This document shows, piece by piece, positions 1 through 64,000 of a stretch of DNA of 64,000 nt. Position 1 is the stretch's first letter. Each line of letters opens with the position of its first letter. The DNA is taken from the NCBI GenBank assembly GCA_002356635.1, contig CP023454.1, positions 2,712,501 to 2,776,500 of the forward strand, given 5' to 3'. Below the pieces are notes generated by a model. The model was given only the letters and a program-made list of their open reading frames with translations, made no database searches and was not told the DNA's origin. Made by a program: the position numbers and the translations under genes. The stretch is from Rhodobacteraceae bacterium QY30. GTDB lineage: Bacteria; Pseudomonadota; Alphaproteobacteria; Rhodobacterales; Rhodobacteraceae.

Positions 1-400
1 GGCCGACCTGACCGAACTGGGCGCTTTCACCGGCGATGGTGAAGTCGCAGATCGTGCACAGGACGTTGCCGCCGCCGACGGCATAGCCGCGCACCTTCGC
101 GATGACCGGCTTCGGCACGTCGCGGATGATGGTGTGCAGGTCTTCCATCGGCAGGCCGATGGTGCCCCGGCCGTCGTACTGGCCTTCGTGGGCCGACTGA
201 TCGCCGCCGGTGCAGAACGCCTTTTCGCCCGCGCCGGTCAGGACGATCACGCCGATCTTCTTGTCCCAGCCGGCCTTGTTGAAGGCGTGGATCAGCTCTT
301 CGCAGGTCTGGCCGCGGAAGGCGTTCATCTTTTCGGGACGGTTGATGGTGATCGTCGCCACGCCGTCCTTCACGTCATAGAGAATGTCTTCGTATTTCAT
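1..400 (-). CDS. badI: 2-ketocyclohexanecarboxyl-CoA hydrolase (BadI-like), C-terminus cut by window edge
   Basis: Only the first 133 codons are present; the gene runs off the left edge of the window. The translation starts MKYEDILYDVKDGVATITIN and shows a crotonase fold: the PEKMNAF strand near residue 25, and a VGGGNVLCTICDF oxyanion-hole segment. The classical hydratase Glu after the GGG motif is replaced (GGGN instead of GGGCE), which fits ring-cleaving or MenB/BadI-type members rather than an ordinary enoyl-CoA hydratase. In Rhodopseudomonas palustris BadI hydrolytically opens 2-ketocyclohexanecarboxyl-CoA to pimelyl-CoA. The gene begins 4 bases downstream of the badH stop, so the two are probably co-transcribed. 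The BadI call rests largely on the BadH neighbour; a MenB-type enzyme is the alternative. Confidence 0.75.
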   Translation of the reverse strand, partial: MKYEDILYDVKDGVATITINRPEKMNAFRGQTCEELIHAFNKAGWDKKIGVIVLTGAGEKAFCTGGDQSAHEGQYDGRGTIGLPMEDLHTIIRDVPKPVIAKVRGYAVGGGNVLCTICDFTIAGESAQFGQVG

Positions 401-404
401 CAGA

Positions 405-1172
405 TCACCCGTGCATGGTCAGGCCGCCGGACACCGAAATCACCTGGCCGGTGATGAACGAAGCGTCGTCGGAGGCGAAAAAGAGGATGGCGCCCGGCAG
501 GTCTTCCGGTTTGCCCAGACGGCCCAGCGGAACGGCCTTGGTGAAGGCGTCGCGCAGCTTTTCCTTGTTGCCGGCGCTTTCCATGAAGGTTTCCAGCATG
601 CCGGTTTCCGTCACGCCGGGGCAGACGCAGTTGAACGTGATGCCGTGGCGCGAGTTTTCGCGGGCCAGCGTCTTCGAGAAGGCGATCACACCCGCCTTGC
701 AGGCCGAATAGACCGATTCACCCGACGAACCGCCGCGACCGGCGTCAGACGCGATCGACACGACGCGACCCGACTTGCGTTCGACCATGCGGGTCAGCAC
801 CGGGAAGGTGATGTTCAGCACGGCGCGCAGGTTGATGTCGATCAGCTTGTTCCAGAAGTTCGGCTCGGACTTCAGGAACGGCACGAACAGATCCCAGCCA
901 GCGTTGTTGACGAGGATCTCGATGGGGCCGAAGTCGGCCTCGATCTTCGCGACAGCCTCGCCCGTGGCTTCGAAATTGGTCAGGTCGACGACCATCGTCG
1001 TCGCATCGCCGCCCGTCGCCTTGATCTGGTCGACAACGCCTTGCGCCGCGGCCGCGTTGATGTCGGCCACGACCACGCGCGATCCTTCTTCGGCGAAGCG
1101 CAGGCAGGTTGCCGAGCCGATGCCGCCACCGCCGCCGGTTACGACAACTACTTTCCCTTTAAGCCCTTTCAC
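405..1172 (-). CDS. badH: 2-hydroxycyclohexanecarboxyl-CoA dehydrogenase (SDR, BadH-like)
   Basis: A 255-residue classical short-chain dehydrogenase. The NAD-binding TGGGGGIG is at residues 12-19, NNAG at 89-92, Ser142, and the catalytic Tyr155-x3-Lys159 (YSACK). The C-terminal ITGQVISVSGGLTMHG tail is typical of BadH. It oxidises 2-hydroxycyclohexanecarboxyl-CoA to the 2-keto compound, the substrate for the adjacent BadI. I chose the GTG start at 1172 because GGAGGA lies 7 bases upstream; an upstream ATG would add 17 poorly conserved residues. Divergent from the MarR-type regulator. Known in R. palustris for anaerobic cyclohexanecarboxylate use; the assignment here is by motif and context. 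Confidence 0.85.
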   Translation of the reverse strand: MKGLKGKVVVVTGGGGGIGSATCLRFAEEGSRVVVADINAAAAQGVVDQIKATGGDATTMVVDLTNFEATGEAVAKIEADFGPIEILVNNAGWDLFVPFLKSEPNFWNKLIDINLRAVLNITFPVLTRMVERKSGRVVSIASDAGRGGSSGESVYSACKAGVIAFSKTLARENSRHGITFNCVCPGVTETGMLETFMESAGNKEKLRDAFTKAVPLGRLGKPEDLPGAILFFASDDASFITGQVISVSGGLTMHG

Positions 1173-1285
1173 GGATGATCCTCCAAAAAAATTCTGCCAA
1201 TGGAAATCAGCGCTCCGCAGCATGAAAATGCTGCATCTGCAAAGCGATCATCCGCTTCGATTCTCCAGGCTGGCCTCCAAGGACA

Positions 1286-1315
1286 GGAATACATCCGCGT
1301 CGATATTTATGTCAA
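1286..1315 (-). promoter_or_regulatory. Candidate badHI promoter
   Basis: On the minus strand TTGACA (1315-1310) is followed after 18 bases by TATTCC (1291-1286). The -35 element is perfect and lies inside the candidate BadR operator dyad (1305-1330). The predicted leader to the badH GTG is about 100 bases. This is read from sequence only. Confidence 0.45.
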
Positions 1316-1330
1316 CTACTTTACAAAAAA
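1305..1330. promoter_or_regulatory. Candidate BadR operator, site 1 (26-bp dyad)
   Basis: Two 11-bp half-sites, ATTTATGTCAA (1305-1315) and TTTACAAAAAA (1320-1330), are inversely related at 8 of 11 positions and separated by 4 bases. The same architecture, ATTTATG-N2-AA-N4-TT-N2-CAAA, recurs at 3094-3119 in front of the aliB-like gene. It overlaps the -35 of the badHI promoter, where a MarR repressor would act. That BadR binds it is inference. Confidence 0.5.
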
Positions 1331-1395
1331 GCGGTGGTCAGTCTGAGCGGGATTTGGCGCTTGACCTTCGGGCACTGCGGACCCAGATTGCAGCA

Positions 1396-1911
1396 ATGGC
1401 GCAAGACATTGACACTTCGACCCTGCTTTACGACGGGCTGACCAACCGGTTCGCCTTCCGTCTCTACCAGTGCGCGAACATGCTGAACAAAACCGGCACC
1501 AAGGCGCTGGAGCGGCATCAGGTCACGACACAGCAATGGGCGATTCTCGGCGCCCTGGTGCGGGAACGCTGGGCGCAGGGGATCGCCGTCGGGGATCTGG
1601 CATCGTTGCTGATGGTCAGCCGGCAGAACCTGACCGGCGTGCTGTCGCGGATGGAAGCCCGCGGCTTGGTCGAACGCGCCATCGATCCCGAGGACAACCG
1701 CTCGCGTCTGATCAAGCTGACGCCCGAAGGCTGGAAACGCTGGTCGGACATGCAGTCCGAGATTTCGGGGTTTTACAAGGAAGCGATGAAGGGACTGTCG
1801 GTCAACGACCTGGTCCATGCGCTGCATTACCTGGACGTATTCCGCCGCAACATGCGCAGCATCGAGGAGCAGCAGGGCGGCGAGGCTTCGGACCCCGCCG
1901 CCATCGAGTGA
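1396..1911 (+). CDS. badR: MarR-family transcriptional regulator (BadR-like)
   Basis: A 171-residue MarR protein. A winged helix-turn-helix spans roughly residues 45-115: TTQQWAILGAL, then LASLLMVSRQNLTGVLSRM as the recognition helix, then the wing RAIDPEDNRSRLIKLT. In R. palustris the MarR repressor BadR controls the alicyclic acid genes and responds to 2-ketocyclohexanecarboxyl-CoA. Here the gene lies divergently from badH and convergently with the aliB-like gene, which supports the same role. The start is uncertain: an in-frame ATG at 1309 would add 29 residues but sits inside the candidate operator, and neither start has a clear Shine-Dalgarno. I keep the later one because homology-like sequence begins there. 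Confidence 0.75.
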   Translation: MAQDIDTSTLLYDGLTNRFAFRLYQCANMLNKTGTKALERHQVTTQQWAILGALVRERWAQGIAVGDLASLLMVSRQNLTGVLSRMEARGLVERAIDPEDNRSRLIKLTPEGWKRWSDMQSEISGFYKEAMKGLSVNDLVHALHYLDVFRRNMRSIEEQQGGEASDPAAIE

Positions 1912-3078
1912 TCAGAGGCCCAGCTTCGCGCGGGTTTCCGCGATCATGGCCTTGGCGATGATCGTCTGCTGGATCTGGGTCGTGCCTTCATAGATGCGGA
2001 ACAGACGCGCATCGCGGAACAGCTGTTCAGCGCGGTAGTCCTTGATGTAGCCCGAACCGCCGTGCACCTGCACGTTACGGTCCGCGACGCGGCCCACCAT
2101 TTCCGATGCGAACATCTTCGCCGATGCGGCGGCAACCGAGACATCTTCCCCCGCGTCCCGGCGGCGGGCAGAATCCAGAACCAGCGCGCGGGCGGCCAGC
2201 GCCTCGGCCTTGCTGTCGGCGAACATGGCTTGCAGCAACTGGAATTCGGCGATCGCCTTGCCGAACTGCTTGCGGCCGACCGCATAGGCCATCATGTCGT
2301 CGATGATCCGTTCGGCCAGACCGGTGCAGGCGGCGGCGATATGCAGGCGACCCTTGTCCAGCACCTTCATCGCGGTCTTGAAGCCCTGCCCCTCCTTGCC
2401 GCCGATCAGCGCGTCGGCGGGAATGCGGCAGTTGTCGAAGATCACGTCGCAGACATGCGCGCCCTGCTGCCCCATCTTGCGTTCGGGCTTGCCGGTCGAC
2501 AGGCCCGGCGTCCCCGCCTCGACCGCGAAGGCCGAAACGCCGCCGGCGCCCTTCACCTCGGGGTTGGTGCGGGCCATCACGGTGAACAGTCCGGCGTGGG
2601 GTGCATTGGTGATGAACCGCTTGGTGCCGTTCAGGACGTAGAAATCCCCCTCGCGGCGCGCCGTCGTCTTGACGCTGCCCGCATCGGAACCGACCTCGGG
2701 CTCGGTCAGGGCGAAGGAACCGATCAACTCGCCCGAGGCAAGGCGCGGCAGGTACTTCGCCTTCTGCTCGGGCGTGCCGTCGATGGCAATACCCTGACTG
2801 CCGATGCCGACGTTGGTGGCGAACATCGACCGGAAGGCCGGGGCGGCGCGGCCCAGTTCGAAGATCAGCAGCGCCTCTTCTTCCATGTTCAGGCCCAGGC
2901 CGCCGAACTCCTCGGCAATGGACAGGCCGAACAGCCCCAGTTCGCGCATTTCCTGGATGATGTCGGCCGGCATCGCATCGGTATCGGCGACTTCAGCTTC
3001 GCGCGGGATCAGGCGTTCATCCACGAAACGGCGGATGGTTTCGATCAGCTGGGTCCGGGTCTCAAGATCAAGCGGCAT
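1912..3078 (-). CDS. aliB: Acyl-CoA dehydrogenase, probably cyclohexanecarboxyl-CoA dehydrogenase (AliB-like)
   Basis: A 388-residue FAD acyl-CoA dehydrogenase of normal family length. It shows the FAD/substrate segment FALTEPEVGSDAGS, the QFGKAIAEFQ helix, VQVHGGSGY, and the catalytic base Glu364 in IYEGTTQIQ. It would desaturate an alicyclic or short acyl-CoA and pass electrons to ETF. The ATG at 3078 has a strong GGAGGAGG. The bad neighbours suggest cyclohexanecarboxyl-CoA or cyclohexenecarboxyl-CoA as substrate, but the sequence does not fix the specificity; a glutaryl- or pimeloyl-CoA enzyme (BadJ role) is possible. A copy of the putative BadR dyad lies 16 bases upstream of the start codon. 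No CoA ligase (aliA) is in the window. Confidence 0.6.
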   Translation of the reverse strand: MPLDLETRTQLIETIRRFVDERLIPREAEVADTDAMPADIIQEMRELGLFGLSIAEEFGGLGLNMEEEALLIFELGRAAPAFRSMFATNVGIGSQGIAIDGTPEQKAKYLPRLASGELIGSFALTEPEVGSDAGSVKTTARREGDFYVLNGTKRFITNAPHAGLFTVMARTNPEVKGAGGVSAFAVEAGTPGLSTGKPERKMGQQGAHVCDVIFDNCRIPADALIGGKEGQGFKTAMKVLDKGRLHIAAACTGLAERIIDDMMAYAVGRKQFGKAIAEFQLLQAMFADSKAEALAARALVLDSARRRDAGEDVSVAAASAKMFASEMVGRVADRNVQVHGGSGYIKDYRAEQLFRDARLFRIYEGTTQIQQTIIAKAMIAETRAKLGL

Positions 3079-3093
3079 GGGTCCTCCTCCGGA

Positions 3094-3119
3094 ATTTATG
3101 GTAATATATTGCCAAATAA
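3094..3119. promoter_or_regulatory. Candidate BadR operator, site 2 (26-bp dyad)
   Basis: Half-sites ATTTATGGTAA (3094-3104) and TTGCCAAATAA (3109-3119) are inversely related at 7 of 11 positions with a 4-base spacer. Fifteen of 23 core positions equal site 1 at 1305-1327 in the same register. The element lies in the 180-base divergent region between the aliB-like gene and the oxidoreductase at 3259, so it could control either or both. The rest of 3120-3258 shows no further structure that I can name. Confidence 0.5.
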
Positions 3120-3258
3120 TCCATACCGCAACAGCGGCGATTCTTCCGAATCGTTCGGTCAACCGCAGTCAGAGCAGGATTTCCATAACCTTTCCGTCCA
3201 GCCACTTGCCTAGTCAATAGCAATAGGTTTCCATATTCCGCAGCAGGGAGAAAGACGC

Positions 3259-4290
3259 ATGAAGGCGATAGTCCTGACAGGTCGGGGCCGCGACGGGGCG
3301 GCGTTCCGCGACCACCCGAAGCCCGATCTTCGACCCGGACAGGTTCTGGTCCGGATGCTGGCCGCTTCGGTCAACCGCGTCGATCTCTACATGCGCGATT
3401 CGGGGGCGGGCATCACCCACAGCCTGCCACAGGTGATGGGCATCGACGGCGTGGGCGAGGTTGCCGAGACGGGGGCAGGATCGCACTTCGCCGTGGGCGA
3501 CCGGGTCATTCTTTACCCTTATGAATTCTGCGGCACCTGCCGGCACTGCCTTGCGGGCGAACAGCCGCTTTGCACCACGGCCCGGATCCTTGGCGAACAC
3601 CGCGACGGCACCTTTGCCGAATACATCGCCGTTCCCGAAACCGCCGTGATGGCCCTGCCGCGCGAGGCTGACATTCATGAAGCGGCGGCGCTGGGGGTGG
3701 CCTACATGACCGCCTGGCGGATGGTCTTCGGCAAGGCGCCCGCAGGACCGGGCATGTCGGTGCTGGTGCAGGGCGCGGGCGGCGGCGTGTCCTACGCGGC
3801 GGCGCAACTGGCGCGGCGCGCGGGCGCGCGGGTCATCGTCACGACGACGGGTGCCGACAAGATGGCGCATTTTGCCGCAGAAGGCATCGAGGCGGTGGAC
3901 TACCGTGCCGCAGATGTGGCCAAGGCGGTTCTTGCGCTGACCGGCGGCGACGGTGTCGATCTGGTGATCGACAATGTCGGTGAGAAGACCTGGGGGGCAT
4001 CGCTGCGCGCGCTGACCCGCGGCGGCCATCTGGTAACCTGCGGCGCGACCACGGGCGCCAATCCTTCCGCCGATATCGCCCGTCTGTTCGTTCGGCAACT
4101 GTCGATCCACGGCTCCACCGCCAGCAACGTCGAGGAATTCCGCCGCCTTCTGGCGCTGTTCGTGGCGGGAAAGATCCGGCCACGGATCGACAGCGTCTAT
4201 CCGCTGGATCGCACGCTGGAGGCGTTCGACCGGCTTGAACACCCCGACCGGCTGGGAAAGGTCGTCATTCGCATTGCCGACCCGGCCTGA
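3259..4290 (+). CDS. Zinc-binding MDR / quinone-oxidoreductase-like dehydrogenase
   Basis: A 343-residue medium-chain dehydrogenase/reductase. It has the N-terminal GroES-like fold, a four-cysteine structural zinc lobe (Cys91, 94, 97, 105), and a Rossmann domain with VLVQGAGGGVSYAAAQ. The catalytic-zinc positions are not conserved: NRVDLYM stands where alcohol dehydrogenases have Cys, and GIDGVGEV where they have GHE. It is therefore more likely an NAD(P)H-dependent enoyl or quinone reductase than an alcohol dehydrogenase. It is followed after 23 bases by an enoyl-CoA hydratase, consistent with a role in acyl-CoA breakdown, possibly of the alicyclic acid pathway. The substrate is unknown. Confidence 0.7.
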   Translation: MKAIVLTGRGRDGAAFRDHPKPDLRPGQVLVRMLAASVNRVDLYMRDSGAGITHSLPQVMGIDGVGEVAETGAGSHFAVGDRVILYPYEFCGTCRHCLAGEQPLCTTARILGEHRDGTFAEYIAVPETAVMALPREADIHEAAALGVAYMTAWRMVFGKAPAGPGMSVLVQGAGGGVSYAAAQLARRAGARVIVTTTGADKMAHFAAEGIEAVDYRAADVAKAVLALTGGDGVDLVIDNVGEKTWGASLRALTRGGHLVTCGATTGANPSADIARLFVRQLSIHGSTASNVEEFRRLLALFVAGKIRPRIDSVYPLDRTLEAFDRLEHPDRLGKVVIRIADPA

Positions 4291-4313
4291 TCCCTTCCCC
4301 AAAGGAGCCCGAG

Positions 4314-5090
4314 ATGAGCTATGAAACCATCCTGACCCGTATCGAAGGCCGCGTCGGCATCATCACGCTGAACCGGCCCGATGCGCTCAACGCCCTGAAC
4401 ACCCAGATCACCACTGAGATCTCGGCCGCCGTCGATGCCTTCGAAGCCGACGATGCGGTAGGGGCCATCGTCGTCACCGGGTCGGACCGCGCCTTCGCGG
4501 CCGGCGCCGACATCAAGGAGATCCAGGAAAAGACCTTCATGGATGTCTTTTCCGAAAACTTCATCACCGCCAGCTGGGAACGCATCGCGTCGGCCCGCAA
4601 GCCGACCATCGCCGCCGTTTCGGGCCATGCCGTCGGCGGCGGCTGCGAGTTGGCTATGATGTGCGACATGATCATCGCATCGGAAACCGCACGCTTTGCG
4701 CTGCCGGAAACCCGGATCGGCGTCATCCCGGGTGCGGGCGGCACCCAGCGGCTGACCCGGATCGTCGGCAAGGCGCTGGCGATGGACATGATCCTGACCG
4801 GCCGCACCCTTTCGGCGGCCGAGGCACTGGCGCATGGACTGGTCAGCCGCGTGCTTCCGCTGGCGGATTACCTGACCACCGCCATCGAGGTTGCGGGGCA
4901 GATCGCCGCGTCGTCCCGACCCATCGTGATGATCGCCAAGGAGGCGGTGAACAAGGCCTATGAGACCCATCTGGCCGAGGGCATCCACCTGGAACGCCGC
5001 CTGCTTTACGCGACCTTCGCCACCGAGGACCGCCGCGAAGGGATGCGCGCCTTCGCCGAGAAGCGCAAGCCCGAGTTCAAGAACCGCTGA
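4314..5090 (+). CDS. Enoyl-CoA hydratase (crotonase family)
   Basis: A 258-residue crotonase that hydrates trans-2-enoyl-CoA to the 3-hydroxyacyl-CoA. Both catalytic glutamates are present: Glu112 in GGGCELAMMCD and Glu132 in PETRIGVIPGAGGTQRL. Oxyanion-hole segments are AAGADIKEI (62-70) and HAVGGG. The sequence strongly resembles mitochondrial short-chain hydratases (ECHS1/PaaF type). The ATG follows AAAGGAGCCCGAG. It is probably in an operon with the preceding oxidoreductase. In the bad pathway a hydratase of this kind (BadK role) acts on cyclohex-1-enecarboxyl-CoA, but general fatty-acid beta-oxidation is equally possible. Confidence 0.85.
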   Translation: MSYETILTRIEGRVGIITLNRPDALNALNTQITTEISAAVDAFEADDAVGAIVVTGSDRAFAAGADIKEIQEKTFMDVFSENFITASWERIASARKPTIAAVSGHAVGGGCELAMMCDMIIASETARFALPETRIGVIPGAGGTQRLTRIVGKALAMDMILTGRTLSAAEALAHGLVSRVLPLADYLTTAIEVAGQIAASSRPIVMIAKEAVNKAYETHLAEGIHLERRLLYATFATEDRREGMRAFAEKRKPEFKNR

Positions 5091-5096
5091 ACCGGA

Positions 5097-6089
5097 TCAG
5101 CCGCGGGTCCGGATCGGATTCGCGGCGGCCAGCACCTTGAAGCCGCCATCGCCCGCCACCTCCTCGACATGGCGGAACAGGGCAGCCAGAGTCTGTTCAT
5201 AAGGCAGGTGCCGGTTTGCCACCATGATCAGCCGCCCCGAAGGCGCCAGCATCGCGGCTGCGGCGCGGATGAACGCCACGCCAAGCCCGGGATCCCCCAG
5301 GCGCGAGACGTGGAAGGGCGGGTTCATCACCACGGCGTCCAGCTTGTGGCCCGGCGCGAATTTCGTCGCATCGGCCCAATGGAACTGCGCCCGCGGGTCG
5401 GTCAGGTTGCGGCGGGCACAATCCAGCGCCACCGCGTCCGCTTCGACCAGGTGCAGAAGGCTGACACCGGGGCGCGTCAGGATCTGCGCCGAAAGCCATC
5501 CCCAGCCGGCGCCCAGGTCGGCGACCTTGCCCTTCAGGTCGCGCGGCAGGGCCGCCGCCAGCAGGGCGGAACCCTTGTCGACCCCGTCGGCGGAAAAGAC
5601 GCCGGGCCGCGTGACGAAGCCTTCGACCGGGATCATGTCACGCGCGGCCCAGTCCGCGAAGGCCGCAGGGTCGGTACTGAGGAAACTGGCGATCTTGCCA
5701 TGCGCCTTCGCCACTGCTGGCGAAAGGGCAACCCGCGCCCGCACGTCCTTCAGCAGCGTGTCGATGCCGTCAGTCTTGGCCCCGTCGATCCAGATGGGCC
5801 CGCCGTCCAGAACCCGCGCCGTCGCCTCCGAGACCGCCGCGCGACTGGCATCACGAGCGCGCCGCGCAAAGACCACGGCGGCCGCGTAGGGCCCTTCTGC
5901 CCGCGCCGTCACCGCAAAGCCGCGCGCGGCCCAAGCGTCGTGGTCCGGGCGGTTGGGCTGTTCGATCAGAACAAGTTCGCGGGGCAACGCCGACAGGTCG
6001 GTTGCTGCCGAAGGACCAAGCACCAGGATCCGCCCGCCTTCGGGCAGGTCCGCCGGTCCGATGACCAGATGAAGTCGATCCCCGCTCAT
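5097..6089 (-). CDS. rsmC: Class I SAM-dependent methyltransferase, RsmC-like (16S rRNA guanine-N2)
   Basis: A 330-residue protein with the two-domain RsmC layout. A degenerate N-terminal methyltransferase-like domain covers about 1-155. The C-terminal catalytic domain has the SAM motif DLGAGWG (191-197), the acidic strand-2 residue in LVEAD, and the N2-methylating NPPF motif (256-259). RsmC methylates G1207 of 16S rRNA in E. coli. RlmG-type specificity cannot be excluded. It is convergent with the enoyl-CoA hydratase, with 6 bases between the stops, and 25 bases upstream of the clpS stop in the opposite reading sense, so clpS may be transcribed into it. Confidence 0.75.
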   Translation of the reverse strand: MSGDRLHLVIGPADLPEGGRILVLGPSAATDLSALPRELVLIEQPNRPDHDAWAARGFAVTARAEGPYAAAVVFARRARDASRAAVSEATARVLDGGPIWIDGAKTDGIDTLLKDVRARVALSPAVAKAHGKIASFLSTDPAAFADWAARDMIPVEGFVTRPGVFSADGVDKGSALLAAALPRDLKGKVADLGAGWGWLSAQILTRPGVSLLHLVEADAVALDCARRNLTDPRAQFHWADATKFAPGHKLDAVVMNPPFHVSRLGDPGLGVAFIRAAAAMLAPSGRLIMVANRHLPYEQTLAALFRHVEEVAGDGGFKVLAAANPIRTRG

Positions 6090-6114
6090 TCCGGTGGGGT
6101 CCGGTGGGGCAGGA

Positions 6115-6456
6115 TCATTCCTTCTCCATGGTGCATTGCAGCGGGTGCTGGTGACGGCGCGAAAAGTCCATGACCTGCGCGACCTTGGTTTCCGCCACCT
6201 CGTAGGAGAAGACGCCGACCACCGCCAGACCCTTCTTGTGGACGGTCAGCATGATCTCGAACGACTGGGCATGGCTGAGCCCGAAGAACCGCTCGAGAAT
6301 GTGGACCACGAATTCCATCGGCGTGTAATCGTCGTTCAGAAGCAACACCTTGTACATCGGCGGGCGCTGGGTCTTGGGCTTGGTCTTGGTGATGACCGAC
6401 GCATCGCCTTCGGGGCCTTCCTTGCGGTCGGTCATGGTCAGGGGACGATCGGTCAC
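6115..6456 (-). CDS. clpS: ATP-dependent Clp protease adaptor ClpS
   Basis: A 113-residue N-end-rule adaptor that hands substrates to ClpA. Recognisable are the [20 protein letters not shown] strand/loop, with the Asn-Asp-Asp of the N-degron pocket, the [11 protein letters not shown] helix, [20 protein letters not shown] and the LQCTMEKE tail. I take the GTG at 6456 because GGAG sits 8 bases before it; the ATG at 6435 (106 residues) is the alternative. The following stretch 6457-6816 has no gene. It contains an AAAGAGG/CCTCTTT hairpin (6543-6563) and presumably the divergent promoters of clpS and the carboxypeptidase. Confidence 0.9.
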
Positions 6457-6816
6457 GCGGGGCACTCCGACAGGATCTGGAAGGACAGGGATTCGGGTCA
6501 GCATGGGCTGAAACAAGAATATAATCTCTTGACCGCCTGCGAAAAGAGGGGCGTTGCCTCTTTGCACCGGTAGGGCACAATCGCGGCCGGTTGTTGCTGT
6601 TGACACTGACAAACCCGCGCCGGATCTGGAAGGGGACGGCTTATCTAGTTCCCCAACCAGCCAACCACCCCCAGATATTGCCACATGGTCCGAACTTCGG
6701 CGCGAAACACCTTGAAAATAGACTGTTTTCGTGTCCCGAACCCTATGGTATCCTGACTGTCACCGACGCCCAATCAGAAAAACCGGGCGCGGCGAGGCAG
6801 TCGAAGGGACAGGAAC

Positions 6817-8841
6817 GTGACCAATTTTGCTGGGCAGTGTGTCCGATATGGACGCGTGATTCTGGCCGTCGTCTGGATGTCGATCCTGTTGCCGCTGGCA
6901 GCAATGGCCGCCCCCTACGCGGATTACGTGATCGACGCCCGGACGGGGCAGGTTTTGCATGAAACCAACGCCAACACCCGGCTGCACCCCGCTTCGCTGA
7001 CCAAGATGATGACGCTTTACATCGCCTTTCAGGCGATCGAGCGGGGGGAGGTATCGCTTGACACCATGTTCACGGTATCGAAGAACGCCGCGGGCCAGGC
7101 ACCGTCACGCCTGGGCCTGAAGGCGGGCCAGAAGATCGCGCTGCGCTACCTGATCCGCGCCGCGGCGGTCAAATCCGCGAACGACGCGGCCATGGCCATC
7201 GGCGAAGGCATCGGCGGCTCGCAGGAAGCCTTCGCGCGCCGGATGAATGCCACCGCCAAGCAGCTGGGGATGACGAATTCCACCTTCGTCAACCCGAACG
7301 GGCTGACGGCCAAGGGCCACCTTTCGACGGCGCATGACATGACCATGCTGGGCCGGCACCTGTTCTACGATTTTCCGCAATATTACGGGCTGTTCTCGCG
7401 CCGCACCGCGGATGCGGGGGTCGCGCAGGTGGCATCGACGAACGCGCGGTTCCTCAACAGCTACAAGGGCGCGGACGGCATCAAGACCGGATACACCGGA
7501 CCGGCCGGCTTCAACCTGACGGCCTCGGCGCAGCGTGGGAACAAGCGCATCATCGCCACCGTTTTCGGCGGCACCTCGACGCCGCAGCGCAATGCCCGCG
7601 TGGCGGAACTTCTGGATCTGGGCTTCGGGCTGGCGCCGAAGGATGTGATCGAGCAGACGCCGGATCAGCCGAAATATGTCGGCAATGCGGTCGATGCACC
7701 CGAGTCCGACGAAGTGGCCGAAGCTGTGGCAGGCGCGGTCACCGTCGAACCCGGCGCAGTCGCCAAGACGATCCGCGTCCAGGGTTCGGTCGGCTCAAGC
7801 CCGCGGCCGATGGGACGCCCCGCAGCCGGAACCTCCGCGCCGGATGGGGCCGCGCCCGCCGCCGAAGATGCGCCGGCCGATGTCCTGATGGCGATGCAAA
7901 GCACCATCAACGACGTGCTGGCCGAAACCAGCAACGGACCCGCCTTTGCGCAGTCGACGGCACCGCAACCCGAAACCCAGGCGCTTGCGGCGGCAGCCGC
8001 GGCCGACGAAAGCTCGGTCGAGCCCGGCAGCGAGGCCGAAGAAGCGGTGGCGCTGGCCACGCCGGAGCCGGCGCAGGATGCGCTGGATGCGATCCTGCCC
8101 GCCACCGATCAGGCGGTGGCGGCGGCGCTGGCCGAACCGCAGACCGCCGTGCAACCCGTAGAGCCGTCCCTGCCGACTGCGCCCGAAGAAACGGGTGTGA
8201 AGGTTGCCGCAGTTGCGCCCCCTGCCCTGCGCCCCCGGCCCGCCCCCGCCCGGCCCGAGGCTGCCCCCGCGGAAACCGAGGTTGCGGCCGCCGCGCCGGC
8301 CGCCGGGGCCAGCGCGTCCGCGGTCCCCGAGCCCGCCGCTGCGGAAATCGTCACCGCCCTGACCGAACCTTCGCCCGTCCCGGCGGCGGAAACCGCCCCG
8401 CAGGAACTGGCCTTCGTGGCTGCGGGGGCCATGGTCACGCCGCTGCCCAAGGCCGTGACCGCGACCGGACAGAAGGTGGTCCGCCCCGTGGATCCGGGTC
8501 TGAAGAACACCTTGGCCGACCAGGTCGTCGTGGATGCCGTTGCGCCCGCGGAATCCGCCCCCGACGCCGAGCAGGAAGTGGTGACGCGGATCTCGACCTC
8601 GGGCGGGCATCAATGGGGCATCAATGTCGGCAACTTCCCGTCCCGCTATCATGCCGAACGGCAATTGCTGCAAGTCGCCCTGCTGGAGACGAACACACTG
8701 GACAACAGCCTGCGCAAGGTCGTGCAGCGCAAGGGCGGGTTCGATGCGAACTTCCTGGGCCTGTCGCAGCAGGCCGCCGCACTGGCCTGCCGCCGTCTGG
8801 CAGCGCGCGGCGCGGATTGTGCCGTCATCGGACCAGGCTGA
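6817..8841 (+). CDS. Penicillin-binding D-alanyl-D-alanine carboxypeptidase with C-terminal SPOR domain
   Basis: A 674-residue periplasmic enzyme that trims the stem-peptide D-Ala. A signal peptide ends near AMAAP (about 31). The serine-protease-like PBP motifs are complete: Ser60-Leu-Thr-Lys63, Ser120-Ala-Asn122 and Lys223-Thr-Gly225. After the catalytic domain (about 290) comes a roughly 300-residue Ala/Pro/Glu-rich linker, then a SPOR-like domain (about 590-672, GINVGNFPSRYHAERQLLQ) that would bind denuded septal peptidoglycan. That makes it about 300 residues longer than E. coli DacA and suggests a divisome-localised form. The GTG start is preceded by GGGACAGGAAC. Confidence 0.88.
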   Translation: MTNFAGQCVRYGRVILAVVWMSILLPLAAMAAPYADYVIDARTGQVLHETNANTRLHPASLTKMMTLYIAFQAIERGEVSLDTMFTVSKNAAGQAPSRLGLKAGQKIALRYLIRAAAVKSANDAAMAIGEGIGGSQEAFARRMNATAKQLGMTNSTFVNPNGLTAKGHLSTAHDMTMLGRHLFYDFPQYYGLFSRRTADAGVAQVASTNARFLNSYKGADGIKTGYTGPAGFNLTASAQRGNKRIIATVFGGTSTPQRNARVAELLDLGFGLAPKDVIEQTPDQPKYVGNAVDAPESDEVAEAVAGAVTVEPGAVAKTIRVQGSVGSSPRPMGRPAAGTSAPDGAAPAAEDAPADVLMAMQSTINDVLAETSNGPAFAQSTAPQPETQALAAAAAADESSVEPGSEAEEAVALATPEPAQDALDAILPATDQAVAAALAEPQTAVQPVEPSLPTAPEETGVKVAAVAPPALRPRPAPARPEAAPAETEVAAAAPAAGASASAVPEPAAAEIVTALTEPSPVPAAETAPQELAFVAAGAMVTPLPKAVTATGQKVVRPVDPGLKNTLADQVVVDAVAPAESAPDAEQEVVTRISTSGGHQWGINVGNFPSRYHAERQLLQVALLETNTLDNSLRKVVQRKGGFDANFLGLSQQAAALACRRLAARGADCAVIGPG

Positions 8842-8870
8842 TCCGGCCAGGTCGATCGGGCCATCGAACA

Positions 8871-8910
8871 AAGCAGAAGGCGGGCCCAATGCGGCCCGCC
8901 TTCTGCTTTC
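8871..8910. terminator. Bidirectional Rho-independent terminator
   Basis: A perfect 16-bp stem (8871-8886 with 8893-8908) with loop CAATGC is followed by TTTCTTTCC. It lies between the convergent carboxypeptidase gene and ccoS. Confidence 0.85.
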
Positions 8911-8921
8911 TTTCCGAAGGA

Positions 8922-9095
8922 TCAGCCCCCGGTCCGGTCGGTTTTCGGATGGTCGTCGTAATCCTTGCGCAGGATCCGGTGGCCATCGCCCTCCAGATCC
9001 TCGAACTGGTGACCACGGATCGCCCAGAAGAAGCCGATCAGCCCCAGGAAGCCCAGAAACAGGGACACCGGGATCAGGAAGCTAAGGATTTCCAT
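8922..9095 (-). CDS. ccoS: cbb3-type cytochrome oxidase maturation protein CcoS
   Basis: A short gene of 57 codons. The product starts with a hydrophobic helix (MEILSFLIPVSLFLGFLGLI) and continues FFWAIRGHQFEDLEG, the CcoS signature, with a charged tail. CcoS is needed for haem b insertion into CcoN in Rhodobacter. It is the last gene of the ccoGHIS assembly operon and starts 9 bases after the ccoI stop, with AGGAGGAAGGC before the ATG. It ends just before the terminator. Confidence 0.93.
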   Translation of the reverse strand: MEILSFLIPVSLFLGFLGLIGFFWAIRGHQFEDLEGDGHRILRKDYDDHPKTDRTGG

Positions 9096-9104
9096 GCCTT
9101 CCTC

Positions 9105-11297
9105 CTACTTCATCCGCATCGCGTTCAGCGTCACCATCAGCGACGAGGTGGACATTGCCAGCGCGGCAATCAGGGGCGTTGCCAGCCCGACAAGGGCCAC
9201 CGGCACCGCCACCAGGTTGTAGACCAGCGACAGGGCGAAATTCTGCTTGATCCGCCGGCGCGCCACAACGGAAATCCGTGCCGCATCTGCGACGGGGCCC
9301 AGATCCTGCCCCAGAAGCACGACATCGGACGCGACGCGCGCCGCATCCAGCGCCGACGCGGGCGAGATCGAGACATGGGCTCCGGCCAGCGCCGCAGTGT
9401 CGTTCAGGCCGTCCCCCACCATCAGCACCTTTCGGCCCGCCGCCGAAAGTTCGGCAATCACGTTGGCCTTCTCGGCAGGAAGCGCCCCGGCCCGCCAATC
9501 GGCGATCCCGAGGTCACGCGCCAGCGCCTGAACCGCGCTGGCCGAGTCCCCGGAAAGAAGCATCACGTTCTTGCCCTGCGCGCGCAGCCCATCGACCGCC
9601 GCCCGCGCACCGGGCCGCAAGCTGTCGGCAAAGCGGAAGGTCAGCGGTGCGCCACCCTGCCCCAGGTCCAGATAGGTAGCGGTTTCCGCCGCCTCCTCGG
9701 CCCCGATCCAGGCGGCGCGGCCCAGACGCACGCGCCGGTCCTGCCAACGCCCTTCCACACCGTAGCCGGGCACTTCGCGTAACTCCGACAGTTCGGCAGG
9801 TGTCATGCCCATATCCCGAAGGCCCGCCACCAGCGCCAGCGACAATGGATGGGCGGATGCCGCGGCCAGAGCCATCGCAACGGGCAACGCCGCCGGCGGC
9901 TGATCCTGAAGTGCCAGCGGGCGCGGGGTGCCCAAGGTCAGGGTGCCGGTCTTGTCGAAGACGACCGTATCCACTTCGGCCAGACGCTCCAGCGCGGTGC
10001 CGTCCTTGATCAGCAACCCCTTCCGGAACAGCTTCCCCGAGGCCGAGGTGACGACCGCCGGGACCGCCAGCGCCAGCGCGCAGGGGCAGGTGATGATCAG
10101 CACCGCCGCGGCGATATTCACCGCCAGCCGCACATCGCCGCCGGAAATCCACAGCCAGGACAGGAACGAGGTCAGCGCCAGCACATGCACCGAAGGCGAG
10201 TAGCGCCGCGCCATCCGGTCGGCCAGCGAGGTGTAGCGATTGCGGGCGCTTTCCGCCACGGCCACCAGATCCGCCATGCGGTGCAGCGACGAATCCTTCC
10301 CCGCCGCCGTGACTCGCACCGTCAGCGGACCCGTCAGGTTGACCTCTCCGGCGCTGACGACGGTGTCGGGCACCGCCTGCACAGGCAGGGTCTCTCCGGT
10401 CAGCAGCGACCGGTCGATTTCCGATGCCCCCTCGATCACCACGCCATCGACGGGCATCCGCGCGCCAGGGCGCACCCGCACCAGATCGCCCACCCGCAGG
10501 TCGGCGATGGCGACCATGGTTTCCTGCGCCCCCTCCAGCCGCAGGGCCCGGGGCACCTCCAGGGCCGCAAGCTCCTCGGCCGCCGAACGGGCGGCGGCGC
10601 GGCTGCGGTAGTCCAGATAACGGCCGGCCAGAAGGAAGAAGCACAGCGACACGGCGGCATCGAAATAGGCGTGATGGCCGCTCTTGATCGTTTCGAACAG
10701 CGAGATCGACGAGGCAAGCACCAGAGCCAGAGAGATCGGCACGTCCATGCCCAGCCGCCGCGCCTGGATCGATGTCCAGGCCGACGCGAAGAACGGTTGC
10801 CCCGCGAAAGCCAGTGTCGGCAGCGCGATCATCGCGGAGATCCAGTGAAACAGGTCGCGCGTCTGCCCCTCGGCCCCGGACCAGACGGCCACGGACAGAA
10901 GCATGATGTTCATCATCGAAAAGCCCGCGACGCCCAGGCGCATCAGCAGGTCGCGGCCACGCTTGTCGTTTTCGGTGACCGACAGCAGGCCGGGGTCCAG
11001 TTCATGGGCCGGATAACCGATGGCGGCCAACCGGGCGACCAGATCCTCGGCCGTGACATCGCCTTCGGCATCGACGCTTACCCGCTTCAGGGTCAGGTTG
11101 ACGCGCGCCGAACGGACGCCGGGAACCGACTCCAGCAGGCGCTCGACCTCGGAGATGCTGGTCGCGTTCTGCACCGCAGGCACGGACAGCATCAACCGCG
11201 ACTGCGTCCTTGCCCGCCGCCCCGCTAGCGCCTCGGCAGAGGGGACAACCACGCAGGCCGCACAGGCCGAGGTCGAAGGTGTCAGTGTCGCGGCCAT
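9105..11297 (-). CDS. ccoI: Copper-exporting P1B-type ATPase CcoI (RdxI/FixI), cbb3 assembly
   Basis: A 730-residue P1B ATPase that supplies copper for the CuB site of the cbb3 oxidase. It has the membrane CPC in ITCPCALALAVPAV, the phosphorylation loop DKTGTLT, the actuator LTGET, and MVGDGLNDTAAL. The N-terminal HMA-like domain (about 38-78) keeps its fold pattern but has lost the metal-binding CxxC (VQNATSIS in its place). Instead a CAAC pair lies at 12-15. It starts 4 bases after the ccoH stop. Order ccoG-ccoH-ccoI-ccoS is as in Rhodobacter rdxBHIS. Confidence 0.93.
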   Translation of the reverse strand: MAATLTPSTSACAACVVVPSAEALAGRRARTQSRLMLSVPAVQNATSISEVERLLESVPGVRSARVNLTLKRVSVDAEGDVTAEDLVARLAAIGYPAHELDPGLLSVTENDKRGRDLLMRLGVAGFSMMNIMLLSVAVWSGAEGQTRDLFHWISAMIALPTLAFAGQPFFASAWTSIQARRLGMDVPISLALVLASSISLFETIKSGHHAYFDAAVSLCFFLLAGRYLDYRSRAAARSAAEELAALEVPRALRLEGAQETMVAIADLRVGDLVRVRPGARMPVDGVVIEGASEIDRSLLTGETLPVQAVPDTVVSAGEVNLTGPLTVRVTAAGKDSSLHRMADLVAVAESARNRYTSLADRMARRYSPSVHVLALTSFLSWLWISGGDVRLAVNIAAAVLIITCPCALALAVPAVVTSASGKLFRKGLLIKDGTALERLAEVDTVVFDKTGTLTLGTPRPLALQDQPPAALPVAMALAAASAHPLSLALVAGLRDMGMTPAELSELREVPGYGVEGRWQDRRVRLGRAAWIGAEEAAETATYLDLGQGGAPLTFRFADSLRPGARAAVDGLRAQGKNVMLLSGDSASAVQALARDLGIADWRAGALPAEKANVIAELSAAGRKVLMVGDGLNDTAALAGAHVSISPASALDAARVASDVVLLGQDLGPVADAARISVVARRRIKQNFALSLVYNLVAVPVALVGLATPLIAALAMSTSSLMVTLNAMRMK

Positions 11298-11301
11298 GTC
11301 A

Positions 11302-11772
11302 TCATCCCCGCACTTGCAGGTCGAGCCGCTGGTGGAAACGCGTCCCGGCCTTGTCGAAGGCTTCCAGAAGGATCATCCACTTGCCTTTCGGCAGGTCGAC
11401 CGCCGCCACGTAGTCCCCGCCCTGCGGGGCAAAGACCGGCTTCTTGTCCTCGGCCGCTTCCGTGGTGCGACCGACAAGGGCGCTCAGACGCTCGACCTCG
11501 ACGGGCCGGCCGTCCTTGTCCCGGAAGCTGAGGATCAGCTGGCCGTTTTCGTAGCGATGGGTCAGCGTCCAGCCCAGGGCGCGCTGCGCGGCCAGTTCCC
11601 GGTCAAAGACCTGGGACGCCACGTAGCTGTTCTGCACCTCAAGCCCCGGGAAGGTCCGGACCGCCTTGATGGCCATGAACAGATTGACAGCGATGATCGT
11701 CGCGAAGAAGGCCACCGTGATCGCCAGAACCTTGCGGCCGGTCAGCGGTTTGCCGGGTGCGGGATTGTCCAC
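11302..11772 (-). CDS. ccoH: cbb3 oxidase assembly protein CcoH (FixH/RdxH)
   Basis: A 156-residue single-span membrane protein: a TM helix at about 14-36 (VLAITVAFFATIIAVNLFMA), then a periplasmic beta domain containing LGWTLTHRYENGQ and the C-terminal DLQVRG. FixH/CcoH contacts CcoN and CcoO during assembly. I chose the GTG at 11772, one base after the ccoG stop, which gives translational coupling; a longer reading would run back into ccoG. Confidence 0.9.
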   Translation of the reverse strand: MDNPAPGKPLTGRKVLAITVAFFATIIAVNLFMAIKAVRTFPGLEVQNSYVASQVFDRELAAQRALGWTLTHRYENGQLILSFRDKDGRPVEVERLSALVGRTTEAAEDKKPVFAPQGGDYVAAVDLPKGKWMILLEAFDKAGTRFHQRLDLQVRG

Positions 11773-11773
11773 C

Positions 11774-13219
11774 TTACTGGCCCTTTCCGTTGAAGACCGT
11801 TCCGGCGCGGACGCGGTCCTTGCTGTCAAGGTCGGTGACCCAAAGCGTGATGTCGTTGCGCTTTTCGGTCGCGCCGGGCGTTCCGGCGGGTGCCGTCAGA
11901 TAGACCCGCAGCGTGCGCATCGAATCCGGGGCGACGTTGACCGTCGAAGTATCCGCCCCTTCGATCGTCAGGTCCAGCGGCACCGGCGATTCCACCGCCA
12001 GGTCATAGGGCCGCTCCTCTCCGTGCTGGTTGCGCAGGCGCACTTCGTAGGCGTTGCGTATCGAACCGTCCGACAGGGTCACGAAGATCGGGTTGCGGAC
12101 CGGCGTGATGTTCAGGCCGAAGGGATCGCGCAGGAACAGCGCCACAACCATCGCGATGCCGATCCCGGCCCACAGCGTCGTGTACATGATGGTGCGCGGC
12201 CGGAAGATGTGCCGCCAAAGCTGCTTCGGATGCGCCCCGGCGCGTTCGGCGGCCTCATCCTTCAGGGCCATGTAGTCGATCAAGCCGCGCGGCTTGCCGA
12301 TCTTGTCCATCACGTCGTCGCAGGCGTCGATGCAAAGCGCACAGGTGATGCATTCCATCTGCTGGCCGTTGCGGATGTCGATGCCCATCGGGCAGACGTT
12401 GACGCAGGCCATGCAGTCGATGCAGTCGCCCTTGTCGCCGCCGTCGCTTTTCGTCGGCTCATCCTTCTTCAGCTTGCCACGCGGCTCACCCCGCCAGTCG
12501 CGGTAGGCGACGGTCAGCGTGTCCTCGTCCATCATCGCGGCCTGGATACGCGGCCAGGGACAGGCGTAGATGCAGATCTGTTCGCGGGCGAAACCGCCGA
12601 AGAAGAAGGTGGTCAGGGTCAGGAACGCCATTGTCGTATAGGCGATCGGGTGCGCCTGACCGGTGACCAGATCCCGAAGCAGCGTCGGCGCATCGGTGAA
12701 GTAGAACACCCAGGCCCCGCCGGTCGCCAGGCCGATCAGCAGCCAGATCGTCCATTTCACCGCGCGTTTGCGGATTTTTTCGGCATTCCACGGCTCGTTC
12801 CACAGCCTGAGTCGCGCGTTCCGGTCGCCTTCGACCCAGCGTTCGACCAGGATGAACAGGTCGGTCCAGACGGTCTGCGGGCAGGCATAGCCACACCAGA
12901 CCCGCCCCAGCGCCGAAGTGAACAGGAACAGCCCCAGCCCCGCCATGATCAGAAGGCCCGCCACGAAGTAGAATTCATGCGGCCAGATCTCGATCATGAA
13001 GAAGAAGAAGCGGCGGTTGGCCAGATCGACCAGCACCGCCTGATCGGGCATCGCGGGTCCGCGGTCCCAGCGGATCCAGGGCGTGATGTAGTAGATGCCC
13101 AGCGTGACCGCCATGATCACCCACTTCAGGTTGCGGAAGGTTCCCTTGACCCGCCGGGGAAAGACCGGCTCGCGGGCGGCATAAAGGCTTGGCGGTGGGG
13201 TGTCATGGGTAGAGGACAC
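11774..13219 (-). CDS. ccoG: Cytochrome c oxidase accessory protein CcoG (RdxB/FixG), 2x[4Fe-4S]
   Basis: A 481-residue polytopic membrane protein with two ferredoxin-type clusters, CIDCMACVNVCP and CITCALCIDACD, and two conserved Cys-Pro loops (WCGYACPQTVW and CIYACPWPRIQ). The C-terminal part carries an Ig-like FixG domain. CcoG is proposed to reduce Cu(II) for CcoI. The start is a GTG at 13219 with CAGGAG 7 bases upstream. It has its own FNR box (13276-13289), so the assembly operon can be induced separately from the oxidase. Confidence 0.93.
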   Translation of the reverse strand: MSSTHDTPPPSLYAAREPVFPRRVKGTFRNLKWVIMAVTLGIYYITPWIRWDRGPAMPDQAVLVDLANRRFFFFMIEIWPHEFYFVAGLLIMAGLGLFLFTSALGRVWCGYACPQTVWTDLFILVERWVEGDRNARLRLWNEPWNAEKIRKRAVKWTIWLLIGLATGGAWVFYFTDAPTLLRDLVTGQAHPIAYTTMAFLTLTTFFFGGFAREQICIYACPWPRIQAAMMDEDTLTVAYRDWRGEPRGKLKKDEPTKSDGGDKGDCIDCMACVNVCPMGIDIRNGQQMECITCALCIDACDDVMDKIGKPRGLIDYMALKDEAAERAGAHPKQLWRHIFRPRTIMYTTLWAGIGIAMVVALFLRDPFGLNITPVRNPIFVTLSDGSIRNAYEVRLRNQHGEERPYDLAVESPVPLDLTIEGADTSTVNVAPDSMRTLRVYLTAPAGTPGATEKRNDITLWVTDLDSKDRVRAGTVFNGKGQ

Positions 13220-13247
13220 GTCTTGGCTCCTGTCCTTTGGTTGCCGT

Positions 13248-13289
13248 CTGATAGACCGCGGGGGTTTCTTGGCCCTTGACCTGAATCAA
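13248..13289 (-). promoter_or_regulatory. FnrL-dependent ccoGHIS promoter (FNR box plus -10)
   Basis: The FNR box is TTGACCTGAATCAA at 13276-13289 (consensus TTGAT-N4-ATCAA, one deviation). On the minus strand TATCAG lies at 13253-13248. If the box is centred at -41.5, transcription starts at 13241 and TATCAG sits exactly at -12 to -7, a textbook class II FNR promoter. The leader is about 22 bases. Confidence 0.8.
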
Positions 13290-13408
13290 GCACGATCATT
13301 TGTGATCTTGCAGATGCACATATTCCCGCCCGGCTTCCGATACCATCGGGTGCGTCAAACCCCCGCAGGAGTGGCCGCACCTGCCCCCCCAGGGCTGGAA
13401 AACGGGAA

Positions 13409-13427
13409 ACCCGGCCGTTGGCCGGGT
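13409..13427. terminator. Short GC-rich hairpin downstream of ccoP
   Basis: ACCCGGCC (13409-13416), loop GTT, GGCCGGGT (13420-13427). It lies in the gene-free interval 13290-13555 and has no strong T-run. It may assist termination or protect the ccoP mRNA 3' end. Confidence 0.45.
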
Positions 13428-13472
13428 CAATCGCATGAAGGCCAGGACCCGCAGCCTGCGCCCGCCTTAAAG

Positions 13473-13517
13473 CACCGGCCCCCCCAGGAAACGCGCGAAC
13501 AGGACGGGGGGCCGGTG
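13473..13517 (-). terminator. Likely ccoNOQP terminator
   Basis: A 12-bp stem, CACCGGCCCCCC (13473-13484) pairing with GGGGGGCCGGTG (13506-13517), with a 21-base loop. On the minus strand it is followed by CTTTAAGG. It is positioned 40-80 bases downstream of the ccoP stop. Confidence 0.6.
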
Positions 13518-13555
13518 TCCCTGCCCGAGGGAGCGAGTCCCCCGGACAATGGGTG

Positions 13556-14425
13556 TCACTCGCCACCGCCAAGGCCATGGACGTAGAACGCCGCCGAGCG
13601 GATCTGCGCTTCGGTCAGACGCCCGTTCCAGGCCGGCATGACGCCGAACCGGGCCTTGGTGACGGTTTCGGTCAGCGCCGCTTCGTCGCCGCCATAGAGC
13701 CAGATCGCATCCGTCAGGTTGGGCGCGCCCTGCGCCCGGTCACCGGTGCCGGCCTCGCCGTGGCAGGACACGCAGTTTTCCGCGAAAACCTGCGCGCCAG
13801 CGGTGGCCTCGGCCGCATCATGCGGCTGTTTGGACAGTTGCAGGACATATTGCACGACATCGCCGATCTGGGTCTTGTCCAGCAGGCCATCGGTGCCGAA
13901 GGCCGGCATCTGGGAATAGCGCGCCTCGGGGTCGGTGGTGTTGCGGATGCCGTGCAGGATGGTGGTGTGCACGTCTTCCATGGTGCCACCCCACAGCCAG
14001 TCATTGTCGACCAGCGCCGGATAGCCCTTGCCGCCGCCCCCGCCCGCGCCGTGGCATTGGGCGCAGAAGGTCTGGAACACGGCCTTGCCCGATTTCATGG
14101 CGAAGTCCGCCAGTTCCGGGTCATTCTTGATGTCGGCCAGGTTGGCGGCGGTCAGTTTCGCCTCGATCGGGGCGTTCGCGCTGGCAAAACGGTCGATCTC
14201 GGCCTGAACGTCGGCGCGGGTGCTCTGCTCCAGCACGCCGGGGGTCGCACCGGTGATCAGCGGCCAGGCCGGATAGGCGATGGTGTAGCCGATGCCCCAG
14301 ATGATGGTCAGGTAGAACGTCCAGAGCCACCAGCGCGGCATCGGGTTGTCGAATTCCTGGATGCCGTCCCAGCTATGACCGGTGGTCGAGGGATCGGCCT
14401 TCTTGGCGATGGGTTGCTTGCTCAT
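13556..14425 (-). CDS. ccoP: cbb3 oxidase dihaem cytochrome c subunit CcoP
   Basis: A 289-residue dihaem subunit that passes electrons from cytochrome c to CcoO/CcoN. It has one N-terminal TM helix (about 34-50) and two haem c sites, Cys121-Ala-Gln-Cys124-His125 and Cys218-Val-Ser-Cys221-His222. The ATG at 14425 overlaps the ccoQ stop as ATGA; the GTG two codons earlier is less likely. Confidence 0.96.
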
Positions 14426-14643
14426 TTCCACGCTTCCTTGAGTGTGGCGCCAGACGCTTCGCGCGCCGTCTCGACGCGGGCGGGCTTGTCTTCATGGCGG
14501 AAAGGGATGTTCGAGATGTCCTCGTAGGTGTTCCGGGATCCGGGCCGGAAGGCCCAGATCACGACCGCGACAAAGAACGCGAACAGGGCAAGAAGGCCCC
14601 AGCTGTCCGCGAATTGCCGGGTGATGGTATAGAGGTTGTCCAT
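14422..14643 (-). CDS. ccoQ: cbb3 oxidase subunit CcoQ
   Basis: A 73-residue small subunit. One TM helix (about 15-32, [18 protein letters not shown]) is followed by [16 protein letters not shown], the common CcoQ pattern. CcoQ stabilises CcoP in the complex. It lies 10 bases downstream of ccoO and overlaps ccoP by 4 bases. Confidence 0.94.
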
Positions 14644-14653
14644 CACGCCCCCA

Positions 14654-15403
14654 TTAGCGGCTCTTGTCGGGCTGGAAGGTCGTGAAGTCGACCATCGTGC
14701 CCAGAACCTGAAGATAGGCGACCAGCGCATCCATCTCGGACACGCCCGGCGCGTTGTCGAAATTCGACACGTTCACGTCCTTGCCGCCCTTGAACGCCGC
14801 CGCGCCGTAGCGCGTCTGCAGTTCGGTCGCATCGGCGTTGGGATCGGCTTGCGCGGCAAAGTCCGCCTTCGCCGCCGCGATCATGTCCGAAGTATAGGGC
14901 ACGCCCACCATGGCGTCCGCCTTCAGGCGGTCCTCCATGTAGGCCGTCTCGACCAGGCGGTTCTTCAGGAAGCCGTATTTCGGCATGATCGATTCCTGCA
15001 CCACCGCTTGCGGGTTGGTCAGGTGATCGACGTGCCAGGCGTCCGAATACCGGCCGCCCACGCGGGCCAGGTCCGGTCCGGTGCGCTTCGACCCCCACTG
15101 GAACGGATGGTCGTACATCGATTCCGCCGCAAGGCTGTAGTGGCCATAGCGTTCGACCTCGTCCCGCATCGGACGGATCATCTGGCTGTGGCAGGTGTAG
15201 CAGCCTTCGCGGATGTAGATGTCGCGCCCGACCAGCTCCAGCGGGGTGTAGGGGCGAACCCCCTCCACCTTCTCGATCGTGTTCTCCAGGTAGAACAGGG
15301 GTGCGATCTCGACGATGCCGCCGATGGTGACGACCAGAAGCGAACCGACAAGCAAAAGCGTCGAGTTCTTTTCAAGGATCTGGTGTTTCTCAAGGATACC
15401 CAT
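14654..15403 (-). CDS. ccoO: cbb3 oxidase monohaem cytochrome c subunit CcoO
   Basis: A 249-residue membrane-anchored cytochrome c: a TM helix at about 14-36, then a haem site Cys68-Tyr-Thr-Cys71-His72 in [14 protein letters not shown]. Length and start ([13 protein letters not shown]) are typical. It starts 12 bases after the ccoN stop. Confidence 0.97.
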
Positions 15404-15415
15404 TGCCGGTCCCCC

Positions 15416-17014
15416 TTATTCAGCCGGGATCGCGGCCGTCAGCGCGGAACGAGCCGGCTGTTTGGCAACGGTTGCCCAGAGGTTGTAGACCATGATGACA
15501 CCCCCGGCCAGGAACATGATCCCGCCCAGCGCGCGCACCACATACATCGGGAACTTGGCCGAGACGGTATCGGCGAAGGCGTTCACGAGGAAACCGTTCG
15601 CGTCGACTTCGCGCCACATCAGGCCCTCCATGATCCCGGTGACCCACATCGAGGCGGCGTAAAGCACGATCCCGATGGTGGCGAGCCAGAAGTGCCAGCT
15701 GACCAGACTCAGCGAATACAGGCGTTCCCGGCCCCAGAGCCGCGGCGTCAGGAAGTAGAGGACCCCGAAGGTGATCATGCCGTTCCAGCCCAGTGCGCCC
15801 GAATGGACGTGTCCGATGGTCCAGTCGGTGTAGTGCGACAGCGAGTTCACGGCCTTGATCGACATCATCGGGCCTTCAAAGGTCGACATGCCGTAGAAGC
15901 CGACCGACACCACCATCATGCGGATGATCGGATCGGTGCGCAGCTTGTCCCAGGCACCCGACAGCGTCATCAGGCCGTTGATCATGCCACCCCAGGACGG
16001 CATCCACAGGATGACCGAGAAGACCATGCCAAGGGTCGAGGCCCAGTCAGGCAGCGCGGTGTAGTGCAGGTGGTGCGGACCGGCCCAGATATACAGGAAG
16101 ATCAGCGCCCAGAAGTGGATGATCGACAGCTTGTAGCTGTAGACCGGGCGTTCGGCCTGCTTCGGCACGAAGTAATACATCATGCCCAGGAAGCCCGCGG
16201 TCAGGAAGAAGCCCACGGCATTGTGGCCGTACCACCACTGCGTCATGGCATCCTGAACCCCGCCCATCAGCTGCACCGACTTCGACCCGAAGATCGAGAC
16301 CGGGACGGCCAGGTTGTTGACCACATGCAGCATGGCAATGGTGATGATGAAGGACAGGTAGAACCAGTTCGCGACGTAGATGTGCGGCTCTTTCCGCTTC
16401 CACAGCGTGCCGAGGAAGGCCAGCAGGAAAGCCACCCAGACCACCGTCAGCCACAGGTCGATATGCCAGGTCGGCTCGGCGTATTCCTTGCCCTGCGATC
16501 CGCCCAGGACATAGCTGGTGGCCGCCAGGACGATGAACAGGTTGTAGCCCCAGAACACGAACCAGCCCAGGTTGCCACCCCAGAGACGCGCCGCGGTGGT
16601 CCGCTGCACGACGTAGAAGGCCGACATGATCAGCGCATTGCCCCCGAAGGCAAAGATCACCGCCGAGGTGTGGAGCGGGCGCAGACGGCCGAAGTTCAGG
16701 TAGCCTTCGGCCCATTCGAAGTTGAGCGCGGGAAATGCCAGTTGCAGCGCGATGACCACGCCGACCAGAAAGCCGATCACGCCCCAGAAGGCAGTCGCGA
16801 TGACGCCTGCCCGGACGACAGCATCGTTATATTCAGTTTGCGGCTGCGGCCGATGGTCTCCGGCGGTGCGCAACGCCCACCAGAAGGCAATGGCGGCTGC
16901 CAGCATCGCGGTCAGCGCGTTGACCTGATAGGCCAGGTCATGCGCGTAGTTGGCCGCGATCGCGGCCAGCACCGCGGTCAGACCAAGCACCGCCAGCTTG
17001 ATGTAATCCCACAT
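15416..17014 (-). CDS. ccoN: cbb3 oxidase catalytic subunit CcoN
   Basis: A 532-residue subunit I with 12 or more TM helices holding low-spin haem b and the haem b3-CuB centre. Visible signatures are [30 protein letters not shown], the CuB histidine pair in [13 protein letters not shown], and [18 protein letters not shown] near the end. It is the high-affinity terminal oxidase used at low oxygen and is transcribed as ccoNOQP. An FNR box lies about 95 bases upstream of the start. Confidence 0.97.
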
Positions 17015-17108
17015 TATAGTGTCCCTTCGTCATGCCCCACCCGCCCGACTCGCACATCGGACGGATTTTCAGCTGTCAGCCTTGTGTTGCGACACTGGAC
17101 TTGCCGCA

Positions 17109-17122
17109 TTGATCCAAGTCAA
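17109..17122 (-). promoter_or_regulatory. FNR box, ccoN side
   Basis: TTGATCCAAGTCAA, one mismatch from TTGAT-N4-ATCAA, centred 101 bases upstream of the ccoN ATG. It is one of two FNR boxes in the 208-base divergent region. A -41.5 placement would put the ccoN transcript start near 17074. Confidence 0.75.
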
Positions 17123-17151
17123 CTTTCCGAGAAGCCCGGATACCGGCCGAC

Positions 17152-17165
17152 TTGATACGAATCAA
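17152..17165 (+). promoter_or_regulatory. FNR box, uspA side (perfect consensus)
   Basis: TTGATACGAATCAA is a perfect match to TTGAT-N4-ATCAA. Centred 64 bases before the uspA ATG, it predicts a start near 17200 with TATCAT (17192-17197) close to the -10 position. It could also aid ccoN from a distance. Confidence 0.8.
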
Positions 17166-17222
17166 TGCGTCACTCCGGCGCGCCCTTAGGGTATCATCGC
17201 AGGGGAAATGAAAGGGAACGCC

Positions 17223-18056
17223 ATGGCCTACAAATCCATCCTTACCGTCGTCACTGGGCCCGACGCGCCACAACTGGCCACTGCGGTCGACATCGCCCGG
17301 GCCGAGGATGCCCATCTCGAGGTGCTGTCGCTGGGAATCGACCGGACGCAGAACGAATATTACTACGCCGGCGCCACGGCGATGGTCACACCGGAAACAC
17401 TGCAATATGCCCAGAACGACGCCAAGGCCTGCGATGACGCGGTGAAGTCCCGGCTGAACAGCGAAGACATCCGCTGGTCCTCGGATGCCGCGGTCGCGCA
17501 GCTGGGTGCGATCGGCAGCATCGTCGGATTCCGGTCGCGCTTCTCGGATCTGGTCGTCCAGACGCGGCCCTACGGAAAAAGCGGCGGCGCGGATACCGAA
17601 GCGGTGATCGAGGCGGCGCTGTTCCAGGGCCATGCGCCGGTTCTTGTCCTGCCCGAGGACTACAAGGGCGCCGCTTTCGGAAAGCGCATCCTTCTGGCCT
17701 GGAACCAGAGCGAGGAGGCCCTGGCTGCCGCCAAGGCCGCGCTGCCGCTGCTGAAGGCCGCAGCGACCGTGAACATCACGGTGATCGATCCGCCGAAGCA
17801 CGGTCCCGAACGTTCGGATCCGGGCGGACATCTGTCGCAATACCTGGCCCGCCACGGCGTCAAGACCGAAATCTCGGTCCTGGCCCGGACGATGCCCAAG
17901 GTTTCGGAGATCCTCAACCGCCACGCGCTGGACATCAATGCCGACATGATCGTCATGGGGGCATACGGCCATTCCCGCTTCCGCGAGGCCATCCTGGGCG
18001 GAGCCACACGGAACATGCTGGAACTGGCGCGGCTTCCGGTTCTGATGGCGCACTGA
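17223..18056 (+). CDS. Universal stress protein (tandem UspA)
   Basis: A 277-residue protein that occupies the place of the orf277/uspA gene next to ccoN in Rhodobacter. The C-terminal Usp domain keeps the nucleotide-binding GAYGHSRFREAILGGATR, while the N-terminal repeat is degenerate. The perfect FNR box upstream suggests expression under oxygen limitation. I moved the start to the ATG at 17223, which has AAAGGGAACGCC before it; an upstream in-frame ATG adds five residues. The molecular role is unknown. Confidence 0.88.
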   Translation: MAYKSILTVVTGPDAPQLATAVDIARAEDAHLEVLSLGIDRTQNEYYYAGATAMVTPETLQYAQNDAKACDDAVKSRLNSEDIRWSSDAAVAQLGAIGSIVGFRSRFSDLVVQTRPYGKSGGADTEAVIEAALFQGHAPVLVLPEDYKGAAFGKRILLAWNQSEEALAAAKAALPLLKAAATVNITVIDPPKHGPERSDPGGHLSQYLARHGVKTEISVLARTMPKVSEILNRHALDINADMIVMGAYGHSRFREAILGGATRNMLELARLPVLMAH

Positions 18057-18076
18057 AGAAGGCCCGTCCCCAATGC

Positions 18077-18107
18077 AAAACGCCCCCGGTTGCGGGGGCG
18101 TTTTTTT
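18077..18107. terminator. Bidirectional terminator between uspA and hemN
   Basis: AAAACGCCCCC (18077-18087), loop GGTTGC, GGGGGCGTTTT (18094-18104), continuing as TTT. It serves the convergent uspA and hemN genes. Confidence 0.9.
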
Positions 18108-18129
18108 GCGTGGGATCGGGCAGGCGGGA

Positions 18130-19485
18130 TCAGATCGCGGAACTATGCCCGGCCTTCGACAGGTCATAGGCGTCAAAGCACCGCGCGATCATCCGCGTCA
18201 GGGGCCGCCCGCGTTCCGGGATGGAAAGACCGGCCGGAGACACCTCGACCATGTCGCCGAACGTGTCGGACACGCGGGCGAACATCGCGGACAGTTCCGC
18301 CGGAGTGGCCCCGAAATCGCGGCACATTTCCTGCGCATCAATGCGGAAGTCACACATCAGCGCCTCGATCATGCGTGCGCGCAGCAGATCCTCGCCGGTG
18401 AAGCGATGGCCCTTGGCGGTCGAGAAACGCCCCTCGCGGATCGCGCGGGTATGGGCCGAGGTGGCGGCATGGTTCTGCGCGTAGCCCTGCGGAAAGCGCG
18501 AGATCGATGAGGCGCCCAGCCCCACCAGAACCTTCGAGGTATCGTCGGTATAGCCCTGGAAATTCCGCCGCAGCCGACCTTCGCGCTGCGCCACCGCAAG
18601 ACCGTCCTCGGGACGGGCGAAGTGGTCGATCCCGATCTCGGCGTAGCCATCCCACACGAACAATTGGCGTGCGGCTTCGAACAGCGCCAGCCGTTCGGTC
18701 GGGGTGGGCAGGCCCTCGGACGGGATCATCGTCTGGCGCCGCGCCATCCAGGGCACATGCGCATATCCGTAAAGCGCCACCCGGTCGGGGGAAAGGGACA
18801 GCAGCTTCTGCACGGAATCCGAGATCCGCGCCGGGGTCTGGTGCGGCAGGCCGTAAAGGATATCGGCGTTCAGCGAGGCAACGCCGCGCGCCCGGATCAT
18901 CTCGACGGCGCGGCGGGTCAGTTCATAGCTCTGCTCGCGCCCGATGATCTGCTGGATCTCGGGATCAAAGTCCTGCACCCCGATCGAGGCGCGGTTCATC
19001 CCCGCCTCGGCCAGCGCGTCCAGCCGTTCCTCGTCGATCTCGTTCGGGTCGATCTCGACCGAGAATTCGCTGCCCTCGGCCATCGGCACCGCCGCCAGAA
19101 CATGCGCGGCCACGTCGCGGATCACGTCCGCGGGCATCAGCGTGGGTGTCCCACCGCCCCAGTGCAGCCGCGACAGGGTGACACCGGGCGCCAGACGGGC
19201 CGCCATCAGGTCGACTTCGGCCTTCAGAACCTGCGCGTAGGCCCGCACAGGATCATCGCTATGCGTTCCCTGCGTCCGGCAGGCGCAAAACCAGCACAGC
19301 CTGCGGCAGAAGGGAACGTGCATGTAGAGCGAGATCTGCGATCCCGCCGGGATGGCTTCGATCCAGCGCGCAAAGTCCTCGGCCCCTGTTGCGGGCGAGA
19401 AGTGCGGCGCGGTCGGATAGCTGGTGTAGCGGGGGACACGTGCGTCAAACAGGCCCAGCCGCATGAGTTGCGATTCTGTTTCCAT
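18130..19485 (-). CDS. hemN: Oxygen-independent coproporphyrinogen III dehydrogenase HemN (HemZ)
   Basis: A 451-residue radical SAM enzyme that decarboxylates coproporphyrinogen III anaerobically for haem synthesis. The cluster motif is Cys60-x3-Cys64-x2-Cys67-x-Cys69 (FCRRLCWFCAC). Other hallmarks are RYTSYPTAPHF, HWGGGTPTLM, SIGVQDFDPEIQQIIGR and DILYGLPHQT. It is divergent from fnrL. An FNR box centred at 19526.5 would place the transcript start at about 19485, on the chosen ATG, so the message may be leaderless, or translation may begin at the ATG at 19464. Confidence 0.95.
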   Translation of the reverse strand: METESQLMRLGLFDARVPRYTSYPTAPHFSPATGAEDFARWIEAIPAGSQISLYMHVPFCRRLCWFCACRTQGTHSDDPVRAYAQVLKAEVDLMAARLAPGVTLSRLHWGGGTPTLMPADVIRDVAAHVLAAVPMAEGSEFSVEIDPNEIDEERLDALAEAGMNRASIGVQDFDPEIQQIIGREQSYELTRRAVEMIRARGVASLNADILYGLPHQTPARISDSVQKLLSLSPDRVALYGYAHVPWMARRQTMIPSEGLPTPTERLALFEAARQLFVWDGYAEIGIDHFARPEDGLAVAQREGRLRRNFQGYTDDTSKVLVGLGASSISRFPQGYAQNHAATSAHTRAIREGRFSTAKGHRFTGEDLLRARMIEALMCDFRIDAQEMCRDFGATPAELSAMFARVSDTFGDMVEVSPAGLSIPERGRPLTRMIARCFDAYDLSKAGHSSAI

Positions 19486-19519
19486 GGGGTTAGGTGTAAA
19501 CGGAACACAGAATATATCC

Positions 19520-19533
19520 TTGACATACATCAA
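19520..19533. promoter_or_regulatory. FNR box between hemN and fnrL
   Basis: TTGACATACATCAA, one deviation from consensus. It is 41.5 bases from the hemN start codon on one side and only 4 bases from the fnrL ATG on the other. This arrangement suggests activation of hemN and autorepression of fnrL. Confidence 0.75.
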
Positions 19534-19537
19534 CCGC

Positions 19538-20284
19538 ATGCTTGCCCCCGAACTCAAAGACAGCCTGCAGGAATGCGTGGATTGCCCGATCCGGCACCGC
19601 GCCGTCTGCGCGCGATGCGAGTCCGAGGAACTGGACGCGCTGGACCGGGTCAAGTACTACCGCAGTTTCCAGGCGGGCCAGACGGTGGTCTGGTCGGGCG
19701 ACCGTATGGATTTCGTCGCCTCGCTGGTGTCGGGTGTGGCCACGCTGACCCAGACGCTGGAAGACGGGCGCACGCAGATGGTGGGGCTTCTGCTGCCGTC
19801 GGACTTCATCGGTCGTCCCGGCCGCGACCGCGCCCCCTACAACGTCACGGCGACCACCGATGTCCTGATGTGCTGCTTCCGCAAGAAGCCCTTCGAGGAG
19901 ATGATGGTGCGCACGCCGCATATCGGGCAGCGGCTTCTGGAGATGACGCTGGACGAACTGGACAGCGCGCGGGAATGGATGCTTCTTCTGGGCCGCAAGA
20001 ACGCGCGGGAAAAGATCGCCAGCCTTCTGGCCATCGTCGCCCGCCGCGATGCCGCGATGCATCTGCGCAAGGCCAAGGGCAAGCTGTCGCTGGACCTGCC
20101 GCTGACGCGCGAGGCCATGGCCGATTATCTGGGCCTGACGCTGGAAACCGTCAGCCGGCAGATGTCGTCCCTGAAACGCGATGGCGTGATCGAGTTGCAG
20201 GGCAAGCGTCATGTGATCGTCCCGGACTTCGACCGCCTGCTGGAGGAAGCGGGCGACGATTCCGACGGCGGCCTGCCCGAGTGA
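19538..20284 (+). CDS. fnrL: Oxygen-sensing CRP/FNR-type regulator FnrL
   Basis: A 248-residue protein, the usual FnrL length. The N-terminal cysteine cluster is Cys13, 16, 24 and 27, with a further pair at 112-113; these can hold the oxygen-labile [4Fe-4S]. The HTH (TREAMADYLGLTLETVSRQM) keeps the Glu-x-x-Ser-Arg that reads TTGAT. It directly controls the neighbouring ccoNOQP, ccoGHIS, uspA and hemN through the FNR boxes listed here. No Shine-Dalgarno precedes the ATG, and the FNR box abuts it, so the mRNA may have a very short leader. A longer in-frame reading would start at 19463. Confidence 0.95.
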   Translation: MLAPELKDSLQECVDCPIRHRAVCARCESEELDALDRVKYYRSFQAGQTVVWSGDRMDFVASLVSGVATLTQTLEDGRTQMVGLLLPSDFIGRPGRDRAPYNVTATTDVLMCCFRKKPFEEMMVRTPHIGQRLLEMTLDELDSAREWMLLLGRKNAREKIASLLAIVARRDAAMHLRKAKGKLSLDLPLTREAMADYLGLTLETVSRQMSSLKRDGVIELQGKRHVIVPDFDRLLEEAGDDSDGGLPE

Positions 20285-20303
20285 TCGTCGCGGCGGCGCC
20301 CCG

Positions 20304-21524
20304 TCAGGCGGGCAGCAGGCTTTCGACATAGTCGATCTGCGCCGGCAGGCAGATCCCGTTCAGATCATATCGCGCCACCACGGTCTGGCGCGCCGCAGCC
20401 CGCAGCGGATCGTCCCGCGACGGATCCTCCATCGCGCGGATCATCTCGCACGACCAGGCATCCACGTCGAAGAAGCCGATCAGCCGGCCGTTCCGTCCGT
20501 CCTCGATCACCTCGGCCACGGGCGCGGTGTCCGAACCCAGGACAAGGGCCCCCGCCGCCATCGCCTCAAGCATCGACCAGCTGAGGACGAAGGGATAGGT
20601 CAGGTAGCAATGCGCCCGTGTCACCTGCAACAGCGACAGGAATTGCGGATAGGGAACGCGGCCCAGGAAATGCACCCGCGTCAGGTCCAGCCGGTCGCCC
20701 AACTCGGCCAGGAAATGCGCCCGCCAGCTGATGCTGCCCGGCGGCGGGGGCGGCCCGTAGCTTTGGCCGTCGCCGCCCACGACCACCACCTGCGCCGCGG
20801 GCCGCGCCGCCAGGACAGCCGGCAGGGCCCGGATGAAGGTGTGATAACCACGATAAGGTTCGAGGTTGCGGTTTACGAAGCTGATGACTTCATCCCCGGG
20901 CCGCAGGATCCGGCCGTTCGGCAGGGTCAGCGCGGCGGCAGGATCTGGGGCGACACGACCGGTGTCGATGCCGTCATGGATCACGCGGACTTTCTGGCGC
21001 AGCAGCGGCGGGAAGGTTTCGGCCTGAAACCGCGTGGGCGAGATGGCGGCATCGGCATCGACCATCGCCTGGATCAGATGCGCCGACCGCGCAGCGACCG
21101 ACACCCCTGCGGACAGCGGGTCGCGGGCGAACTCCGGGTCGAAGTTCGTATCCAGTCCCGTGGCGCGGTACAGGAATTCGGCATAGGTCAGGATGCGCAC
21201 CCCGGGCCAGACCGCCCGCAGATACAGCGTCTCGCCCCAGCCGGAATGGCCGATCACCAGATCGGGCGTGAAGCCTTCGCGTGCCGACAGCTGCGCGCAG
21301 GCCCGCGCGACCGAGACGCCGCGTTCGGCCATCTCGGCATAGCTGGCGCCGGGACCCTTCACCTCGGGCTTTTGCGGCGTGCGGTAGCGGTAGACGCGGA
21401 CGGGACTTGGGCGCAGGTTCCCTTCGGCGGTCAGGGCGATGACCTGATGCCCGCGTGCGGCCAGCGCCGGCGCCAGATGCGGAAACTGGCCCGGAAAATT
21501 CTGGTGCAGGAACAGGATCTTCAT
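20304..21524 (-). CDS. GT4-family glycosyltransferase
   Basis: A 406-residue GT-B glycosyltransferase. N-terminal MKILFLHQNFPGQFPHLAPALAARGH is the acceptor-domain start, and the C-terminal domain has VVVVGGDGQSYG, HFLGRVPYPQFLSLL and the nucleotide-sugar EX7E-like region around VLSWSMLEAMAAGALVLGSDTAPVAEVI. The acceptor and sugar are unknown. Its ATG overlaps the yejF stop (ATGA, 21521-21524), so it is the last gene of the peptide-importer operon, an unusual pairing. A cell-envelope polysaccharide or glycolipid role is a guess. Confidence 0.85.
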   Translation of the reverse strand: MKILFLHQNFPGQFPHLAPALAARGHQVIALTAEGNLRPSPVRVYRYRTPQKPEVKGPGASYAEMAERGVSVARACAQLSAREGFTPDLVIGHSGWGETLYLRAVWPGVRILTYAEFLYRATGLDTNFDPEFARDPLSAGVSVAARSAHLIQAMVDADAAISPTRFQAETFPPLLRQKVRVIHDGIDTGRVAPDPAAALTLPNGRILRPGDEVISFVNRNLEPYRGYHTFIRALPAVLAARPAAQVVVVGGDGQSYGPPPPPGSISWRAHFLAELGDRLDLTRVHFLGRVPYPQFLSLLQVTRAHCYLTYPFVLSWSMLEAMAAGALVLGSDTAPVAEVIEDGRNGRLIGFFDVDAWSCEMIRAMEDPSRDDPLRAAARQTVVARYDLNGICLPAQIDYVESLLPA

Positions 21525-23122
21525 CGGCCGGCGGGATGGAAGGCGGCGGCCATCAACGCGCGGGTGTAGTCGGTCTGCGGCGCGGCGAAGATCTGTTCCG
21601 CCGGCCCCTGTTCCACCACGTCGCCCGCCCGCATCACCATCACCTTGTGCGACAGCGCCCGGACCACGCGCAGGTCGTGGCTGATGAACAGATAGGCCAG
21701 CCCGTGCTTGCGCTGCAGGGCACGCAAAAGTTCGACGATCTGCACCTGCACCGTCATGTCCAGCGCCGAGGTCGGTTCATCCAGAACCACGACCTTCGGC
21801 CTCAGGATGATGGCGCGGGCGACCGCGATGCGCTGCCGCTGCCCGCCGGAAAATTCATGCGGGAAGCGGCCCATGGTGGCGGGATCAAGACCCACTTCCT
21901 CCATGATTTCTGCCACCATCTCGCGCCGGTTGCGGCCCGGTTCAACCCCGTGGACGCCCAGCCCTTCGGCGATGATCTCCTCGGCGCTCATCCGCGGGGA
22001 AAGGCTGCCGAAGGGGTCCTGGAACACGATCTGCATGTCACGGCGCAAGCGGCGCAGATCGCTGCCCGCCAGCGGGCGGATGTCGCGGCCCAGATAGGTG
22101 ATCGGCCCGCCTCCGGAATCGATCAGCCGCATGATCGCCAGCGCCAGCGTCGTCTTGCCCGATCCGCTTTCCCCCACGATGCCCAGGGTTTCCCCGGCAC
22201 GGACCGAGATCGAGGCATCGTTCACCGCCTTCACATACCCCACAGTGCGGCGCAGAAAGCCCTTCTGGATCGGAAACCAGACGCGCAGGTTGTCCGTCCG
22301 CAGGATTTCGGCTGCACCCTCCGGCACGGGGTCGGCCACCCCCTTTGGTTCGGCGGCCAGCAGCTTTTGCGTGTAAGGGTGCTGGGGATTGGCGAAGATG
22401 TCCGCCACTGGCCCCTGTTCGACGATCTTGCCGCCCTGCATCACGCAGACCCGATCGGCGATCCGGCGCACGATGCCCAGGTCGTGGCTGATGAACAGCA
22501 TCGACAGACCTTCGTTGCGCTTCAACTCTGCCAGAAGTTCCAGGATCTGTGCCTGGATCGTTACGTCCAGCGCCGTGGTGGGTTCGTCGGCGATCAGCAG
22601 TTCCGGGCCGTTGGCCAGCGCCATGGCGATCATGATCCGCTGCCGCTGCCCGCCCGACAACTGGTGGGGATAGGCGCCCAGCCGGGTTTCGGGGTCATTG
22701 ATGCCGACCTTGGTCAGAAGCTCAAGGATGCGCGCCCGCGCCGCCTGCCCGGTCAGACCCTGATGCAGCGCCAGGCTTTCGCCGATCTGGCGTTCGATGG
22801 TGTGCAGCGGGTTCAGCGATGTCATCGGCTCCTGGAAGATGAAGCTGATGTCGTTGCCGCGCACCTCTCGCAGGACGGGTTCGGGGGCGCCAATCATCTC
22901 GCGCCCCTGATAGAGGATCGAGCCGCTCAGCACCGCGTTCGGTCCCAGAAGCGCGACGGTCGACAGCGCCGTCACCGACTTGCCCGAGCCGCTTTCGCCC
23001 ACCAGCGCCACGGTTTCGCCCTTGGCCACGCTGAAGCTGACGCCGTGGACCGCGGGCACCACCTGCCCGCCCTGGCGGAATCCGACCTTCAGGTCACGAA
23101 CGTCCAGCACGTTTTCCGTCAT
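21521..23122 (-). CDS. yejF: Peptide/microcin C-type ABC transporter ATP-binding protein YejF (two NBDs fused)
   Basis: A 533-residue protein with two complete ATPase domains. Each has a Walker A (GESGSGKSVTA and GESGSGKTTLA), a signature (LSGGQRQRI and FSGGQRQRI) and a Walker B (LLIADEPTTALD and VVVLDEPTSALD). Oligopeptide-type C-terminal extensions follow each domain. It energises the YejBE permease. The ATG at 23122 overlaps the yejE stop by 4 bases. Confidence 0.93.
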   Translation of the reverse strand: MTENVLDVRDLKVGFRQGGQVVPAVHGVSFSVAKGETVALVGESGSGKSVTALSTVALLGPNAVLSGSILYQGREMIGAPEPVLREVRGNDISFIFQEPMTSLNPLHTIERQIGESLALHQGLTGQAARARILELLTKVGINDPETRLGAYPHQLSGGQRQRIMIAMALANGPELLIADEPTTALDVTIQAQILELLAELKRNEGLSMLFISHDLGIVRRIADRVCVMQGGKIVEQGPVADIFANPQHPYTQKLLAAEPKGVADPVPEGAAEILRTDNLRVWFPIQKGFLRRTVGYVKAVNDASISVRAGETLGIVGESGSGKTTLALAIMRLIDSGGGPITYLGRDIRPLAGSDLRRLRRDMQIVFQDPFGSLSPRMSAEEIIAEGLGVHGVEPGRNRREMVAEIMEEVGLDPATMGRFPHEFSGGQRQRIAVARAIILRPKVVVLDEPTSALDMTVQVQIVELLRALQRKHGLAYLFISHDLRVVRALSHKVMVMRAGDVVEQGPAEQIFAAPQTDYTRALMAAAFHPAGR

Positions 23123-24222
23123 CGGAAGGTCTTTCGCGGATCGAAGGCATCGCGGACGCCTTCGAAGATGAAGACCAGAAGCGACAGCATGATGGTGAAG
23201 GTCAGGAAGGCCGACCAGCCAAGCCAGGGGGCCTGAAGGTTCTGCTTGGCCTGCTGGGTCAGTTCCCCCAGCGACGGCAGCGACGACGGCAGGCCATAGC
23301 CCAGGTAATCCAGCGCGGCGAGCGTGCCGACCGTGCCCGCGACGATGAAGGGCAGCATGGTCAACGTGGCGACCATCGCGTTGGGCAGGATGTGGCGGAA
23401 CATGATGCGCCCGTCGCTGACCCCCAGGGCGCGCGCCGCGCGGACATATTCGAAGTTCCGCGCCCGCAGGAATTCGGCCCGGACGACGCCGGTCAGCGCC
23501 GGCCAGCCGAACAGGATCGTCACGAAGACCAGAAGCCAGAACCCGCGTCCCAGGATCGCAAACAGAATGATGATGACGTAAAGCGATGGTGTGCCTGACC
23601 AGATTTCCAGCACGCGCTGAAAGATCAGGTCGGTCCGACCGCCGAAATAACCCTGCACCGCCCCCGCCGCGATGCCCAGGATCGACGAAAAGGCCGTGAC
23701 CAGCAGCGTGAAAAGGATCGAGATGCGGAAGCCGTAGATGATCCGCGCCAGCACGTCGCGCGAGGTGTCGTCGGTGCCCAGCCAGTGCTGCGCATCCGGG
23801 GCCGACGGTGCGGGGCCGACATTGTTGATGGTGTTGTAGCTGTAGGGAATCGGCGGCCAGACCATCCAGCCGGGCACCACCGCTTCGCCCTTGTAGTCCC
23901 CGTCGGCCGCATCCGCCGCCACGGCCGCCGGATCGTCCCAGCAGTCGATCAGCCCGCCGGTGGCGATCAGGCATTGCACGCCTTCGTCGCGGTAGTTGGC
24001 TTCGGTCCGCAGGTCACCGCCAAAGGCGACCTCGGGGTAGAATTTGTAGATCGGGAAGAAATACTGGCCGCGGTAATTCACCACGATCGGACGGTCGTTG
24101 GCCAGCACCTCGGCGAACAGCGACAGGCCGAACAGCGCCAGAAAGATCCAGAGCGACCAGTAGGACCGCCGGTTTGCCTTGAAATTCGCCCAGCGCCGCT
24201 GGTTCAGGGGGGAGAGCACCAT
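23119..24222 (-). CDS. yejE: Peptide ABC transporter permease YejE
   Basis: A 367-residue inner-membrane permease. An N-terminal TM with NQRRWANFKANRR before it is typical of YejE/DppC. A long periplasmic loop (about 50-140) is followed by the BPD_transp_1 domain with the EAA loop VRAARALGVSDGRIMFRHILPNA. Its ATG overlaps the yejB stop (TGATG). Confidence 0.93.
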   Translation of the reverse strand: MVLSPLNQRRWANFKANRRSYWSLWIFLALFGLSLFAEVLANDRPIVVNYRGQYFFPIYKFYPEVAFGGDLRTEANYRDEGVQCLIATGGLIDCWDDPAAVAADAADGDYKGEAVVPGWMVWPPIPYSYNTINNVGPAPSAPDAQHWLGTDDTSRDVLARIIYGFRISILFTLLVTAFSSILGIAAGAVQGYFGGRTDLIFQRVLEIWSGTPSLYVIIILFAILGRGFWLLVFVTILFGWPALTGVVRAEFLRARNFEYVRAARALGVSDGRIMFRHILPNAMVATLTMLPFIVAGTVGTLAALDYLGYGLPSSLPSLGELTQQAKQNLQAPWLGWSAFLTFTIMLSLLVFIFEGVRDAFDPRKTFR

Positions 24223-25385
24223 CAGCCCGACCTCTTGCCGAAGTCGATGCGCGGGTCGGTCAGCACATACATCAGGTCCGACAGGATGCCGACCAGAAGC
24301 CCCAGAAGCCCAAACGCGTAAAGTGTGCCGAAAACCACCGGGTAATCGCGGGCAATCGTCGCCTCATACCCAAGACGCCCAAGGCCATCCAAGGAAAAGA
24401 TCGTTTCGATCAGCAGCCCGCCGCCGAACAGCACGGCCAGGAACAGGCCCGGGAAGCCGGCAATGACAATCAGCATGGCGTTGCGAAACACGTGACCATA
24501 AAGCACCCGCCGTTCCGTCAGCCCCTTGGCGCGGGCGGTCATCACGTATTGCTTGTTGATCTCTTCCAGGAAGCTGTTCTTCGTCAGCAGCGTCAGCGTG
24601 GCGAAGCTTGCGATGGTCGAGGCGATGGTGGGCAGGGTGATGTGCCAGAAATAATCAACGATCTTGCCGCCCAGGCTCAGGCTCTCCCAGTTGTCCGAGG
24701 TCAGTCCGCGCAGCGGGAAGATCTTCCAGTAGGAACCGCCCGCGAACAGCACGATCAGCATGACCGCGAACAGAAACCCGGGGATGGCATAGGCCACGAT
24801 GATCGTGCCGCTGGTCCAGGTGTCGAAAGGCGTGCCGTCCTTCACCGCCTTGCGGATGCCCAGCGGGATCGAGATCAGGTAGGCCAGCAGCGTCGACCAC
24901 AGACCCAGCGAGATCGACACCGGTAGCTTCTCGATCACCAGATCGACGACCGATACGGAACGGAAGAAGCTTTGCCCGAAGTCGAAGCGAAGGTAGTTCC
25001 CCATCATGATCAGGAACCGTTCGACGCCGCCGATCTGTTCCTTGGTGCAGGCCGGGTCCGCAAGGCTGGGCGTGCCGGTGTGGCCTTCCGCGCAAACGAT
25101 GCGGGCGAAGCCCATCTGCACCTCTAGCCGGTCGATGAAGTCCTTGGATAACCCCCGCGCCCCGACATAGCCGCTTTCGCCCTGGTCGATGCCGGATGCC
25201 TCGGACTGGCCGGCATCGCCGCCGCCCGTCACGGATTTCAGAACATCGCCCTGCCCCTGGACGCGAGCCAGCATCTGTTCGACCGGCCCACCGGGCATGA
25301 ACTGCGCCAGCGCAAAGTTCACGATCATGATCCCCAGCAATGTGGGGATCATCAGAAGCACCCGCCTGAGGATATAGGCGCCCAT
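24222..25385 (-). CDS. yejB: Peptide ABC transporter permease YejB
   Basis: A 387-residue permease beginning MGAYILRRVLLMIPTLLGIM, the usual DppB/YejB N-terminus, with the EAA loop YVMTARAKGLTERRVLYGHVF and a C-terminal TYVLTDPRIDF. A YejB-type insertion rich in Gly/Asp/Gln lies at about 40-110. It is 32 bases downstream of yejA. Confidence 0.93.
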   Translation of the reverse strand: MGAYILRRVLLMIPTLLGIMIVNFALAQFMPGGPVEQMLARVQGQGDVLKSVTGGGDAGQSEASGIDQGESGYVGARGLSKDFIDRLEVQMGFARIVCAEGHTGTPSLADPACTKEQIGGVERFLIMMGNYLRFDFGQSFFRSVSVVDLVIEKLPVSISLGLWSTLLAYLISIPLGIRKAVKDGTPFDTWTSGTIIVAYAIPGFLFAVMLIVLFAGGSYWKIFPLRGLTSDNWESLSLGGKIVDYFWHITLPTIASTIASFATLTLLTKNSFLEEINKQYVMTARAKGLTERRVLYGHVFRNAMLIVIAGFPGLFLAVLFGGGLLIETIFSLDGLGRLGYEATIARDYPVVFGTLYAFGLLGLLVGILSDLMYVLTDPRIDFGKRSG

Positions 25386-25417
25386 CCGTCCTGCCCGCTT
25401 TGTCCGTGTTTATCCGA

Positions 25418-27268
25418 CTAGCGCAATGCGCCTGCCGCCTTCAGCCTGTCGGCCTTTTCGGCGTTGTACCACCAAAAGTCGAGGTAGCCGAGCGAATAGG
25501 GCGGCAAGGTTTCGGGATGTTCGTAAACATCCCAATAGGCGACGGTATTGGTGTTCTTGTACCACTGCGGCACCCAGAACCGCATGGCGCGCAGCACCCG
25601 GTCCAGCGCGCGGGTCCGCACTTTCAGTTCGGCGTTGCTTTGCGCCTTCATGATCTCGGTGATCAGCCCATCCACCACCGGATCGTTCACACCCGCCAGG
25701 TTGAACACGTCATTCACGCCGGCCGACCCGAAATACTGCTGCAATTCAGCCCCCGGCTGGAATCCCTGCCCCAGCTGTTCGTTGACCATGTCAAAGTCGA
25801 ACTTGCGCGACCGCAGCTCGTACTGCGCCGGGTCGACGCGGTCGATGGCGGCATCGACGCCCAGCGCCTTCAGGTTCTCGACATAGGGCGCAATCACCCG
25901 GTCGAAGGCCGGATCGCTTTCCAGAAGGCCCACCCGCAAGGTTTCGCCCTTGGCATTGCGGCGGATGCCGTCGTTGCCCACGGTCCAGCCCGCTTCGTCC
26001 AGAAGCTTCGACGCCTTGCGCAGGTTCTTGCGATCCAGCTGCGCATCGCCCGACACCGGCGCCAGCACCGCATCTTCGTCAAGCACACCGGCGGGCAGCT
26101 TGTCCTTGAACGGTTCAAGAACGGCCAGTTCTTCGGGCGTGGGCTTGCCGGTCGCGGCCAGATCGCTGTTGTCCCAGAAGGAATTGGTGCGGGTATAAAG
26201 CCCGTAGAACAGCGTCTTGTTCGACCATTCGAAGTTGAACATCAGGCCCAGCGCCTCGCGCACGCGGGGGTCCTGGAATTTCTCGCGACGAAGGTTGAAG
26301 ACGAAGGACTGGCCGGATCCGATGTTGCCGTTGGGCAGTTCCGCCTTCAACACCCAGTTGTTGGTGATCGCGGGGAAGGTATAGCCAGTCGCCCAGTTCT
26401 TGGCCGAGTTTTCGTTGCGGAACAGGTATTCGCCGGCCTTGAAGGCCTCGAACATCGCGGTCGGATCGCCGAAATATTCGACGCGAACCCGGTCGAAGTT
26501 GTAGCGGCCGATGTTGTTCGGCAGGTCCTTGCCCCAGTAATCGGGGTTGCGCTTGTAGATCACGCGCTTGCCGATGTCGTAGCTGTCCAGAAGGTAGGGG
26601 CCCGATCCCAGCGCCGGCTCCATCCGGCTTTTGTCCAGCCGCGCCTTGGTCTTTTCGAACCAGGCCTTCGACATGACCGGCAAGCCCCCCGCCGATTGCA
26701 GCCTTTCCCGCACCTTCGACTCGGGTTTGAAGGTGAACTTCACATGCTGCGCATCGACCACTTCGGCCTTTTCGATGAACTGCTTGATGACGGCGCGGAA
26801 GGATTCAAGCCCCTGTTCCATGAACAGGTCATGGGTAAAGACCACGTCTTCAGCGGTGATGGGCGTTCCGTCGGAAAACTTCGCCTCGGGGCGCAGGGTG
26901 AAGATCGCCCAGGCGCGGTCGGCGGGATATTCGACCGTGGAACAGATCAGGCAATAGAGCGCGCCGATTTCATCGGCCGGCGCCTCCATCAGGCTTTCGG
27001 TCGAGATGTTGGACAGCGCCGCCGCAACCCCGTCGACCGTGTAGGGGTTGAAGTTGTCGAAGGTGCCGCCCACTCCGATCGACATTTCGCCGCCCTTGGG
27101 CGCATCGGGGTTGACGTAGTCAAAGTGCTTGAGGTCGGCGGCGTATTTCGGCGCGTCGCCGAAGGTCGTCACGGCATGGGAAACGGTGGTGTCCTGCGCC
27201 AGCAGCGGCGCGGCCAGCACCACCCCAAGCCCGAACCCACCGATTGCCGACCAAAGACTGCGCGCCAT
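25418..27268 (-). CDS. yejA: Peptide ABC transporter substrate-binding protein YejA
   Basis: A 616-residue periplasmic SBP_bac_5 protein. A signal peptide (MARSLWSAIGGFGLGVVLAAPLLAQ; cleavage after LLA or LAQ) precedes the mature domain, which has FDYVNPDAPKGGEM, the AEDVVFTHDLFM helix, GSGPYLL and RNPDYWG. YejABEF takes up oligopeptides and, in E. coli, microcin C. It is the first gene of a five-gene operon with yejB, yejE, yejF and the glycosyltransferase. Confidence 0.93.
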   Translation of the reverse strand: MARSLWSAIGGFGLGVVLAAPLLAQDTTVSHAVTTFGDAPKYAADLKHFDYVNPDAPKGGEMSIGVGGTFDNFNPYTVDGVAAALSNISTESLMEAPADEIGALYCLICSTVEYPADRAWAIFTLRPEAKFSDGTPITAEDVVFTHDLFMEQGLESFRAVIKQFIEKAEVVDAQHVKFTFKPESKVRERLQSAGGLPVMSKAWFEKTKARLDKSRMEPALGSGPYLLDSYDIGKRVIYKRNPDYWGKDLPNNIGRYNFDRVRVEYFGDPTAMFEAFKAGEYLFRNENSAKNWATGYTFPAITNNWVLKAELPNGNIGSGQSFVFNLRREKFQDPRVREALGLMFNFEWSNKTLFYGLYTRTNSFWDNSDLAATGKPTPEELAVLEPFKDKLPAGVLDEDAVLAPVSGDAQLDRKNLRKASKLLDEAGWTVGNDGIRRNAKGETLRVGLLESDPAFDRVIAPYVENLKALGVDAAIDRVDPAQYELRSRKFDFDMVNEQLGQGFQPGAELQQYFGSAGVNDVFNLAGVNDPVVDGLITEIMKAQSNAELKVRTRALDRVLRAMRFWVPQWYKNTNTVAYWDVYEHPETLPPYSLGYLDFWWYNAEKADRLKAAGALR

Positions 27269-27401
27269 CTGTTCTTCCTTGTCTGATCCGGTCCTGCGGG
27301 GGCCAGGGCCGCGGGAACTGTGCCGCAGGCTAGAACGCCACGGGTGCGGGCATCAAGTTGCAACTCTGTGAGATCATGCGGAAAAGCTCCGCCCAATGCA
27401 A

Positions 27402-27430
27402 AAGGCCGCCCGTAGGGGGCGGCCCTTCCG
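27402..27430 (-). terminator. Terminator of the cytochrome c_y gene
   Basis: On the minus strand a GGCCGCCC/GGGCGGCC stem (27404-27411 with 27417-27424) is followed by TTTTGC. It separates the cytochrome gene from yejA. Confidence 0.75.
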
Positions 27431-27449
27431 GGACTGGATCGCGAAGGAG

Positions 27450-27980
27450 TCAGCCCCCCAGCGATTCCAGGTATTTGATGACGTTGGCGCGGTCTTCCGC
27501 CTTCGGCAGGCCCGCAAAGCTCATCTTCGTGCCGGGGACCACGCCCTTCGGGTTCGTCAGGAACGCCTGAAGCGCCTCGGGATCCCAGTTGCCGCCGTGG
27601 GCCTTCATGCCGTCCGAGTAGGAGAAGCCCTCGACCGAGGCGACGGGGCGGTTCACAACACCATCCAGGTGCGGGCCGGTGCTGTTGGTCCCGTCGATCT
27701 TGTGGCAGGCCTTGCACTTGCCGAAGGTCTTTTCGCCCGCCGCCGCATCGGCCGAAGCCAGAAGGTCGGCGAAGGCCGGGCCTTCCGCAGGCGCGGCGGC
27801 TTCGGTGGTGCCGCCTTCGGCGCCGGTGTCGATCGCGTAGGCCTGGGCCACTTCCTCACCGGCATGTGCGACGGGGGCCGTGGCATAGAGCGACTCTGCC
27901 GCCCATTTTCCCAGCAGGAAGATAAGGAAAGCACCGCAGAGCGCGCCGCCTGCTTTCGTAACCGTCATCGTGTCGAACAT
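27450..27980 (-). CDS. cycY: Membrane-anchored cytochrome c_y (cytochrome c-552 type)
   Basis: A 176-residue class I cytochrome c tethered by an uncleaved N-terminal helix (about 9-30, [20 protein letters not shown]). An Ala/Glu/Gly-rich flexible linker (40-75) leads to the haem domain with Cys89-Lys-Ala-Cys92-His93 and an axial Met in [10 protein letters not shown]. In Rhodobacter c_y carries electrons from bc1 to the photosynthetic reaction centre or cbb3 oxidase. Here it lies outside the cco cluster but could feed it. AGAGG precedes the ATG at 27980. Confidence 0.92.
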
Positions 27981-28102
27981 GTCGCGCCTCTGTTTGGCAA
28001 TTCGCTGGCGCGTATCTATCCGCTTCCCTGATCGGGTTTCAAGGTATAGTTGACCCCGCGATCCCCGGTTGTGGCCGGGAATTTCGCCGAGGAGTTACCG
28101 AC

Positions 28103-28942
28103 ATGACCGGACGCATCGCCTTTCAGGGGGAACCCGGAGCCTATTCGCACCAGGCCTGCCGCCAAGCCCGGCCGGGATTCGAGGCGGTGCCCTGCGAAAC
28201 CTTCGAGGACACGATCGAGATGTGCCTGAGCGGCGAGACCGACCTGGCGATGCTACCGGTCGAGAATTCGACCTATGGCCGGGTGGCCGATATTCACCAC
28301 CTGCTGCCCGCCTCGGGCCTGCATATCGTGGACGAGGCGTTCGTGCGCGTGCACATCAACCTGCTGGGGTTGCCCGGAACACAACTTGCCGACGTGACGC
28401 GGGCGATGTCGCACACCGTCCTTCTGGGCCAGTGCCGCGACTTCCTGCGCCAGCACCACCTGAAATCCGTCACCGGCGCGGATACGGCCGGTTCGGCCAA
28501 GATCGTGGCCGAGCGCGGCGACCGGTCCCTGGGCGCGCTCGCATCCGAACTTGCGGGGGAAATCTACGGCCTTGAGGTGCTGGCCCGCCATATCGAGGAC
28601 CGCTCGAACAACACGACGCGCTTTCTGGTCATGTCGCGCCACCCCGACATGACGCGGCGTGGAAAAGACGGGATGATGACCAGCTTCGTCTTCCGGGTCC
28701 GCAACATTCCGGCGGCGCTTTACAAGGCGCTGGGGGGATTTGCGACCAATGGCATCAACATGACCAAGCTGGAAAGCTACATGGTCGACGGGATCTTCTC
28801 GGCCACGCAGTTCTATGCCGACATCGAGGGCCACCCGGACGATGCCAACGTGCGCCGCGCGATGGAAGAGCTGGAATATTTCACCTCGTTCACGACGGTG
28901 CTGGGCACCTACCCCGCCGATCCGATGCGCCGTCTGGGCTGA
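28103..28942 (+). CDS. pheA: Prephenate dehydratase
   Basis: A 279-residue stand-alone PDT, which converts prephenate to phenylpyruvate in phenylalanine synthesis. The N-terminal PBP-like catalytic domain has FQGEPGAYSHQA, LPVENSTYGRV and NNTTRFLVM. The C-terminal ACT domain (about 200-275; TKLESYMVDG) is for Phe feedback inhibition. No chorismate mutase domain is fused. GAGGAG lies 9 bases before the ATG. Confidence 0.95.
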   Translation: MTGRIAFQGEPGAYSHQACRQARPGFEAVPCETFEDTIEMCLSGETDLAMLPVENSTYGRVADIHHLLPASGLHIVDEAFVRVHINLLGLPGTQLADVTRAMSHTVLLGQCRDFLRQHHLKSVTGADTAGSAKIVAERGDRSLGALASELAGEIYGLEVLARHIEDRSNNTTRFLVMSRHPDMTRRGKDGMMTSFVFRVRNIPAALYKALGGFATNGINMTKLESYMVDGIFSATQFYADIEGHPDDANVRRAMEELEYFTSFTTVLGTYPADPMRRLG

Positions 28943-28947
28943 GTGGA

Positions 28948-29418
28948 TCAGGCGCGGCGGACCATGTGGCGCATCTCCAGCCGGTGCGCGAAGCTGCGCA
29001 ACCCGGCCTGATAGCGGCGCAGTGCCGTCTTGCGACCCAGACGCAGAGTCGGCATCAGAAGCCGCGCGCCGATGCTGCGGGGACGCAGCTCAAGGTCGGT
29101 GCGCAGCCGGGTCCGCATGCGCGACAGGGCCAGCACGTCGATATCCACGTCCGCCTCGAACCCGCCGCCCGTCATCCGCAGCGCCAGCGACTCGCCCGGT
29201 ACCAGCACCCGCAGTTCGGCGGTGACATGGCGCAGCTTGCCGCGGTAACGCCCCGCAATGGCCCAGCGCATCCCGACCGAGGGCGCGGGCAGCCTGTCCA
29301 GACGTTCGACCAGAATGCCCCGACGCAGCGCCATCCGGACCAGACCGTCAAAATCGGCCAGCGCCGCGAAGACATCGGCAACCGGAACTTCGATGTCTTC
29401 GCGCGCGGAAAAGCGCAT
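28948..29418 (-). CDS. SRPBCC (START-like) family protein, function unknown
   Basis: A 156-residue protein starting MRFSAREDIEVPVADVFAAL, the beginning of the SRPBCC/polyketide-cyclase helix-grip fold; it keeps a basic C-terminal helix (RLGRKTALRRYQAGLRSFAHRL). These folds bind hydrophobic ligands. No catalytic residues are evident. It is convergent with pheA, 5 bases apart, and 47 bases downstream of the nudC stop, so it may be co-transcribed with nudC. Confidence 0.7.
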   Translation of the reverse strand: MRFSAREDIEVPVADVFAALADFDGLVRMALRRGILVERLDRLPAPSVGMRWAIAGRYRGKLRHVTAELRVLVPGESLALRMTGGGFEADVDIDVLALSRMRTRLRTDLELRPRSIGARLLMPTLRLGRKTALRRYQAGLRSFAHRLEMRHMVRRA

Positions 29419-29465
29419 GGGGGATTCTCTATCGCAAGGCTACAATGCCTGCGTTTGTGGCCGGT

Positions 29466-30437
29466 TCAGCCCCGGTCCGCAAGCCAGTCGAACATCAGGC
29501 TGGCGGCAATCGCGCCCCGGCGCGGCGGGCGGACCTGCGGGTGGGTTCCGGCGAAGACCACCGCCAGTTCTTCCCGCGTCAGCCACAAGGCGGCTTCCAG
29601 TTCGGCCGGGTCCAGCGTGATCTCGTCGCTTTCGGCCTGCCCCTCGCATCCCAGCATCAGCGAAGACGGATAGGGCCAGGGCTGGCTGGCCAGGTAGCGG
29701 ACCGCCCCGACACGAACGCCGGTCTCCTCGGCCACTTCGCGGCGCACGGCGGCTTCCACGGTTTCCCCCGGCTCCATGAAGCCCGCCAGCAGCGAATACA
29801 TCCCTTCGGGCCATCCCGGAGATCGGCCCAGAAGCAGGCGGTTGCCCCGCACGATGCGCATGATGACCACCGGATCGGTGCGGGGGAAATGCGCGGCCCG
29901 GCATGCCGGGCAATCGCGCTGCCAGCCCGCGCGGGTGATTTCCGTTGCCGCGCCACAGGCCGAACAGAAACGGTGGTTGCCATGCCATGCAAACAGCGAC
30001 CGTGCCGCCGCCAGGTCGACCGCATCCTCAGGGGACAGCAGGGCCATGGCGCCCCGCAACTCGGCAAAGTGCCAAACCGCCGGGGCTTCGGGGTGGGCCT
30101 GTTCGGTCGCGTCGAAGAAGCCCGCCTCGGGCCGGTCCTCTGCCGCCGGTGGCTCCCACCCCGAGATGTCGCGGGCAAAGATCGGTGCCTGTCCGCGCCG
30201 GCCCAGGAACACCTCGATCCCCGGTTCGTCCAGCACCGGATGGCCATTGTGCAGCCACCCCGCCCCGACGGCAGACAGAAGCGGCTTGCCGCGCCAGAAG
30301 GGAATGACCCGGCAGGACGGATCATTCCGGTCGCGCGCGATCACCTGAGGGTCGCCACGACACTCGGCGTGGCGTTCCGCGCCCGGGCCGGCAAAGGCGA
30401 TGGCCCAGGCAGCATCGACAGGGGCGGCGGGCGTCAT
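29466..30437 (-). CDS. nudC: NAD(+) diphosphatase / RNA decapping NUDIX hydrolase NudC
   Basis: A 323-residue NudC. It shows an N-terminal NUDIX-like region, a four-Cys zinc ribbon (CSAC...CPAC), the NUDIX box GFMEPGETVEAAVRREVAEETG, and the NADH-specific SQPWPYPSSLM. It cleaves NAD(H) and removes NAD caps from RNA. I place the start at the ATG at 30437; the reading frame stays open for 45 more codons upstream, and the upstream part has no family resemblance. Confidence 0.9.
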   Translation of the reverse strand: MTPAAPVDAAWAIAFAGPGAERHAECRGDPQVIARDRNDPSCRVIPFWRGKPLLSAVGAGWLHNGHPVLDEPGIEVFLGRRGQAPIFARDISGWEPPAAEDRPEAGFFDATEQAHPEAPAVWHFAELRGAMALLSPEDAVDLAAARSLFAWHGNHRFCSACGAATEITRAGWQRDCPACRAAHFPRTDPVVIMRIVRGNRLLLGRSPGWPEGMYSLLAGFMEPGETVEAAVRREVAEETGVRVGAVRYLASQPWPYPSSLMLGCEGQAESDEITLDPAELEAALWLTREELAVVFAGTHPQVRPPRRGAIAASLMFDWLADRG

Positions 30438-30624
30438 GTGCCGCACCGTCCGCCGCAGGAATGAAAAGTCAACACGCGCCCGCCCAATTTCCGCTGCATT
30501 GATACAACCATAACGAGATTTACGCCCCGAGGCCCGCAATTCACCATTGTGGCCCGCGCGGCCCGCCTGCAAGATGTTCCGCCATGACCTCTCTACCGAT
30601 CAAGCCCAGGACTGTCACGCCACG

Positions 30625-32556
30625 ATGAGACCCAGACCTGGCCAGGGACAGCTGGAAGGCCACCCGGTCATCGACCTGCGGCTGCTGGCGACGACCGACC
30701 TGCACATGCAGATCCAGCCCTACGACTATTACCGGGATCGGCCGGCGGAAAATGGCGGCCTGACGCTGCTTTCGAACGTGATCGCCCAGGCCCGGTCCGA
30801 GGTGCCGAACACCCTGCTTTTCGACAACGGCGACTTCCTGCAGGGCAGTCCGCTGGGCGATCTTGCCTTGCTGGACAGTTCCTTCTGCCACCGGGCGCAC
30901 CCGATGATCGCGGCGATGAACCTGCTGGGCTACGATGCCGTGACGCTGGGCAACCATGAATTCAACTTCGGCCTGCCGGCGCTCGACCGGGTCATCGCCT
31001 CGGCCCGGTTCCCGGTCGTGCTGGCGAATGCCGTGCGCCGCCTTGGGGCCACCCCGGCCGAGGATGCGTTCCACCTTCCGCCCTATGTCCTTCTGGACCG
31101 CCTGGTGACCGACCGGGCGGGCGCGGAGCATTCCCTTCGGATCGGCGTCATCGGGCTGGTGACGCCGCTGATCACCGTCTGGGACCGCGAACATCTGGAA
31201 GGCCGGATCGAGGCCCGCGATCCCGTGGAAACGGCGCGCGCGCTGGTGCCGCAGATGCGGGCCGAAGGCGCCGATCTGGTCGTCGCGCTGCATCATGCGG
31301 GGATCGGCCACGCCCATTGGACCCCCGGGATGGAGGATGGGGGCATTCCGCTGGCCCGTCTGGGCGGAATCGACGTGCAGGTGCTGGGCCACAGCCACCG
31401 CCTGTTTCCGGCACCCGATTTCCGGGGTCATCCGGATGTGGATGCCGATGCGGGCCGGGTCGGAGGGGTGCCGGCGGTAATGGCCGGTGCGATGGGCACG
31501 CATCTGGGGCAGATCGACCTGACGCTCTGTCTGGGGCCGGACGGCGCGCGCGTTGCGGCGGCGAAGGCGCAACTGCGTCCCGCCCGGACCGACCTGCCGC
31601 CCAGCGCAGCCGCGCCAAGGATCGAGGCCTGCATCCGCCCCGCGCACCTGCGCACGCTGGAGCAGATCCGAAAGCCCGTCGGGCGGACCGAGACGCCGGT
31701 CGACAGCTACTTCGCGCTCGTCGCCGGGGATGCCTCGCTGACCCTGATGGCCGAGGCGCAGCGGGACTTCGTTCGGCAGGCTCTCTCCGGTGGTCCCTGG
31801 CAGCATCTCCCCGTCCTTTCGGCGGTGGCGCCTTTCCTGGCCGGGGGACGGGGCGGACCCGAGAACTACACCGACATTCCCGCGGGCCCGCTGCTGATGC
31901 GCCACCCGGCCGAAATGATCCGCTTCCCCAATGCCGTCCGCGCCCTGGCCGTTACCGGTGCCGAGCTGTCCGAGTGGCTGGAGCGGTCGGCGGCGCTGTT
32001 CTGCCGCTTTCCGCCCGGCAGCCGGGACCGGCCGCTGATCGACACGGCCATGCCCAGCTACTGCTTCGATGTCATTTACGGCGTCACCTACGGGATCGAC
32101 CTTTCCGTTCCCGCCCGCTACGGCGCTGCCGGCCAGCGTCTGGCCAGCAGCGCCCGGCGGATCTTCGACCTGCGCCACCAGGGTCGTCCGGTCACGGCGA
32201 CGGATCGCTTCATCGTCGCCACCAACAGCTACCGCACCTCGGGCGGGGGCGGCTTTCCCGAAGTCTCCCACCCCGAGCCGGTGCTTCGCGCGCCCGACCT
32301 GACGCGCGACGTGCTGATCCGTCACATCCAGGCCGCCGGAACGATCCGCCCCCGTCGGACCGGACCCTGGCGCTTTGCGCCGCTACCGGGGACGACGGCG
32401 GTGTTCGACACCGGCCCCGGCGCGGCGGGAATCCTGGCCCGGAACGAAGGCCCCCGCGACCGCCGGATCGAAGCGCTGGGCCCGACGGACGACGGTTTCC
32501 TGCGCTGCCGCCTGTATCTGCCCGATGCCGATGCGGATTTCCCCGCCGCCGACTGA
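30625..32556 (+). CDS. 2',3'-cyclic-nucleotide 2'-phosphodiesterase / 3'-nucleotidase (CpdB-like)
   Basis: A protein of about 643 residues. The N-terminal calcineurin-like metallophosphatase has LLATTDLHM, FDNGDFLQGSP, VTLGNHEFNFGL and VQVLGHSHRLF, so the dimetal ligands are present. The C-terminal 5'-nucleotidase domain has VATNSYRTSGGGGFP, the substrate-binding loop. Unlike periplasmic CpdB, I see no signal peptide at any plausible start, so a cytoplasmic enzyme or an unrecognised start is possible. No strong Shine-Dalgarno precedes the ATG at 30625; an in-frame ATG lies at 30574. Confidence 0.82.
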   Translation: MRPRPGQGQLEGHPVIDLRLLATTDLHMQIQPYDYYRDRPAENGGLTLLSNVIAQARSEVPNTLLFDNGDFLQGSPLGDLALLDSSFCHRAHPMIAAMNLLGYDAVTLGNHEFNFGLPALDRVIASARFPVVLANAVRRLGATPAEDAFHLPPYVLLDRLVTDRAGAEHSLRIGVIGLVTPLITVWDREHLEGRIEARDPVETARALVPQMRAEGADLVVALHHAGIGHAHWTPGMEDGGIPLARLGGIDVQVLGHSHRLFPAPDFRGHPDVDADAGRVGGVPAVMAGAMGTHLGQIDLTLCLGPDGARVAAAKAQLRPARTDLPPSAAAPRIEACIRPAHLRTLEQIRKPVGRTETPVDSYFALVAGDASLTLMAEAQRDFVRQALSGGPWQHLPVLSAVAPFLAGGRGGPENYTDIPAGPLLMRHPAEMIRFPNAVRALAVTGAELSEWLERSAALFCRFPPGSRDRPLIDTAMPSYCFDVIYGVTYGIDLSVPARYGAAGQRLASSARRIFDLRHQGRPVTATDRFIVATNSYRTSGGGGFPEVSHPEPVLRAPDLTRDVLIRHIQAAGTIRPRRTGPWRFAPLPGTTAVFDTGPGAAGILARNEGPRDRRIEALGPTDDGFLRCRLYLPDADADFPAAD

Positions 32557-32596
32557 TGCCTTGTCGAATCCCCCTGCCTGCCCTAGATACACCCCC

Positions 32597-32690
32597 GAGA
32601 GGTTGGCGCGGGCGAGCGCCTCGCCAACCCGGTCAGGTCCGGAAGGAAGCAGCCGCAACGAGTCCCGCTTGGGTCGATGTCCAGCCTCTC
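32597..32690 (+). ncRNA. ffs: Signal recognition particle RNA, small bacterial type (4.5S)
   Basis: A roughly 94-base hairpin RNA. The conserved SRP domain IV, with GGTCAGGTCCGGAAGGAAGC, is at 32631-32650 and continues AGCC. The outer stem pairs GAGAGGTTGG (32597-32606) with CCAGCCTCTC (32681-32690). TAGATA at 32584-32589 could be its -10. It binds Ffh in co-translational targeting. It stands alone between the CpdB-like gene and the convergent moeB. The interval 32691-32769 holds nothing else I recognise. Confidence 0.93.
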
Positions 32691-32769
32691 ACCGTTTCCC
32701 GCAGGAAATCCACGCATTGTCCTTGGCGCGGGCCATCAGGCGGCGGCGGATCACCGCAGGCTTCCAAAC

Positions 32770-33555
32770 TCAGGCGGCGGTGCCGTGGATGTGGCCGCAG
32801 ACCGGGCAGCCGTCGCGCCGCGACACCGCGATTTCGCGGTTTTCGCCCCAGAGCACGTCCTGAATGACCAGCCGCCCGCGCAGGCTGCGGCCCGCGCCGG
32901 TCAGTTCCTTGATCGCTTCCGCCGCCATCATCGACCCCACGATGCCCGGCAACGCGCCCATGACCCCGGCGGCGGCGCAGGTCGGCAGAAGCTCGGCCGG
33001 CGGGATAACGGGGAACAGGCAGGCCAGGCACGGCGCGCTGCGCGCGGGATCGTAAAGGGTCATCTGCCCTTCCCACTGGCTGATCGCGCCCGACAAGAGC
33101 GGCACGCCCGCCGCCACGCAGGCCGCGTTCAGCATGTGACGCGTCTGCAGGTCGTCCGTCGCGTCGATCACCAGATCCCGCCCCGGCACCAGCACGGCGG
33201 CACGCGCGGCATCCAGGCGTTCCGCAACCGGAGTGAGCGTGACGAAGGGGTTGATCCCCGCCACAGCGATCCTGGCCGATTCCACCTTTGGCATTCCGAT
33301 CCGGTCCTGCGCGTGGATCACCTGCCGCTGCAGGTTCGAGACCGAGACCATATCGTCATCGACCACGGTGATCCGGCCGACGCCGGCGGCGGCCAGATAC
33401 ATCAGCACCGGCGCCCCCAGGCCACCCGCGCCGATCACCAGCACGTTGGCGCGTTTCAGTCGGGCCTGGCCCGGCCCGCCGATCTCGCGCAGCACGATAT
33501 GGCGGGCATAGCGTTGCAGTTCGTCGTCCGAATAAAGCGGCGCCGGCGCGGTCAT
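32770..33555 (-). CDS. moeB: MoaD adenylyltransferase MoeB (ThiF/E1-like)
   Basis: A 261-residue E1-like enzyme that adenylates the C-terminal Gly of MoaD. It has the ATP-binding VIGAGGLGAPVLMYLAAAG, the R-finger region, and the zinc cysteines CLAC and CPVC. A ThiF role cannot be excluded by sequence alone, but the neighbours moaD and moaA decide for MoeB. It is the last gene of the moeA-moaA-moaD-moeB run, 21 bases after the moaD stop. Confidence 0.88.
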   Translation of the reverse strand: MTAPAPLYSDDELQRYARHIVLREIGGPGQARLKRANVLVIGAGGLGAPVLMYLAAAGVGRITVVDDDMVSVSNLQRQVIHAQDRIGMPKVESARIAVAGINPFVTLTPVAERLDAARAAVLVPGRDLVIDATDDLQTRHMLNAACVAAGVPLLSGAISQWEGQMTLYDPARSAPCLACLFPVIPPAELLPTCAAAGVMGALPGIVGSMMAAEAIKELTGAGRSLRGRLVIQDVLWGENREIAVSRRDGCPVCGHIHGTAA

Positions 33556-33576
33556 GTTCCTGGCCTCGTCTTCACG

Positions 33577-33831
33577 TCATCCCCCCGTCATGGGCGGAAA
33601 GAAGGCTACCTCGCGTACCCCCGTCAAGGGGGCGGCGAAATCGGCCAGCGACTGGTCCAGTGCCACCCGGATGGCGGTCGGATCGGCAAAGGCCGCTGCG
33701 TGGCGGGCGTCGCGCGCGGCCAGTTCGGCCACCAGGTCGGCCACGGTGGCGGCCGCCGTTTCGATCCGTTCGCGCGGCTGGTCGATGCGTTCACGCAACC
33801 AGGCGAAGTAAAGGATGTCGATCGACTGCAT
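33577..33831 (-). CDS. moaD: Molybdopterin synthase small subunit MoaD
   Basis: An 84-residue ubiquitin-like sulfur carrier ending FFPPMTGG; the terminal Gly-Gly is thiocarboxylated and donates sulfur to precursor Z. It begins 3 bases after the moaA stop. The large subunit MoaE is not in this window. Confidence 0.9.
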   Translation of the reverse strand: MQSIDILYFAWLRERIDQPRERIETAAATVADLVAELAARDARHAAAFADPTAIRVALDQSLADFAAPLTGVREVAFFPPMTGG

Positions 33832-33834
33832 GGT

Positions 33835-34893
33835 TCATCCGCCCGTGTGATTCATGCCGCGCGCCATTCCGCCAGTCGGCACACCGCGCGAATAATCGAA
33901 GTCATGGCCGCGGGGCTTGCGCGCGATGCCGTCGCGGATTGCCTGTTGCAGCGGTTCAAGATCGGGTGAGGCGCGCAGGACGCTCCGCAGGTCGGTCGCG
34001 CCCTCTTGCCCGAGGCAGGGGAACAATTCGCCGGTGCAGGTCAGCCGCACGCGGTTGCAGGTTTCGCAGAAACTGTGGGTCAGCGGCGTGATGAAACCGA
34101 TCTTCAACCCCGTTTCGGCCAGGCGGACATAGCGGGCAGGGCCGCCGGTGGTTTCAACCAGCGGGACCAGTGTGAACCGCTCGGCCAGCCGCGCGCGCAA
34201 GGCCGACAACGGCAGGAAGTGGTCCAGCCGGTCCATCATCCCCTCGTCGCCCATCGGCATCACCTCGATGAAGGTCAGGTCATGGCCCTCGCCGGTGCAC
34301 CAGTCGACCAGCGGGAACAGCTCGTCATCGGTCAGGCCCTTCAGCGCCACGGCGTTGATCTTCACTCGCAGTCCGGCGCATTTCGCGGCCGCGATCCCTT
34401 CCAGCACCGGCGACAACTGTCCCCGCCGGGTGAGGGCGGCAAAGCGGGCCGGATCCAGCGTGTCAAGCGAGACATTGACCCGACGCACCCCGCAGGCGGC
34501 CAGATCGGCGGCGTGGCGGGCCAGCTGGCTGCCATTGGTCGTCAGGGTCAGCTCCTTCAGGGCGCCGCTTTCCAGATGGCGCGTCATGGCCCGAAAGAAA
34601 CTGAGGATGTCGCGCCGCACCAGCGGTTCGCCTCCGGTAATGCGCAGCTTTGCGACCCCAAGGCCGATGAACGCCGAGCACAGCCGATCCAGTTCTTCCA
34701 GCGACAGAAGATCCTTGCGCGGCAGGAACTGCACCCGCTCGCCCATGCAATAGGAGCAGCGGAAATCGCAGCGGTCGGTCACCGAGACGCGCAGGTAACG
34801 GACGACCCGGGCGAAGCGGTCGGAAAGCAGGCCGCAAACCGGGCGGGCATGGGCGGCCTGTGTCGGGACGGGATCAAGGAACACCGGTTTCAC
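33835..34893 (-). CDS. moaA: GTP 3',8-cyclase MoaA (radical SAM)
   Basis: A 352-residue enzyme for the first step of Moco synthesis. It has an N-terminal [4Fe-4S] with [18 protein letters not shown], the C-terminal cluster cysteines in [19 protein letters not shown], and the essential C-terminal Gly-Gly. A GTG start at 34893 overlaps the moeA stop (GTGA). Confidence 0.95.
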
Positions 34894-36119
34894 CTTCCGC
34901 AGAATGGATGCCAGTCAAGACGCTGGCCGGGGATGACTTCGCCGCAGTCGGCGGGGACAACAGCCAGGCCGTCGGCTTCGGCCAGCGGGAACAGCGTTCC
35001 CGAAACGCCCTGTCCCAGCCGTTCCAGCCGCACGGGGCCGGACCCGTCCGCGCCAAGGCAGCGGACGGGAAAGACCTCCAGGCGGCCGGGACTGCGCCGC
35101 CAGGAGAATTCCGCCCGGGCGCTGGCCTGTGCGAAGGCCGTGGGCGCCCGGCCGGTCAGCCGGTCGATCTGGGCGGCGACGAACAGATGAAAGCCCACGA
35201 AGGCGGCAAAGGGATTGCCGGGCAGGCCGGTAAAGCCGGTCTGGCGGACCTTGCCGAACATCACCGGCTTTCCCGGTTTGACAGCGACGCGCCAGGCCGC
35301 AATCTCGCCGCCCGCCGCGGCCACAGCCGGCCGCAGCAGGTCAAGCCCGCCCATCGACGCGCCCCCCGAGGTGACGACCAGATCCGCCGTTTCGGCGAGT
35401 TCCGTCAAACTTTTCGCGATGCCGTCCAGATCGTCGGACAGGACACCACCGTCCACCGCCTCGGCTCCCGCGGCTTCGGCCAGCGCCAGCAGCATCGGGC
35501 GATTGGCGTCATGGATCTGGCCTTCGCCGCGCGCGCCGCGGGCCAGTTCGTCGCCCGTGGACAGGACCGCGATGCGCGGGCGGCGGACGACCGACAGCCG
35601 CGCAAGCCCGTTCGCCGCCAGAAGCCCGATGTGGTGGGGCAGGATCCGCTGTCCCTTCGCGATCAGACGCGCGCCCATCGGCTGATCGCTGCCCGCCAGC
35701 CGGACATTCTCGCCGGGTTGTGGCCGCCGCGACAGGACCACATGGCCGTCCTCCTCTCGCGTCTCCTCGACGGGCAGGACGGCATCGGCACCTTCCGGCA
35801 GCGCCGCGCCCGTGTAGATCCGCGCCGCCGTTCCCGGCCGAAGCGGAGCCGCCGCCCCTGCCCCGGCCGCAATCGTTCCAGCGACCGGCAGCCGAAGCAC
35901 CCCGGATCCGGTGGTGGAGGATGACAGCGCAAAGCCGTCCATCGCCGAGCAGGTGAAGAACGGCATCGAAGTCACCGACAGGACATCCCCGGCGGCAATC
36001 CGGCCGGAGGCGGCGGCCAGCGTCACCTCCTCGGGATCGGACAGTGGCATTACCTGCGCCAGGGCAATGTCGCGCGCGGCGTCCACGTCGATCATCGCAG
36101 GGGATGGATGCTTCTGCAT
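34890..36119 (-). CDS. moeA: Molybdopterin molybdenumtransferase MoeA
   Basis: A 409-residue enzyme inserting molybdate into adenylated molybdopterin. It shows [31 protein letters not shown] and VTSGGASMG. It starts 62 bases downstream of the torA-like stop on the same strand, so Moco synthesis and the molybdoenzyme are adjacent. An inverted repeat lies in that gap. Confidence 0.94.
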
Positions 36120-36143
36120 CGGCGGATTCCTTCAGGTAGCGGA

Positions 36144-36169
36144 ACGCGGCCCGGACACCCGGGCCGCGT
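36144..36169 (-). terminator. GC hairpin between torA and moeA
   Basis: ACGCGGCCCGG (36144-36154) pairs perfectly with CCGGGCCGCGT (36159-36169), loop ACAC. No T-run follows in the minus direction (TTCC only), so it may be an mRNA-stabilising or attenuating hairpin rather than a full terminator. Confidence 0.6.
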
Positions 36170-36181
36170 CCCCGTCTTTCG

Positions 36182-38872
36182 TCAGTTCGCCGCGGCGTCC
36201 GAGGCGTTCTTCAGCAGGAAGTCCATGACCAAAGCCGCTTCCTTGTCATCCAGACCGGCGCGCGGGAACATCGACGGCGTGATCGCCTTCCACTGAAGCT
36301 GCGTGAAGGCGCCCACGTCACGCGGACCGTGGCAGACGGTGCAACGTTCGTAGAACATCTTCTCGCCCGGGCTCATCTCGGCATAAAGCGCCTCGATCAC
36401 CGCATCCAGCCGGTCAAGTCCCAGGTCGGCATCGTCGATCGCCGCCAGTTTCATGTCGTCGATGATCGCCGGTTTCTCGTAGGCCTGGTTCGGACCCTCG
36501 GGATCCTCGCACTTGCGGATCGACGCCAGACAGGTGTTCGCCGTCGTCGCCTGGCTCAGCCCCGAGGACTTCTGCGTCGAGGTCAGGAAGTTCACCAGAC
36601 CCGAGTTGCAGCGCCCCTTGCTGTCAAGGCTCGGCCAGCAGCCTTCGTAGATCGAGATGACTCCCGGCATGATCTCGTCCGAAACGACCGCACCGGCGAT
36701 GACGGTGCCGCGATCGTTGTAGATCTCGACGATATCGCCATCGGCGATCCCGCGCTTCTCGGCATCCTCGCGGTTGATCCTGACCGGCTCGCGGCCCTGC
36801 ACCTGATACAGCGCGCGCAGCTTTTCCGAGTTCGCCATCTGGCTGTGCAGGCGATACCAGGGGTGCGGGCTGACGACGTGCAGTTGGCCTTCCTTGGCGT
36901 TGCCCAGGTATTCCGCGGGCTCCAGCCACATCGGCATGCCCGGGCAGTCCTCCAGCTTCATGTCGGCGATGGTCTCGCAGAACATCTCGATCTTGCCCGA
37001 CTTGGTGTGCAGGTGGTTCTTTTCGGGATCTTCATAGAAGGATCCGTGACGAACCCAGGCACGCGCTTCCTTCGGGGCAGGCTGAAGGGCGTAGCCTTTA
37101 TCCCAGAATTCCTCGAAGGGCGTGGTCTTGGCCGCGGTCGTGCCGTTGTAGGCCTTCTTGATGATGTCGATGTATTCCGGGTAGGCCTGATCCTCGATGT
37201 ACTGCGAACCCTTGTAGAACAGCTCGGCCAGGGCGGTGAAGATCTCGAAGTCGCTTTTGCTTTCCGCCAGCGGCTCGATCACCTTCTTCATCGCGTAGAT
37301 CTTGTCGTTCGAATAGGTGCCGCCGACCGAAATGTCGTCGCGTTCCAGCGTCGAGGACGCGGGCAGCACGATGTCGGCCCAACGGGTCGCGGCCGTCCAC
37401 CAGACGTCCTGGCTGACGATGGTCTTGACCTTGCCCAGCGCCTTGATCAGCCGGTTCGTGTCCTGCTGGTGGGACATGAAGTTGTTGCCGGCGTTGTAGA
37501 TCATGTGGACATCCGGGTATTTGCGGATGTTGCCGTTGTAGAAGACCTCGGCGCCCGGATTTTCCAGCGCCTCGGTGATGCGCGAGGCGGGGACGATGTT
37601 CTGGGTGACGAAGTTCTTGCCCTGGCTCAGACCGGCGGGCGTTGACCCACCCGATTGCGGCATGCCGCCACTGCCGTAATGCCAGCTGAAGCCGACGCCC
37701 TGCCCGGGCTTGCCGATCTTGCCGGTCAGCGCGGCGAAGTTGATGATCGCCCAGTGCGTCATCTCGCCGTGGTGGGCGCGCTGCAACGACCAGGCGCCGG
37801 CGATTTCGGTCTTGGATTTTGCCAGCAGTTCCGCCAGTTCGCGGATCTTCGCGGCGTCGATGCCGGTGATCTTGGCGGCCCATTCCGGGGTCTTGGGCGT
37901 CTTGTCATCGCCCTTGCCCTGGACATAGGCGATCCACTTGTCCGACCCGACCGTGTATTTCTTCAGGTATTTCTTGTCCTCAAGTCCCTTGTCCAGGACG
38001 TGGTAGGCCATCGCCAGGAACAGCGCCACGTCGGTGTTCGGGATGATCTTCACCCAGTCGGCGTTCAGATACTGGTCCGAGGCGGTGCGCTGCGGGTTGA
38101 TCGAGATGAATTTCGTGCCGTTGTCGCGGATCTGTTCCCAGGGACCATACATCCCGTGGTCGGCAACGGTGTATTCGATGCGGTTGTTCTTGATCGGGTC
38201 GCAGCCGACCAGAACGAAGACTTCGGTGTTGTCGCGGATGACTTCCCAGGCGGTCTGCGCCGAATAGACCTCCATGTCGCCGATGACATGAGGAAGCGAA
38301 ATCTGGCTCGCGCCGCCGGACCAGTCGCCCACGGTGTTGGTGCAGCCGCCGATCATGTTGAAGAATTTGCCCTGCAGTACGTTCGGCCGCATGATGCCCG
38401 CATGGCTCCAGCCGCCGTAGGATGTCGACAGGATGCCCTGGTTGCCGTGTTCGACGATCGTGTCGGTGATGGCCTTGGCCGTCAGCTTCAGCGCGGTATC
38501 CCAGTCGACGCGGACGAATTCCTCCTTGCCGCGCAGTTCCGGCTTCACATCGCCCGACTTCCAGCCCTCAAGGTAGGACTTGCGCACCATGGGATAGTCG
38601 ATGCGCGTCTTGTCATAGGTGCGGTCCAGGACGCCATGCAACAGCATTTCGGTCGGGCGCTGGTCCAGCTGGATCACCGGAGCGATCTCGAAGACCTTGC
38701 CGTCGCGGACCACGGCCTCGAAGGGACCATAGTGGCTGGCGTGGAAGACCCGCCCCCGGAACGAGTTCGGGTCGATGGCGGCCAGCGCGGTGCTGTTCAT
38801 CAGCCAGCCAGTCCCCAGAAGGGCGGCACCGCCCTTCAGGAACCCTCGGCGGGTAGAATTGATCAATGTCAT
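36182..38872 (-). CDS. torA: TorA-type S-/N-oxide reductase fused to a C-terminal cytochrome c domain
   Basis: A protein of 896 residues, about 50 to 70 longer than usual TorA/DorA. A Tat signal (STRRGFLKGG, Arg8-Arg9) leads into the Mo-bisMGD reductase domain. Visible are SYGGWSHAG (with the serine expected to ligate Mo), DWSGGASQIS, GCDPIKNNRIEY, and the C-terminal pterin-binding region RINREDAEKRGIADGDIVEIYNDRG. After that (about 770-890) comes an extra domain with one haem c site, Cys844-Thr-Val-Cys847-His848, and a possible axial Met868. It resembles the C-terminal monohaem domain of TorC-type cytochromes. It would reduce TMAO or DMSO in the periplasm. No torC or torD lies nearby. Substrate preference is not resolved. 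Confidence 0.88.
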   Translation of the reverse strand: MTLINSTRRGFLKGGAALLGTGWLMNSTALAAIDPNSFRGRVFHASHYGPFEAVVRDGKVFEIAPVIQLDQRPTEMLLHGVLDRTYDKTRIDYPMVRKSYLEGWKSGDVKPELRGKEEFVRVDWDTALKLTAKAITDTIVEHGNQGILSTSYGGWSHAGIMRPNVLQGKFFNMIGGCTNTVGDWSGGASQISLPHVIGDMEVYSAQTAWEVIRDNTEVFVLVGCDPIKNNRIEYTVADHGMYGPWEQIRDNGTKFISINPQRTASDQYLNADWVKIIPNTDVALFLAMAYHVLDKGLEDKKYLKKYTVGSDKWIAYVQGKGDDKTPKTPEWAAKITGIDAAKIRELAELLAKSKTEIAGAWSLQRAHHGEMTHWAIINFAALTGKIGKPGQGVGFSWHYGSGGMPQSGGSTPAGLSQGKNFVTQNIVPASRITEALENPGAEVFYNGNIRKYPDVHMIYNAGNNFMSHQQDTNRLIKALGKVKTIVSQDVWWTAATRWADIVLPASSTLERDDISVGGTYSNDKIYAMKKVIEPLAESKSDFEIFTALAELFYKGSQYIEDQAYPEYIDIIKKAYNGTTAAKTTPFEEFWDKGYALQPAPKEARAWVRHGSFYEDPEKNHLHTKSGKIEMFCETIADMKLEDCPGMPMWLEPAEYLGNAKEGQLHVVSPHPWYRLHSQMANSEKLRALYQVQGREPVRINREDAEKRGIADGDIVEIYNDRGTVIAGAVVSDEIMPGVISIYEGCWPSLDSKGRCNSGLVNFLTSTQKSSGLSQATTANTCLASIRKCEDPEGPNQAYEKPAIIDDMKLAAIDDADLGLDRLDAVIEALYAEMSPGEKMFYERCTVCHGPRDVGAFTQLQWKAITPSMFPRAGLDDKEAALVMDFLLKNASDAAAN

Positions 38873-38928
38873 GGCGGTTCTCCGTCTTGTCTGCGATTGC
38901 AAACTGATCGGATGGCGCCATTCCGACC

Positions 38929-38942
38929 TTGACGGTCATCAA
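38929..38942. promoter_or_regulatory. FNR box in the torA-torR control region
   Basis: TTGACGGTCATCAA has the same TTGAC/ATCAA half-sites as the box in front of fnrL. It is centred 63 bases upstream of the torA ATG; a -41.5 position predicts a start near 38894 on the minus strand. Anaerobic activation of torA by FnrL is inferred. Confidence 0.7.
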
Positions 38943-38957
38943 CCAAACCGGTGAAGG

Positions 38958-38977
38958 CATGTTAAGACATGTAAAGA
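38958..38977. repeat. Tandem 10-bp direct repeat, candidate TorR boxes
   Basis: CATGTTAAGA (38958-38967) is followed immediately by CATGTAAAGA (38968-38977), 9 of 10 identical. E. coli TorR binds tandem decamers; the sequence differs but the architecture agrees. The second copy runs into the torR Shine-Dalgarno (AGAGGGA), so binding could also limit torR expression. Confidence 0.55.
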
Positions 38978-38984
38978 GGGACCG

Positions 38985-39689
38985 ATGCCCCAGCACATCC
39001 TGATCGTCGAGGATGACCGCGTGACCCGGATGCGTCTGGCTGGGTATCTGCGCAGCCTTGGCTATCAGGTGACCGAGGCCGGCGATGCCGCCGCCATGCA
39101 GGAGGTGATCGACACCGACCCCCCGGAACTGCTGCTTCTGGACATCGGGCTTGAAGGCAAGGACGGCCTGACGATCACCCGCGAACAGCGCGCGCATTCG
39201 CGGGTGGGGATCATCCTGCTGACCTCGCGCGATGACCAGATCGACCGGATCGTGGGGCTGGAGATGGGTGCAGACGATTATGTGACCAAGCCCTTCGACC
39301 GGCGCGAACTGGCGGCCCGGATCAAGAACCTGCTGGCCCGCATCGCCGACATCGGCCGCAGCGCGCCGACGCTGGACGCGGTGGACGAATTCGGGCCCTG
39401 GCATTTCGACCGCATCCGCCGCCGCCTTGTCTCGGCCGCCCGGATCGAAACGCTGAGCGCGCAGGAATTCGACCTTCTGGACACCCTGACCCGCAACCCC
39501 GGCATCACCTTCGGCCGCTCTCGCCTGAGCGAGATCATCGGACGCGGCGAGATGCGGCCCGGCGACCGGTCGATCGACGTGCTGGTCGGGCGGCTGCGGC
39601 GCAAGATCGAGGCCGATCCCGCCAACCCCGACTGGATCCTGACGCGCGCCGGCGAAGGCTACTGCTTCGCCGCGGCCCCGTCCGCCTGA
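38985..39689 (+). CDS. torR: OmpR-family response regulator (TorR/DorR-like)
   Basis: A 234-residue regulator. The receiver domain has the acidic pair Asp10-Asp11, phosphoacceptor Asp53 in LLLDIGLEGKDG, and the conserved Lys in VTKPFDRRELAARI. A winged-helix DNA-binding domain (about 135-230) ends with VLVGRLRRKIEADPANPDWILTRAGEGY. It is divergent from torA and convergent with torS, overlapping the torS end by 31 bases. Together with TorS and TorT it forms a complete N-oxide signalling set. Confidence 0.85.
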   Translation: MPQHILIVEDDRVTRMRLAGYLRSLGYQVTEAGDAAAMQEVIDTDPPELLLLDIGLEGKDGLTITREQRAHSRVGIILLTSRDDQIDRIVGLEMGADDYVTKPFDRRELAARIKNLLARIADIGRSAPTLDAVDEFGPWHFDRIRRRLVSAARIETLSAQEFDLLDTLTRNPGITFGRSRLSEIIGRGEMRPGDRSIDVLVGRLRRKIEADPANPDWILTRAGEGYCFAAAPSA

Positions 39690-42427
39690 AGTCCGAGCCG
39701 CGCCGAAACCGAAGAAATCCGCGACTTGGCCGCCGCCGCCTCCGACGCCAGGTCCGCCAGCGCCGCATCGTCCCCCTTCTCGATGCGCTGCAAAAGGCCG
39801 CACAGGTCGTGCAATGCAAAGTTGCTGGCCGCCCCCTTCAGCCTGTGCGCGATGCGACGGCGGGCCTCTGAGTCGGCCGTTGCCCAAAGGTCGCGTTGCG
39901 CCACGTCCAGGTCGGAAAGGAAGGCCGCCACGATGCTGCCGACAAGCTCGGCGCCCAGATTGGCCACGTCCTCGCGCAGGGCGTCTTCCAGCGGATCGTC
40001 GCTATCGGGCGCGGGCGCAAGTGGACCGACACCCTCCAGCAGCAGGGCCAGGGCGCGCGGTGACAGCGGCTTGGTCAACACATGGTCGACACCGAAGCGG
40101 GCGCGGGTTTCCACGTCGTCGCGGACCAGATCGGCGGTGAAGATCGCCAGCCGCGCCCCCTTGCGGTCGATGGCCTGGATGACATCCTCGCCGCGCATGT
40201 CGGGCAGGTCGAGGTCGATCAGGATGGCATCGAACCGGTCCGTGGCGGCAGCCTCCAGCCCTTCGCCGCCCGACGCGGCCTCGGCCACCGAGGCGCCCAT
40301 CCGTTCCAGATAGCCGCGCGCCACCAGCCGATTGACCGGATGGTCGTCCACCACCAGAACCCGCAGCCCCGGCAGGTTCAGCCCCGGCGCGGGGGTCATG
40401 TCCTCTGCTGCAAGCGCGGCCGGATCGCCTGCCGTCAGCCGCAGGACCAGCGTGAAGGTGCTGCCCCGGCCGGGCGCGGTGCTGATCCGCAGCTCTCCGC
40501 CCATGGCGTCGGTCAGTTGCCGCACGATCGCCAGGCCCAGCCCGACCCCCGGCAGCCCCTTCCGCCGCGCCTCGGCGGTGCGGCCATACACGTCGAAGGC
40601 GTGGCGCGCCTCTTCGGCCGTCATGCCCGCGCCGGTGTCGGCCACCGAAAAGGCGATCTCGTGGACCGCCGTGTCCACGGTGTGATGCATGACGGCCAGG
40701 CGCACCTCGCCCCTTTCGGTGTATTTCACCGCGTTCGAGATCAGGTTGACCAGAACCTGACGGATGCGTCCCGCGTCACCGATCAGGTTCGCGGGCAGGT
40801 CGGCCGCGATCTGGACAACGGCGGACAGGCCCTTGGCCCCCGCCAGAACCTGAAGGTGATGCCCGACCCCCTGCGCCAGCGCCCCCGGGTCGAACGCCGC
40901 CACGATGCTTTCCCCCGGCGTTTCCTCGCTGACCGAAAAGCGGAGGATGTCCTCGGTCATCGCTTGCAGGTCCCGCGCCGAGGTCAGTGCGGTTTCCAGC
41001 CGCGTCTTGCGGGCGGGACTGACCTCATCGGCGGCCAGCAGGTCCAGCAGACCGATCACCCCATTCAGAGGGGTGCGGATCTCGTGGCTCATCCGGGCCA
41101 GGAAATGGGTCTTGGCGCGGCTCAGTTCCTCGGCCTCGGCACGGGCCACGTTGGCCAGGTTCATCTCGGCCACCACATCGGCGGTACGGGCGAGGACGGC
41201 AGATTCCAGGCTGCGGCGCAGCCTCAGAGCCTCGTCCGTGCGGCGGCGCAGCACGTTCAGCGCCTTTTCCAGCTGGCCGATCTCGTCATGGCCGCTGATC
41301 CGCATCATCTCTCCGGTCTCGCCGCGCGCCACCCGGACCATCCGGTCCGTGACGGCCCCCAGCCGCAAGACGACCTGGCGGCGCGTCCGTGCCCAGACCC
41401 AATATCCCCCGAAGACCGCCAGGACGATGACAAGGATCAGTGCCACCGTCAGGGCCATCGCCCAGTTGGCTGCGTTGGCGATGCGCTGCCGCATCTGTTC
41501 CCGCGTGGCTTCGCGGCCCCTCTGCGCCTCCTCGGCCAGCAGGGCCAGCCGGCCCTCGACCCCGGCCGAAAGGGCAAGCACCTGATCCGCCACCTGCAAC
41601 TCGTCCTGGCGCAACCGCGCCAAGCCCGAGTCCGCGAATGCCGCCAGTTCCTTTCGGGCGGCCGCATCGGACCCGGCAGAAGGCAGGAACCCCGCTCGCG
41701 CCTGCGCCAGCGACAGCGCCTCGGCCAGCCTGTCCCGCAAGGCCTGAACCTCGCTTTCGTCATGGGCTTCGGCAAGTTGCTGGACAAGGCGCGACAGGCT
41801 GGCGGTCGCCTTCGCAAGCTCGGCCAGGCGTTCGAAGGCAAAGAAATCCCGATCCGCCAGATGGTCCAGAAGCGGCCGCGGGTCATGTCCGGCGGGGACG
41901 GAATACAGTTGCCAGATGTCGGCAGTGATCCGCAACCGCGCCAGATTGGTCCCCGCCGAAATCAGCGTGCCCAGCCGCTCTCCGGCCGCTTCAAGCCGCT
42001 GTCGCTCGGTCACGGCCGACCGGGCCAGGCGCCCGGCGCGCCCGACCGCGGCAGTGAGCTGCTCGACCAGGCGCAGGGCTTCGTCCGCTTCGGCCGCGGC
42101 GGTCCGGCTGTCGCCCAGGAACCGGCGCATGTCGGTGTTGCCCGCCGCGATGTCGCCGATCACGGAATGAAGCGCCGTGGACGTGCGCGCCGCATCGCCC
42201 TCGGTCCTGGCCTGCGCCAGCTGCGTCACCAGCGCATCGGCACGGTCCACATCGCGCGCAACCTGTTCGGTCCGCTGGATGATGGCGATGCTTTCGGACA
42301 GAACCTGCCCCTGCGACGAGATGAGCAGGCGGTTGACGCCGATCGACGCGACGCCGACAACGACAGTCAGACCGGAGAGGATCATGAAGACCGACTGGAG
42401 CTGTTTGTCGAACCGTCGTGCGCGCAT
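39659..42427 (-). CDS. torS: Tripartite hybrid sensor histidine kinase (TorS-like)
   Basis: A 922-residue phosphorelay kinase. There are two TM helices (about 13-35 and 322-347) flanking a long helical periplasmic sensor (about 36-320) of the kind that docks TorT. Then come a HAMP, the DHp with His448 (SHEIRTPLN), an HATPase with VGLGLAIV, a receiver with Asp738 (LIDLDLPDM), and an Hpt with His861 (AHRLKGAAS). Signal flow would be His448 to Asp738 to His861 to TorR. Its ATG (42427-42425) shares bases with the divergent torT ATG. Confidence 0.87.
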   Translation of the reverse strand: MRARRFDKQLQSVFMILSGLTVVVGVASIGVNRLLISSQGQVLSESIAIIQRTEQVARDVDRADALVTQLAQARTEGDAARTSTALHSVIGDIAAGNTDMRRFLGDSRTAAAEADEALRLVEQLTAAVGRAGRLARSAVTERQRLEAAGERLGTLISAGTNLARLRITADIWQLYSVPAGHDPRPLLDHLADRDFFAFERLAELAKATASLSRLVQQLAEAHDESEVQALRDRLAEALSLAQARAGFLPSAGSDAAARKELAAFADSGLARLRQDELQVADQVLALSAGVEGRLALLAEEAQRGREATREQMRQRIANAANWAMALTVALILVIVLAVFGGYWVWARTRRQVVLRLGAVTDRMVRVARGETGEMMRISGHDEIGQLEKALNVLRRRTDEALRLRRSLESAVLARTADVVAEMNLANVARAEAEELSRAKTHFLARMSHEIRTPLNGVIGLLDLLAADEVSPARKTRLETALTSARDLQAMTEDILRFSVSEETPGESIVAAFDPGALAQGVGHHLQVLAGAKGLSAVVQIAADLPANLIGDAGRIRQVLVNLISNAVKYTERGEVRLAVMHHTVDTAVHEIAFSVADTGAGMTAEEARHAFDVYGRTAEARRKGLPGVGLGLAIVRQLTDAMGGELRISTAPGRGSTFTLVLRLTAGDPAALAAEDMTPAPGLNLPGLRVLVVDDHPVNRLVARGYLERMGASVAEAASGGEGLEAAATDRFDAILIDLDLPDMRGEDVIQAIDRKGARLAIFTADLVRDDVETRARFGVDHVLTKPLSPRALALLLEGVGPLAPAPDSDDPLEDALREDVANLGAELVGSIVAAFLSDLDVAQRDLWATADSEARRRIAHRLKGAASNFALHDLCGLLQRIEKGDDAALADLASEAAAAKSRISSVSARLGLQADGAAAKQ

Positions 42428-43388
42428 GAAGATTGCTTATCGCCGGGCGGTGCGTATCGCAATCATGTGTCTTGCGGCACTTTGGACGCAGCCGTCGCAG
42501 GCGGCGGATCACCTGGTCTGTGTCCTCGTCCCGCACTTCAAGGACGAATACTGGCTGAGCGTGGCCGATGGCATCGAGAAACGCGCGGCCCGGACGGGCC
42601 TGCATGCGCGGTTCTTCGAGGCGGGCGGTTACGGGGCACTGGCCAACCAGATCGGACAGATCGCGCAATGCTCGGCCCTGCATCCCCGCGCGATGCTGAT
42701 CGGGACCGTGTCCTCGGACGATCCTGCCCTTCTGGCGGCGGTGGCCGAAGCCGCAAGGCACCATCCGGTCATCGGCCTGGTGAACGAACTCCATTCCGAC
42801 GTGCTGGCGGCGCGGATCGGGGTCGACTGGCAGGACATGGGCGCGGCGCTGGGCGCGCATCTGCGGCGGCTTTATCCGGCGGGCAGCGCACCGCAGTCGG
42901 CGATCCTTCTGTCCGGTCCGCCCGAAGCGGGATGGGTGGCGCCGCTGGAAACCGGGCTGCGGCAGGGTCTGCAAGGTTCCAGCATCCACATCCGCGCCGT
43001 CTATGCCGCCGACACGGGCACGGGCGAGCAGTTGCGCCTTCTGGAACGGGCCCTTGCCGAAACGGCGGAGCCGGACCTGATCATCGGCCCGGCCCCCGCG
43101 ATCGAGGCGGCTATGGCGGTCTTTTCCGGTTCCTCCGACCGCCCCGCTCTGGTGGCGACCTACATCAGCCACAGCGTCGCGCGCGGGCTGGTCGGCGGGA
43201 AGGCGCTTGCCGCGCCCTTCGACGATCCCATCCGCCAGGGAGAACTGGCGCTGGAGGCGGCGCTGTCGCCTACGGATCCTAAGGACGCAAACCGGTTGAT
43301 CGGGCCCGCCATCACGGTGATCCAGTCCGGCGCGGACCCCGCCTTGATCCGGCTGTCCCCGGCCGATTACTTTCCCGCGCTGGACTGA
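42426..43388 (+). CDS. torT: Periplasmic substrate-binding sensor protein (TorT-like)
   Basis: A 320-residue protein. A signal peptide (MKIAYRRAVRIAIMCLAALW..., cleavage near SQAAD at about 26) precedes a Peripla_BP_4 fold beginning LVCVLVPHFKDEYWLSVADGI, with IGTVSSDDPALLAAV and LIIGPAPAIEAAM. In E. coli TorT binds TMAO and presents it to the TorS periplasmic domain. Context gives the same role here. No Shine-Dalgarno precedes the ATG, which overlaps the torS start codon on the other strand. Confidence 0.82.
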   Translation: MKIAYRRAVRIAIMCLAALWTQPSQAADHLVCVLVPHFKDEYWLSVADGIEKRAARTGLHARFFEAGGYGALANQIGQIAQCSALHPRAMLIGTVSSDDPALLAAVAEAARHHPVIGLVNELHSDVLAARIGVDWQDMGAALGAHLRRLYPAGSAPQSAILLSGPPEAGWVAPLETGLRQGLQGSSIHIRAVYAADTGTGEQLRLLERALAETAEPDLIIGPAPAIEAAMAVFSGSSDRPALVATYISHSVARGLVGGKALAAPFDDPIRQGELALEAALSPTDPKDANRLIGPAITVIQSGADPALIRLSPADYFPALD

Positions 43389-43408
43389 TCCGGCGGAACA
43401 GAAAGCCG

Positions 43409-44113
43409 TCAGACGCTGCGCGTCACCCCGCCGTCGACGCGGATGTTCTGGCCTGTGATGTAGCCCGCCCCGTCCGAGGCCAGGAAGGCGATGGTGGCCG
43501 CGACTTCCTCGCTGGTGCCGTAGCGCTGCATCGGCACGCCCGTACGGCGTTCCTCGGTCGCGGGCAGGCTGTCGATCCAGCCGGGCAGGACGTTGTTCAT
43601 GCGGATGTTTTCGCCCGCGTAGGTATCGGCGAAGATCTTGGTGAAGGCCGCCAGACCCGACCGGAACACCGCCGAGGTGGGGAACATGTTCGACGGCTCG
43701 AAGGCCCATGCGGTCGAGATATTGATGATCGACCCGCCGCCCTGCCGCTGCATGATCGGCGTGACCAGGCGCGTCGGGCGGACGGCGTTCAGGAAATACA
43801 CCTCCATCCCGGCCATCCAGTCGGCGTCGGTGATGTCCAGGATCGGCTTGCGCGGTCCGTGGCCGGCGCTGTTGACCAGAACGTCGATCCGGCCCCACCG
43901 CGCGACCGCGCCGTCGACCAGACGCGCCAGATCCTCGGTCGACTGGTTCGAACCGGTGACGCCCAGCCCGCCCAGCTCGGCCGCCAGCGCCTCGCCCTTG
44001 CCCGAGGACGACAGGATGCCGACCTTGTAGCCATCCTGGGCCAGCCGGCGTGCCGCCGCCGCGCCCATGCCGCTGCCTCCGGCCGTGATCAAGGCCACCT
44101 TGTCCTTCGTCAT
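43409..44113 (-). CDS. SDR-family protein with non-canonical active site
   Basis: A 234-residue Rossmann SDR. The cofactor motif is modified, TAGGSGMG (10-17), followed by NSAG (81-84) and Ser133. Where Tyr-x3-Lys is expected there is Ser147-Ala-Val-Phe-Arg151. The catalytic tyrosine and lysine are thus both missing, though the fold is intact up to YITGQNIRVDGGVTRSV. It may be a non-redox or binding relative, or use another mechanism. The substrate is unknown. It is convergent with torT, 20 bases apart, with no sign of co-transcription. Confidence 0.8.
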   Translation of the reverse strand: MTKDKVALITAGGSGMGAAAARRLAQDGYKVGILSSSGKGEALAAELGGLGVTGSNQSTEDLARLVDGAVARWGRIDVLVNSAGHGPRKPILDITDADWMAGMEVYFLNAVRPTRLVTPIMQRQGGGSIINISTAWAFEPSNMFPTSAVFRSGLAAFTKIFADTYAGENIRMNNVLPGWIDSLPATEERRTGVPMQRYGTSEEVAATIAFLASDGAGYITGQNIRVDGGVTRSV

Positions 44114-44212
44114 TCCCGGGTTCCTCCTGTCGGGGGCGGGCCAGGTCCGGCCCCGCCTGTCCCATCCTAGAGCCCTGCGCCGGAATGTCGAGCCGCGGTC
44201 GGGGGGGGTCCT

Positions 44213-44920
44213 TCAGGCCCGGCCCATCACGCCCGCGCCCATGACCCGGTGCCGGATCATCGGGCTGAGGGCGATCAGGAATATCCCGACCGAGAACAGG
44301 CACCAGATCGCCGGCATCTCGGCCGGATCGCGCGTCAGCAGAACTGCCGCCCCGGGCCCGGCCAGCGCGTGGAACATCACGAACCGCCAGGACCCGTAGA
44401 CCAGCGGCAGGACAAAGACCGCCAGCAGGTAGGCGGGAAACTGAACCGGCAGCCCCAAGTAGGTCGGCAGGCCATTCAGCGGCACTTCCCAGCCGATGTG
44501 CCAGGTGCCCGACCTCAGGCAAAAGGCCGGGCCGCACAGCACGTCGCCCGGGGCGCAGCGACCGAAGGCCTCGATCGGGGCCAGGCGCAGCAAAAGCAGC
44601 GCCGAGGCCAGACCGGCGAGTCCCCAGACCCAGCGGCGCAGCCCCTGCCGGACCGGCGCGGGGGCAATCGCCATGGCGAAGGCATTGATGAACAGCGGCT
44701 GAAACGCGATGTGCAGGTAGGACAGCAGGGTGATGACCTGGTTTGACCGGCTGCCGCACTGGTCGACCACGCTGTAGCCTGCAGCCTGAAGGCCCTCCAT
44801 CAGCGTGAAGAATGCGGCGGTGCCCCAGATCGCCCGCGGCTCGTGCCGAAGGAAGGTGATCGCCGTCGCGGCGCCACCGACCGCGACCATCGTCACAGAA
44901 GCCGAAGCGCTCCAGCACAT
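44213..44920 (-). CDS. Hypothetical multi-pass membrane protein (DUF5765-like)
   Basis: A 235-residue membrane protein with about six or seven TM helices. It begins MCWSASASVTMVAVGG. A large soluble-looking loop (about 110-150; FGRCAPGDVLCGPAFCLRSGTWHIGWEVPLNG) holds three cysteines and a His-Ile-Gly-Trp motif. The start MCWS and overall layout recall the DUF5765 family, which I know only as uncharacterised. No functional call can be made. Confidence 0.65.
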   Translation of the reverse strand: MCWSASASVTMVAVGGAATAITFLRHEPRAIWGTAAFFTLMEGLQAAGYSVVDQCGSRSNQVITLLSYLHIAFQPLFINAFAMAIAPAPVRQGLRRWVWGLAGLASALLLLRLAPIEAFGRCAPGDVLCGPAFCLRSGTWHIGWEVPLNGLPTYLGLPVQFPAYLLAVFVLPLVYGSWRFVMFHALAGPGAAVLLTRDPAEMPAIWCLFSVGIFLIALSPMIRHRVMGAGVMGRA

Positions 44921-45086
44921 GCCAGTTTTCCCCCATGATCCTTGTCGCCTAGGAAACCCTGCGCCGCCCGCGCGTCAAGCCCTTGCCGGGGGACGGCGCG
45001 GTTCGGCCCATGCCTCTCCGGCTGTTCACCCCCAGGTCATGGGGTTATGACCGCGGCCTGTCCAAGCCACGGATGACGAACACCCG

Positions 45087-45731
45087 ATGACCCGCTACCA
45101 TGCTGCGATCTTCGATCTGGACGGCCTGCTTCTGGACACAGAACGCATGGCCCTTCAGGCCAGCCACGAGGCGCTGAATGGGCTTGGCTTCACGGCCGAG
45201 ACGGGTTTCTTCGAAAGCTTCGTGGGCAAGGATGACCAGACCGTCGCGCAACTTGTCGCGGCCCGATTTGGCCCATCCTTCGGGCAGGAGGCGTTCAACA
45301 CCCGGTGGAGCGCGCATTTTGCCGCGCTGCTGGAGGCGGGCATCCCCCTCAGGCCCTTCGTGATCGACATGCTGGACGCGGTGGCCGACCTTGGCCTGCC
45401 GTGCGCGATCGCAACCTCCAGCCGGCTGGCCAGTGCCGAGCGGAAACTGGCGATCACCGGCCTCAGGCCGCGCTTTGCCGCGCTGGTCAGCTGCGACTGC
45501 GTGGCGCGCCCGAAGCCCGCGCCGGACCCTTACCTGCTGGCGGCGCGACGGCTGGGGGTGGACCCTACGGCCTGCATCGCCTTCGAGGACAGCGATACCG
45601 GCGCCGCGGCGGCGATGGCGGCGGGGATGACCGTTGTCCAGGTGCCGGACATGGTGCCCAGCGCGGGACGGAATGCACACCACCTGGCGCCAGACCTACT
45701 TACGGGCGGGCGGATGGCCGGACTGTTCTGA
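45087..45731 (+). CDS. HAD-superfamily phosphatase (subclass IA)
   Basis: A 214-residue HAD enzyme. Motif I is FDLDGLLLDTE (Asp nucleophile 10), motif II ATSS, motif III Lys in ARPKPAPDPY, and motif IV FEDSDTGAAAA. An alpha-helical C1 cap lies between motifs I and II, as in phosphoglycolate phosphatase or beta-phosphoglucomutase relatives. The physiological substrate is not evident. The upstream 166 bases (44921-45086) hold only the divergent promoter region. Confidence 0.85.
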   Translation: MTRYHAAIFDLDGLLLDTERMALQASHEALNGLGFTAETGFFESFVGKDDQTVAQLVAARFGPSFGQEAFNTRWSAHFAALLEAGIPLRPFVIDMLDAVADLGLPCAIATSSRLASAERKLAITGLRPRFAALVSCDCVARPKPAPDPYLLAARRLGVDPTACIAFEDSDTGAAAAMAAGMTVVQVPDMVPSAGRNAHHLAPDLLTGGRMAGLF

Positions 45732-45738
45732 CACCGCC

Positions 45739-46545
45739 TTACTCCCGGCCCAGAAGCCCCAGTTCCGCGTCGCTGGCCGTGCCCTCGTATTTGGTGCGCG
45801 GCGGCCAGGGGCGGTCCTGCCAGGCAGGCAAAAAGACAAAGCTTGACACCGCGCGGCCCGGAACCAGGGCGCCGTTCCCTGCGCCCATCGCGTAGTCGTA
45901 GTAAAGCTTGACGATCTCTTCCCGCGTGACCTGGCCCGTGGCCGGGTGCGCCAGGCAGGCATCCACCCAGGCGCGGACCCGGTGGCAGTCAGGCGTGTCG
46001 GGCAGCCGGAAGCCTTCGTAGTAGTCAAGGAACCAGAAGCGCATGAACATCGGCGCAAAAACCGCCTCGGCCCAGCCGAAGTCCTCGAACAGGAAAGCTC
46101 CGTCCGGGTTATGCTCTGTCAGGAAGGCGTTCAGGTCGCGATAAAGCGACAGGAGTTTCGCCTCATGCTCGGCGCGGCGGACGGGGTCCTGATTCATCAC
46201 GAACAAGTAGCCCGCAGCAGTGAACGGCCCTTCGCGGCCCACCAGCATGGATTCCACCGCATGTTCCATCGGATCGCGCCGCCGCAGCGCGGGGCCGGGC
46301 AGCGTTTCATCCAGATAGCGCAGGATCACCAGGCTTTCCTTCAGGATCCCGCCTCCCGGCGTTTCAAGCACGGGCAGCGCGGTGGTGCCGCGGGTCTTGG
46401 CCAGAAGCGCGGGGTCACGCGGTTTGGTGATATCCACCACCCGGAATTCCACCGCTTCGGGCGTTCCCCGCAAGGCAAGCAGGATTTCCAGCCGCTGCGA
46501 GAACGGGCAGACGGGGATGTGGTGGACGGTGTGCCTTTCCGTCAT
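45739..46545 (-). CDS. Glutathione S-transferase family protein
   Basis: A 268-residue protein. The N-terminal thioredoxin-like domain starts HTVHHIPVCPFSQRLEI, with a CPFS active-site motif as in omega/lambda-type GSTs or glutaredoxin-like enzymes. A TRGTTALPVLET cis-Pro loop and KESLVILRYLDE follow. The C-terminal helical domain is longer than average. The Cys suggests thiol transferase rather than classical conjugation activity. Convergent with the HAD gene. Confidence 0.8.
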   Translation of the reverse strand: MTERHTVHHIPVCPFSQRLEILLALRGTPEAVEFRVVDITKPRDPALLAKTRGTTALPVLETPGGGILKESLVILRYLDETLPGPALRRRDPMEHAVESMLVGREGPFTAAGYLFVMNQDPVRRAEHEAKLLSLYRDLNAFLTEHNPDGAFLFEDFGWAEAVFAPMFMRFWFLDYYEGFRLPDTPDCHRVRAWVDACLAHPATGQVTREEIVKLYYDYAMGAGNGALVPGRAVSSFVFLPAWQDRPWPPRTKYEGTASDAELGLLGRE

Positions 46546-46693
46546 GCGGTCACTCCAGCGGCGCGGGCGGGCCTTCCGACCCCTGCGGGTCCTTGGTGCC
46601 ATCCAAGCACAACCCCCTGGCAAAGTCACGGCTGAGGCGGCCCTTCGTCAGGTCAGCTTGCCCCTGCCACCCCGGCGCGGATAAGGTGCGGCC

Positions 46694-48457
46694 ATGAATG
46701 ATGCGACTCCTGCCTACCAGGTTCTTGCCCGGAAATACCGCCCCGCAACCTTCGCCGACCTGATCGGGCAGGAGGCGATGGTGCGCACGCTGAAGAACGC
46801 CTTCGCGGCCGACCGGATCGCCCATGCCTTCATCATGACGGGCGTCCGGGGGGTAGGCAAGACGACCACCGCGCGGATCATCGCCAAGGGCCTGAACTGC
46901 ACGGGTCCGGACGGGAACGGCGGGCCGACGACCGACCCGTGCCTGCAATGCGACAACTGCCGCGCCATCGCCGAGGGCCGCCATGTCGACGTGATGGAGA
47001 TGGACGCGGCCAGCCGCACCGGGGTGGGCGACATCCGGGAAATCATCGACAGCGTGCACTACCGGGCGGCCTCGGCGCGCTACAAGGTCTATATCATCGA
47101 CGAAGTGCACATGCTGTCGACGAACGCCTTCAACGCGCTTCTGAAGACGCTGGAGGAACCGCCCGCGCATGTGAAGTTCATCTTCGCAACCACCGAAATC
47201 CGCAAGGTGCCGGTCACGGTCCTGTCGCGCTGCCAGCGGTTCGACCTGCGCCGGATCGAACCCGAAGTGATGATCGCCCACCTGTCCCGCGTGGCCGAAA
47301 AGGAAGGTGCGCAGATCGCCCCCGATGCGCTGGCCCTGATCACGCGCGCCGCCGAAGGGTCGGTCCGCGACGCGATGAGCCTGATGGACCAGGCGATTGC
47401 CCATGGCGCCGGGGAAACCAGCGCCGACCAGGTGCGCGCGATGCTGGGGCTGGCGGATCGCGGCCGGGTGCTCGACCTGTTCGACATGATCCTGCGCGGC
47501 GATGCGGCGGCGGCGTTGTCCGAGCTTTCGGCGCAATATGCCGATGGCGCCGATCCGATGGCGGTGCTGCGCGATCTGGCCGAGATCACGCATTGGATTT
47601 CGGTCATCAAGATCACGCCCGAGGCCGCCGAAGACCCGACAACCCCGCCCGAGGAAAAGTCTCGCGGGCTTCAGATGGCCGGGATGATCCCGATGCGGGT
47701 GCTGACCCGGCTGTGGCAGATGCTTCTGAAGGCGCTGGAAGAGGTGGCGAGCGCCCCGAACGCGATGATGGCCGCCGAAATGGCGATCATCCGGCTGACT
47801 CATGTGGCCGACCTGCCCGACCCGGAACAGCTGCTGCGCCGCCTGTCCGAAGGCCCGGGTCCGCAGGCGCCCGCCCCTGCCCCGCGTGGCAATGGCGGGA
47901 CGGCGGGCGGCGGGCCTGCGGCGACCGCGCAGGGCGGTGGCGGCGGGACGGGTGGCTATGGCGCCGTCCAGGCCTCGGGCGCGGCGACGGCGGTGGCGAT
48001 GGCCCCCGAGGCGCAGGCGCTGGCGCGCTTCGGGACCTTTGCGCAGGTGGTCGAACTGATCCGCCGGAACCGCGACGTGAAGCTGCTGGTCGAGGTGGAA
48101 ACCGGCCTGAGGCTTGTGCATTACGCGCCGGGGCGGATCGAATTCGAACCCACGCCTTCGGCCCCGCGCGATCTGGCGTCCACGCTGGCGCAGCGGTTGC
48201 AGGCCTGGACCGGCGCGCGCTGGGGTGTGTCGGTCGTGGGATCGGGCGGCGCGCCGACGATCGCCGAGCAGCGCGACGCCGAACAGGTGGCGGCCAAGGC
48301 GCAGGCGATGGAAAACCCGTTGGTGCAGGCGATCTTCGCGGCTTTCCCGGACGCAAGCATCCTGGACGTCCGCACTGCCGATCAGGCGCAGACCGCCATC
48401 GCCGCCGAGGCGCTGGCCGAGGTCGAGGACGAATGGGACCCGTTCGAGGAAGGCTGA
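46694..48457 (+). CDS. dnaX: DNA polymerase III subunit gamma/tau
   Basis: A 587-residue clamp-loader ATPase. It has Walker A GVRGVGKTTTAR, a four-Cys zinc module (C...CLQCDNC), DEVHMLS, and the SRC sensor (VLSRCQRFDLRR). Domain III is followed by a Gly/Ala-rich linker (about 395-435) and a tau-type C-terminal region. I see no programmed-frameshift heptamer. It is first in the dnaX-ybaB-recR cluster. Confidence 0.95.
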   Translation: MNDATPAYQVLARKYRPATFADLIGQEAMVRTLKNAFAADRIAHAFIMTGVRGVGKTTTARIIAKGLNCTGPDGNGGPTTDPCLQCDNCRAIAEGRHVDVMEMDAASRTGVGDIREIIDSVHYRAASARYKVYIIDEVHMLSTNAFNALLKTLEEPPAHVKFIFATTEIRKVPVTVLSRCQRFDLRRIEPEVMIAHLSRVAEKEGAQIAPDALALITRAAEGSVRDAMSLMDQAIAHGAGETSADQVRAMLGLADRGRVLDLFDMILRGDAAAALSELSAQYADGADPMAVLRDLAEITHWISVIKITPEAAEDPTTPPEEKSRGLQMAGMIPMRVLTRLWQMLLKALEEVASAPNAMMAAEMAIIRLTHVADLPDPEQLLRRLSEGPGPQAPAPAPRGNGGTAGGGPAATAQGGGGGTGGYGAVQASGAATAVAMAPEAQALARFGTFAQVVELIRRNRDVKLLVEVETGLRLVHYAPGRIEFEPTPSAPRDLASTLAQRLQAWTGARWGVSVVGSGGAPTIAEQRDAEQVAAKAQAMENPLVQAIFAAFPDASILDVRTADQAQTAIAAEALAEVEDEWDPFEEG

Positions 48458-48563
48458 CCCTTGGGCGAAAAGCATCGGGGCCCCATTTCGTTTTCGGGAT
48501 CGCCCCTGTATTTCACGCAATCGGGCATGGGGCCCGGCAGCAGGTAACAGCAAGGATGAACGG

Positions 48564-48920
48564 ATGTTGAAGGGTTTGGGCGGCGCGCTTGGTGGCTTGG
48601 GCGACATGGCCAAGATGATGAAAAGCGCGCAGGAACTGCAGACCAGAATGGCGCAGATGCAGGATGAGCTGACGCGCATCAACGTCGTCGGCGAAAGCGG
48701 CGCCGGGCTGGTGACGGCGACCTGTTCGGCCAAGGGCGAGCTGAAGGCGCTGTCGATCGATCCGTCGATCTTCAACCCGGACGAAAAGGAAGTCGTCGAG
48801 GATCTGATCCTGGCCGCGATCAAGGACGCGCAGGCGAAAGCGCAGGCCAAAAGCGCGGAAGAGCTTTCGAAGCTGACGTCGAGCATGGGCCTTCCGGCCG
48901 ACATCAAGCTGCCGCTCTGA
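48564..48920 (+). CDS. ybaB: YbaB/EbfC nucleoid-associated protein
   Basis: A 118-residue DNA-binding protein: [20 protein letters not shown], a long N-terminal helix, then a beta region ([20 protein letters not shown]) and a second long helix. It sits between dnaX and recR, as in most bacteria. I start at the ATG at 48564, which is preceded by CAAGGATGAACGG. Confidence 0.93.
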
Positions 48921-48927
48921 CGGGACC

Positions 48928-49527
48928 ATGGCAGAGACCGCGCGCGATATCGAGGCGCTGATCGACCTGATGGCGCGCCTGCCGGGGCTCGGCCCCCGGT
49001 CGGCGCGGCGCGCGGTGCTGCACCTTCTGAAGAAACGCGGAGGGCTGATGGCTCCCCTGGCCGCGCAGATGGCCCATGTGGCGGCCACCGCGCAGGACTG
49101 CGCGATCTGCGGCAATATCGGCACGGGCGATCTCTGCGACATCTGCGCGTCCGACCGCCGGTCGGAGGCCGAGATCTGCGTGGTGGAAGACGTGGCCGAC
49201 CTCTGGGCGATGGAACGCGGCCAGACTTTTACCGGGCGCTATCATGTGCTGGGCGGAACGCTTTCGGCGCTGGATGCGGTGGGGCCGGAGGAGCTGCGCA
49301 TCCCGCAGCTGGTCGAACGGGTGCGGTCAGGCGCGGTGCGCGAGGTGATCCTGGCCCTGGCGGCGACGGTGGATGGCCAGACGACCGCGCATTACGTGGC
49401 CGATGCGCTGGCCGGGACCGGGGTGACGGTCACATCGCTGGCGCAGGGCGTGCCGATCGGCGGTGAGCTGGATTATCTGGATGACGGAACGATCCAGGCG
49501 GCGCTGCGGGCGCGGCGGGCGTTCTGA
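48928..49527 (+). CDS. recR: Recombination mediator RecR
   Basis: A 199-residue protein. It shows an Hh[14 protein letters not shown], the zinc finger [16 protein letters not shown], and a Toprim domain with [12 protein letters not shown] and [12 protein letters not shown]. It acts with RecO/RecF in gap repair. It starts 7 bases after the ybaB stop. Confidence 0.95.
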
Positions 49528-49537
49528 CGGTGGAAAG

Positions 49538-49587
49538 CCGGGGGGCGCTGCCCCCCGACCCCCGGGATATTTAGGCCAAGATGAAGG
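49538..49587. repeat. GC-rich hairpin plus CCGGGATATTTAGGCCAAGATGAAG tail-type intergenic element
   Basis: A GGGGGGC/GCCCCCC hairpin (49540-49546 with 49550-49556) is followed by a C-run and GGGATATTTAGGCCAAGATG. From memory, closely similar hairpin-plus-tail units recur between genes in Rhodobacterales genomes; I cannot verify copy number here. It lies between convergent recR and mcl1 and may act as a terminator. Confidence 0.5.
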
Positions 49588-49588
49588 A

Positions 49589-50545
49589 TCAGCCGGCAAT
49601 CATTTCGGCCTGGCGGACGATGACTTCGGCCTGGCGGATCGAGGCAATGTCGACAAGGCGGCCCTTGTAGACCGTGGCGCCTGCGCCTTCAGCCTTGGCC
49701 TTTTCCATCGCGGCGAGGATTTCGCGGGCTTCGGCGACCTGGGCCTCAGAGGGGGTGAAGACCTCGTTCGCAAGGGCCACCTGCTTGGGGTGGATCGCCC
49801 ATTTGCCGACCATGCCCAGCGTGGCAGAACGGCGGGCCTGGGCGCGGAAGCCGTCGTCATCCGAGAAATCGCCGAAGGGGCCGTCGACGGGCAGGATGCC
49901 GTGGGTGCGGCAGGCGGCGACGATGGCGGCCTGGGCCCAGTGCCAGGGATCGGACCAATGTTTCGCGCCCTGATGCAGCATGTAGTAGTTTTCCTGCGTT
50001 CCGCCGATGCCGGTGGTCTGCATCCCCATCGAGGCGGCAAAATCGGCGGCGCCGAGGCTCATGGCTTGCAGGCGGGGGCTGGAGGCCGCGATTTCCTCGA
50101 CATGGGCGATGCCGGCGGCGGTTTCGATGATGACTTCCAGTGCGATCGGCTTCGTGCGGCCCTTAGCGCGTTCGATGGCCGTGACCAGCGCGTCCACGGC
50201 GTAGACATCGGCGGCGCAGCCCACTTTCGGGATCATGATCTGGTCGATGCGGTCGCCCGCCTCTTCCAGGACCTCGACCACGTCACGATACCAGAAGGGC
50301 GTGTCCAGCCCGTTGATCCGAACCGACAGGTGTTTGGTGCCCCAGTCGATGTCGTTGATCGCCTGGATGATGTTCTTGCGGGCCTGCGGCTTGTCATCGG
50401 GGGCCACCGAATCCTCGAGATCGAGGTTGATGACATCCGCTGCCGAAGCGGCCATCTTCTCGAACAGCGCGGGGCGCGAGCCGGGGCCGAACAGCTGGCA
50501 GCGGTTCGGGCGCGCGGGAGCTGGTGGTTGGAGACGGAAGCTCAT
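49589..50545 (-). CDS. mcl1: L-malyl-CoA / beta-methylmalyl-CoA lyase Mcl1
   Basis: A 318-residue CitE-family lyase. It has FGPGSRPALFEKMAASAADV, LDLEDSVAPDDK with the metal-linked acidic residues, and IIETAAGIAHVEEIAA. The opening MSFRLQPPAPARPNRCQLFGPG is that of Rhodobacter Mcl1. It cleaves (2R,3S)-beta-methylmalyl-CoA and L-malyl-CoA to glyoxylate plus propionyl- or acetyl-CoA in the ethylmalonyl-CoA pathway for C2 assimilation. Divergent from the dipeptide epimerase. Confidence 0.93.
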   Translation of the reverse strand: MSFRLQPPAPARPNRCQLFGPGSRPALFEKMAASAADVINLDLEDSVAPDDKPQARKNIIQAINDIDWGTKHLSVRINGLDTPFWYRDVVEVLEEAGDRIDQIMIPKVGCAADVYAVDALVTAIERAKGRTKPIALEVIIETAAGIAHVEEIAASSPRLQAMSLGAADFAASMGMQTTGIGGTQENYYMLHQGAKHWSDPWHWAQAAIVAACRTHGILPVDGPFGDFSDDDGFRAQARRSATLGMVGKWAIHPKQVALANEVFTPSEAQVAEAREILAAMEKAKAEGAGATVYKGRLVDIASIRQAEVIVRQAEMIAG

Positions 50546-50678
50546 GGATCGGGACCTTCTGGCAAGGAAATTACGTCAGGTGATCCATCGGGGTTAGGAT
50601 ATTGCGTCAGTCTTCGCAAGCATCGTTTCGCAGTTGCAGCATTCTGCGGTAGCATGGCCAAGAACAGCGGAGGCTTCG

Positions 50679-51644
50679 GTGTGGATCAAGATTAAGGTGG
50701 AGAGCTTTCCGCTGGCGGAGGTCTTCACCATCTCGCGCGGGTCAAAGACAGAGGCGCGGGTTCTGACGGTGATCGCCGAAGAGGGCGGTCATCGCGGGCG
50801 CGGCGAATGCGTGCCCTATGCCCGTTATGGCGAGACGCCGGACACGGTCGCCGCGCAGGTTGCGGCCCTGCCCGCGGGCTTTGCCCATGCTGATCTGCCC
50901 GGCCTGCTGCCTGCGGGGGCGGCGCGGAACGCGGTTGACTGCGCGTTGTGGGATCTGGCGGCCAAGCGGGCCGGCGTTCGGATCTGGGATCTGCTGGCGC
51001 GCCGGGCGCCGAAGCCGCTTGTGACCGCCTATACCCTGTCGCTGGACACGCCCGAGGCGATGCGCGCGGCGGCCGCGCGGGCGGCGGATCGGCCGGTACT
51101 GAAGATCAAGCTGGGCACGCCGGACGACATGCCCCGGCTGGAGGCCGTGCGGGCGGGGGCGCCCCGGTCGACCATCATCGTGGATGCGAACGAAGGCTGG
51201 ACGCCCGAGGTTTATGCCGATCTGGCGCCGCATCTGATCCGGTTGGGCGTCGCGCTGGTGGAACAGCCCCTGCCCGCCGGCGCGGACGACGCCTTGGCCG
51301 GGATGGCGCGTCCGGTGCCGGTTTGTGCGGACGAAAGCGCGCATGACCGGGCCTCGCTGCCCGCGCTGCGGGGCAAGTATGACGTGGTGAACATCAAGCT
51401 CGACAAGACCGGCGGGCTGACCGAGGCGCTGGCGCTGGCAGATGCCGCCCGCGCTGCGGGGCTGGGGGTGATGGTGGGCTGCATGGTCGGCACGTCGCTG
51501 GCCATGGCGCCTGCGGTTCTGGTGGCGCAAGGGGCGGCCTTCGTCGATCTGGACGGGCCGCTTCTTCTGGCGCGGGACCGCGATCCGGGGCTGCGCTATG
51601 ACGGCAGCACCCTTTACCCCCCCCTGCCCGAGCTTTGGGGTTAA
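50679..51644 (+). CDS. L-Ala-D/L-Glu (dipeptide) epimerase, enolase superfamily
   Basis: A 321-residue member of the muconate-lactonising subgroup. The KxK catalytic lysine is in LKIKLGTPDD, the metal ligands in VDANEGW, EQPL and CADES, and the opposite-face lysine in NIKLDKTGG. It would recycle murein dipeptides. The GTG start at 50679 has GGAGG 5 bases upstream; the ATG at 50634 has none. The stop overlaps that of the convergent oxidoreductase (TTAA). Confidence 0.88.
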   Translation: MWIKIKVESFPLAEVFTISRGSKTEARVLTVIAEEGGHRGRGECVPYARYGETPDTVAAQVAALPAGFAHADLPGLLPAGAARNAVDCALWDLAAKRAGVRIWDLLARRAPKPLVTAYTLSLDTPEAMRAAAARAADRPVLKIKLGTPDDMPRLEAVRAGAPRSTIIVDANEGWTPEVYADLAPHLIRLGVALVEQPLPAGADDALAGMARPVPVCADESAHDRASLPALRGKYDVVNIKLDKTGGLTEALALADAARAAGLGVMVGCMVGTSLAMAPAVLVAQGAAFVDLDGPLLLARDRDPGLRYDGSTLYPPLPELWG

Positions 51645-52642
51645 CCGCCTGCGACCCGCAGCACGATCTTGCCGATATGGCCTGAGCTTTCCATGCGGGC
51701 ATGTGCCTTGGCAGCGTCGTCCAGCGCGAATTCGCTGTCCATGACCGGCTTCAGATGGCCTGCGGCGATCATCGGCCAGACGTGGGTGCGCACTTCGTCC
51801 GCGATGCGGGCCTTGGCCAGATCGGATTGCGGGCGCAGTGTCGATCCGGTGATCGTCAGCCGTCGCACCATGACCAGCGCGAAGTTCAGGCTGACCTGCG
51901 GGCCTTCAAGGAACGCGATCTGCACCAGCCGCCCGTCATCGGCGAGCGCCTTGACGTTGCGGGGGATGTAGTCGCCGCCGACCATGTCGAGGATCAGGTT
52001 CGCCCCGCCTTCGGCGCGCAGGACGGCGACGAAATCCTCGGTCCGGTAGTTGATGGCGCGTTCCGCGCCCAGATCGGTGCAGGCGGCGCATTTTTCATCC
52101 GACCCGGCAGTGGCGAAGACCCGCGCACCCAGCGCCTTGGCGATCTGGATGGCGGTCGTGCCGATGCCCGACGACCCGCCGTGGACAAGGAAGCGTTCGC
52201 CCGCCCGCAGGCCACCGCGCATCACGATGTTCGACCAGACGGTGAAGCAGGTTTCCGGCAGGCAGGCCGCTTCGCGCAGCGACAGACCTTCGGGCACCGG
52301 CAGGGCATGGGCGGCCGGGGTCACGACGTATTCGGCATAGCCGCCGCCCGGCAGCAGCGCGCAGACCTTGTCGCCCAAGGCCCAGCCCGCAACGCCCGGC
52401 CCCATCGCCGCGACCGTGCCCGAACATTCCAGCCCCGGCAGAGGCGAGGCCCCGGGGGGCGGTGCGTAGGACCCGGCGCGTTGCAGCGCGTCGGGGCGGT
52501 TGACGCCGGCCCAATCCACCCGGATCAGGATTTGCCCCGGTCCAGGTTCGGGAACCGGCAAGGTGACCGGGCGCAAGACCTCGGGGCCGCCGAGGGCAGA
52601 GATTTCGACGGCGCGCATGCTTGCGGGCAGGGTCTGGGTCAT
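51641..52642 (-). CDS. NAD(P)H:quinone oxidoreductase (zinc-independent MDR, TP53I3/QOR-like)
   Basis: A 333-residue MDR enzyme beginning MRAVEISALGGPEVLRPV after 8 residues. It has DWAGVNRPDALQRAGSY, LGDKVCALLPGGGYAEY and the nucleotide-binding VHGGSSGIGTTAIQIAKALGARV. No zinc-lobe cysteines are seen. It fits the PIG3-type quinone oxidoreductases. It is 13 bases downstream of the COQ9 stop on the same strand, so the two may be co-transcribed. Confidence 0.87.
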   Translation of the reverse strand: MTQTLPASMRAVEISALGGPEVLRPVTLPVPEPGPGQILIRVDWAGVNRPDALQRAGSYAPPPGASPLPGLECSGTVAAMGPGVAGWALGDKVCALLPGGGYAEYVVTPAAHALPVPEGLSLREAACLPETCFTVWSNIVMRGGLRAGERFLVHGGSSGIGTTAIQIAKALGARVFATAGSDEKCAACTDLGAERAINYRTEDFVAVLRAEGGANLILDMVGGDYIPRNVKALADDGRLVQIAFLEGPQVSLNFALVMVRRLTITGSTLRPQSDLAKARIADEVRTHVWPMIAAGHLKPVMDSEFALDDAAKAHARMESSGHIGKIVLRVAGG

Positions 52643-52655
52643 TGTCGGGCTTTCT

Positions 52656-53348
52656 TCAGGACTGGACGCGGCCGGGCAGATCATCGGGGACCCGCCCCGG
52701 TGCCTGCACATGATTGAACGGATTGAGCGGCCCGGCCATCAGACGGCCCAGCACCGGCACGTCCTTCAACCGCGCCTTGGCCTTTTCGAACCGCATCACG
52801 CCATCGATCCGCCGGTCGAGGAAATCCCAGGTATCGACATTGCCTTCGGAATGGTCGCCCAGCCAGTAAAGCACCGTTGCGGAATACACCGCCGACAGCG
52901 TGGCGCGCTTGCTATACCAGTTCGCATCCTGCGACGTGTCGCCCAGCGCGGTCCAGATCGCGTCTGCCGTGCCCCACAGAAGCGCGGCACCGGTGGGGGC
53001 GTTCTGCGGCAATGCGAACAGCGTCATGCCGCGGCGGACGATTTCACGGTCTGCGGCTTCGATCCGGTAGCGGACGGCGGCGGCGATCCGGTCGCGCATC
53101 CGGCGGGCGGACAGATCAGTATCCGCCAGACGCGCAAGCATCCGCGCATCGCCACGCCGGTGATAATCCACCGCCAGATCCAGCCCGCCGCGCGGCGCGA
53201 TCACGCGCGCCTGGTCGGGTGCGATCCCGGCGTCGCGGGCAGCGGCGCGAAAGGCCGTGTCGGTCCAGCCGTCGAAGGGGACATGTTCAAGCATCGCCAG
53301 CAAAAGCGATTCCCGCCGCGGATCGGGGCCGAAGGGCTTGTCCTGCAT
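52656..53348 (-). CDS. coq9: COQ9-family ubiquinone biosynthesis protein
   Basis: A 230-residue TetR-like-fold lipid-binding protein. It shows LLAMLEHVPFDGWTDTAFRAAARDAG at the start and ALPQNAPTGAALLWGTADAIWTALGDTS, the COQ9 signature, plus SVYYSTVLYW-like AVYSATVLYWLGD. It supports the Coq7 hydroxylation step. Divergent from rpsU. Confidence 0.9.
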   Translation of the reverse strand: MQDKPFGPDPRRESLLLAMLEHVPFDGWTDTAFRAAARDAGIAPDQARVIAPRGGLDLAVDYHRRGDARMLARLADTDLSARRMRDRIAAAVRYRIEAADREIVRRGMTLFALPQNAPTGAALLWGTADAIWTALGDTSQDANWYSKRATLSAVYSATVLYWLGDHSEGNVDTWDFLDRRIDGVMRFEKAKARLKDVPVLGRLMAGPLNPFNHVQAPGRVPDDLPGRVQS

Positions 53349-53374
53349 GTTCTTTTTCCTTTTTCACCCGCCGA

Positions 53375-53403
53375 TGGACAAATGACCTGTGCTTTGCTAT
53401 AGG
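53375..53403 (+). promoter_or_regulatory. rpsU promoter
   Basis: TGGACA (53375-53380), 17 bases, TATAGG (53398-53403). This is a near-consensus sigma-70 promoter about 45 bases upstream of the rpsU ATG leader hairpin. Confidence 0.65.
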
Positions 53404-53442
53404 GCCACTTCCTGCAAATACTTGCAACTTTAACCTAGGAAG

Positions 53443-53456
53443 GTGGTGACAACCAC
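53443..53456 (+). promoter_or_regulatory. Hairpin between Shine-Dalgarno and start of rpsU
   Basis: GTGGT (53443-53447), loop GACA, ACCAC (53452-53456) directly abuts the ATG at 53457. The Shine-Dalgarno AGGAAGG is otherwise too far (about 13 bases) from the start; the hairpin would bring it close or regulate access. Confidence 0.5.
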
Positions 53457-53663
53457 ATGCAGGTCAGCGTTCGTGACAACAATGTCGAACAGGCGCTTCG
53501 TGCTCTGAAGAAGAAACTTCAGCGCGAGGGGGTTTTTCGCGAAATGAAGCTCAAGCAGCATTTCGAAAAGCCGTCCGTGAAGAAAGCCCGCGAACAGGCC
53601 GAGGCCATCCGCCGTGCCCGTAAACTGGCGCGCAAGAAGGCCCAGCGCGAAGGCGGTCTCTGA
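53457..53663 (+). CDS. rpsU: 30S ribosomal protein S21
   Basis: A 68-residue protein. It begins [20 protein letters not shown] and has a strongly basic C-terminus ([16 protein letters not shown]). It is a single-gene unit with its own promoter and terminator. Confidence 0.97.
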
Positions 53664-53727
53664 CACGCTTTCGGGTCGCGCTTTTCATCAGCGACTGGAA
53701 CGTTGGCGGGGAAACCCGCGAAGTGAG

Positions 53728-53756
53728 CCCCCGCCCCGGCGGGGGTTTTGCTTTTT
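53728..53756 (+). terminator. rpsU terminator
   Basis: CCCCCGCC/GGCGGGGG stem (53728-53735 with 53738-53745), then TTTTGCTTTTT. Confidence 0.9.
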
Positions 53757-53793
53757 GCAGACAGGTTTGGATCAAAGTCCCGCGCAACGGAAA

Positions 53794-53815
53794 GGCGGGC
53801 CGTTATCGGCCCGCC
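53794..53815 (-). terminator. Terminator of the aldehyde dehydrogenase gene
   Basis: GGCGGGCCG/CGGCCCGCC stem with a 4-base loop (53794-53802 with 53807-53815), followed by TTTCC on the minus strand, 21 bases after the stop. Confidence 0.8.
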
Positions 53816-53836
53816 CCCGCCCCTCGCCTGCCTGCT

Positions 53837-55360
53837 TCAGAAGAAACCGAGTTTCTTTGGCGAATAGCTGACCAGCAGGTTCTTGGTTTCCTGATAGTGG
53901 TCCAGCATCATCTTGTGGGTTTCGCGTCCCATGCCCGACTGCTTGTAACCGCCGAAGGCCGCACCGGCCGGATACAGGTGGTAGCAATTCGTCCAGACCC
54001 GGCCCGCCTCGATGGCGCGGCCCGCGCGGTAGGCGGTGTTGGCATCGCGGCTCCAGACACCGGCGCCCAGGCCAAAGACGGTGTCGTTGGCGATCTCGAT
54101 GGCTTCTTCCGGGGTCTTGAAGGTGGTGACGGACACAACCGGGCCGAAGATCTCTTCCTGGAAGATCCGCATCTTGTTGCTGCCTTCAAAGACGGTCGGC
54201 TTGATGTAGTAGCCATCGGCGATGTCGCCGTTGAACTGGTTGGCCGCGCCGCCCGTCAGGACCTTGGCGCCTTCGTTCACGCCGATGTCCATGTAGCGCA
54301 GGATCTTTTCGTATTGTTCCTGGCTGGCCTGCGCGCCGATCATGGTGCCCGCCTGCCGGGGATCGCCCGCCACGATCGCCTCGACCCGTTTCAGCGCGCG
54401 TTCCATGAACCGGTCGTAGATCGATTCCTGCACCAGCGCCCGGCTGGGGCAGGTGCAGATCTCGCCCTGGTTCAGCGCGAACATGGTGAAGCCTTCCAGC
54501 GCCTTGTCGAGGAAATCGTCATCCTCGTTCATCACGTCGGCGAAGAAGATGTTGGGGGACTTGCCGCCCAGTTCCAGCGTGATGTTGGTCAGGTTGTCGG
54601 CGGCGGCCTTCATGATCAGCTTGCCGACCGGGGTCGATCCGGTGAAGGCGATCTTGGCGATGCGCGGGCTTGCGGACAGGGCAGCGCCCGCCTCTTCGCC
54701 GATGCCGTTGACGATGTTCAGCACACCCGGCGGCAGCAGATCCTCGATGAAGCTCAGAAGATACAGGATCGAGGCCGGGGTCTGTTCGGCCGGTTTCAGC
54801 ACGACGCAGTTCCCCGCCGCAAGCGCCGGGGCAAGCTTCCACGTCGCCATCAGGATCGGAAAGTTCCACGGGATGATCTGGCCGACAACGCCCAGCGGTT
54901 CGTGGAAGTGATAGGCGACGGTGTTGTCGTCGATATAGCCGATGGACCCTTCCTGCGCCCGGATCGCGCCGGCGAAATAGCGGAAATGGTCGATGGCCAG
55001 CGGGATGTCGGCGGCCATGGTTTCGCGCAGCGGCTTGCCGTTGTCCCAGGTTTCGGCAATGGCGATGGCTTCAAGGTTCTGTTCGATCCGGTCTGCGATC
55101 TTCAGCAGGATGTTCGACCGTTCGGTGGTGGACGTCGCGGCCCATTTGCGGCGCGCGGCATGGGCGGCATCCAGGGCTGCCTCCACATCGGCAGCGTCCG
55201 AACGGGGGACTTCGCAGATCACATGGCCGGTCAGGGGCGAGATATTTTCCATGTAGCGGCCCGATCTGGGGGCCACCCATTCGCCACCGATGTAGTTGTC
55301 GTACCGGCCCTTGTAGGGCGACTTGAATTGCGCAGCAGCGCCTTGTGCCATGTCGTTCAT
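53837..55360 (-). CDS. NAD-dependent aldehyde dehydrogenase (ExaC/AldB/AcoD type)
   Basis: A 507-residue ALDH. It has [35 protein letters not shown], the general base Glu in [10 protein letters not shown], and the nucleophile in [11 protein letters not shown]. The C-terminal [10 protein letters not shown] end is typical of acetaldehyde dehydrogenases. These oxidise acetaldehyde from ethanol or acetoin. The AcoR-like regulator lies just upstream on the same strand, and a large palindrome is in the intergenic gap. Confidence 0.92.
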
Positions 55361-55457
55361 GGAAAATTCCCTCCTCTGGCGGGCTCCTCAACCCGATGGG
55401 GGAAGGATGCGCGGGAGGTGTCTTCGCGCCTAGGGGGCGGCGCCGTCCGGGGGCGGC

Positions 55458-55483
55458 AATGTGTCTCAGGTCTGAGACACATT
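55458..55483. promoter_or_regulatory. Perfect 26-bp palindrome, candidate AcoR-type operator
   Basis: AATGTGTCTCAG, GT, CTGAGACACATT: two 12-bp arms with no mismatch. It overlaps the last codons and stop of the regulator gene and lies about 100 bases upstream of the aldehyde dehydrogenase start. The TGTCTCA/TGAGACA halves suit a Fis-type HTH. On the minus strand it could alternatively end the regulator mRNA, but no T-run follows. Confidence 0.7.
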
Positions 55484-56443
55484 GACCTCGGTCTCGCCGA
55501 TGCCCAGGCGTTTCATCCGGCGGTAAAGCGTGGCGCGGCCCACGCCCAGCGCCCGCGCGGCGGCCGAAACATTGCCCCCCGCCCGCGCCAAGGCGCGCAT
55601 CACGGCAGCGCGTTCGGCCTTTTCGAACCCTGAAAGGCCATTCGCACTGCCCAGAATATCGCTGGCCGGGCGCGGCGGGATCAGGCCCGTCTGGCTTAGC
55701 CCGAAGGCGCGGCGGGCGGCGCGGGTGGCACCCACGATCAGATCGTCATCATCCACGGCCAGCAGCATCGCTTCGTCCGGGCGGTCGCCGGGGGCGACCA
55801 CGATCCGCGCCTTGGGGAAAGAGGCGCGGAAGTTGTCGGCCTCGATCGCGCGGGCGGTCTGGGCAACCATCGCGGCGATCAGGCGGGTGAAGGCTTCGGT
55901 CTGGTCGGCCCGCGCCGACGATACGTCCAGTGCGGCGATGATCCGGCCATCCGCGCCATAGATCGGCGCGTCCATGCAGCTCATCGCGGTGTTGCGCGAC
56001 AGGAAATGTTCATCGCGGTGGATGATGACCTGCCGGTTTTCGGCCAGACAGGTGCCGATGCCGTTCGTGCCTTCGGCCTCCTCGCTCCAGATCGCGCCGG
56101 ACCACAGGCCCCAGTGCTGGAACACCGGCGCATCGGCATCGCCGCAGCGCTGGTCCAGCACCACGCCTTCGGCATCGGTCAACAGCACGCAGCAGCCGGA
56201 ATTGCCGACCAGACCGTACAACTGGTCCATCCGGGGCGCGACGACCATCATCAGCGGTTCCAGCGCCGCGTGGCGCTCTGCCAGCGCCGTGGCCGTCATG
56301 CGTTCCGGGGCCGAAGTCTGCGCCGGGTCCAGCCCATGCTTGATCAGCGACCGCCGCCAGGACGCCGCCAGCCGCGATGACGCGGCGGCAGACCGCGACT
56401 GCACGGTTTCCAGCACGGTATCTGCGTGATTCGGTCGCGCCAC
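55466..56443 (-). CDS. AcoR-like GAF/Fis-HTH regulator lacking the AAA+ domain
   Basis: A 325-residue protein. The N-terminal GAF-type sensor (about 60-200) has LVGNSGCCVLLTDAEG and EGTNGIGTCLAENRQVIIHRDEHFL, as in AcoR. A PAS-like segment leads to a C-terminal Fis-type HTH (GGNVSAAARALGVGRATLYRRM). The sigma-54 AAA+ core (about 230 residues) is absent. The GTG start at 56443 is preceded by GGAGGAGGAGG. It likely controls the downstream aldehyde dehydrogenase by a sigma-54-independent route. Confidence 0.82.
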   Translation of the reverse strand: MARPNHADTVLETVQSRSAAASSRLAASWRRSLIKHGLDPAQTSAPERMTATALAERHAALEPLMMVVAPRMDQLYGLVGNSGCCVLLTDAEGVVLDQRCGDADAPVFQHWGLWSGAIWSEEAEGTNGIGTCLAENRQVIIHRDEHFLSRNTAMSCMDAPIYGADGRIIAALDVSSARADQTEAFTRLIAAMVAQTARAIEADNFRASFPKARIVVAPGDRPDEAMLLAVDDDDLIVGATRAARRAFGLSQTGLIPPRPASDILGSANGLSGFEKAERAAVMRALARAGGNVSAAARALGVGRATLYRRMKRLGIGETEVNVSQT

Positions 56444-56505
56444 GGCCTCCTCCTCCCAAAGGTGACGGGAAAGCCTAGCATCCTGCCTGCGGAACGCCAA
56501 AGCGT

Positions 56506-56964
56506 TCAGACCGGGATCGCGGTCGTCTTGAACACGGTTCTGAGAGCGAAGGACGAATGCATCTGCGCCACGCCCGGCAGGCGGGCCAGATATTGCCGGT
56601 GGATGCGGGCGAAATCCTCGGTGTCCTCGACGATGACCTTCAGAAGGTAATCCGCCGTTCCGGCCATCAGGTGACATTCCAGCACGGCGGGCACCTTCTT
56701 CACTTCGCGCTCGAATGCCTCCAGCACTTCATCGGCCTGCCCCGACAGCGTGATTTCCACAAAGACGGTCGTGGGTCGGTCCAGCTTTCGCGCATTCAGC
56801 AGCGCGACGTAGCTGTCGATGTAGCCCGCCTGTTCCAGCCGTTCGACCCGCCGGTGACAGGCCGAGGGCGACAGGTTCACCTGTTCGGACAAATCGGCGT
56901 TCGAGATCCGGCCCTGCTTTTGCAGGACCGTCAGAATTCGGCGGTCGGTTGCGTCAAGCTGCAT
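56506..56964 (-). CDS. Lrp/AsnC-family regulator, likely of alanine dehydrogenase
   Basis: A 152-residue protein. The N-terminal HTH (DLSEQVNLSPSACHRRVERLEQAG) and C-terminal RAM domain (VLECHLMAGTADYLLKVIVED) mark Lrp/AsnC. It is divergent from ald, the usual partner of AldR-type activators that respond to alanine. The 136-base gap (56965-57100) is AT-rich (ATAAAATGG... ATTTTC) and is where it would bind. Confidence 0.9.
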   Translation of the reverse strand: MQLDATDRRILTVLQKQGRISNADLSEQVNLSPSACHRRVERLEQAGYIDSYVALLNARKLDRPTTVFVEITLSGQADEVLEAFEREVKKVPAVLECHLMAGTADYLLKVIVEDTEDFARIHRQYLARLPGVAQMHSSFALRTVFKTTAIPV

Positions 56965-57100
56965 TGCGGCGAGGGATTCTTCGATAAAATGGCTGTATTC
57001 CAGGATTTTCTACCACAACACCGCTTTCACGCCAGTCTTCTTTCAAAGAAACTCCGCACGCTCAGGCGCATCCTTCCCCCACAAGGACAAGGAGGTTCCC

Positions 57101-58216
57101 ATGAAGATTGGCTGTCCCCGCGAGATCAAACCGCAGGAGTTCCGCGTCGGCATCACCCCGAACGCCGCACAGGAAGCGGCGGTGCATGGTCATCAGGTTC
57201 TGATCGAGACCAATGCCGGTGCCGGCGCGGGATTCACCGATGACGACTACCGCGCCGCAGGTGCCACGATCCTGCCCACGGCCGAAGATGTCTTTGCCCA
57301 GTCCGACATGATCGTGAAGGTGAAGGAACCGCAGGCGGTGGAACGCAAGCGGCTGCGCGAAGGTCAGATCCTGTTCACCTACCTGCACCTTGCCCCGGAC
57401 CCGGACCAGACGCGCGACCTGCTCGCTTCGGGTGCGACCTGCATCGCCTATGAAACCGTGACCGACCGCAATGGCGGCCTGCCCCTGCTGGCGCCGATGT
57501 CCGAAGTGGCGGGCCGGTTGGCGCCGCAGGTCGGATCCTGGGCGCTGCAAAAGGCGAATGGCGGGCGGGGCGTGCTGATGGGCGGCGTTCCGGGGGTTCC
57601 CCCTGCAACCGTGGTTATCATCGGCGGTGGCGTCGTTGGGGCGGCGGCGGCGCGGGTGGCGGTTGGCATGGGGGCCAGCGTGACGGTGGTGGATCGGTCC
57701 ATCCCGCGGCTGAGCTATCTGGACGACATCTTCCACGGCAAGCTTAGAACCCAGTATTCGACCCAGGCCGCGACGGCCGATCTGGTGACAAAGGCGGACA
57801 TGGTGATCGGGGCGGTGCTGATCCCCGGCGCGGCGGCGCCGAAGCTGGTGACGCGCGCGCAGTTGAAAACCATGAAGCCGGGCGCGGTGATCGTTGATGT
57901 GGCGATCGACCAGGGCGGCTGTTTTGAAACCAGCCACGCGACAACGCACCAGGACCCGATCTACGAAGTCGACGGCATCCTGCATTACTGCGTGGCCAAC
58001 ATGCCCGGCGCGGTGGCGCGCACCTCGACCCAGGCGCTGAGCAACGCAACGATGCCCTTCATGATCGCGCTGGCCAACAAGGGCTGGAAGAAGGCCTGCG
58101 CCGACGATCCGCACCTGAAGGCCGGGCTGAACGTTCACGCGGGGCAACTGACCTACCGCGCCGTGGGTGAAGCGCTGGGGCTGCCCTGGATCACCGCCGA
58201 CGAGCTGTTGGGTTGA
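57101..58216 (+). CDS. ald: Alanine dehydrogenase
   Basis: A 371-residue enzyme interconverting L-alanine and pyruvate with NAD. It shows MKIGCPREIKPQEFRVGITP, VKVKEPQ, MSEVAGRLAPQVG, the Rossmann VIIGGGVVGAAAARVAVGMGA, and HYCVANMPGAVARTST. AAGGAGG precedes the ATG. Confidence 0.96.
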   Translation: MKIGCPREIKPQEFRVGITPNAAQEAAVHGHQVLIETNAGAGAGFTDDDYRAAGATILPTAEDVFAQSDMIVKVKEPQAVERKRLREGQILFTYLHLAPDPDQTRDLLASGATCIAYETVTDRNGGLPLLAPMSEVAGRLAPQVGSWALQKANGGRGVLMGGVPGVPPATVVIIGGGVVGAAAARVAVGMGASVTVVDRSIPRLSYLDDIFHGKLRTQYSTQAATADLVTKADMVIGAVLIPGAAAPKLVTRAQLKTMKPGAVIVDVAIDQGGCFETSHATTHQDPIYEVDGILHYCVANMPGAVARTSTQALSNATMPFMIALANKGWKKACADDPHLKAGLNVHAGQLTYRAVGEALGLPWITADELLG

Positions 58217-58237
58217 CAGCAGACGTGGAAAACGGAA

Positions 58238-58260
58238 AAGGCCCGCCGATGGCGGGCCTT
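58238..58260 (+). terminator. ald terminator
   Basis: AAGGCCCGCC, loop GAT, GGCGGGCCTT. Perfect 10-bp stem between convergent ald and mscL; a short T-tail on the minus strand side (TTTTCC) makes it bidirectional. Confidence 0.8.
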
Positions 58261-58280
58261 GCGATTTGAGGGGGCGCGGA

Positions 58281-58709
58281 TCAGCCCCGCTGGGCCAGCA
58301 GGTCGCGGATCTGGGTCAGAAGCTCTTCCTGCGTCGGGCCGGCGGGCGCACCCGGAACCGGCTCCTGCTTGCGCACGGCGGCATCCTTGACGCGGTTGAC
58401 CATCTTTACCAGCAGGAAGACGACGAAAGCGATGATCAGGAAATTGATCACCGCAGTGATGAAGGCGCCATAGGCAAAGACCGGCGCGCCGGCATCGCGG
58501 GCCGCTTTCAGCGAGGCGAATTCCCCGTCGCCCAGGTTCACGAACAGGTTCGAAAAGTCGATCCCGCCGGTGATGATCCCGATGATCGGGTTGATAAGAT
58601 CCGCCACCAGAGAGGTGACGATGGCGGTAAATGCCGCACCGATGATGATACCGACGGCCATGTCCATGACATTGCCCTTGGCGATGAAATCTCTGAATTC
58701 CTTAATCAT
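58281..58709 (-). CDS. mscL: Large-conductance mechanosensitive channel
   Basis: A 142-residue channel: [31 protein letters not shown] (S1 and TM1) and [19 protein letters not shown] (TM2), then a cytoplasmic helix [11 protein letters not shown]. It releases solutes on hypo-osmotic shock. The ATG at 58709 has GGGGACAG before it; a longer reading upstream is unlikely. Confidence 0.95.
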
Positions 58710-58859
58710 TTCTGTCCCCACACTTGCGGCCACGTCGCGGGCCGTCTTGTGAAAGCATACTACAGATGCCACCTTGGCAACAGATCAAATGCCGGGAAAG
58801 GCTGGCTGTCGTTCTCTGCGCAGTTGAACGGCCCCCGGATTCACCGCCATGAGGCAAAG

Positions 58860-59561
58860 ATGACAGACCTGAGCGATTTTCCTATCACCCGTCGCTGGCC
58901 GCCCCGGAACCCCGATGCGATCCAGCTTTATTCGCTTGCAACGCCGAACGGGATCAAGATTTCCGTGGCTCTTGAGGAAACCGGCCTGCCCTATGACGCG
59001 CATCTGGTGTCGCTGGAAACCAGGGATCAGCTTTCCGACGAATTCCTGTCGCTGAACCCCAACAACAAGATCCCGGCGATCCTTGATCCGAAAGGCCCGG
59101 GCGGCAAACCGATGCCGCTGTTCGAAAGCGGGGCGATCCTCATGTATCTGGCGGACAAGTCGGGCCAGCTTCTGCCCACCGATCCGGCAGCGCGCTGGCA
59201 GGCGGTGCAATGGCTGTTCTTCCAGATGGGCGGCGTCGGCCCGATGTTCGGTCAGGTCGGCTATTTCCACCGCTACGCCGGCAAGGACATCGAAGACCCC
59301 CGGCCCCGCCAGCGCTATTACGACGAAGCCCGCCGCCTGCTGGGCGTGATGGAACAGCGGATGGAGGGGCGCGAGTGGATCGCGGACAGCTATTCCATCG
59401 CCGATATCGCGATCTGCCCCTGGCTGCGCACGATCCGCGATTTCTATCAGGCGGGCGATCAGGTTGGCTGGGGCGACCTGCGCAACGTGCCCGCCTGGCT
59501 GGACCGGTTCCTGGCACGCCCGGCTGTGCAGCGCGGGCTGACGGTTCCGTCCGCAGACTGA
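58860..59561 (+). CDS. Glutathione S-transferase, YfcG/YghU-like
   Basis: A 233-residue GST. The N-terminal thioredoxin fold has QLYSLATPNGIKISVALEETGLPYD (TPNG in place of the catalytic Ser/Cys), NPNNKIPAI with cis-Pro, and FESGAILMYLADK. C-terminal helices include WLFFQMGGVGPMFGQ, shared with YfcG-type disulfide reductases. The physiological substrate is unknown. Confidence 0.88.
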   Translation: MTDLSDFPITRRWPPRNPDAIQLYSLATPNGIKISVALEETGLPYDAHLVSLETRDQLSDEFLSLNPNNKIPAILDPKGPGGKPMPLFESGAILMYLADKSGQLLPTDPAARWQAVQWLFFQMGGVGPMFGQVGYFHRYAGKDIEDPRPRQRYYDEARRLLGVMEQRMEGREWIADSYSIADIAICPWLRTIRDFYQAGDQVGWGDLRNVPAWLDRFLARPAVQRGLTVPSAD

Positions 59562-59572
59562 CGCCATGAAAA

Positions 59573-59595
59573 AGGGCCGGGGTTGTCCCGGCCCT
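59573..59595. terminator. Terminator between GST and pheT
   Basis: AGGGCCGGG (59573-59581) with CCCGGCCCT (59587-59595). On the minus strand it is followed by TTTTT, so it ends the pheST message 14 bases after the pheT stop. Confidence 0.85.
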
Positions 59596-59609
59596 GTTCG
59601 TCTGGTTCC

Positions 59610-62021
59610 TCAGGCGCGCAGGGTGCCGCCGGTGGCCTTTGTGACCTTTTCGATGATCTTGCGGCTGACCGCCTCGATCTCGTCCTCGGTCAGGGTCTTG
59701 TTCTGCGGTTGCAGGCGCACCGTGATGGCAAGGGATTTCTTGCCCGCGCCCATCTGCGCCTCGGCCTTGTCGCCGGTGAACTGGTCAAAGACCGAAACCC
59801 GTTCGATCAGCGCCTTGTCCGCACCTTGCGCGGCGTTGACCACGGTCAGCGCCTCGGTTCCCGTGTCGACGACGAAGGCGAAATCGCGTTCCACCGCCTG
59901 CAGGTCCGAAATCGCCAGCGCAGGCCGCGTGGGCGACTTGGCTTTCGGGAAGGGCAGGTTTTCCAGCTGCACCGTGAAGGCGACGGCCGGCCCTTTCACC
60001 CCCATCTCGCGCAGGACGCGGGGGTGAACCTCGCCAAAGGTGGCCAGCACGTTCGGCCCCAGCGCGATGGCGCCCGACCGGCCCGGATGCCACCAGCCCG
60101 GCACCTTGCGTCCGACCTGCACGCGCTGAGGCGCGCCTGCTGCGGCCAACACCGCCTCGACATCGGCCTTGGCATCAAAGACATCGACGGCGCGGCGTGA
60201 TCCAAAGGGATCACGGGGCGCTGTGGCGCCCACCAGAAGCCCGGTCGCCACCAGCGCCTGTTCCCCCGGCTCGCCGCCCGCGAAGGCGGGGCCCACCTCG
60301 AACAGCGCCAGATCGGCAAAGCCCCGCGCCTGGTTCCGCGCCGCCGCCTGCAGAAGCCCCGGCAGCAGGTCAGGCCGCAGGTGCGTCATCTCGGACGAGA
60401 TCGGGTTTTCCAGCCGCGTCGCATCCGCCCCGCCGCCAAACAGCGTGGCGCTGGCCTGGTCGATGAAGCTGTAGGTCACACATTCGTTGTAGCCCAGCGC
60501 CGCCAGCGTCCGCCGCGCGGCCTTTTCGCGTGACTGCAGCGGCGTCAGCACCGAGGCCGGAATCCCCGCATGGGCGCGCGGCAGGGGCTTGCCCACCAGC
60601 CGCGTGAGCGAGGCGATGCGGGCGACCTCTTCCACCAGATCGGCTTCACCCTGCACATCGGGGCGCCAGCTGGGCGGGGTAGCCATGTCGCCATCCAGCA
60701 CAAAGCCCAGCGCCTCCAGCGTCCGGCGCTGGGTGGCTTCCGAAATCTCCATCCCCACCAGCGACACGACCCGCGCCGGGTCAAGCCGGTAGGCGCGGGC
60801 GGTGTCGATCGGGGCGCCGTCCTGCGCCAGATCAGAGGCCTCGCCGCCGCACAGGTCCAGGATCATCTGCGTCGCCAGATCCAGCCCCGGCAGGGTGAAC
60901 GCCGGGTCTACACCGCGTTCAAAGCGGTAGCGCGCGTCCGAGTTGATCTTCAGCGCCCGGCCCGTCGCGGCAATGGTGATCGGGTCCCACCAGGCGGATT
61001 CCAGGAACACCTCGGTCGTGTCATCGGTGCAGCCCGAATGTTCGCCGCCCATGATACCCGCCAGCGATTCCACGCCCGCCTCATCGGAAATCGCCATCAT
61101 TCCGTCGCGCAGGGCATAGGTCTTGCCGTCCAACGCCAAGAACTCCTCGCCGCCCTTTGCGGGATGGATGCGCAACACGCCGCCCTGCACCTTGGCCACG
61201 TCAAAGACATGCAGCGGCCGGTTCAGGCCAAAGGTGAAGTAGTTGGTGATATCGACCAGCGCCGAGATCGGGCGCAGGCCGATGGCCGTCAGCCGCTGTT
61301 GCAGCCAGTCGGGCGACGGGCCGTTCTTCACGCCGCGAATGGTCCGGCCGGCGAAATGCGGGCAGCCGCGCGCCTTCAGCACGGGGTCGATCTCCACCCG
61401 GATCGGGCTGGGGAAGCCACCCGTGATCGCTGGGATGCGCAGCGGCTTCAACTCGCCCAACCCCCGCGCGGCCAGATCGCGGGCAATGCCGCGCACGCCC
61501 AGCGCATCGGGGCGGTTCGGGGTGATCTTGATATGCACCATCGGATCGACGGCGGCGGGGCGGTGTTCGGCCAGCCAGTCGACGAACTTCTGCCCCACCT
61601 GCCCCGAGGGCAGTTCGATGATGCCGTTGTGTTCGTCCGACAGTTCCAGTTCGCGTTCCGACGCCATCATGCCGTGGCTTTCGACGCCGCGGATCTTGCC
61701 CACGCCCAGCGTCACGTCGATGCCCGGCACATAATCACCCGGTTTGCACAAGACGACCGTGATCCCCGCCCGCGCATTCGGCGCGCCGCAGACGATCTGC
61801 TTTTCGCCTTCGTCCGTCATCACGCGGCACACGCGCAGCTTGTCGGCATCGGGGTGCTGTTCGGCGTGCAGCACCTTGGCCAGCGTGAATGAGGCCAGCT
61901 TTGCTGCGGGGTTCACCACCTCTTCGACCTCTAGCCCAAGGTCGGTCAGCGCCTCGGTGATCTCATCCAGAGAGGCCGTGGTGTCGAGGTGGTCTTTCAG
62001 CCAGGAGAGGGTGAATTTCAT
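59610..62021 (-). CDS. pheT: Phenylalanyl-tRNA synthetase beta subunit
   Basis: An 803-residue subunit: [14 protein letters not shown], a tRNA-binding domain (VCRVMTDEGEKQIVCGAPN), B3/B4 editing and B5 domains (GWRPDVQGEADLVEEVARI), and the C-terminal ferredoxin-like anticodon domain. Its ATG overlaps the stop of the micro-ORF upstream (ATGA). Confidence 0.96.
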   Translation of the reverse strand: MKFTLSWLKDHLDTTASLDEITEALTDLGLEVEEVVNPAAKLASFTLAKVLHAEQHPDADKLRVCRVMTDEGEKQIVCGAPNARAGITVVLCKPGDYVPGIDVTLGVGKIRGVESHGMMASERELELSDEHNGIIELPSGQVGQKFVDWLAEHRPAAVDPMVHIKITPNRPDALGVRGIARDLAARGLGELKPLRIPAITGGFPSPIRVEIDPVLKARGCPHFAGRTIRGVKNGPSPDWLQQRLTAIGLRPISALVDITNYFTFGLNRPLHVFDVAKVQGGVLRIHPAKGGEEFLALDGKTYALRDGMMAISDEAGVESLAGIMGGEHSGCTDDTTEVFLESAWWDPITIAATGRALKINSDARYRFERGVDPAFTLPGLDLATQMILDLCGGEASDLAQDGAPIDTARAYRLDPARVVSLVGMEISEATQRRTLEALGFVLDGDMATPPSWRPDVQGEADLVEEVARIASLTRLVGKPLPRAHAGIPASVLTPLQSREKAARRTLAALGYNECVTYSFIDQASATLFGGGADATRLENPISSEMTHLRPDLLPGLLQAAARNQARGFADLALFEVGPAFAGGEPGEQALVATGLLVGATAPRDPFGSRRAVDVFDAKADVEAVLAAAGAPQRVQVGRKVPGWWHPGRSGAIALGPNVLATFGEVHPRVLREMGVKGPAVAFTVQLENLPFPKAKSPTRPALAISDLQAVERDFAFVVDTGTEALTVVNAAQGADKALIERVSVFDQFTGDKAEAQMGAGKKSLAITVRLQPQNKTLTEDEIEAVSRKIIEKVTKATGGTLRA

Positions 62022-62107
62022 TCTTTCAGTCCCGCAATTTTGAGCACCCAAGCAGAGATGAGCGCGATGATGACGGCCACCAGTATTGTGACTCGGCTGA
62101 TGCTCAC
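62018..62107 (-). CDS. 29-residue single-span membrane microprotein between pheS and pheT
   Basis: A GTG-initiated reading frame of 29 codons. Its GTG overlaps the pheS stop (GTGA, 62104-62107) and its TGA overlaps the pheT start (ATGA, 62018-62021). The product [20 protein letters not shown] plus VLKIAGLKE is one hydrophobic helix (about 7-23) with a basic/acidic tail, so probably an inner-membrane peptide. Perfect double coupling argues that it is translated, at least as a ribosome relay to pheT. I recognise no family. Confidence 0.65.
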
Positions 62108-63183
62108 CGGCTCAACCCCCCGCTCACCGTCGGCATGTCCAGCGCGCTGAATCCATAGTGCCGCAGCCAGCGCAGGTCGCTCTCGAAGAACGCCCGCAGG
62201 TCGGGGATGCCGTATTTCAGCATGGCGATGCGGTCGATGCCCATGCCGAAGGCAAAGCCCTGCCACTGGGTCGGGTCGATGCCGCCCGCCGCCAGCACCT
62301 TGGGGTGCACCATGCCGGAGCCGAGGATTTCCAGCCAGCTGTCGCCTTCGCCGATCTTCAGCTGCCCGCCCGCCCAGGAACAGCGGATGTCGACCTCGGC
62401 CGAAGGTTCGGTGAAGGGGAAGTGGCTGGCGCGGAAGCGCAGTTCAACCGAGGGCACTTCAAAGAAGGCGCGGCAGAATTCTTCCAGCGTCCATTTCAGG
62501 TGCGCCATGCTGATATCGCGGCCCAGCGCCAGGCCTTCGACCTGGTGGAACATCGGCGTGTGGGTGTGGTCCATGTCCATCCGGTAGACACGGCCGGGGC
62601 AGATGATGCGGACGGGGGCGCCACGGGCCTCCATCGCGCGGATCTGCACGGGGCTGGTGTGGGTGCGCAGGACGTGCGGCGGGCGGGTGTCGCCTTCGGC
62701 GCGGGCCATGAAGAAGGTGTCGTGTTCCTGCCGCGCGGGGTGTTCGGGCGGGATGTTCAGCGCATCGAAGTTGTGCCAGTCGCTTTCCACCTGCGGGCCT
62801 TCGGCCACAGCAAAGCCCATATCGGCAAAGATCGCGATGACCTCTTCCGTCACTTGGCTGACCGGGTGGATGGTGCCGCGCGGGCGCGGACGGCCCGGCA
62901 GGGTCACATCCAGCCATTCGGTCGCCAGCCGCGCATCCAGCGCCGCATCGGCCAGCGCGGATTTCTTGGCCCGCAGCGCCGCGTCGATTTCATCCTTCAA
63001 CACGTTCAGCGCCGCGCCGGCGGCCTTGCGGGCCTCGGGCTCCATCTTGCCCAAGGTGGCCATCATGGCGCTGATCTCGCCCTTCTTGCCCAGCGCGGCC
63101 AGGCGCACCTCTTCCAGCGCGGCCTCGTCCCCGGCGGCCAAGACTGCCGCAAGATACCTGTTCCTCAGCGCGTCGAGTTCCAT
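62104..63183 (-). CDS. pheS: Phenylalanyl-tRNA synthetase alpha subunit
   Basis: A 359-residue subunit: N-terminal coiled coil ([20 protein letters not shown]... to about 85), then class II motif 2/3 with LLRTHTS-like [37 protein letters not shown], and [25 protein letters not shown] at 63183. It is first in pheS-micro-ORF-pheT. Confidence 0.96.
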
Positions 63184-63270
63184 CACCAGCCCCTGCCGTC
63201 CGCTTGTCCAATCGGGCTTGGGGTTAGCGGGCGAAGGGCATGAATGCAAGGGGCGCGCCGGGGACAGCGA

Positions 63271-63300
63271 AAAGCCCCGCGCCTTGCGGCACGGGGCTTT
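63271..63300 (-). terminator. rplT terminator / pheS leader hairpin
   Basis: AAAGCCCCG (63271-63279) with CGGGGCTTT (63292-63300), followed by TTCGC on the minus strand. It lies 24 bases after the rplT stop and 88 before the pheS start. Confidence 0.75.
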
Positions 63301-63324
63301 CGTTGGTCTTGAACCGGGGCCCGA

Positions 63325-63687
63325 TCAGGCCAGCGCGGCTTTCGCCTTTTCGACGATCGCGCCGAAGGCGGCGGGTTCGTGGACGGCCAGATCGGCCAGA
63401 ACCTTGCGGTCCACCTCGATCCCGGCTTTCGCCAGCGCGTTGACGAAGCGCGAATAGGTCATGGATTCGTCGATCATGCGCACCGCGGCGTTGATCCGCT
63501 GGATCCACAGCGCGCGGAAGTTGCGCTTGCGGGTCTTGCGGTCGCGGGTGGCGTACTGGTTGGCCTTGTCGACCGCCTGCGTGGCAGTGCGGAAGTTCGT
63601 GCCACGGGCGGCATAGTAGCCCTTGGCTTTCTTGATGACCTTGCGGTGGCGGGCGTGGGTGACAACCCCGGACTTAACGCGAGACAT
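63325..63687 (-). CDS. rplT: 50S ribosomal protein L20
   Basis: A 120-residue L20: [46 protein letters not shown], and a C-terminal helix. It is 12 bases downstream of rpmI, in the usual infC-rpmI-rplT order. Confidence 0.97.
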
Positions 63688-63699
63688 GTGTCATCCTCC

Positions 63700-63900
63700 T
63701 CAGCGGTTGTACGGCATGTATTTCTTGACGATCTTCGCGTCGGCGTCCGACAGCACCATGGTGCCCGAGGCGTCGCGGATGAATTTCGTCGAGCGTTTGA
63801 TCATGCCGTGCCGCTTGCCGGCGACACCAGCCTTGACGTGCCCGTTGGCCGTCATCTTGAACCGCTTCTTCGCGGCCGATTTGGTCTTCATCTTGGGCAT
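63700..63900 (-). CDS. rpmI: 50S ribosomal protein L35
   Basis: A 66-residue L35, [20 protein letters not shown] through KKYMPYNR. I chose the ATG at 63900 because AGGAG is 6 bases upstream; the ATG two codons earlier directly touches the Shine-Dalgarno. The remaining 63901-64000 is leader, with no gene visible. Confidence 0.96.
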
Positions 63901-64000
63901 TTTCATCTCCTGCTACAGAAGTGAACGCGCAACTCGGCATGCCACATTGGCCGGCCGCACGGGGTAAGAGCGGGCCGTATAGGATGGCCCCCGGGTTTTG

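Follow-up and report, generated by a model that had tools for sequence, protein, structure and literature searches.

A TorA-type reductase ending in a domain homologous to the fifth-haem domain of TorC marks a broad, mostly proteobacterial clade

How can a TorA-type reductase be supplied with electrons in a cell that does not encode TorC? The question is raised by a 64,000-nucleotide stretch of Rhodobacteraceae bacterium QY30 DNA (the window), in which an initial annotation had seen a reductase with its own C-terminal, TorC-like haem c domain, no torC or dorC in the flanks, and a cytochrome cy as a possible donor. The features of the locus are compiled in Table 1.

Table 1. Features of the fused torA locus and of a candidate electron donor in the window.
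Feature	Position	Strand	Basis
torA-type molybdoenzyme, 896 aa, predicted haem c domain fused at its C-terminus	36182..38872	-	ORF read, profile matches
Tat signal peptide, residues ~1-31, TRRGFLK at 7-13	38780..38872	-	sequence; its end inferred
TorA/BisC-type catalytic core, residues 45-803	36464..38740	-	TIGR00509 45-803; structural match to E. coli TorA (9h4t), Z 47.0
Linker, residues ~804-834	36371..36463	-	length near-constant across fused clade
Predicted haem c domain, TorC C-terminal homologue, residues 835-895	36188..36370	-	TIGR02162 match, alignments, model
CTVCH haem attachment site, 844-848	36329..36343	-	sequence, alignment of fused proteins
Met868, probable distal haem ligand (role inferred)	36269..36271	-	invariant in 46 fused proteins and 29 TorCC-type domains
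TorR-box-like tandem 10-bp repeat TCTTTACATG-TCTTAACATG	38958..38977	-	self-identity and cross-locus scoring
torR-like response regulator	38985..39689	+	NF008034 best match, 225.1 bits (under cut-off 275)
torS-like hybrid sensor kinase	39659..42427	-	TIGR02956 best match, 391.2 bits (under cut-off 676.5)
torT periplasmic TMAO sensor, start codon uncertain	42426..43388	+	NF008185 272.8 bits (over cut-off 200)
moeA	34890..36119	-	three MoeA Pfam domains over cut-off
moaA	33835..34893	-	TIGR02666 over cut-off
moaD-like	33577..33831	-	tblastn with Shinella plasmid moaD, 79% identity
moeB	32770..33555	-	NF004281 over cut-off
Candidate donor, c-type cytochrome resembling cy, 176 aa	27453..27980	-	PF00034 over 79-174; anchor and role inferred

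The torA-type reading frame is unbroken from its ATG at 38872 to its stop at 36182-36184. TIGR00509 matched its product with 856 bits over residues 45-803, and the fold of this core gave Z scores of 35.6-47.0 against TorA, MtsZ and DorA structures, i.e., both homology and fold place it with the Ser-ligated TorA/DorA/BisC enzymes. Ser185 occupies the alignment column of the serine that serves E. coli TorA and Cereibacter DorA as molybdenum ligand. As the scores fell outside the curated TorA equivalogs (856.2 bits versus a cut-off of 1017.55 for TIGR00509, 664.7 versus 1465 for torA TIGR02164, 708.3 versus 909 for NF011682), we hence call the protein TorA-type. The best-scoring solved sequence was R. 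sphaeroides DorA (1eu1), a member of the same family, and a Tyr aligned at the place of Tyr114 (DorA numbering). In contrast to the fused enzyme, DorA has no such tail in the alignment; in Rhodobacter it receives electrons from DorC, a separate pentahaem cytochrome. The twin-arginine motif TRRGFLK identifies the protein as a Tat substrate, with a sub-threshold Pfam TAT_signal match, and 53 of 57 complete fused frames carry [ST]RRxF[LIMVA].

We then analyzed the C-terminal tail. Its CTVCH is the sole CxxCH of the 896 residues; when the protein was shuffled 20,000 times, 51 shuffles contained any such motif. The tail matched positions 324-384 of the 387-position NCBIfam torC model TIGR02162 (E 8.4e-6). 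It scored 25.3 bits, far under the whole-protein cut-off (478.2), as is expected if only the last domain of TorC is present. The only Pfam match, Cytochrome_CBB3, stayed sub-threshold (15.7 bits versus 27). Searching PDB sequences with the tail gave short cytochrome matches (best E 0.00065, a cbb3 subunit). The tail region of the predicted model had a pLDDT of 89.9; Foldseek matched it weakly to dihaem cytochromes (best E 0.46, probability 0.87-0.96), and a VIA comparison with dihaem cytochrome 2fwt gave Z 7.5 and an rmsd of 2.2 over 59 aligned residues. C844, C847, H848, W861 and M868 were invariant among 46 fused proteins, and the corresponding C, C, H, W and M among 29 TorCC-type domains, i.e., 22 fused and seven unfused ones including E. 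coli TorC. Homology to TorC positions ~320-387, the CxxCH and the conserved Met group the tail with TorCC and TorB; with one CxxCH, and no PF03264 match in the genome, the protein is not a pentahaem TorC or DorC. We conclude that the reductase ends in a domain homologous to the fifth-haem domain of TorC, a predicted c-type cytochrome that would bind haem. A second tail-like protein was not found in the genome at E 1.

The initial annotation is confirmed as to the fusion but overstated it, as the architecture is not confined to this genome. Conservation is the strongest evidence that the fusion is genuine. Of 72 related loci taken from other genomes, 62 (25 genus names) had a TorA frame with a CxxCH 40-70 residues before its end, although this is no unbiased frequency, since one of the six search patterns sat in the tail and favoured fused copies. 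The distance from the core-end motif to the CxxCH was 45-49 residues in 61 of the 62 fused frames. Of seven genomes covered by a genus search centred on Roseobacter sp. HKCCD6576-2, two, itself included, had fused TorA. Fused copies are also found among plasmid records, namely in Shinella, Leisingera, Paracoccus, Defluviimonas and Azospirillum. In the tree, fused proteins formed one clade (support 100/97) that requires a single change. The fusion is hence characteristic of a broad clade, mostly proteobacterial, and not of one genome. A sequencing error or two joined frames, named beforehand as a possible refutation, is ruled out, since 46 proteins share invariant haem residues and the motif recurs at 62 of the 72 loci. 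An artefact is thereby refuted, and together with a vestigial or non-haem tail, for which the weak Pfam score could speak, this explanation is scarcely credible in view of the same invariant residues and the plasmid-borne copies in five genera.

Comparable parts are arranged differently elsewhere. In E. coli (torCAD; PMC11727998), the catalytic fold is shared, TorC ends in the homologous haem domain, and torT, torS and torR relatives are likewise neighbours of the fused gene. Here, by contrast, the haem domain lies within the catalytic subunit, in a genome without the quinol dehydrogenase TorCN and without TorD. Campylobacter TorA-TorB (Cj0264-Cj0265) also uses a TorC C-domain without the tetrahaem part, and a bc1-type supply is proposed for it (PMC6195509); its TorB, however, is a separate protein, and the organism uses menaquinone. 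The long-branched Campylobacter TorA that we tested (L131) was not placed within the fused clade. Among the closest lineages outside the clade are Deferribacterota (L124-L126, L134), where the monohaem domain is encoded by an ORF of its own that immediately follows torA; this gene order equals the domain order of the fusion, but there are two ORFs, and the two genomes tested gave no cytochrome c1 match.

As to the donor, we searched the complete genome (3.55 Mb, two contigs, 100% complete). The absence of torC from the flanks was confirmed and holds genome-wide: PF03264, the NapC/NirT/TorC N-part, had no match at E 0.001. A torC elsewhere was rejected, as TIGR02162 moreover matched the fused tail only. 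Nor was a TorD found; the sole PF02613 match sits between narGH and narI-like genes and is hence narJ. The expected cytochrome cy is present in the window as a cy-like PF00034 protein, and the genome moreover encodes cytochrome c1 of a bc1 complex. Among 50 fused genomes, full-length TorC was missing in 39 and present in 11; 22 had a NapC/NirT-type protein without full TorC, and 17, the present genome included, had no NapC-type match (tallies made by eye). Of 44 fused loci flanked by 8 kb or more on each side, none had a TorC N-part nearby. Cytochrome c1 was encoded in 49 of the 50 fused genomes; bc1 is common in these bacterial groups, and its co-occurrence is therefore weak evidence.

Probably, then, the protein is a periplasmic reductase of TMAO (or another S- or N-oxide) whose haem tail is fed by cytochrome c2 or cy from bc1, with no need for TorC. 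C. jejuni offers a parallel, as its growth on TMAO reportedly requires a bc1-type Qcr complex, with TorB proposed as the link (PMC6195509). The same source calls the transfer from ubiquinol (+90 mV) to TMAO (+130 mV) via bc1 thermodynamically unfavourable when it has to work against a normal proton-motive force (~180 mV). The menaquinol argument made for C. jejuni is not transferable, because no menaquinone marker exceeded its cut-off here (MenD model, 60.4 versus 244.2 bits; PF02621, no match); by these two markers, the genome is ubiquinone-only. Both points favour an explanation in which electrons enter by the same tail but come directly from an unrecognized quinol dehydrogenase or a periplasmic dehydrogenase, not from the bc1/cytochrome c pool, and so do the 22 genomes with a NapC/NirT-type protein and no full TorC. 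In the 17 genomes without a NapC-type match, however, such a donor must be of another family, and we regard this supply as rather unlikely. An unrelated partner gene would escape notice, since the neighbour survey beside torA covered Tor, MoeA and MoaA relatives only.

The adjoining torT-torS-torR genes and the absence of TorD are points that the initial annotation had overlooked. Of the 44 well-flanked loci, 39 had TorT and 38 had TorS next to the fused gene. The tandem repeat lies upstream of both torA and torR, 85 bp from the ATG of the former and 7 bp from the start of the latter, with a self-identity of 9/10 equalled by one of 2000 shuffles; the repeat finder missed it, and it was spotted by eye and tested afterwards. 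Scoring against a consensus read off alphaproteobacterial loci, and thus partly circular on them, 26 of 58 loci reached 13/20, several of these 13s being equalled by 7-13% of the locus's own 60 shuffles. Alphaproteobacterial TorT-bearing loci reached 13 in 25 of 28 cases (exceptions L081, L088, L102), and L112 scored 14 despite its TorT-less genome; under this alphaproteobacterial consensus, no beta- or gammaproteobacterial locus reached 13. A sigma-70 promoter and terminator scan of 38700-39100 found nothing.

These neighbours bear on two further explanations. The enzyme might work mainly in the oxidizing direction, taking electrons from TMA or DMS to cytochrome c. The high potentials of c-type cytochromes make them partners that favour oxidation. 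Against this redox reasoning, with TMAO/TMA at +130 mV (PMC6195509), stand the homologues of TorT/TorS/TorR next to the fused gene, a system that in E. coli answers to TMAO, the substrate of a reductase (PMC10845959); we consider an oxidase highly improbable. The tail could also be mainly a regulatory reporter, its apo form binding TorS and shutting torA off as apo-TorC does in E. coli, where apo-TorC is described to bind TorSN and lower TorR phosphorylation (PMC11727998, PMC10845959). The frequent TorT and TorS neighbours would suit this role; surface plasmon resonance, in contrast, showed equal binding of holo- and apo-TorC to TorSN (PMC11727998), and TorT gave no match in nine of the 50 fused genomes (L054, L055, L070, L072, L075, L079, L096, L111, L112), each of which nevertheless retains the CxxCH-bearing tail. 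We thus consider a tail kept mainly as a reporter improbable. A combination, i.e., electron entry plus a haem-loading checkpoint in which the unhaemed apo-tail binds TorS and represses torA, is somewhat less remote, though still doubtful. If it held, the terminal enzyme would report its own maturation, and TorT-less lineages (Paracoccus, Pararhodobacter, Shimia, Labrenzia) would keep the electron job only.

For the preferred reading, a reductase fed from bc1 through c2 or cy, we picture the following course. The monohaem domain that ends TorC, or a free-standing TorB, would have been turned into the C-terminal domain of the catalytic subunit. TorT with bound TMAO would signal through TorS to TorR, which may switch torA on via the tandem decamer box. 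The enzyme would fold with bis-MGD in the cytoplasm and be exported by Tat; haem c would be attached in the periplasm at Cys844, Cys847 and His848, with Met868 as likely sixth ligand. On its linker of about 30 residues, the haem domain could dock at the substrate funnel and pass electrons to molybdenum, the tether standing in for docking by the tetrahaem TorCN domain of E. coli. There, TorCC is thought to reduce TorA and is reported to bind it poorly without TorCN (PMC11727998). For E. coli TorCC, a haem-Mo distance of 17 A has been modelled. The haem domain would be recharged by small c-type cytochromes, i.e., c2 or membrane-anchored cy, themselves fed by the bc1 complex, and TorC would hence not be needed. 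Regulation by TorR, haem occupancy, docking, donor identity and TMAO as main substrate are what we infer.

Enzymes of this kind are probably already known from Roseobacter denitrificans biochemistry. Arata et al. are said to have purified in 1992 a TMAO reductase from this organism with haem c and Mo cofactor in ~90 kDa subunits, and reportedly found cytochrome c2 to be its direct donor. The fused gene probably now supplies the gene behind this older haem-c TMAO reductase. The present analysis adds the architecture of the gene, the single origin of the fusion and a setting without torC; among the matches listed in a search of titles and abstract starts of open-licence PMC articles, there was no published TorA-cytochrome c fusion. 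The five best plasmid-borne copies are annotated merely as 'molybdopterin-dependent oxidoreductase', and a 130-species survey describes alpha- and betaproteobacterial 'torD' loci of the TorD-fdh clade without detectable torAC (PMC4464133); surveys keyed to torC or torD could therefore overlook respiration with fused TorA.

With the fused tail, the electron-entry domain of TMAO respiration is seen in three arrangements, the other two being the end of TorC and the free TorB, and the fusion offers torC-less proteobacteria a route to TMAO reduction. It makes ubiquinone plus bc1 as driver of TMAO respiration directly testable. If the proposed route is true, a ubiquinone-only, TorC-free cell would carry out cytochrome c-linked TMAO respiration against textbook energetics.

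The initial annotation had assigned a TorC-like C-terminal haem c tail with a CTVCH motif to the TorA-type reductase, and a domain search bore this out, i.e., residues 835–895 align with positions 324–384 of the 387 in the TorC model (TIGR02162), which is its very end. Any CxxCH arose in 51 of 20,000 shuffles of the protein, and the C, C, H, W and M residues are invariant in 29 aligned haem domains (22 fused tails and seven non-fused domains of TorC or TorB type). Because the motif is this rare in shuffles and these residues do not vary, chance is a poor explanation for it.

Features of the fused TorA-type reductase
Feature	Position	Strand	Basis
Fused TorA-type reductase, 896 aa	36182–38872	minus	ORF; Tat-type leader, TorA/BisC core and tail
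TorA/BisC core	residues 45–803 of fused TorA		TIGR00509
CxxCH of fused TorA tail	residues 844–848		one copy in whole protein

AlphaFold2 prediction with 46 fused sequences gave a mean pLDDT of 83.4 and a pTM of 0.84. The modelled core superimposes on E. coli TorA (9h4t; Z 47.0, rmsd 2.0, 755 residues) and also aligns with DorA. The tail modelled alone (28 sequences) reached a pLDDT of 89.9; its best structural matches, Rhodobacter and Shewanella dihaem cytochromes c, were middling (Z 6.2–7.5), followed by sulfite dehydrogenase chain B (2blf; Z 5.9, rmsd 6.2), and Foldseek returned no E below 0.46. At residue 152 (window 38417–38419) the aligned fused proteins have a Tyr in the place of the DorA active-site Tyr114, where E. 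coli TorA is gapped; the substrate range may differ from that of TorA.

We scanned a one-genome-per-species collection with the window TorA and obtained 72 loci, close relatives only. The survey of homologues revealed a TorA frame with CxxCH 40–70 residues before its end in 62 of them, a proportion biased towards fused copies since one of the six scan peptide patterns sits in the tail. The haem motif was CTVCH in 38 fused loci, CTLCH in 21, CSLCH in two and CSVCH in one. Not fused by this rule were L119, L123, L124, L125, L126, L128, L131, L132, L133 and L134. L123 (Shewanella marina, 8911–11626) has the tail, with its fused torA split over two frames, the result of a misassembly or else of a disrupted gene. 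Record titles of fused loci carry 25 genus names (counted by eye, some being MAG labels), including Gemmobacter, Paracoccus, Ruegeria, Sulfitobacter, Pseudovibrio, Azospirillum, Aromatoleum, Thauera, Zoogloea, Acidovorax and Oleiphilus. Two counts that suffer less from this bias, both including the own genome, gave a close tail match (E < 1e-19) in 15 of 394 sampled genomes of the family, and a TorA-like match in 19 of 61 relatives, covering the tail in three. The one same-genus genome searched (G001) had neither a TorA-like nor a close tail match. Plasmid records of Shinella, Leisingera, Paracoccus, Defluviimonas and Azospirillum carry full-length fused copies, as does a 2.1-Mb Photobacterium record. 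The L096 and L119 contigs belong to Bacteroidota-labelled MAGs, with TorA within or beside an otherwise proteobacterial fused clade; these bins may be contaminated.

A midpoint-rooted TorA core tree was drawn from 53 rows selected among the sequences gathered, of which 33 are fused and two are the same gene under different labels. The fused proteins fall into a single group there with support 100/97, requiring one label change. Closest to it is unfused L119 from a Flavobacteriales-labelled MAG, for which no ORF with CxxCH is listed in the flanking 3 kb; next outside is a group of four Deferribacterota rows and one Thermodesulfobacteriota row (L132). The Deferribacterota loci L124–L126 and L134 have a monohaem frame of 102–185 residues directly after torA, which is absent from L132. 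The Campylobacter protein, whose monohaem gene lies upstream of torA, falls on a long branch of unsure placement. A torA-monohaem ORF order is what read-through fusion, an inferred step, would need. Separately, L128 (Vannielia MAG, 6969–12127) has classical torC, torD and torA, then an extra ORF of the TorC C-terminal monohaem type directly after torA.

Among the 44 of 62 fused loci with at least 8 kb on each side, TorT was found in 39, TorS in 38, TorR in 39, TorD in two and the tetrahaem N-part of TorC in none. Both TorD-bearing loci are from Thauera. L104 has a second, classical torA with torD beyond a torTSR common to both torA genes, and one sensor may control two reductases that draw on different electron donors; L098 has a torD match alone, at the contig edge. 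On a Shinella plasmid (L144, CP069302.1 228251–248926), one block reads torT-torS-torR-torA(fused)-moeA-moaA-moaD-moeB-moaC-DUF2478-mog. Its first eight genes recur in identical order at window 32770–43388, whereas the last three have no match in the window. The block looks like a portable cassette for TMAO respiration and molybdenum cofactor.

The genome-wide set comprised 50 fused genomes, i.e., 46 of 63 fused loci (the 62 plus L123), picked mostly as isolates, and G000, G150, G235 and G326; the searches also covered four genomes with split or unfused genes. Of the 50, 11 have full-length TorC, 22 have a NapC/NirT-type match but not the full TorC, and 17, the own genome included, have no TorC/NapC-type match (TIGR02162, E 0.001; tallied by eye). 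TorT was present in 41 (E 1e-15). Cytochrome c1 was present in 49, all except a Saprospiraceae-labelled MAG. The absence of torC noted initially for the flanks extends to the own genome (GCA_002356635.1), which has cytochrome c1 and no PF03264 match. It also contains no TorD, the single PF02613 match being narJ; PF02621 is absent and MenD-model matches fall far under the cut-off. Genes for a cbb3 oxidase (ccoP-, ccoO- and ccoN-like) lie at window 13559–17014.

The neighbouring TorT exceeds its curated cut-off; TorS and TorR are best matches, yet stay under theirs. The region between torA and torR holds TCTTTACATG-TCTTAACATG, 85 bp upstream of the torA start and 7 bp upstream of that of torR, with 9/10 self-identity at a 10-bp period. 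Shuffling the 120-bp stretch 2000 times reached this value once. Tandem scores were at least 13 of 20 in 25 of 28 alphaproteobacterial TorT-bearing fused loci, a partly circular result as the box was read off the same loci; in Rhodobacterales-type loci the tandem mostly lies 82–105 bp upstream of where the match begins. In genomes without TorT, L070, L072, L075 and L079 scored 10–12, and L112 scored 14. The E. coli TorR box, CTGTTCATAT, occurs as three perfect copies in the E. coli torR–torC interval. TorR probably binds the tandem repeat.

E. coli apo-TorC is described to bind TorS and to reduce tor expression (PMC11727998, PMC10845959), and by analogy a fused tail beside torS could keep such a role. 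We argue against TorS regulation as the main reason for keeping the tail: nine of the 50 fused genomes are without a TorT match and still keep it, and in SPR holo-TorC and apo-TorC are reported to bind TorSN alike (PMC11727998).

For electron transfer, the C-terminal monohaem domain of E. coli TorC is held to hand electrons to TorA, being a weak binder alone that is docked by the tetrahaem N-part; a cross-link-guided model places its haem 17 Å from Mo, in the funnel (PMC11727998). A C. jejuni qcrABC deletion mutant no longer grows on TMAO, and the link proposed there is TorB, a free-standing protein (PMC6195509). Beside these, the covalent tether would be a natural third solution, building the docking into the enzyme, and the donor could then be a mobile cytochrome. 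We consider it fairly probable that electrons enter fused TorA through its tail, from the cytochrome c pool. Energetics are the weak point of this route, because ubiquinol-driven TMAO reduction via the Q-cycle is called unfavourable (PMC6195509). A reduced quinone pool or low proton-motive force could resolve the objection, as could trimethylamine removal, a role of the enzyme in disposing of excess electrons, or a non-bc1 donor.

Among the papers listed in searches of the open-licence PMC literature, a scope outside which many relevant journals lie, none concerned a TorA-cytochrome c fusion. Arata, Shimizu and Takamiya (1992) reportedly purified a Roseobacter denitrificans TMAO reductase whose ~90-kDa subunits carry haem c and the Mo cofactor, its haem said to lie near +200 mV and its reductant to be cytochrome c2. 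Anaerobic growth of R. denitrificans on TMAO is mentioned with reference to Arata 1988 (PMC3141670). If this account of the 1992 work is right, this kind of enzyme is old, and what is added here is its gene architecture, single origin, spread and torC-free, torTSR-linked setting.
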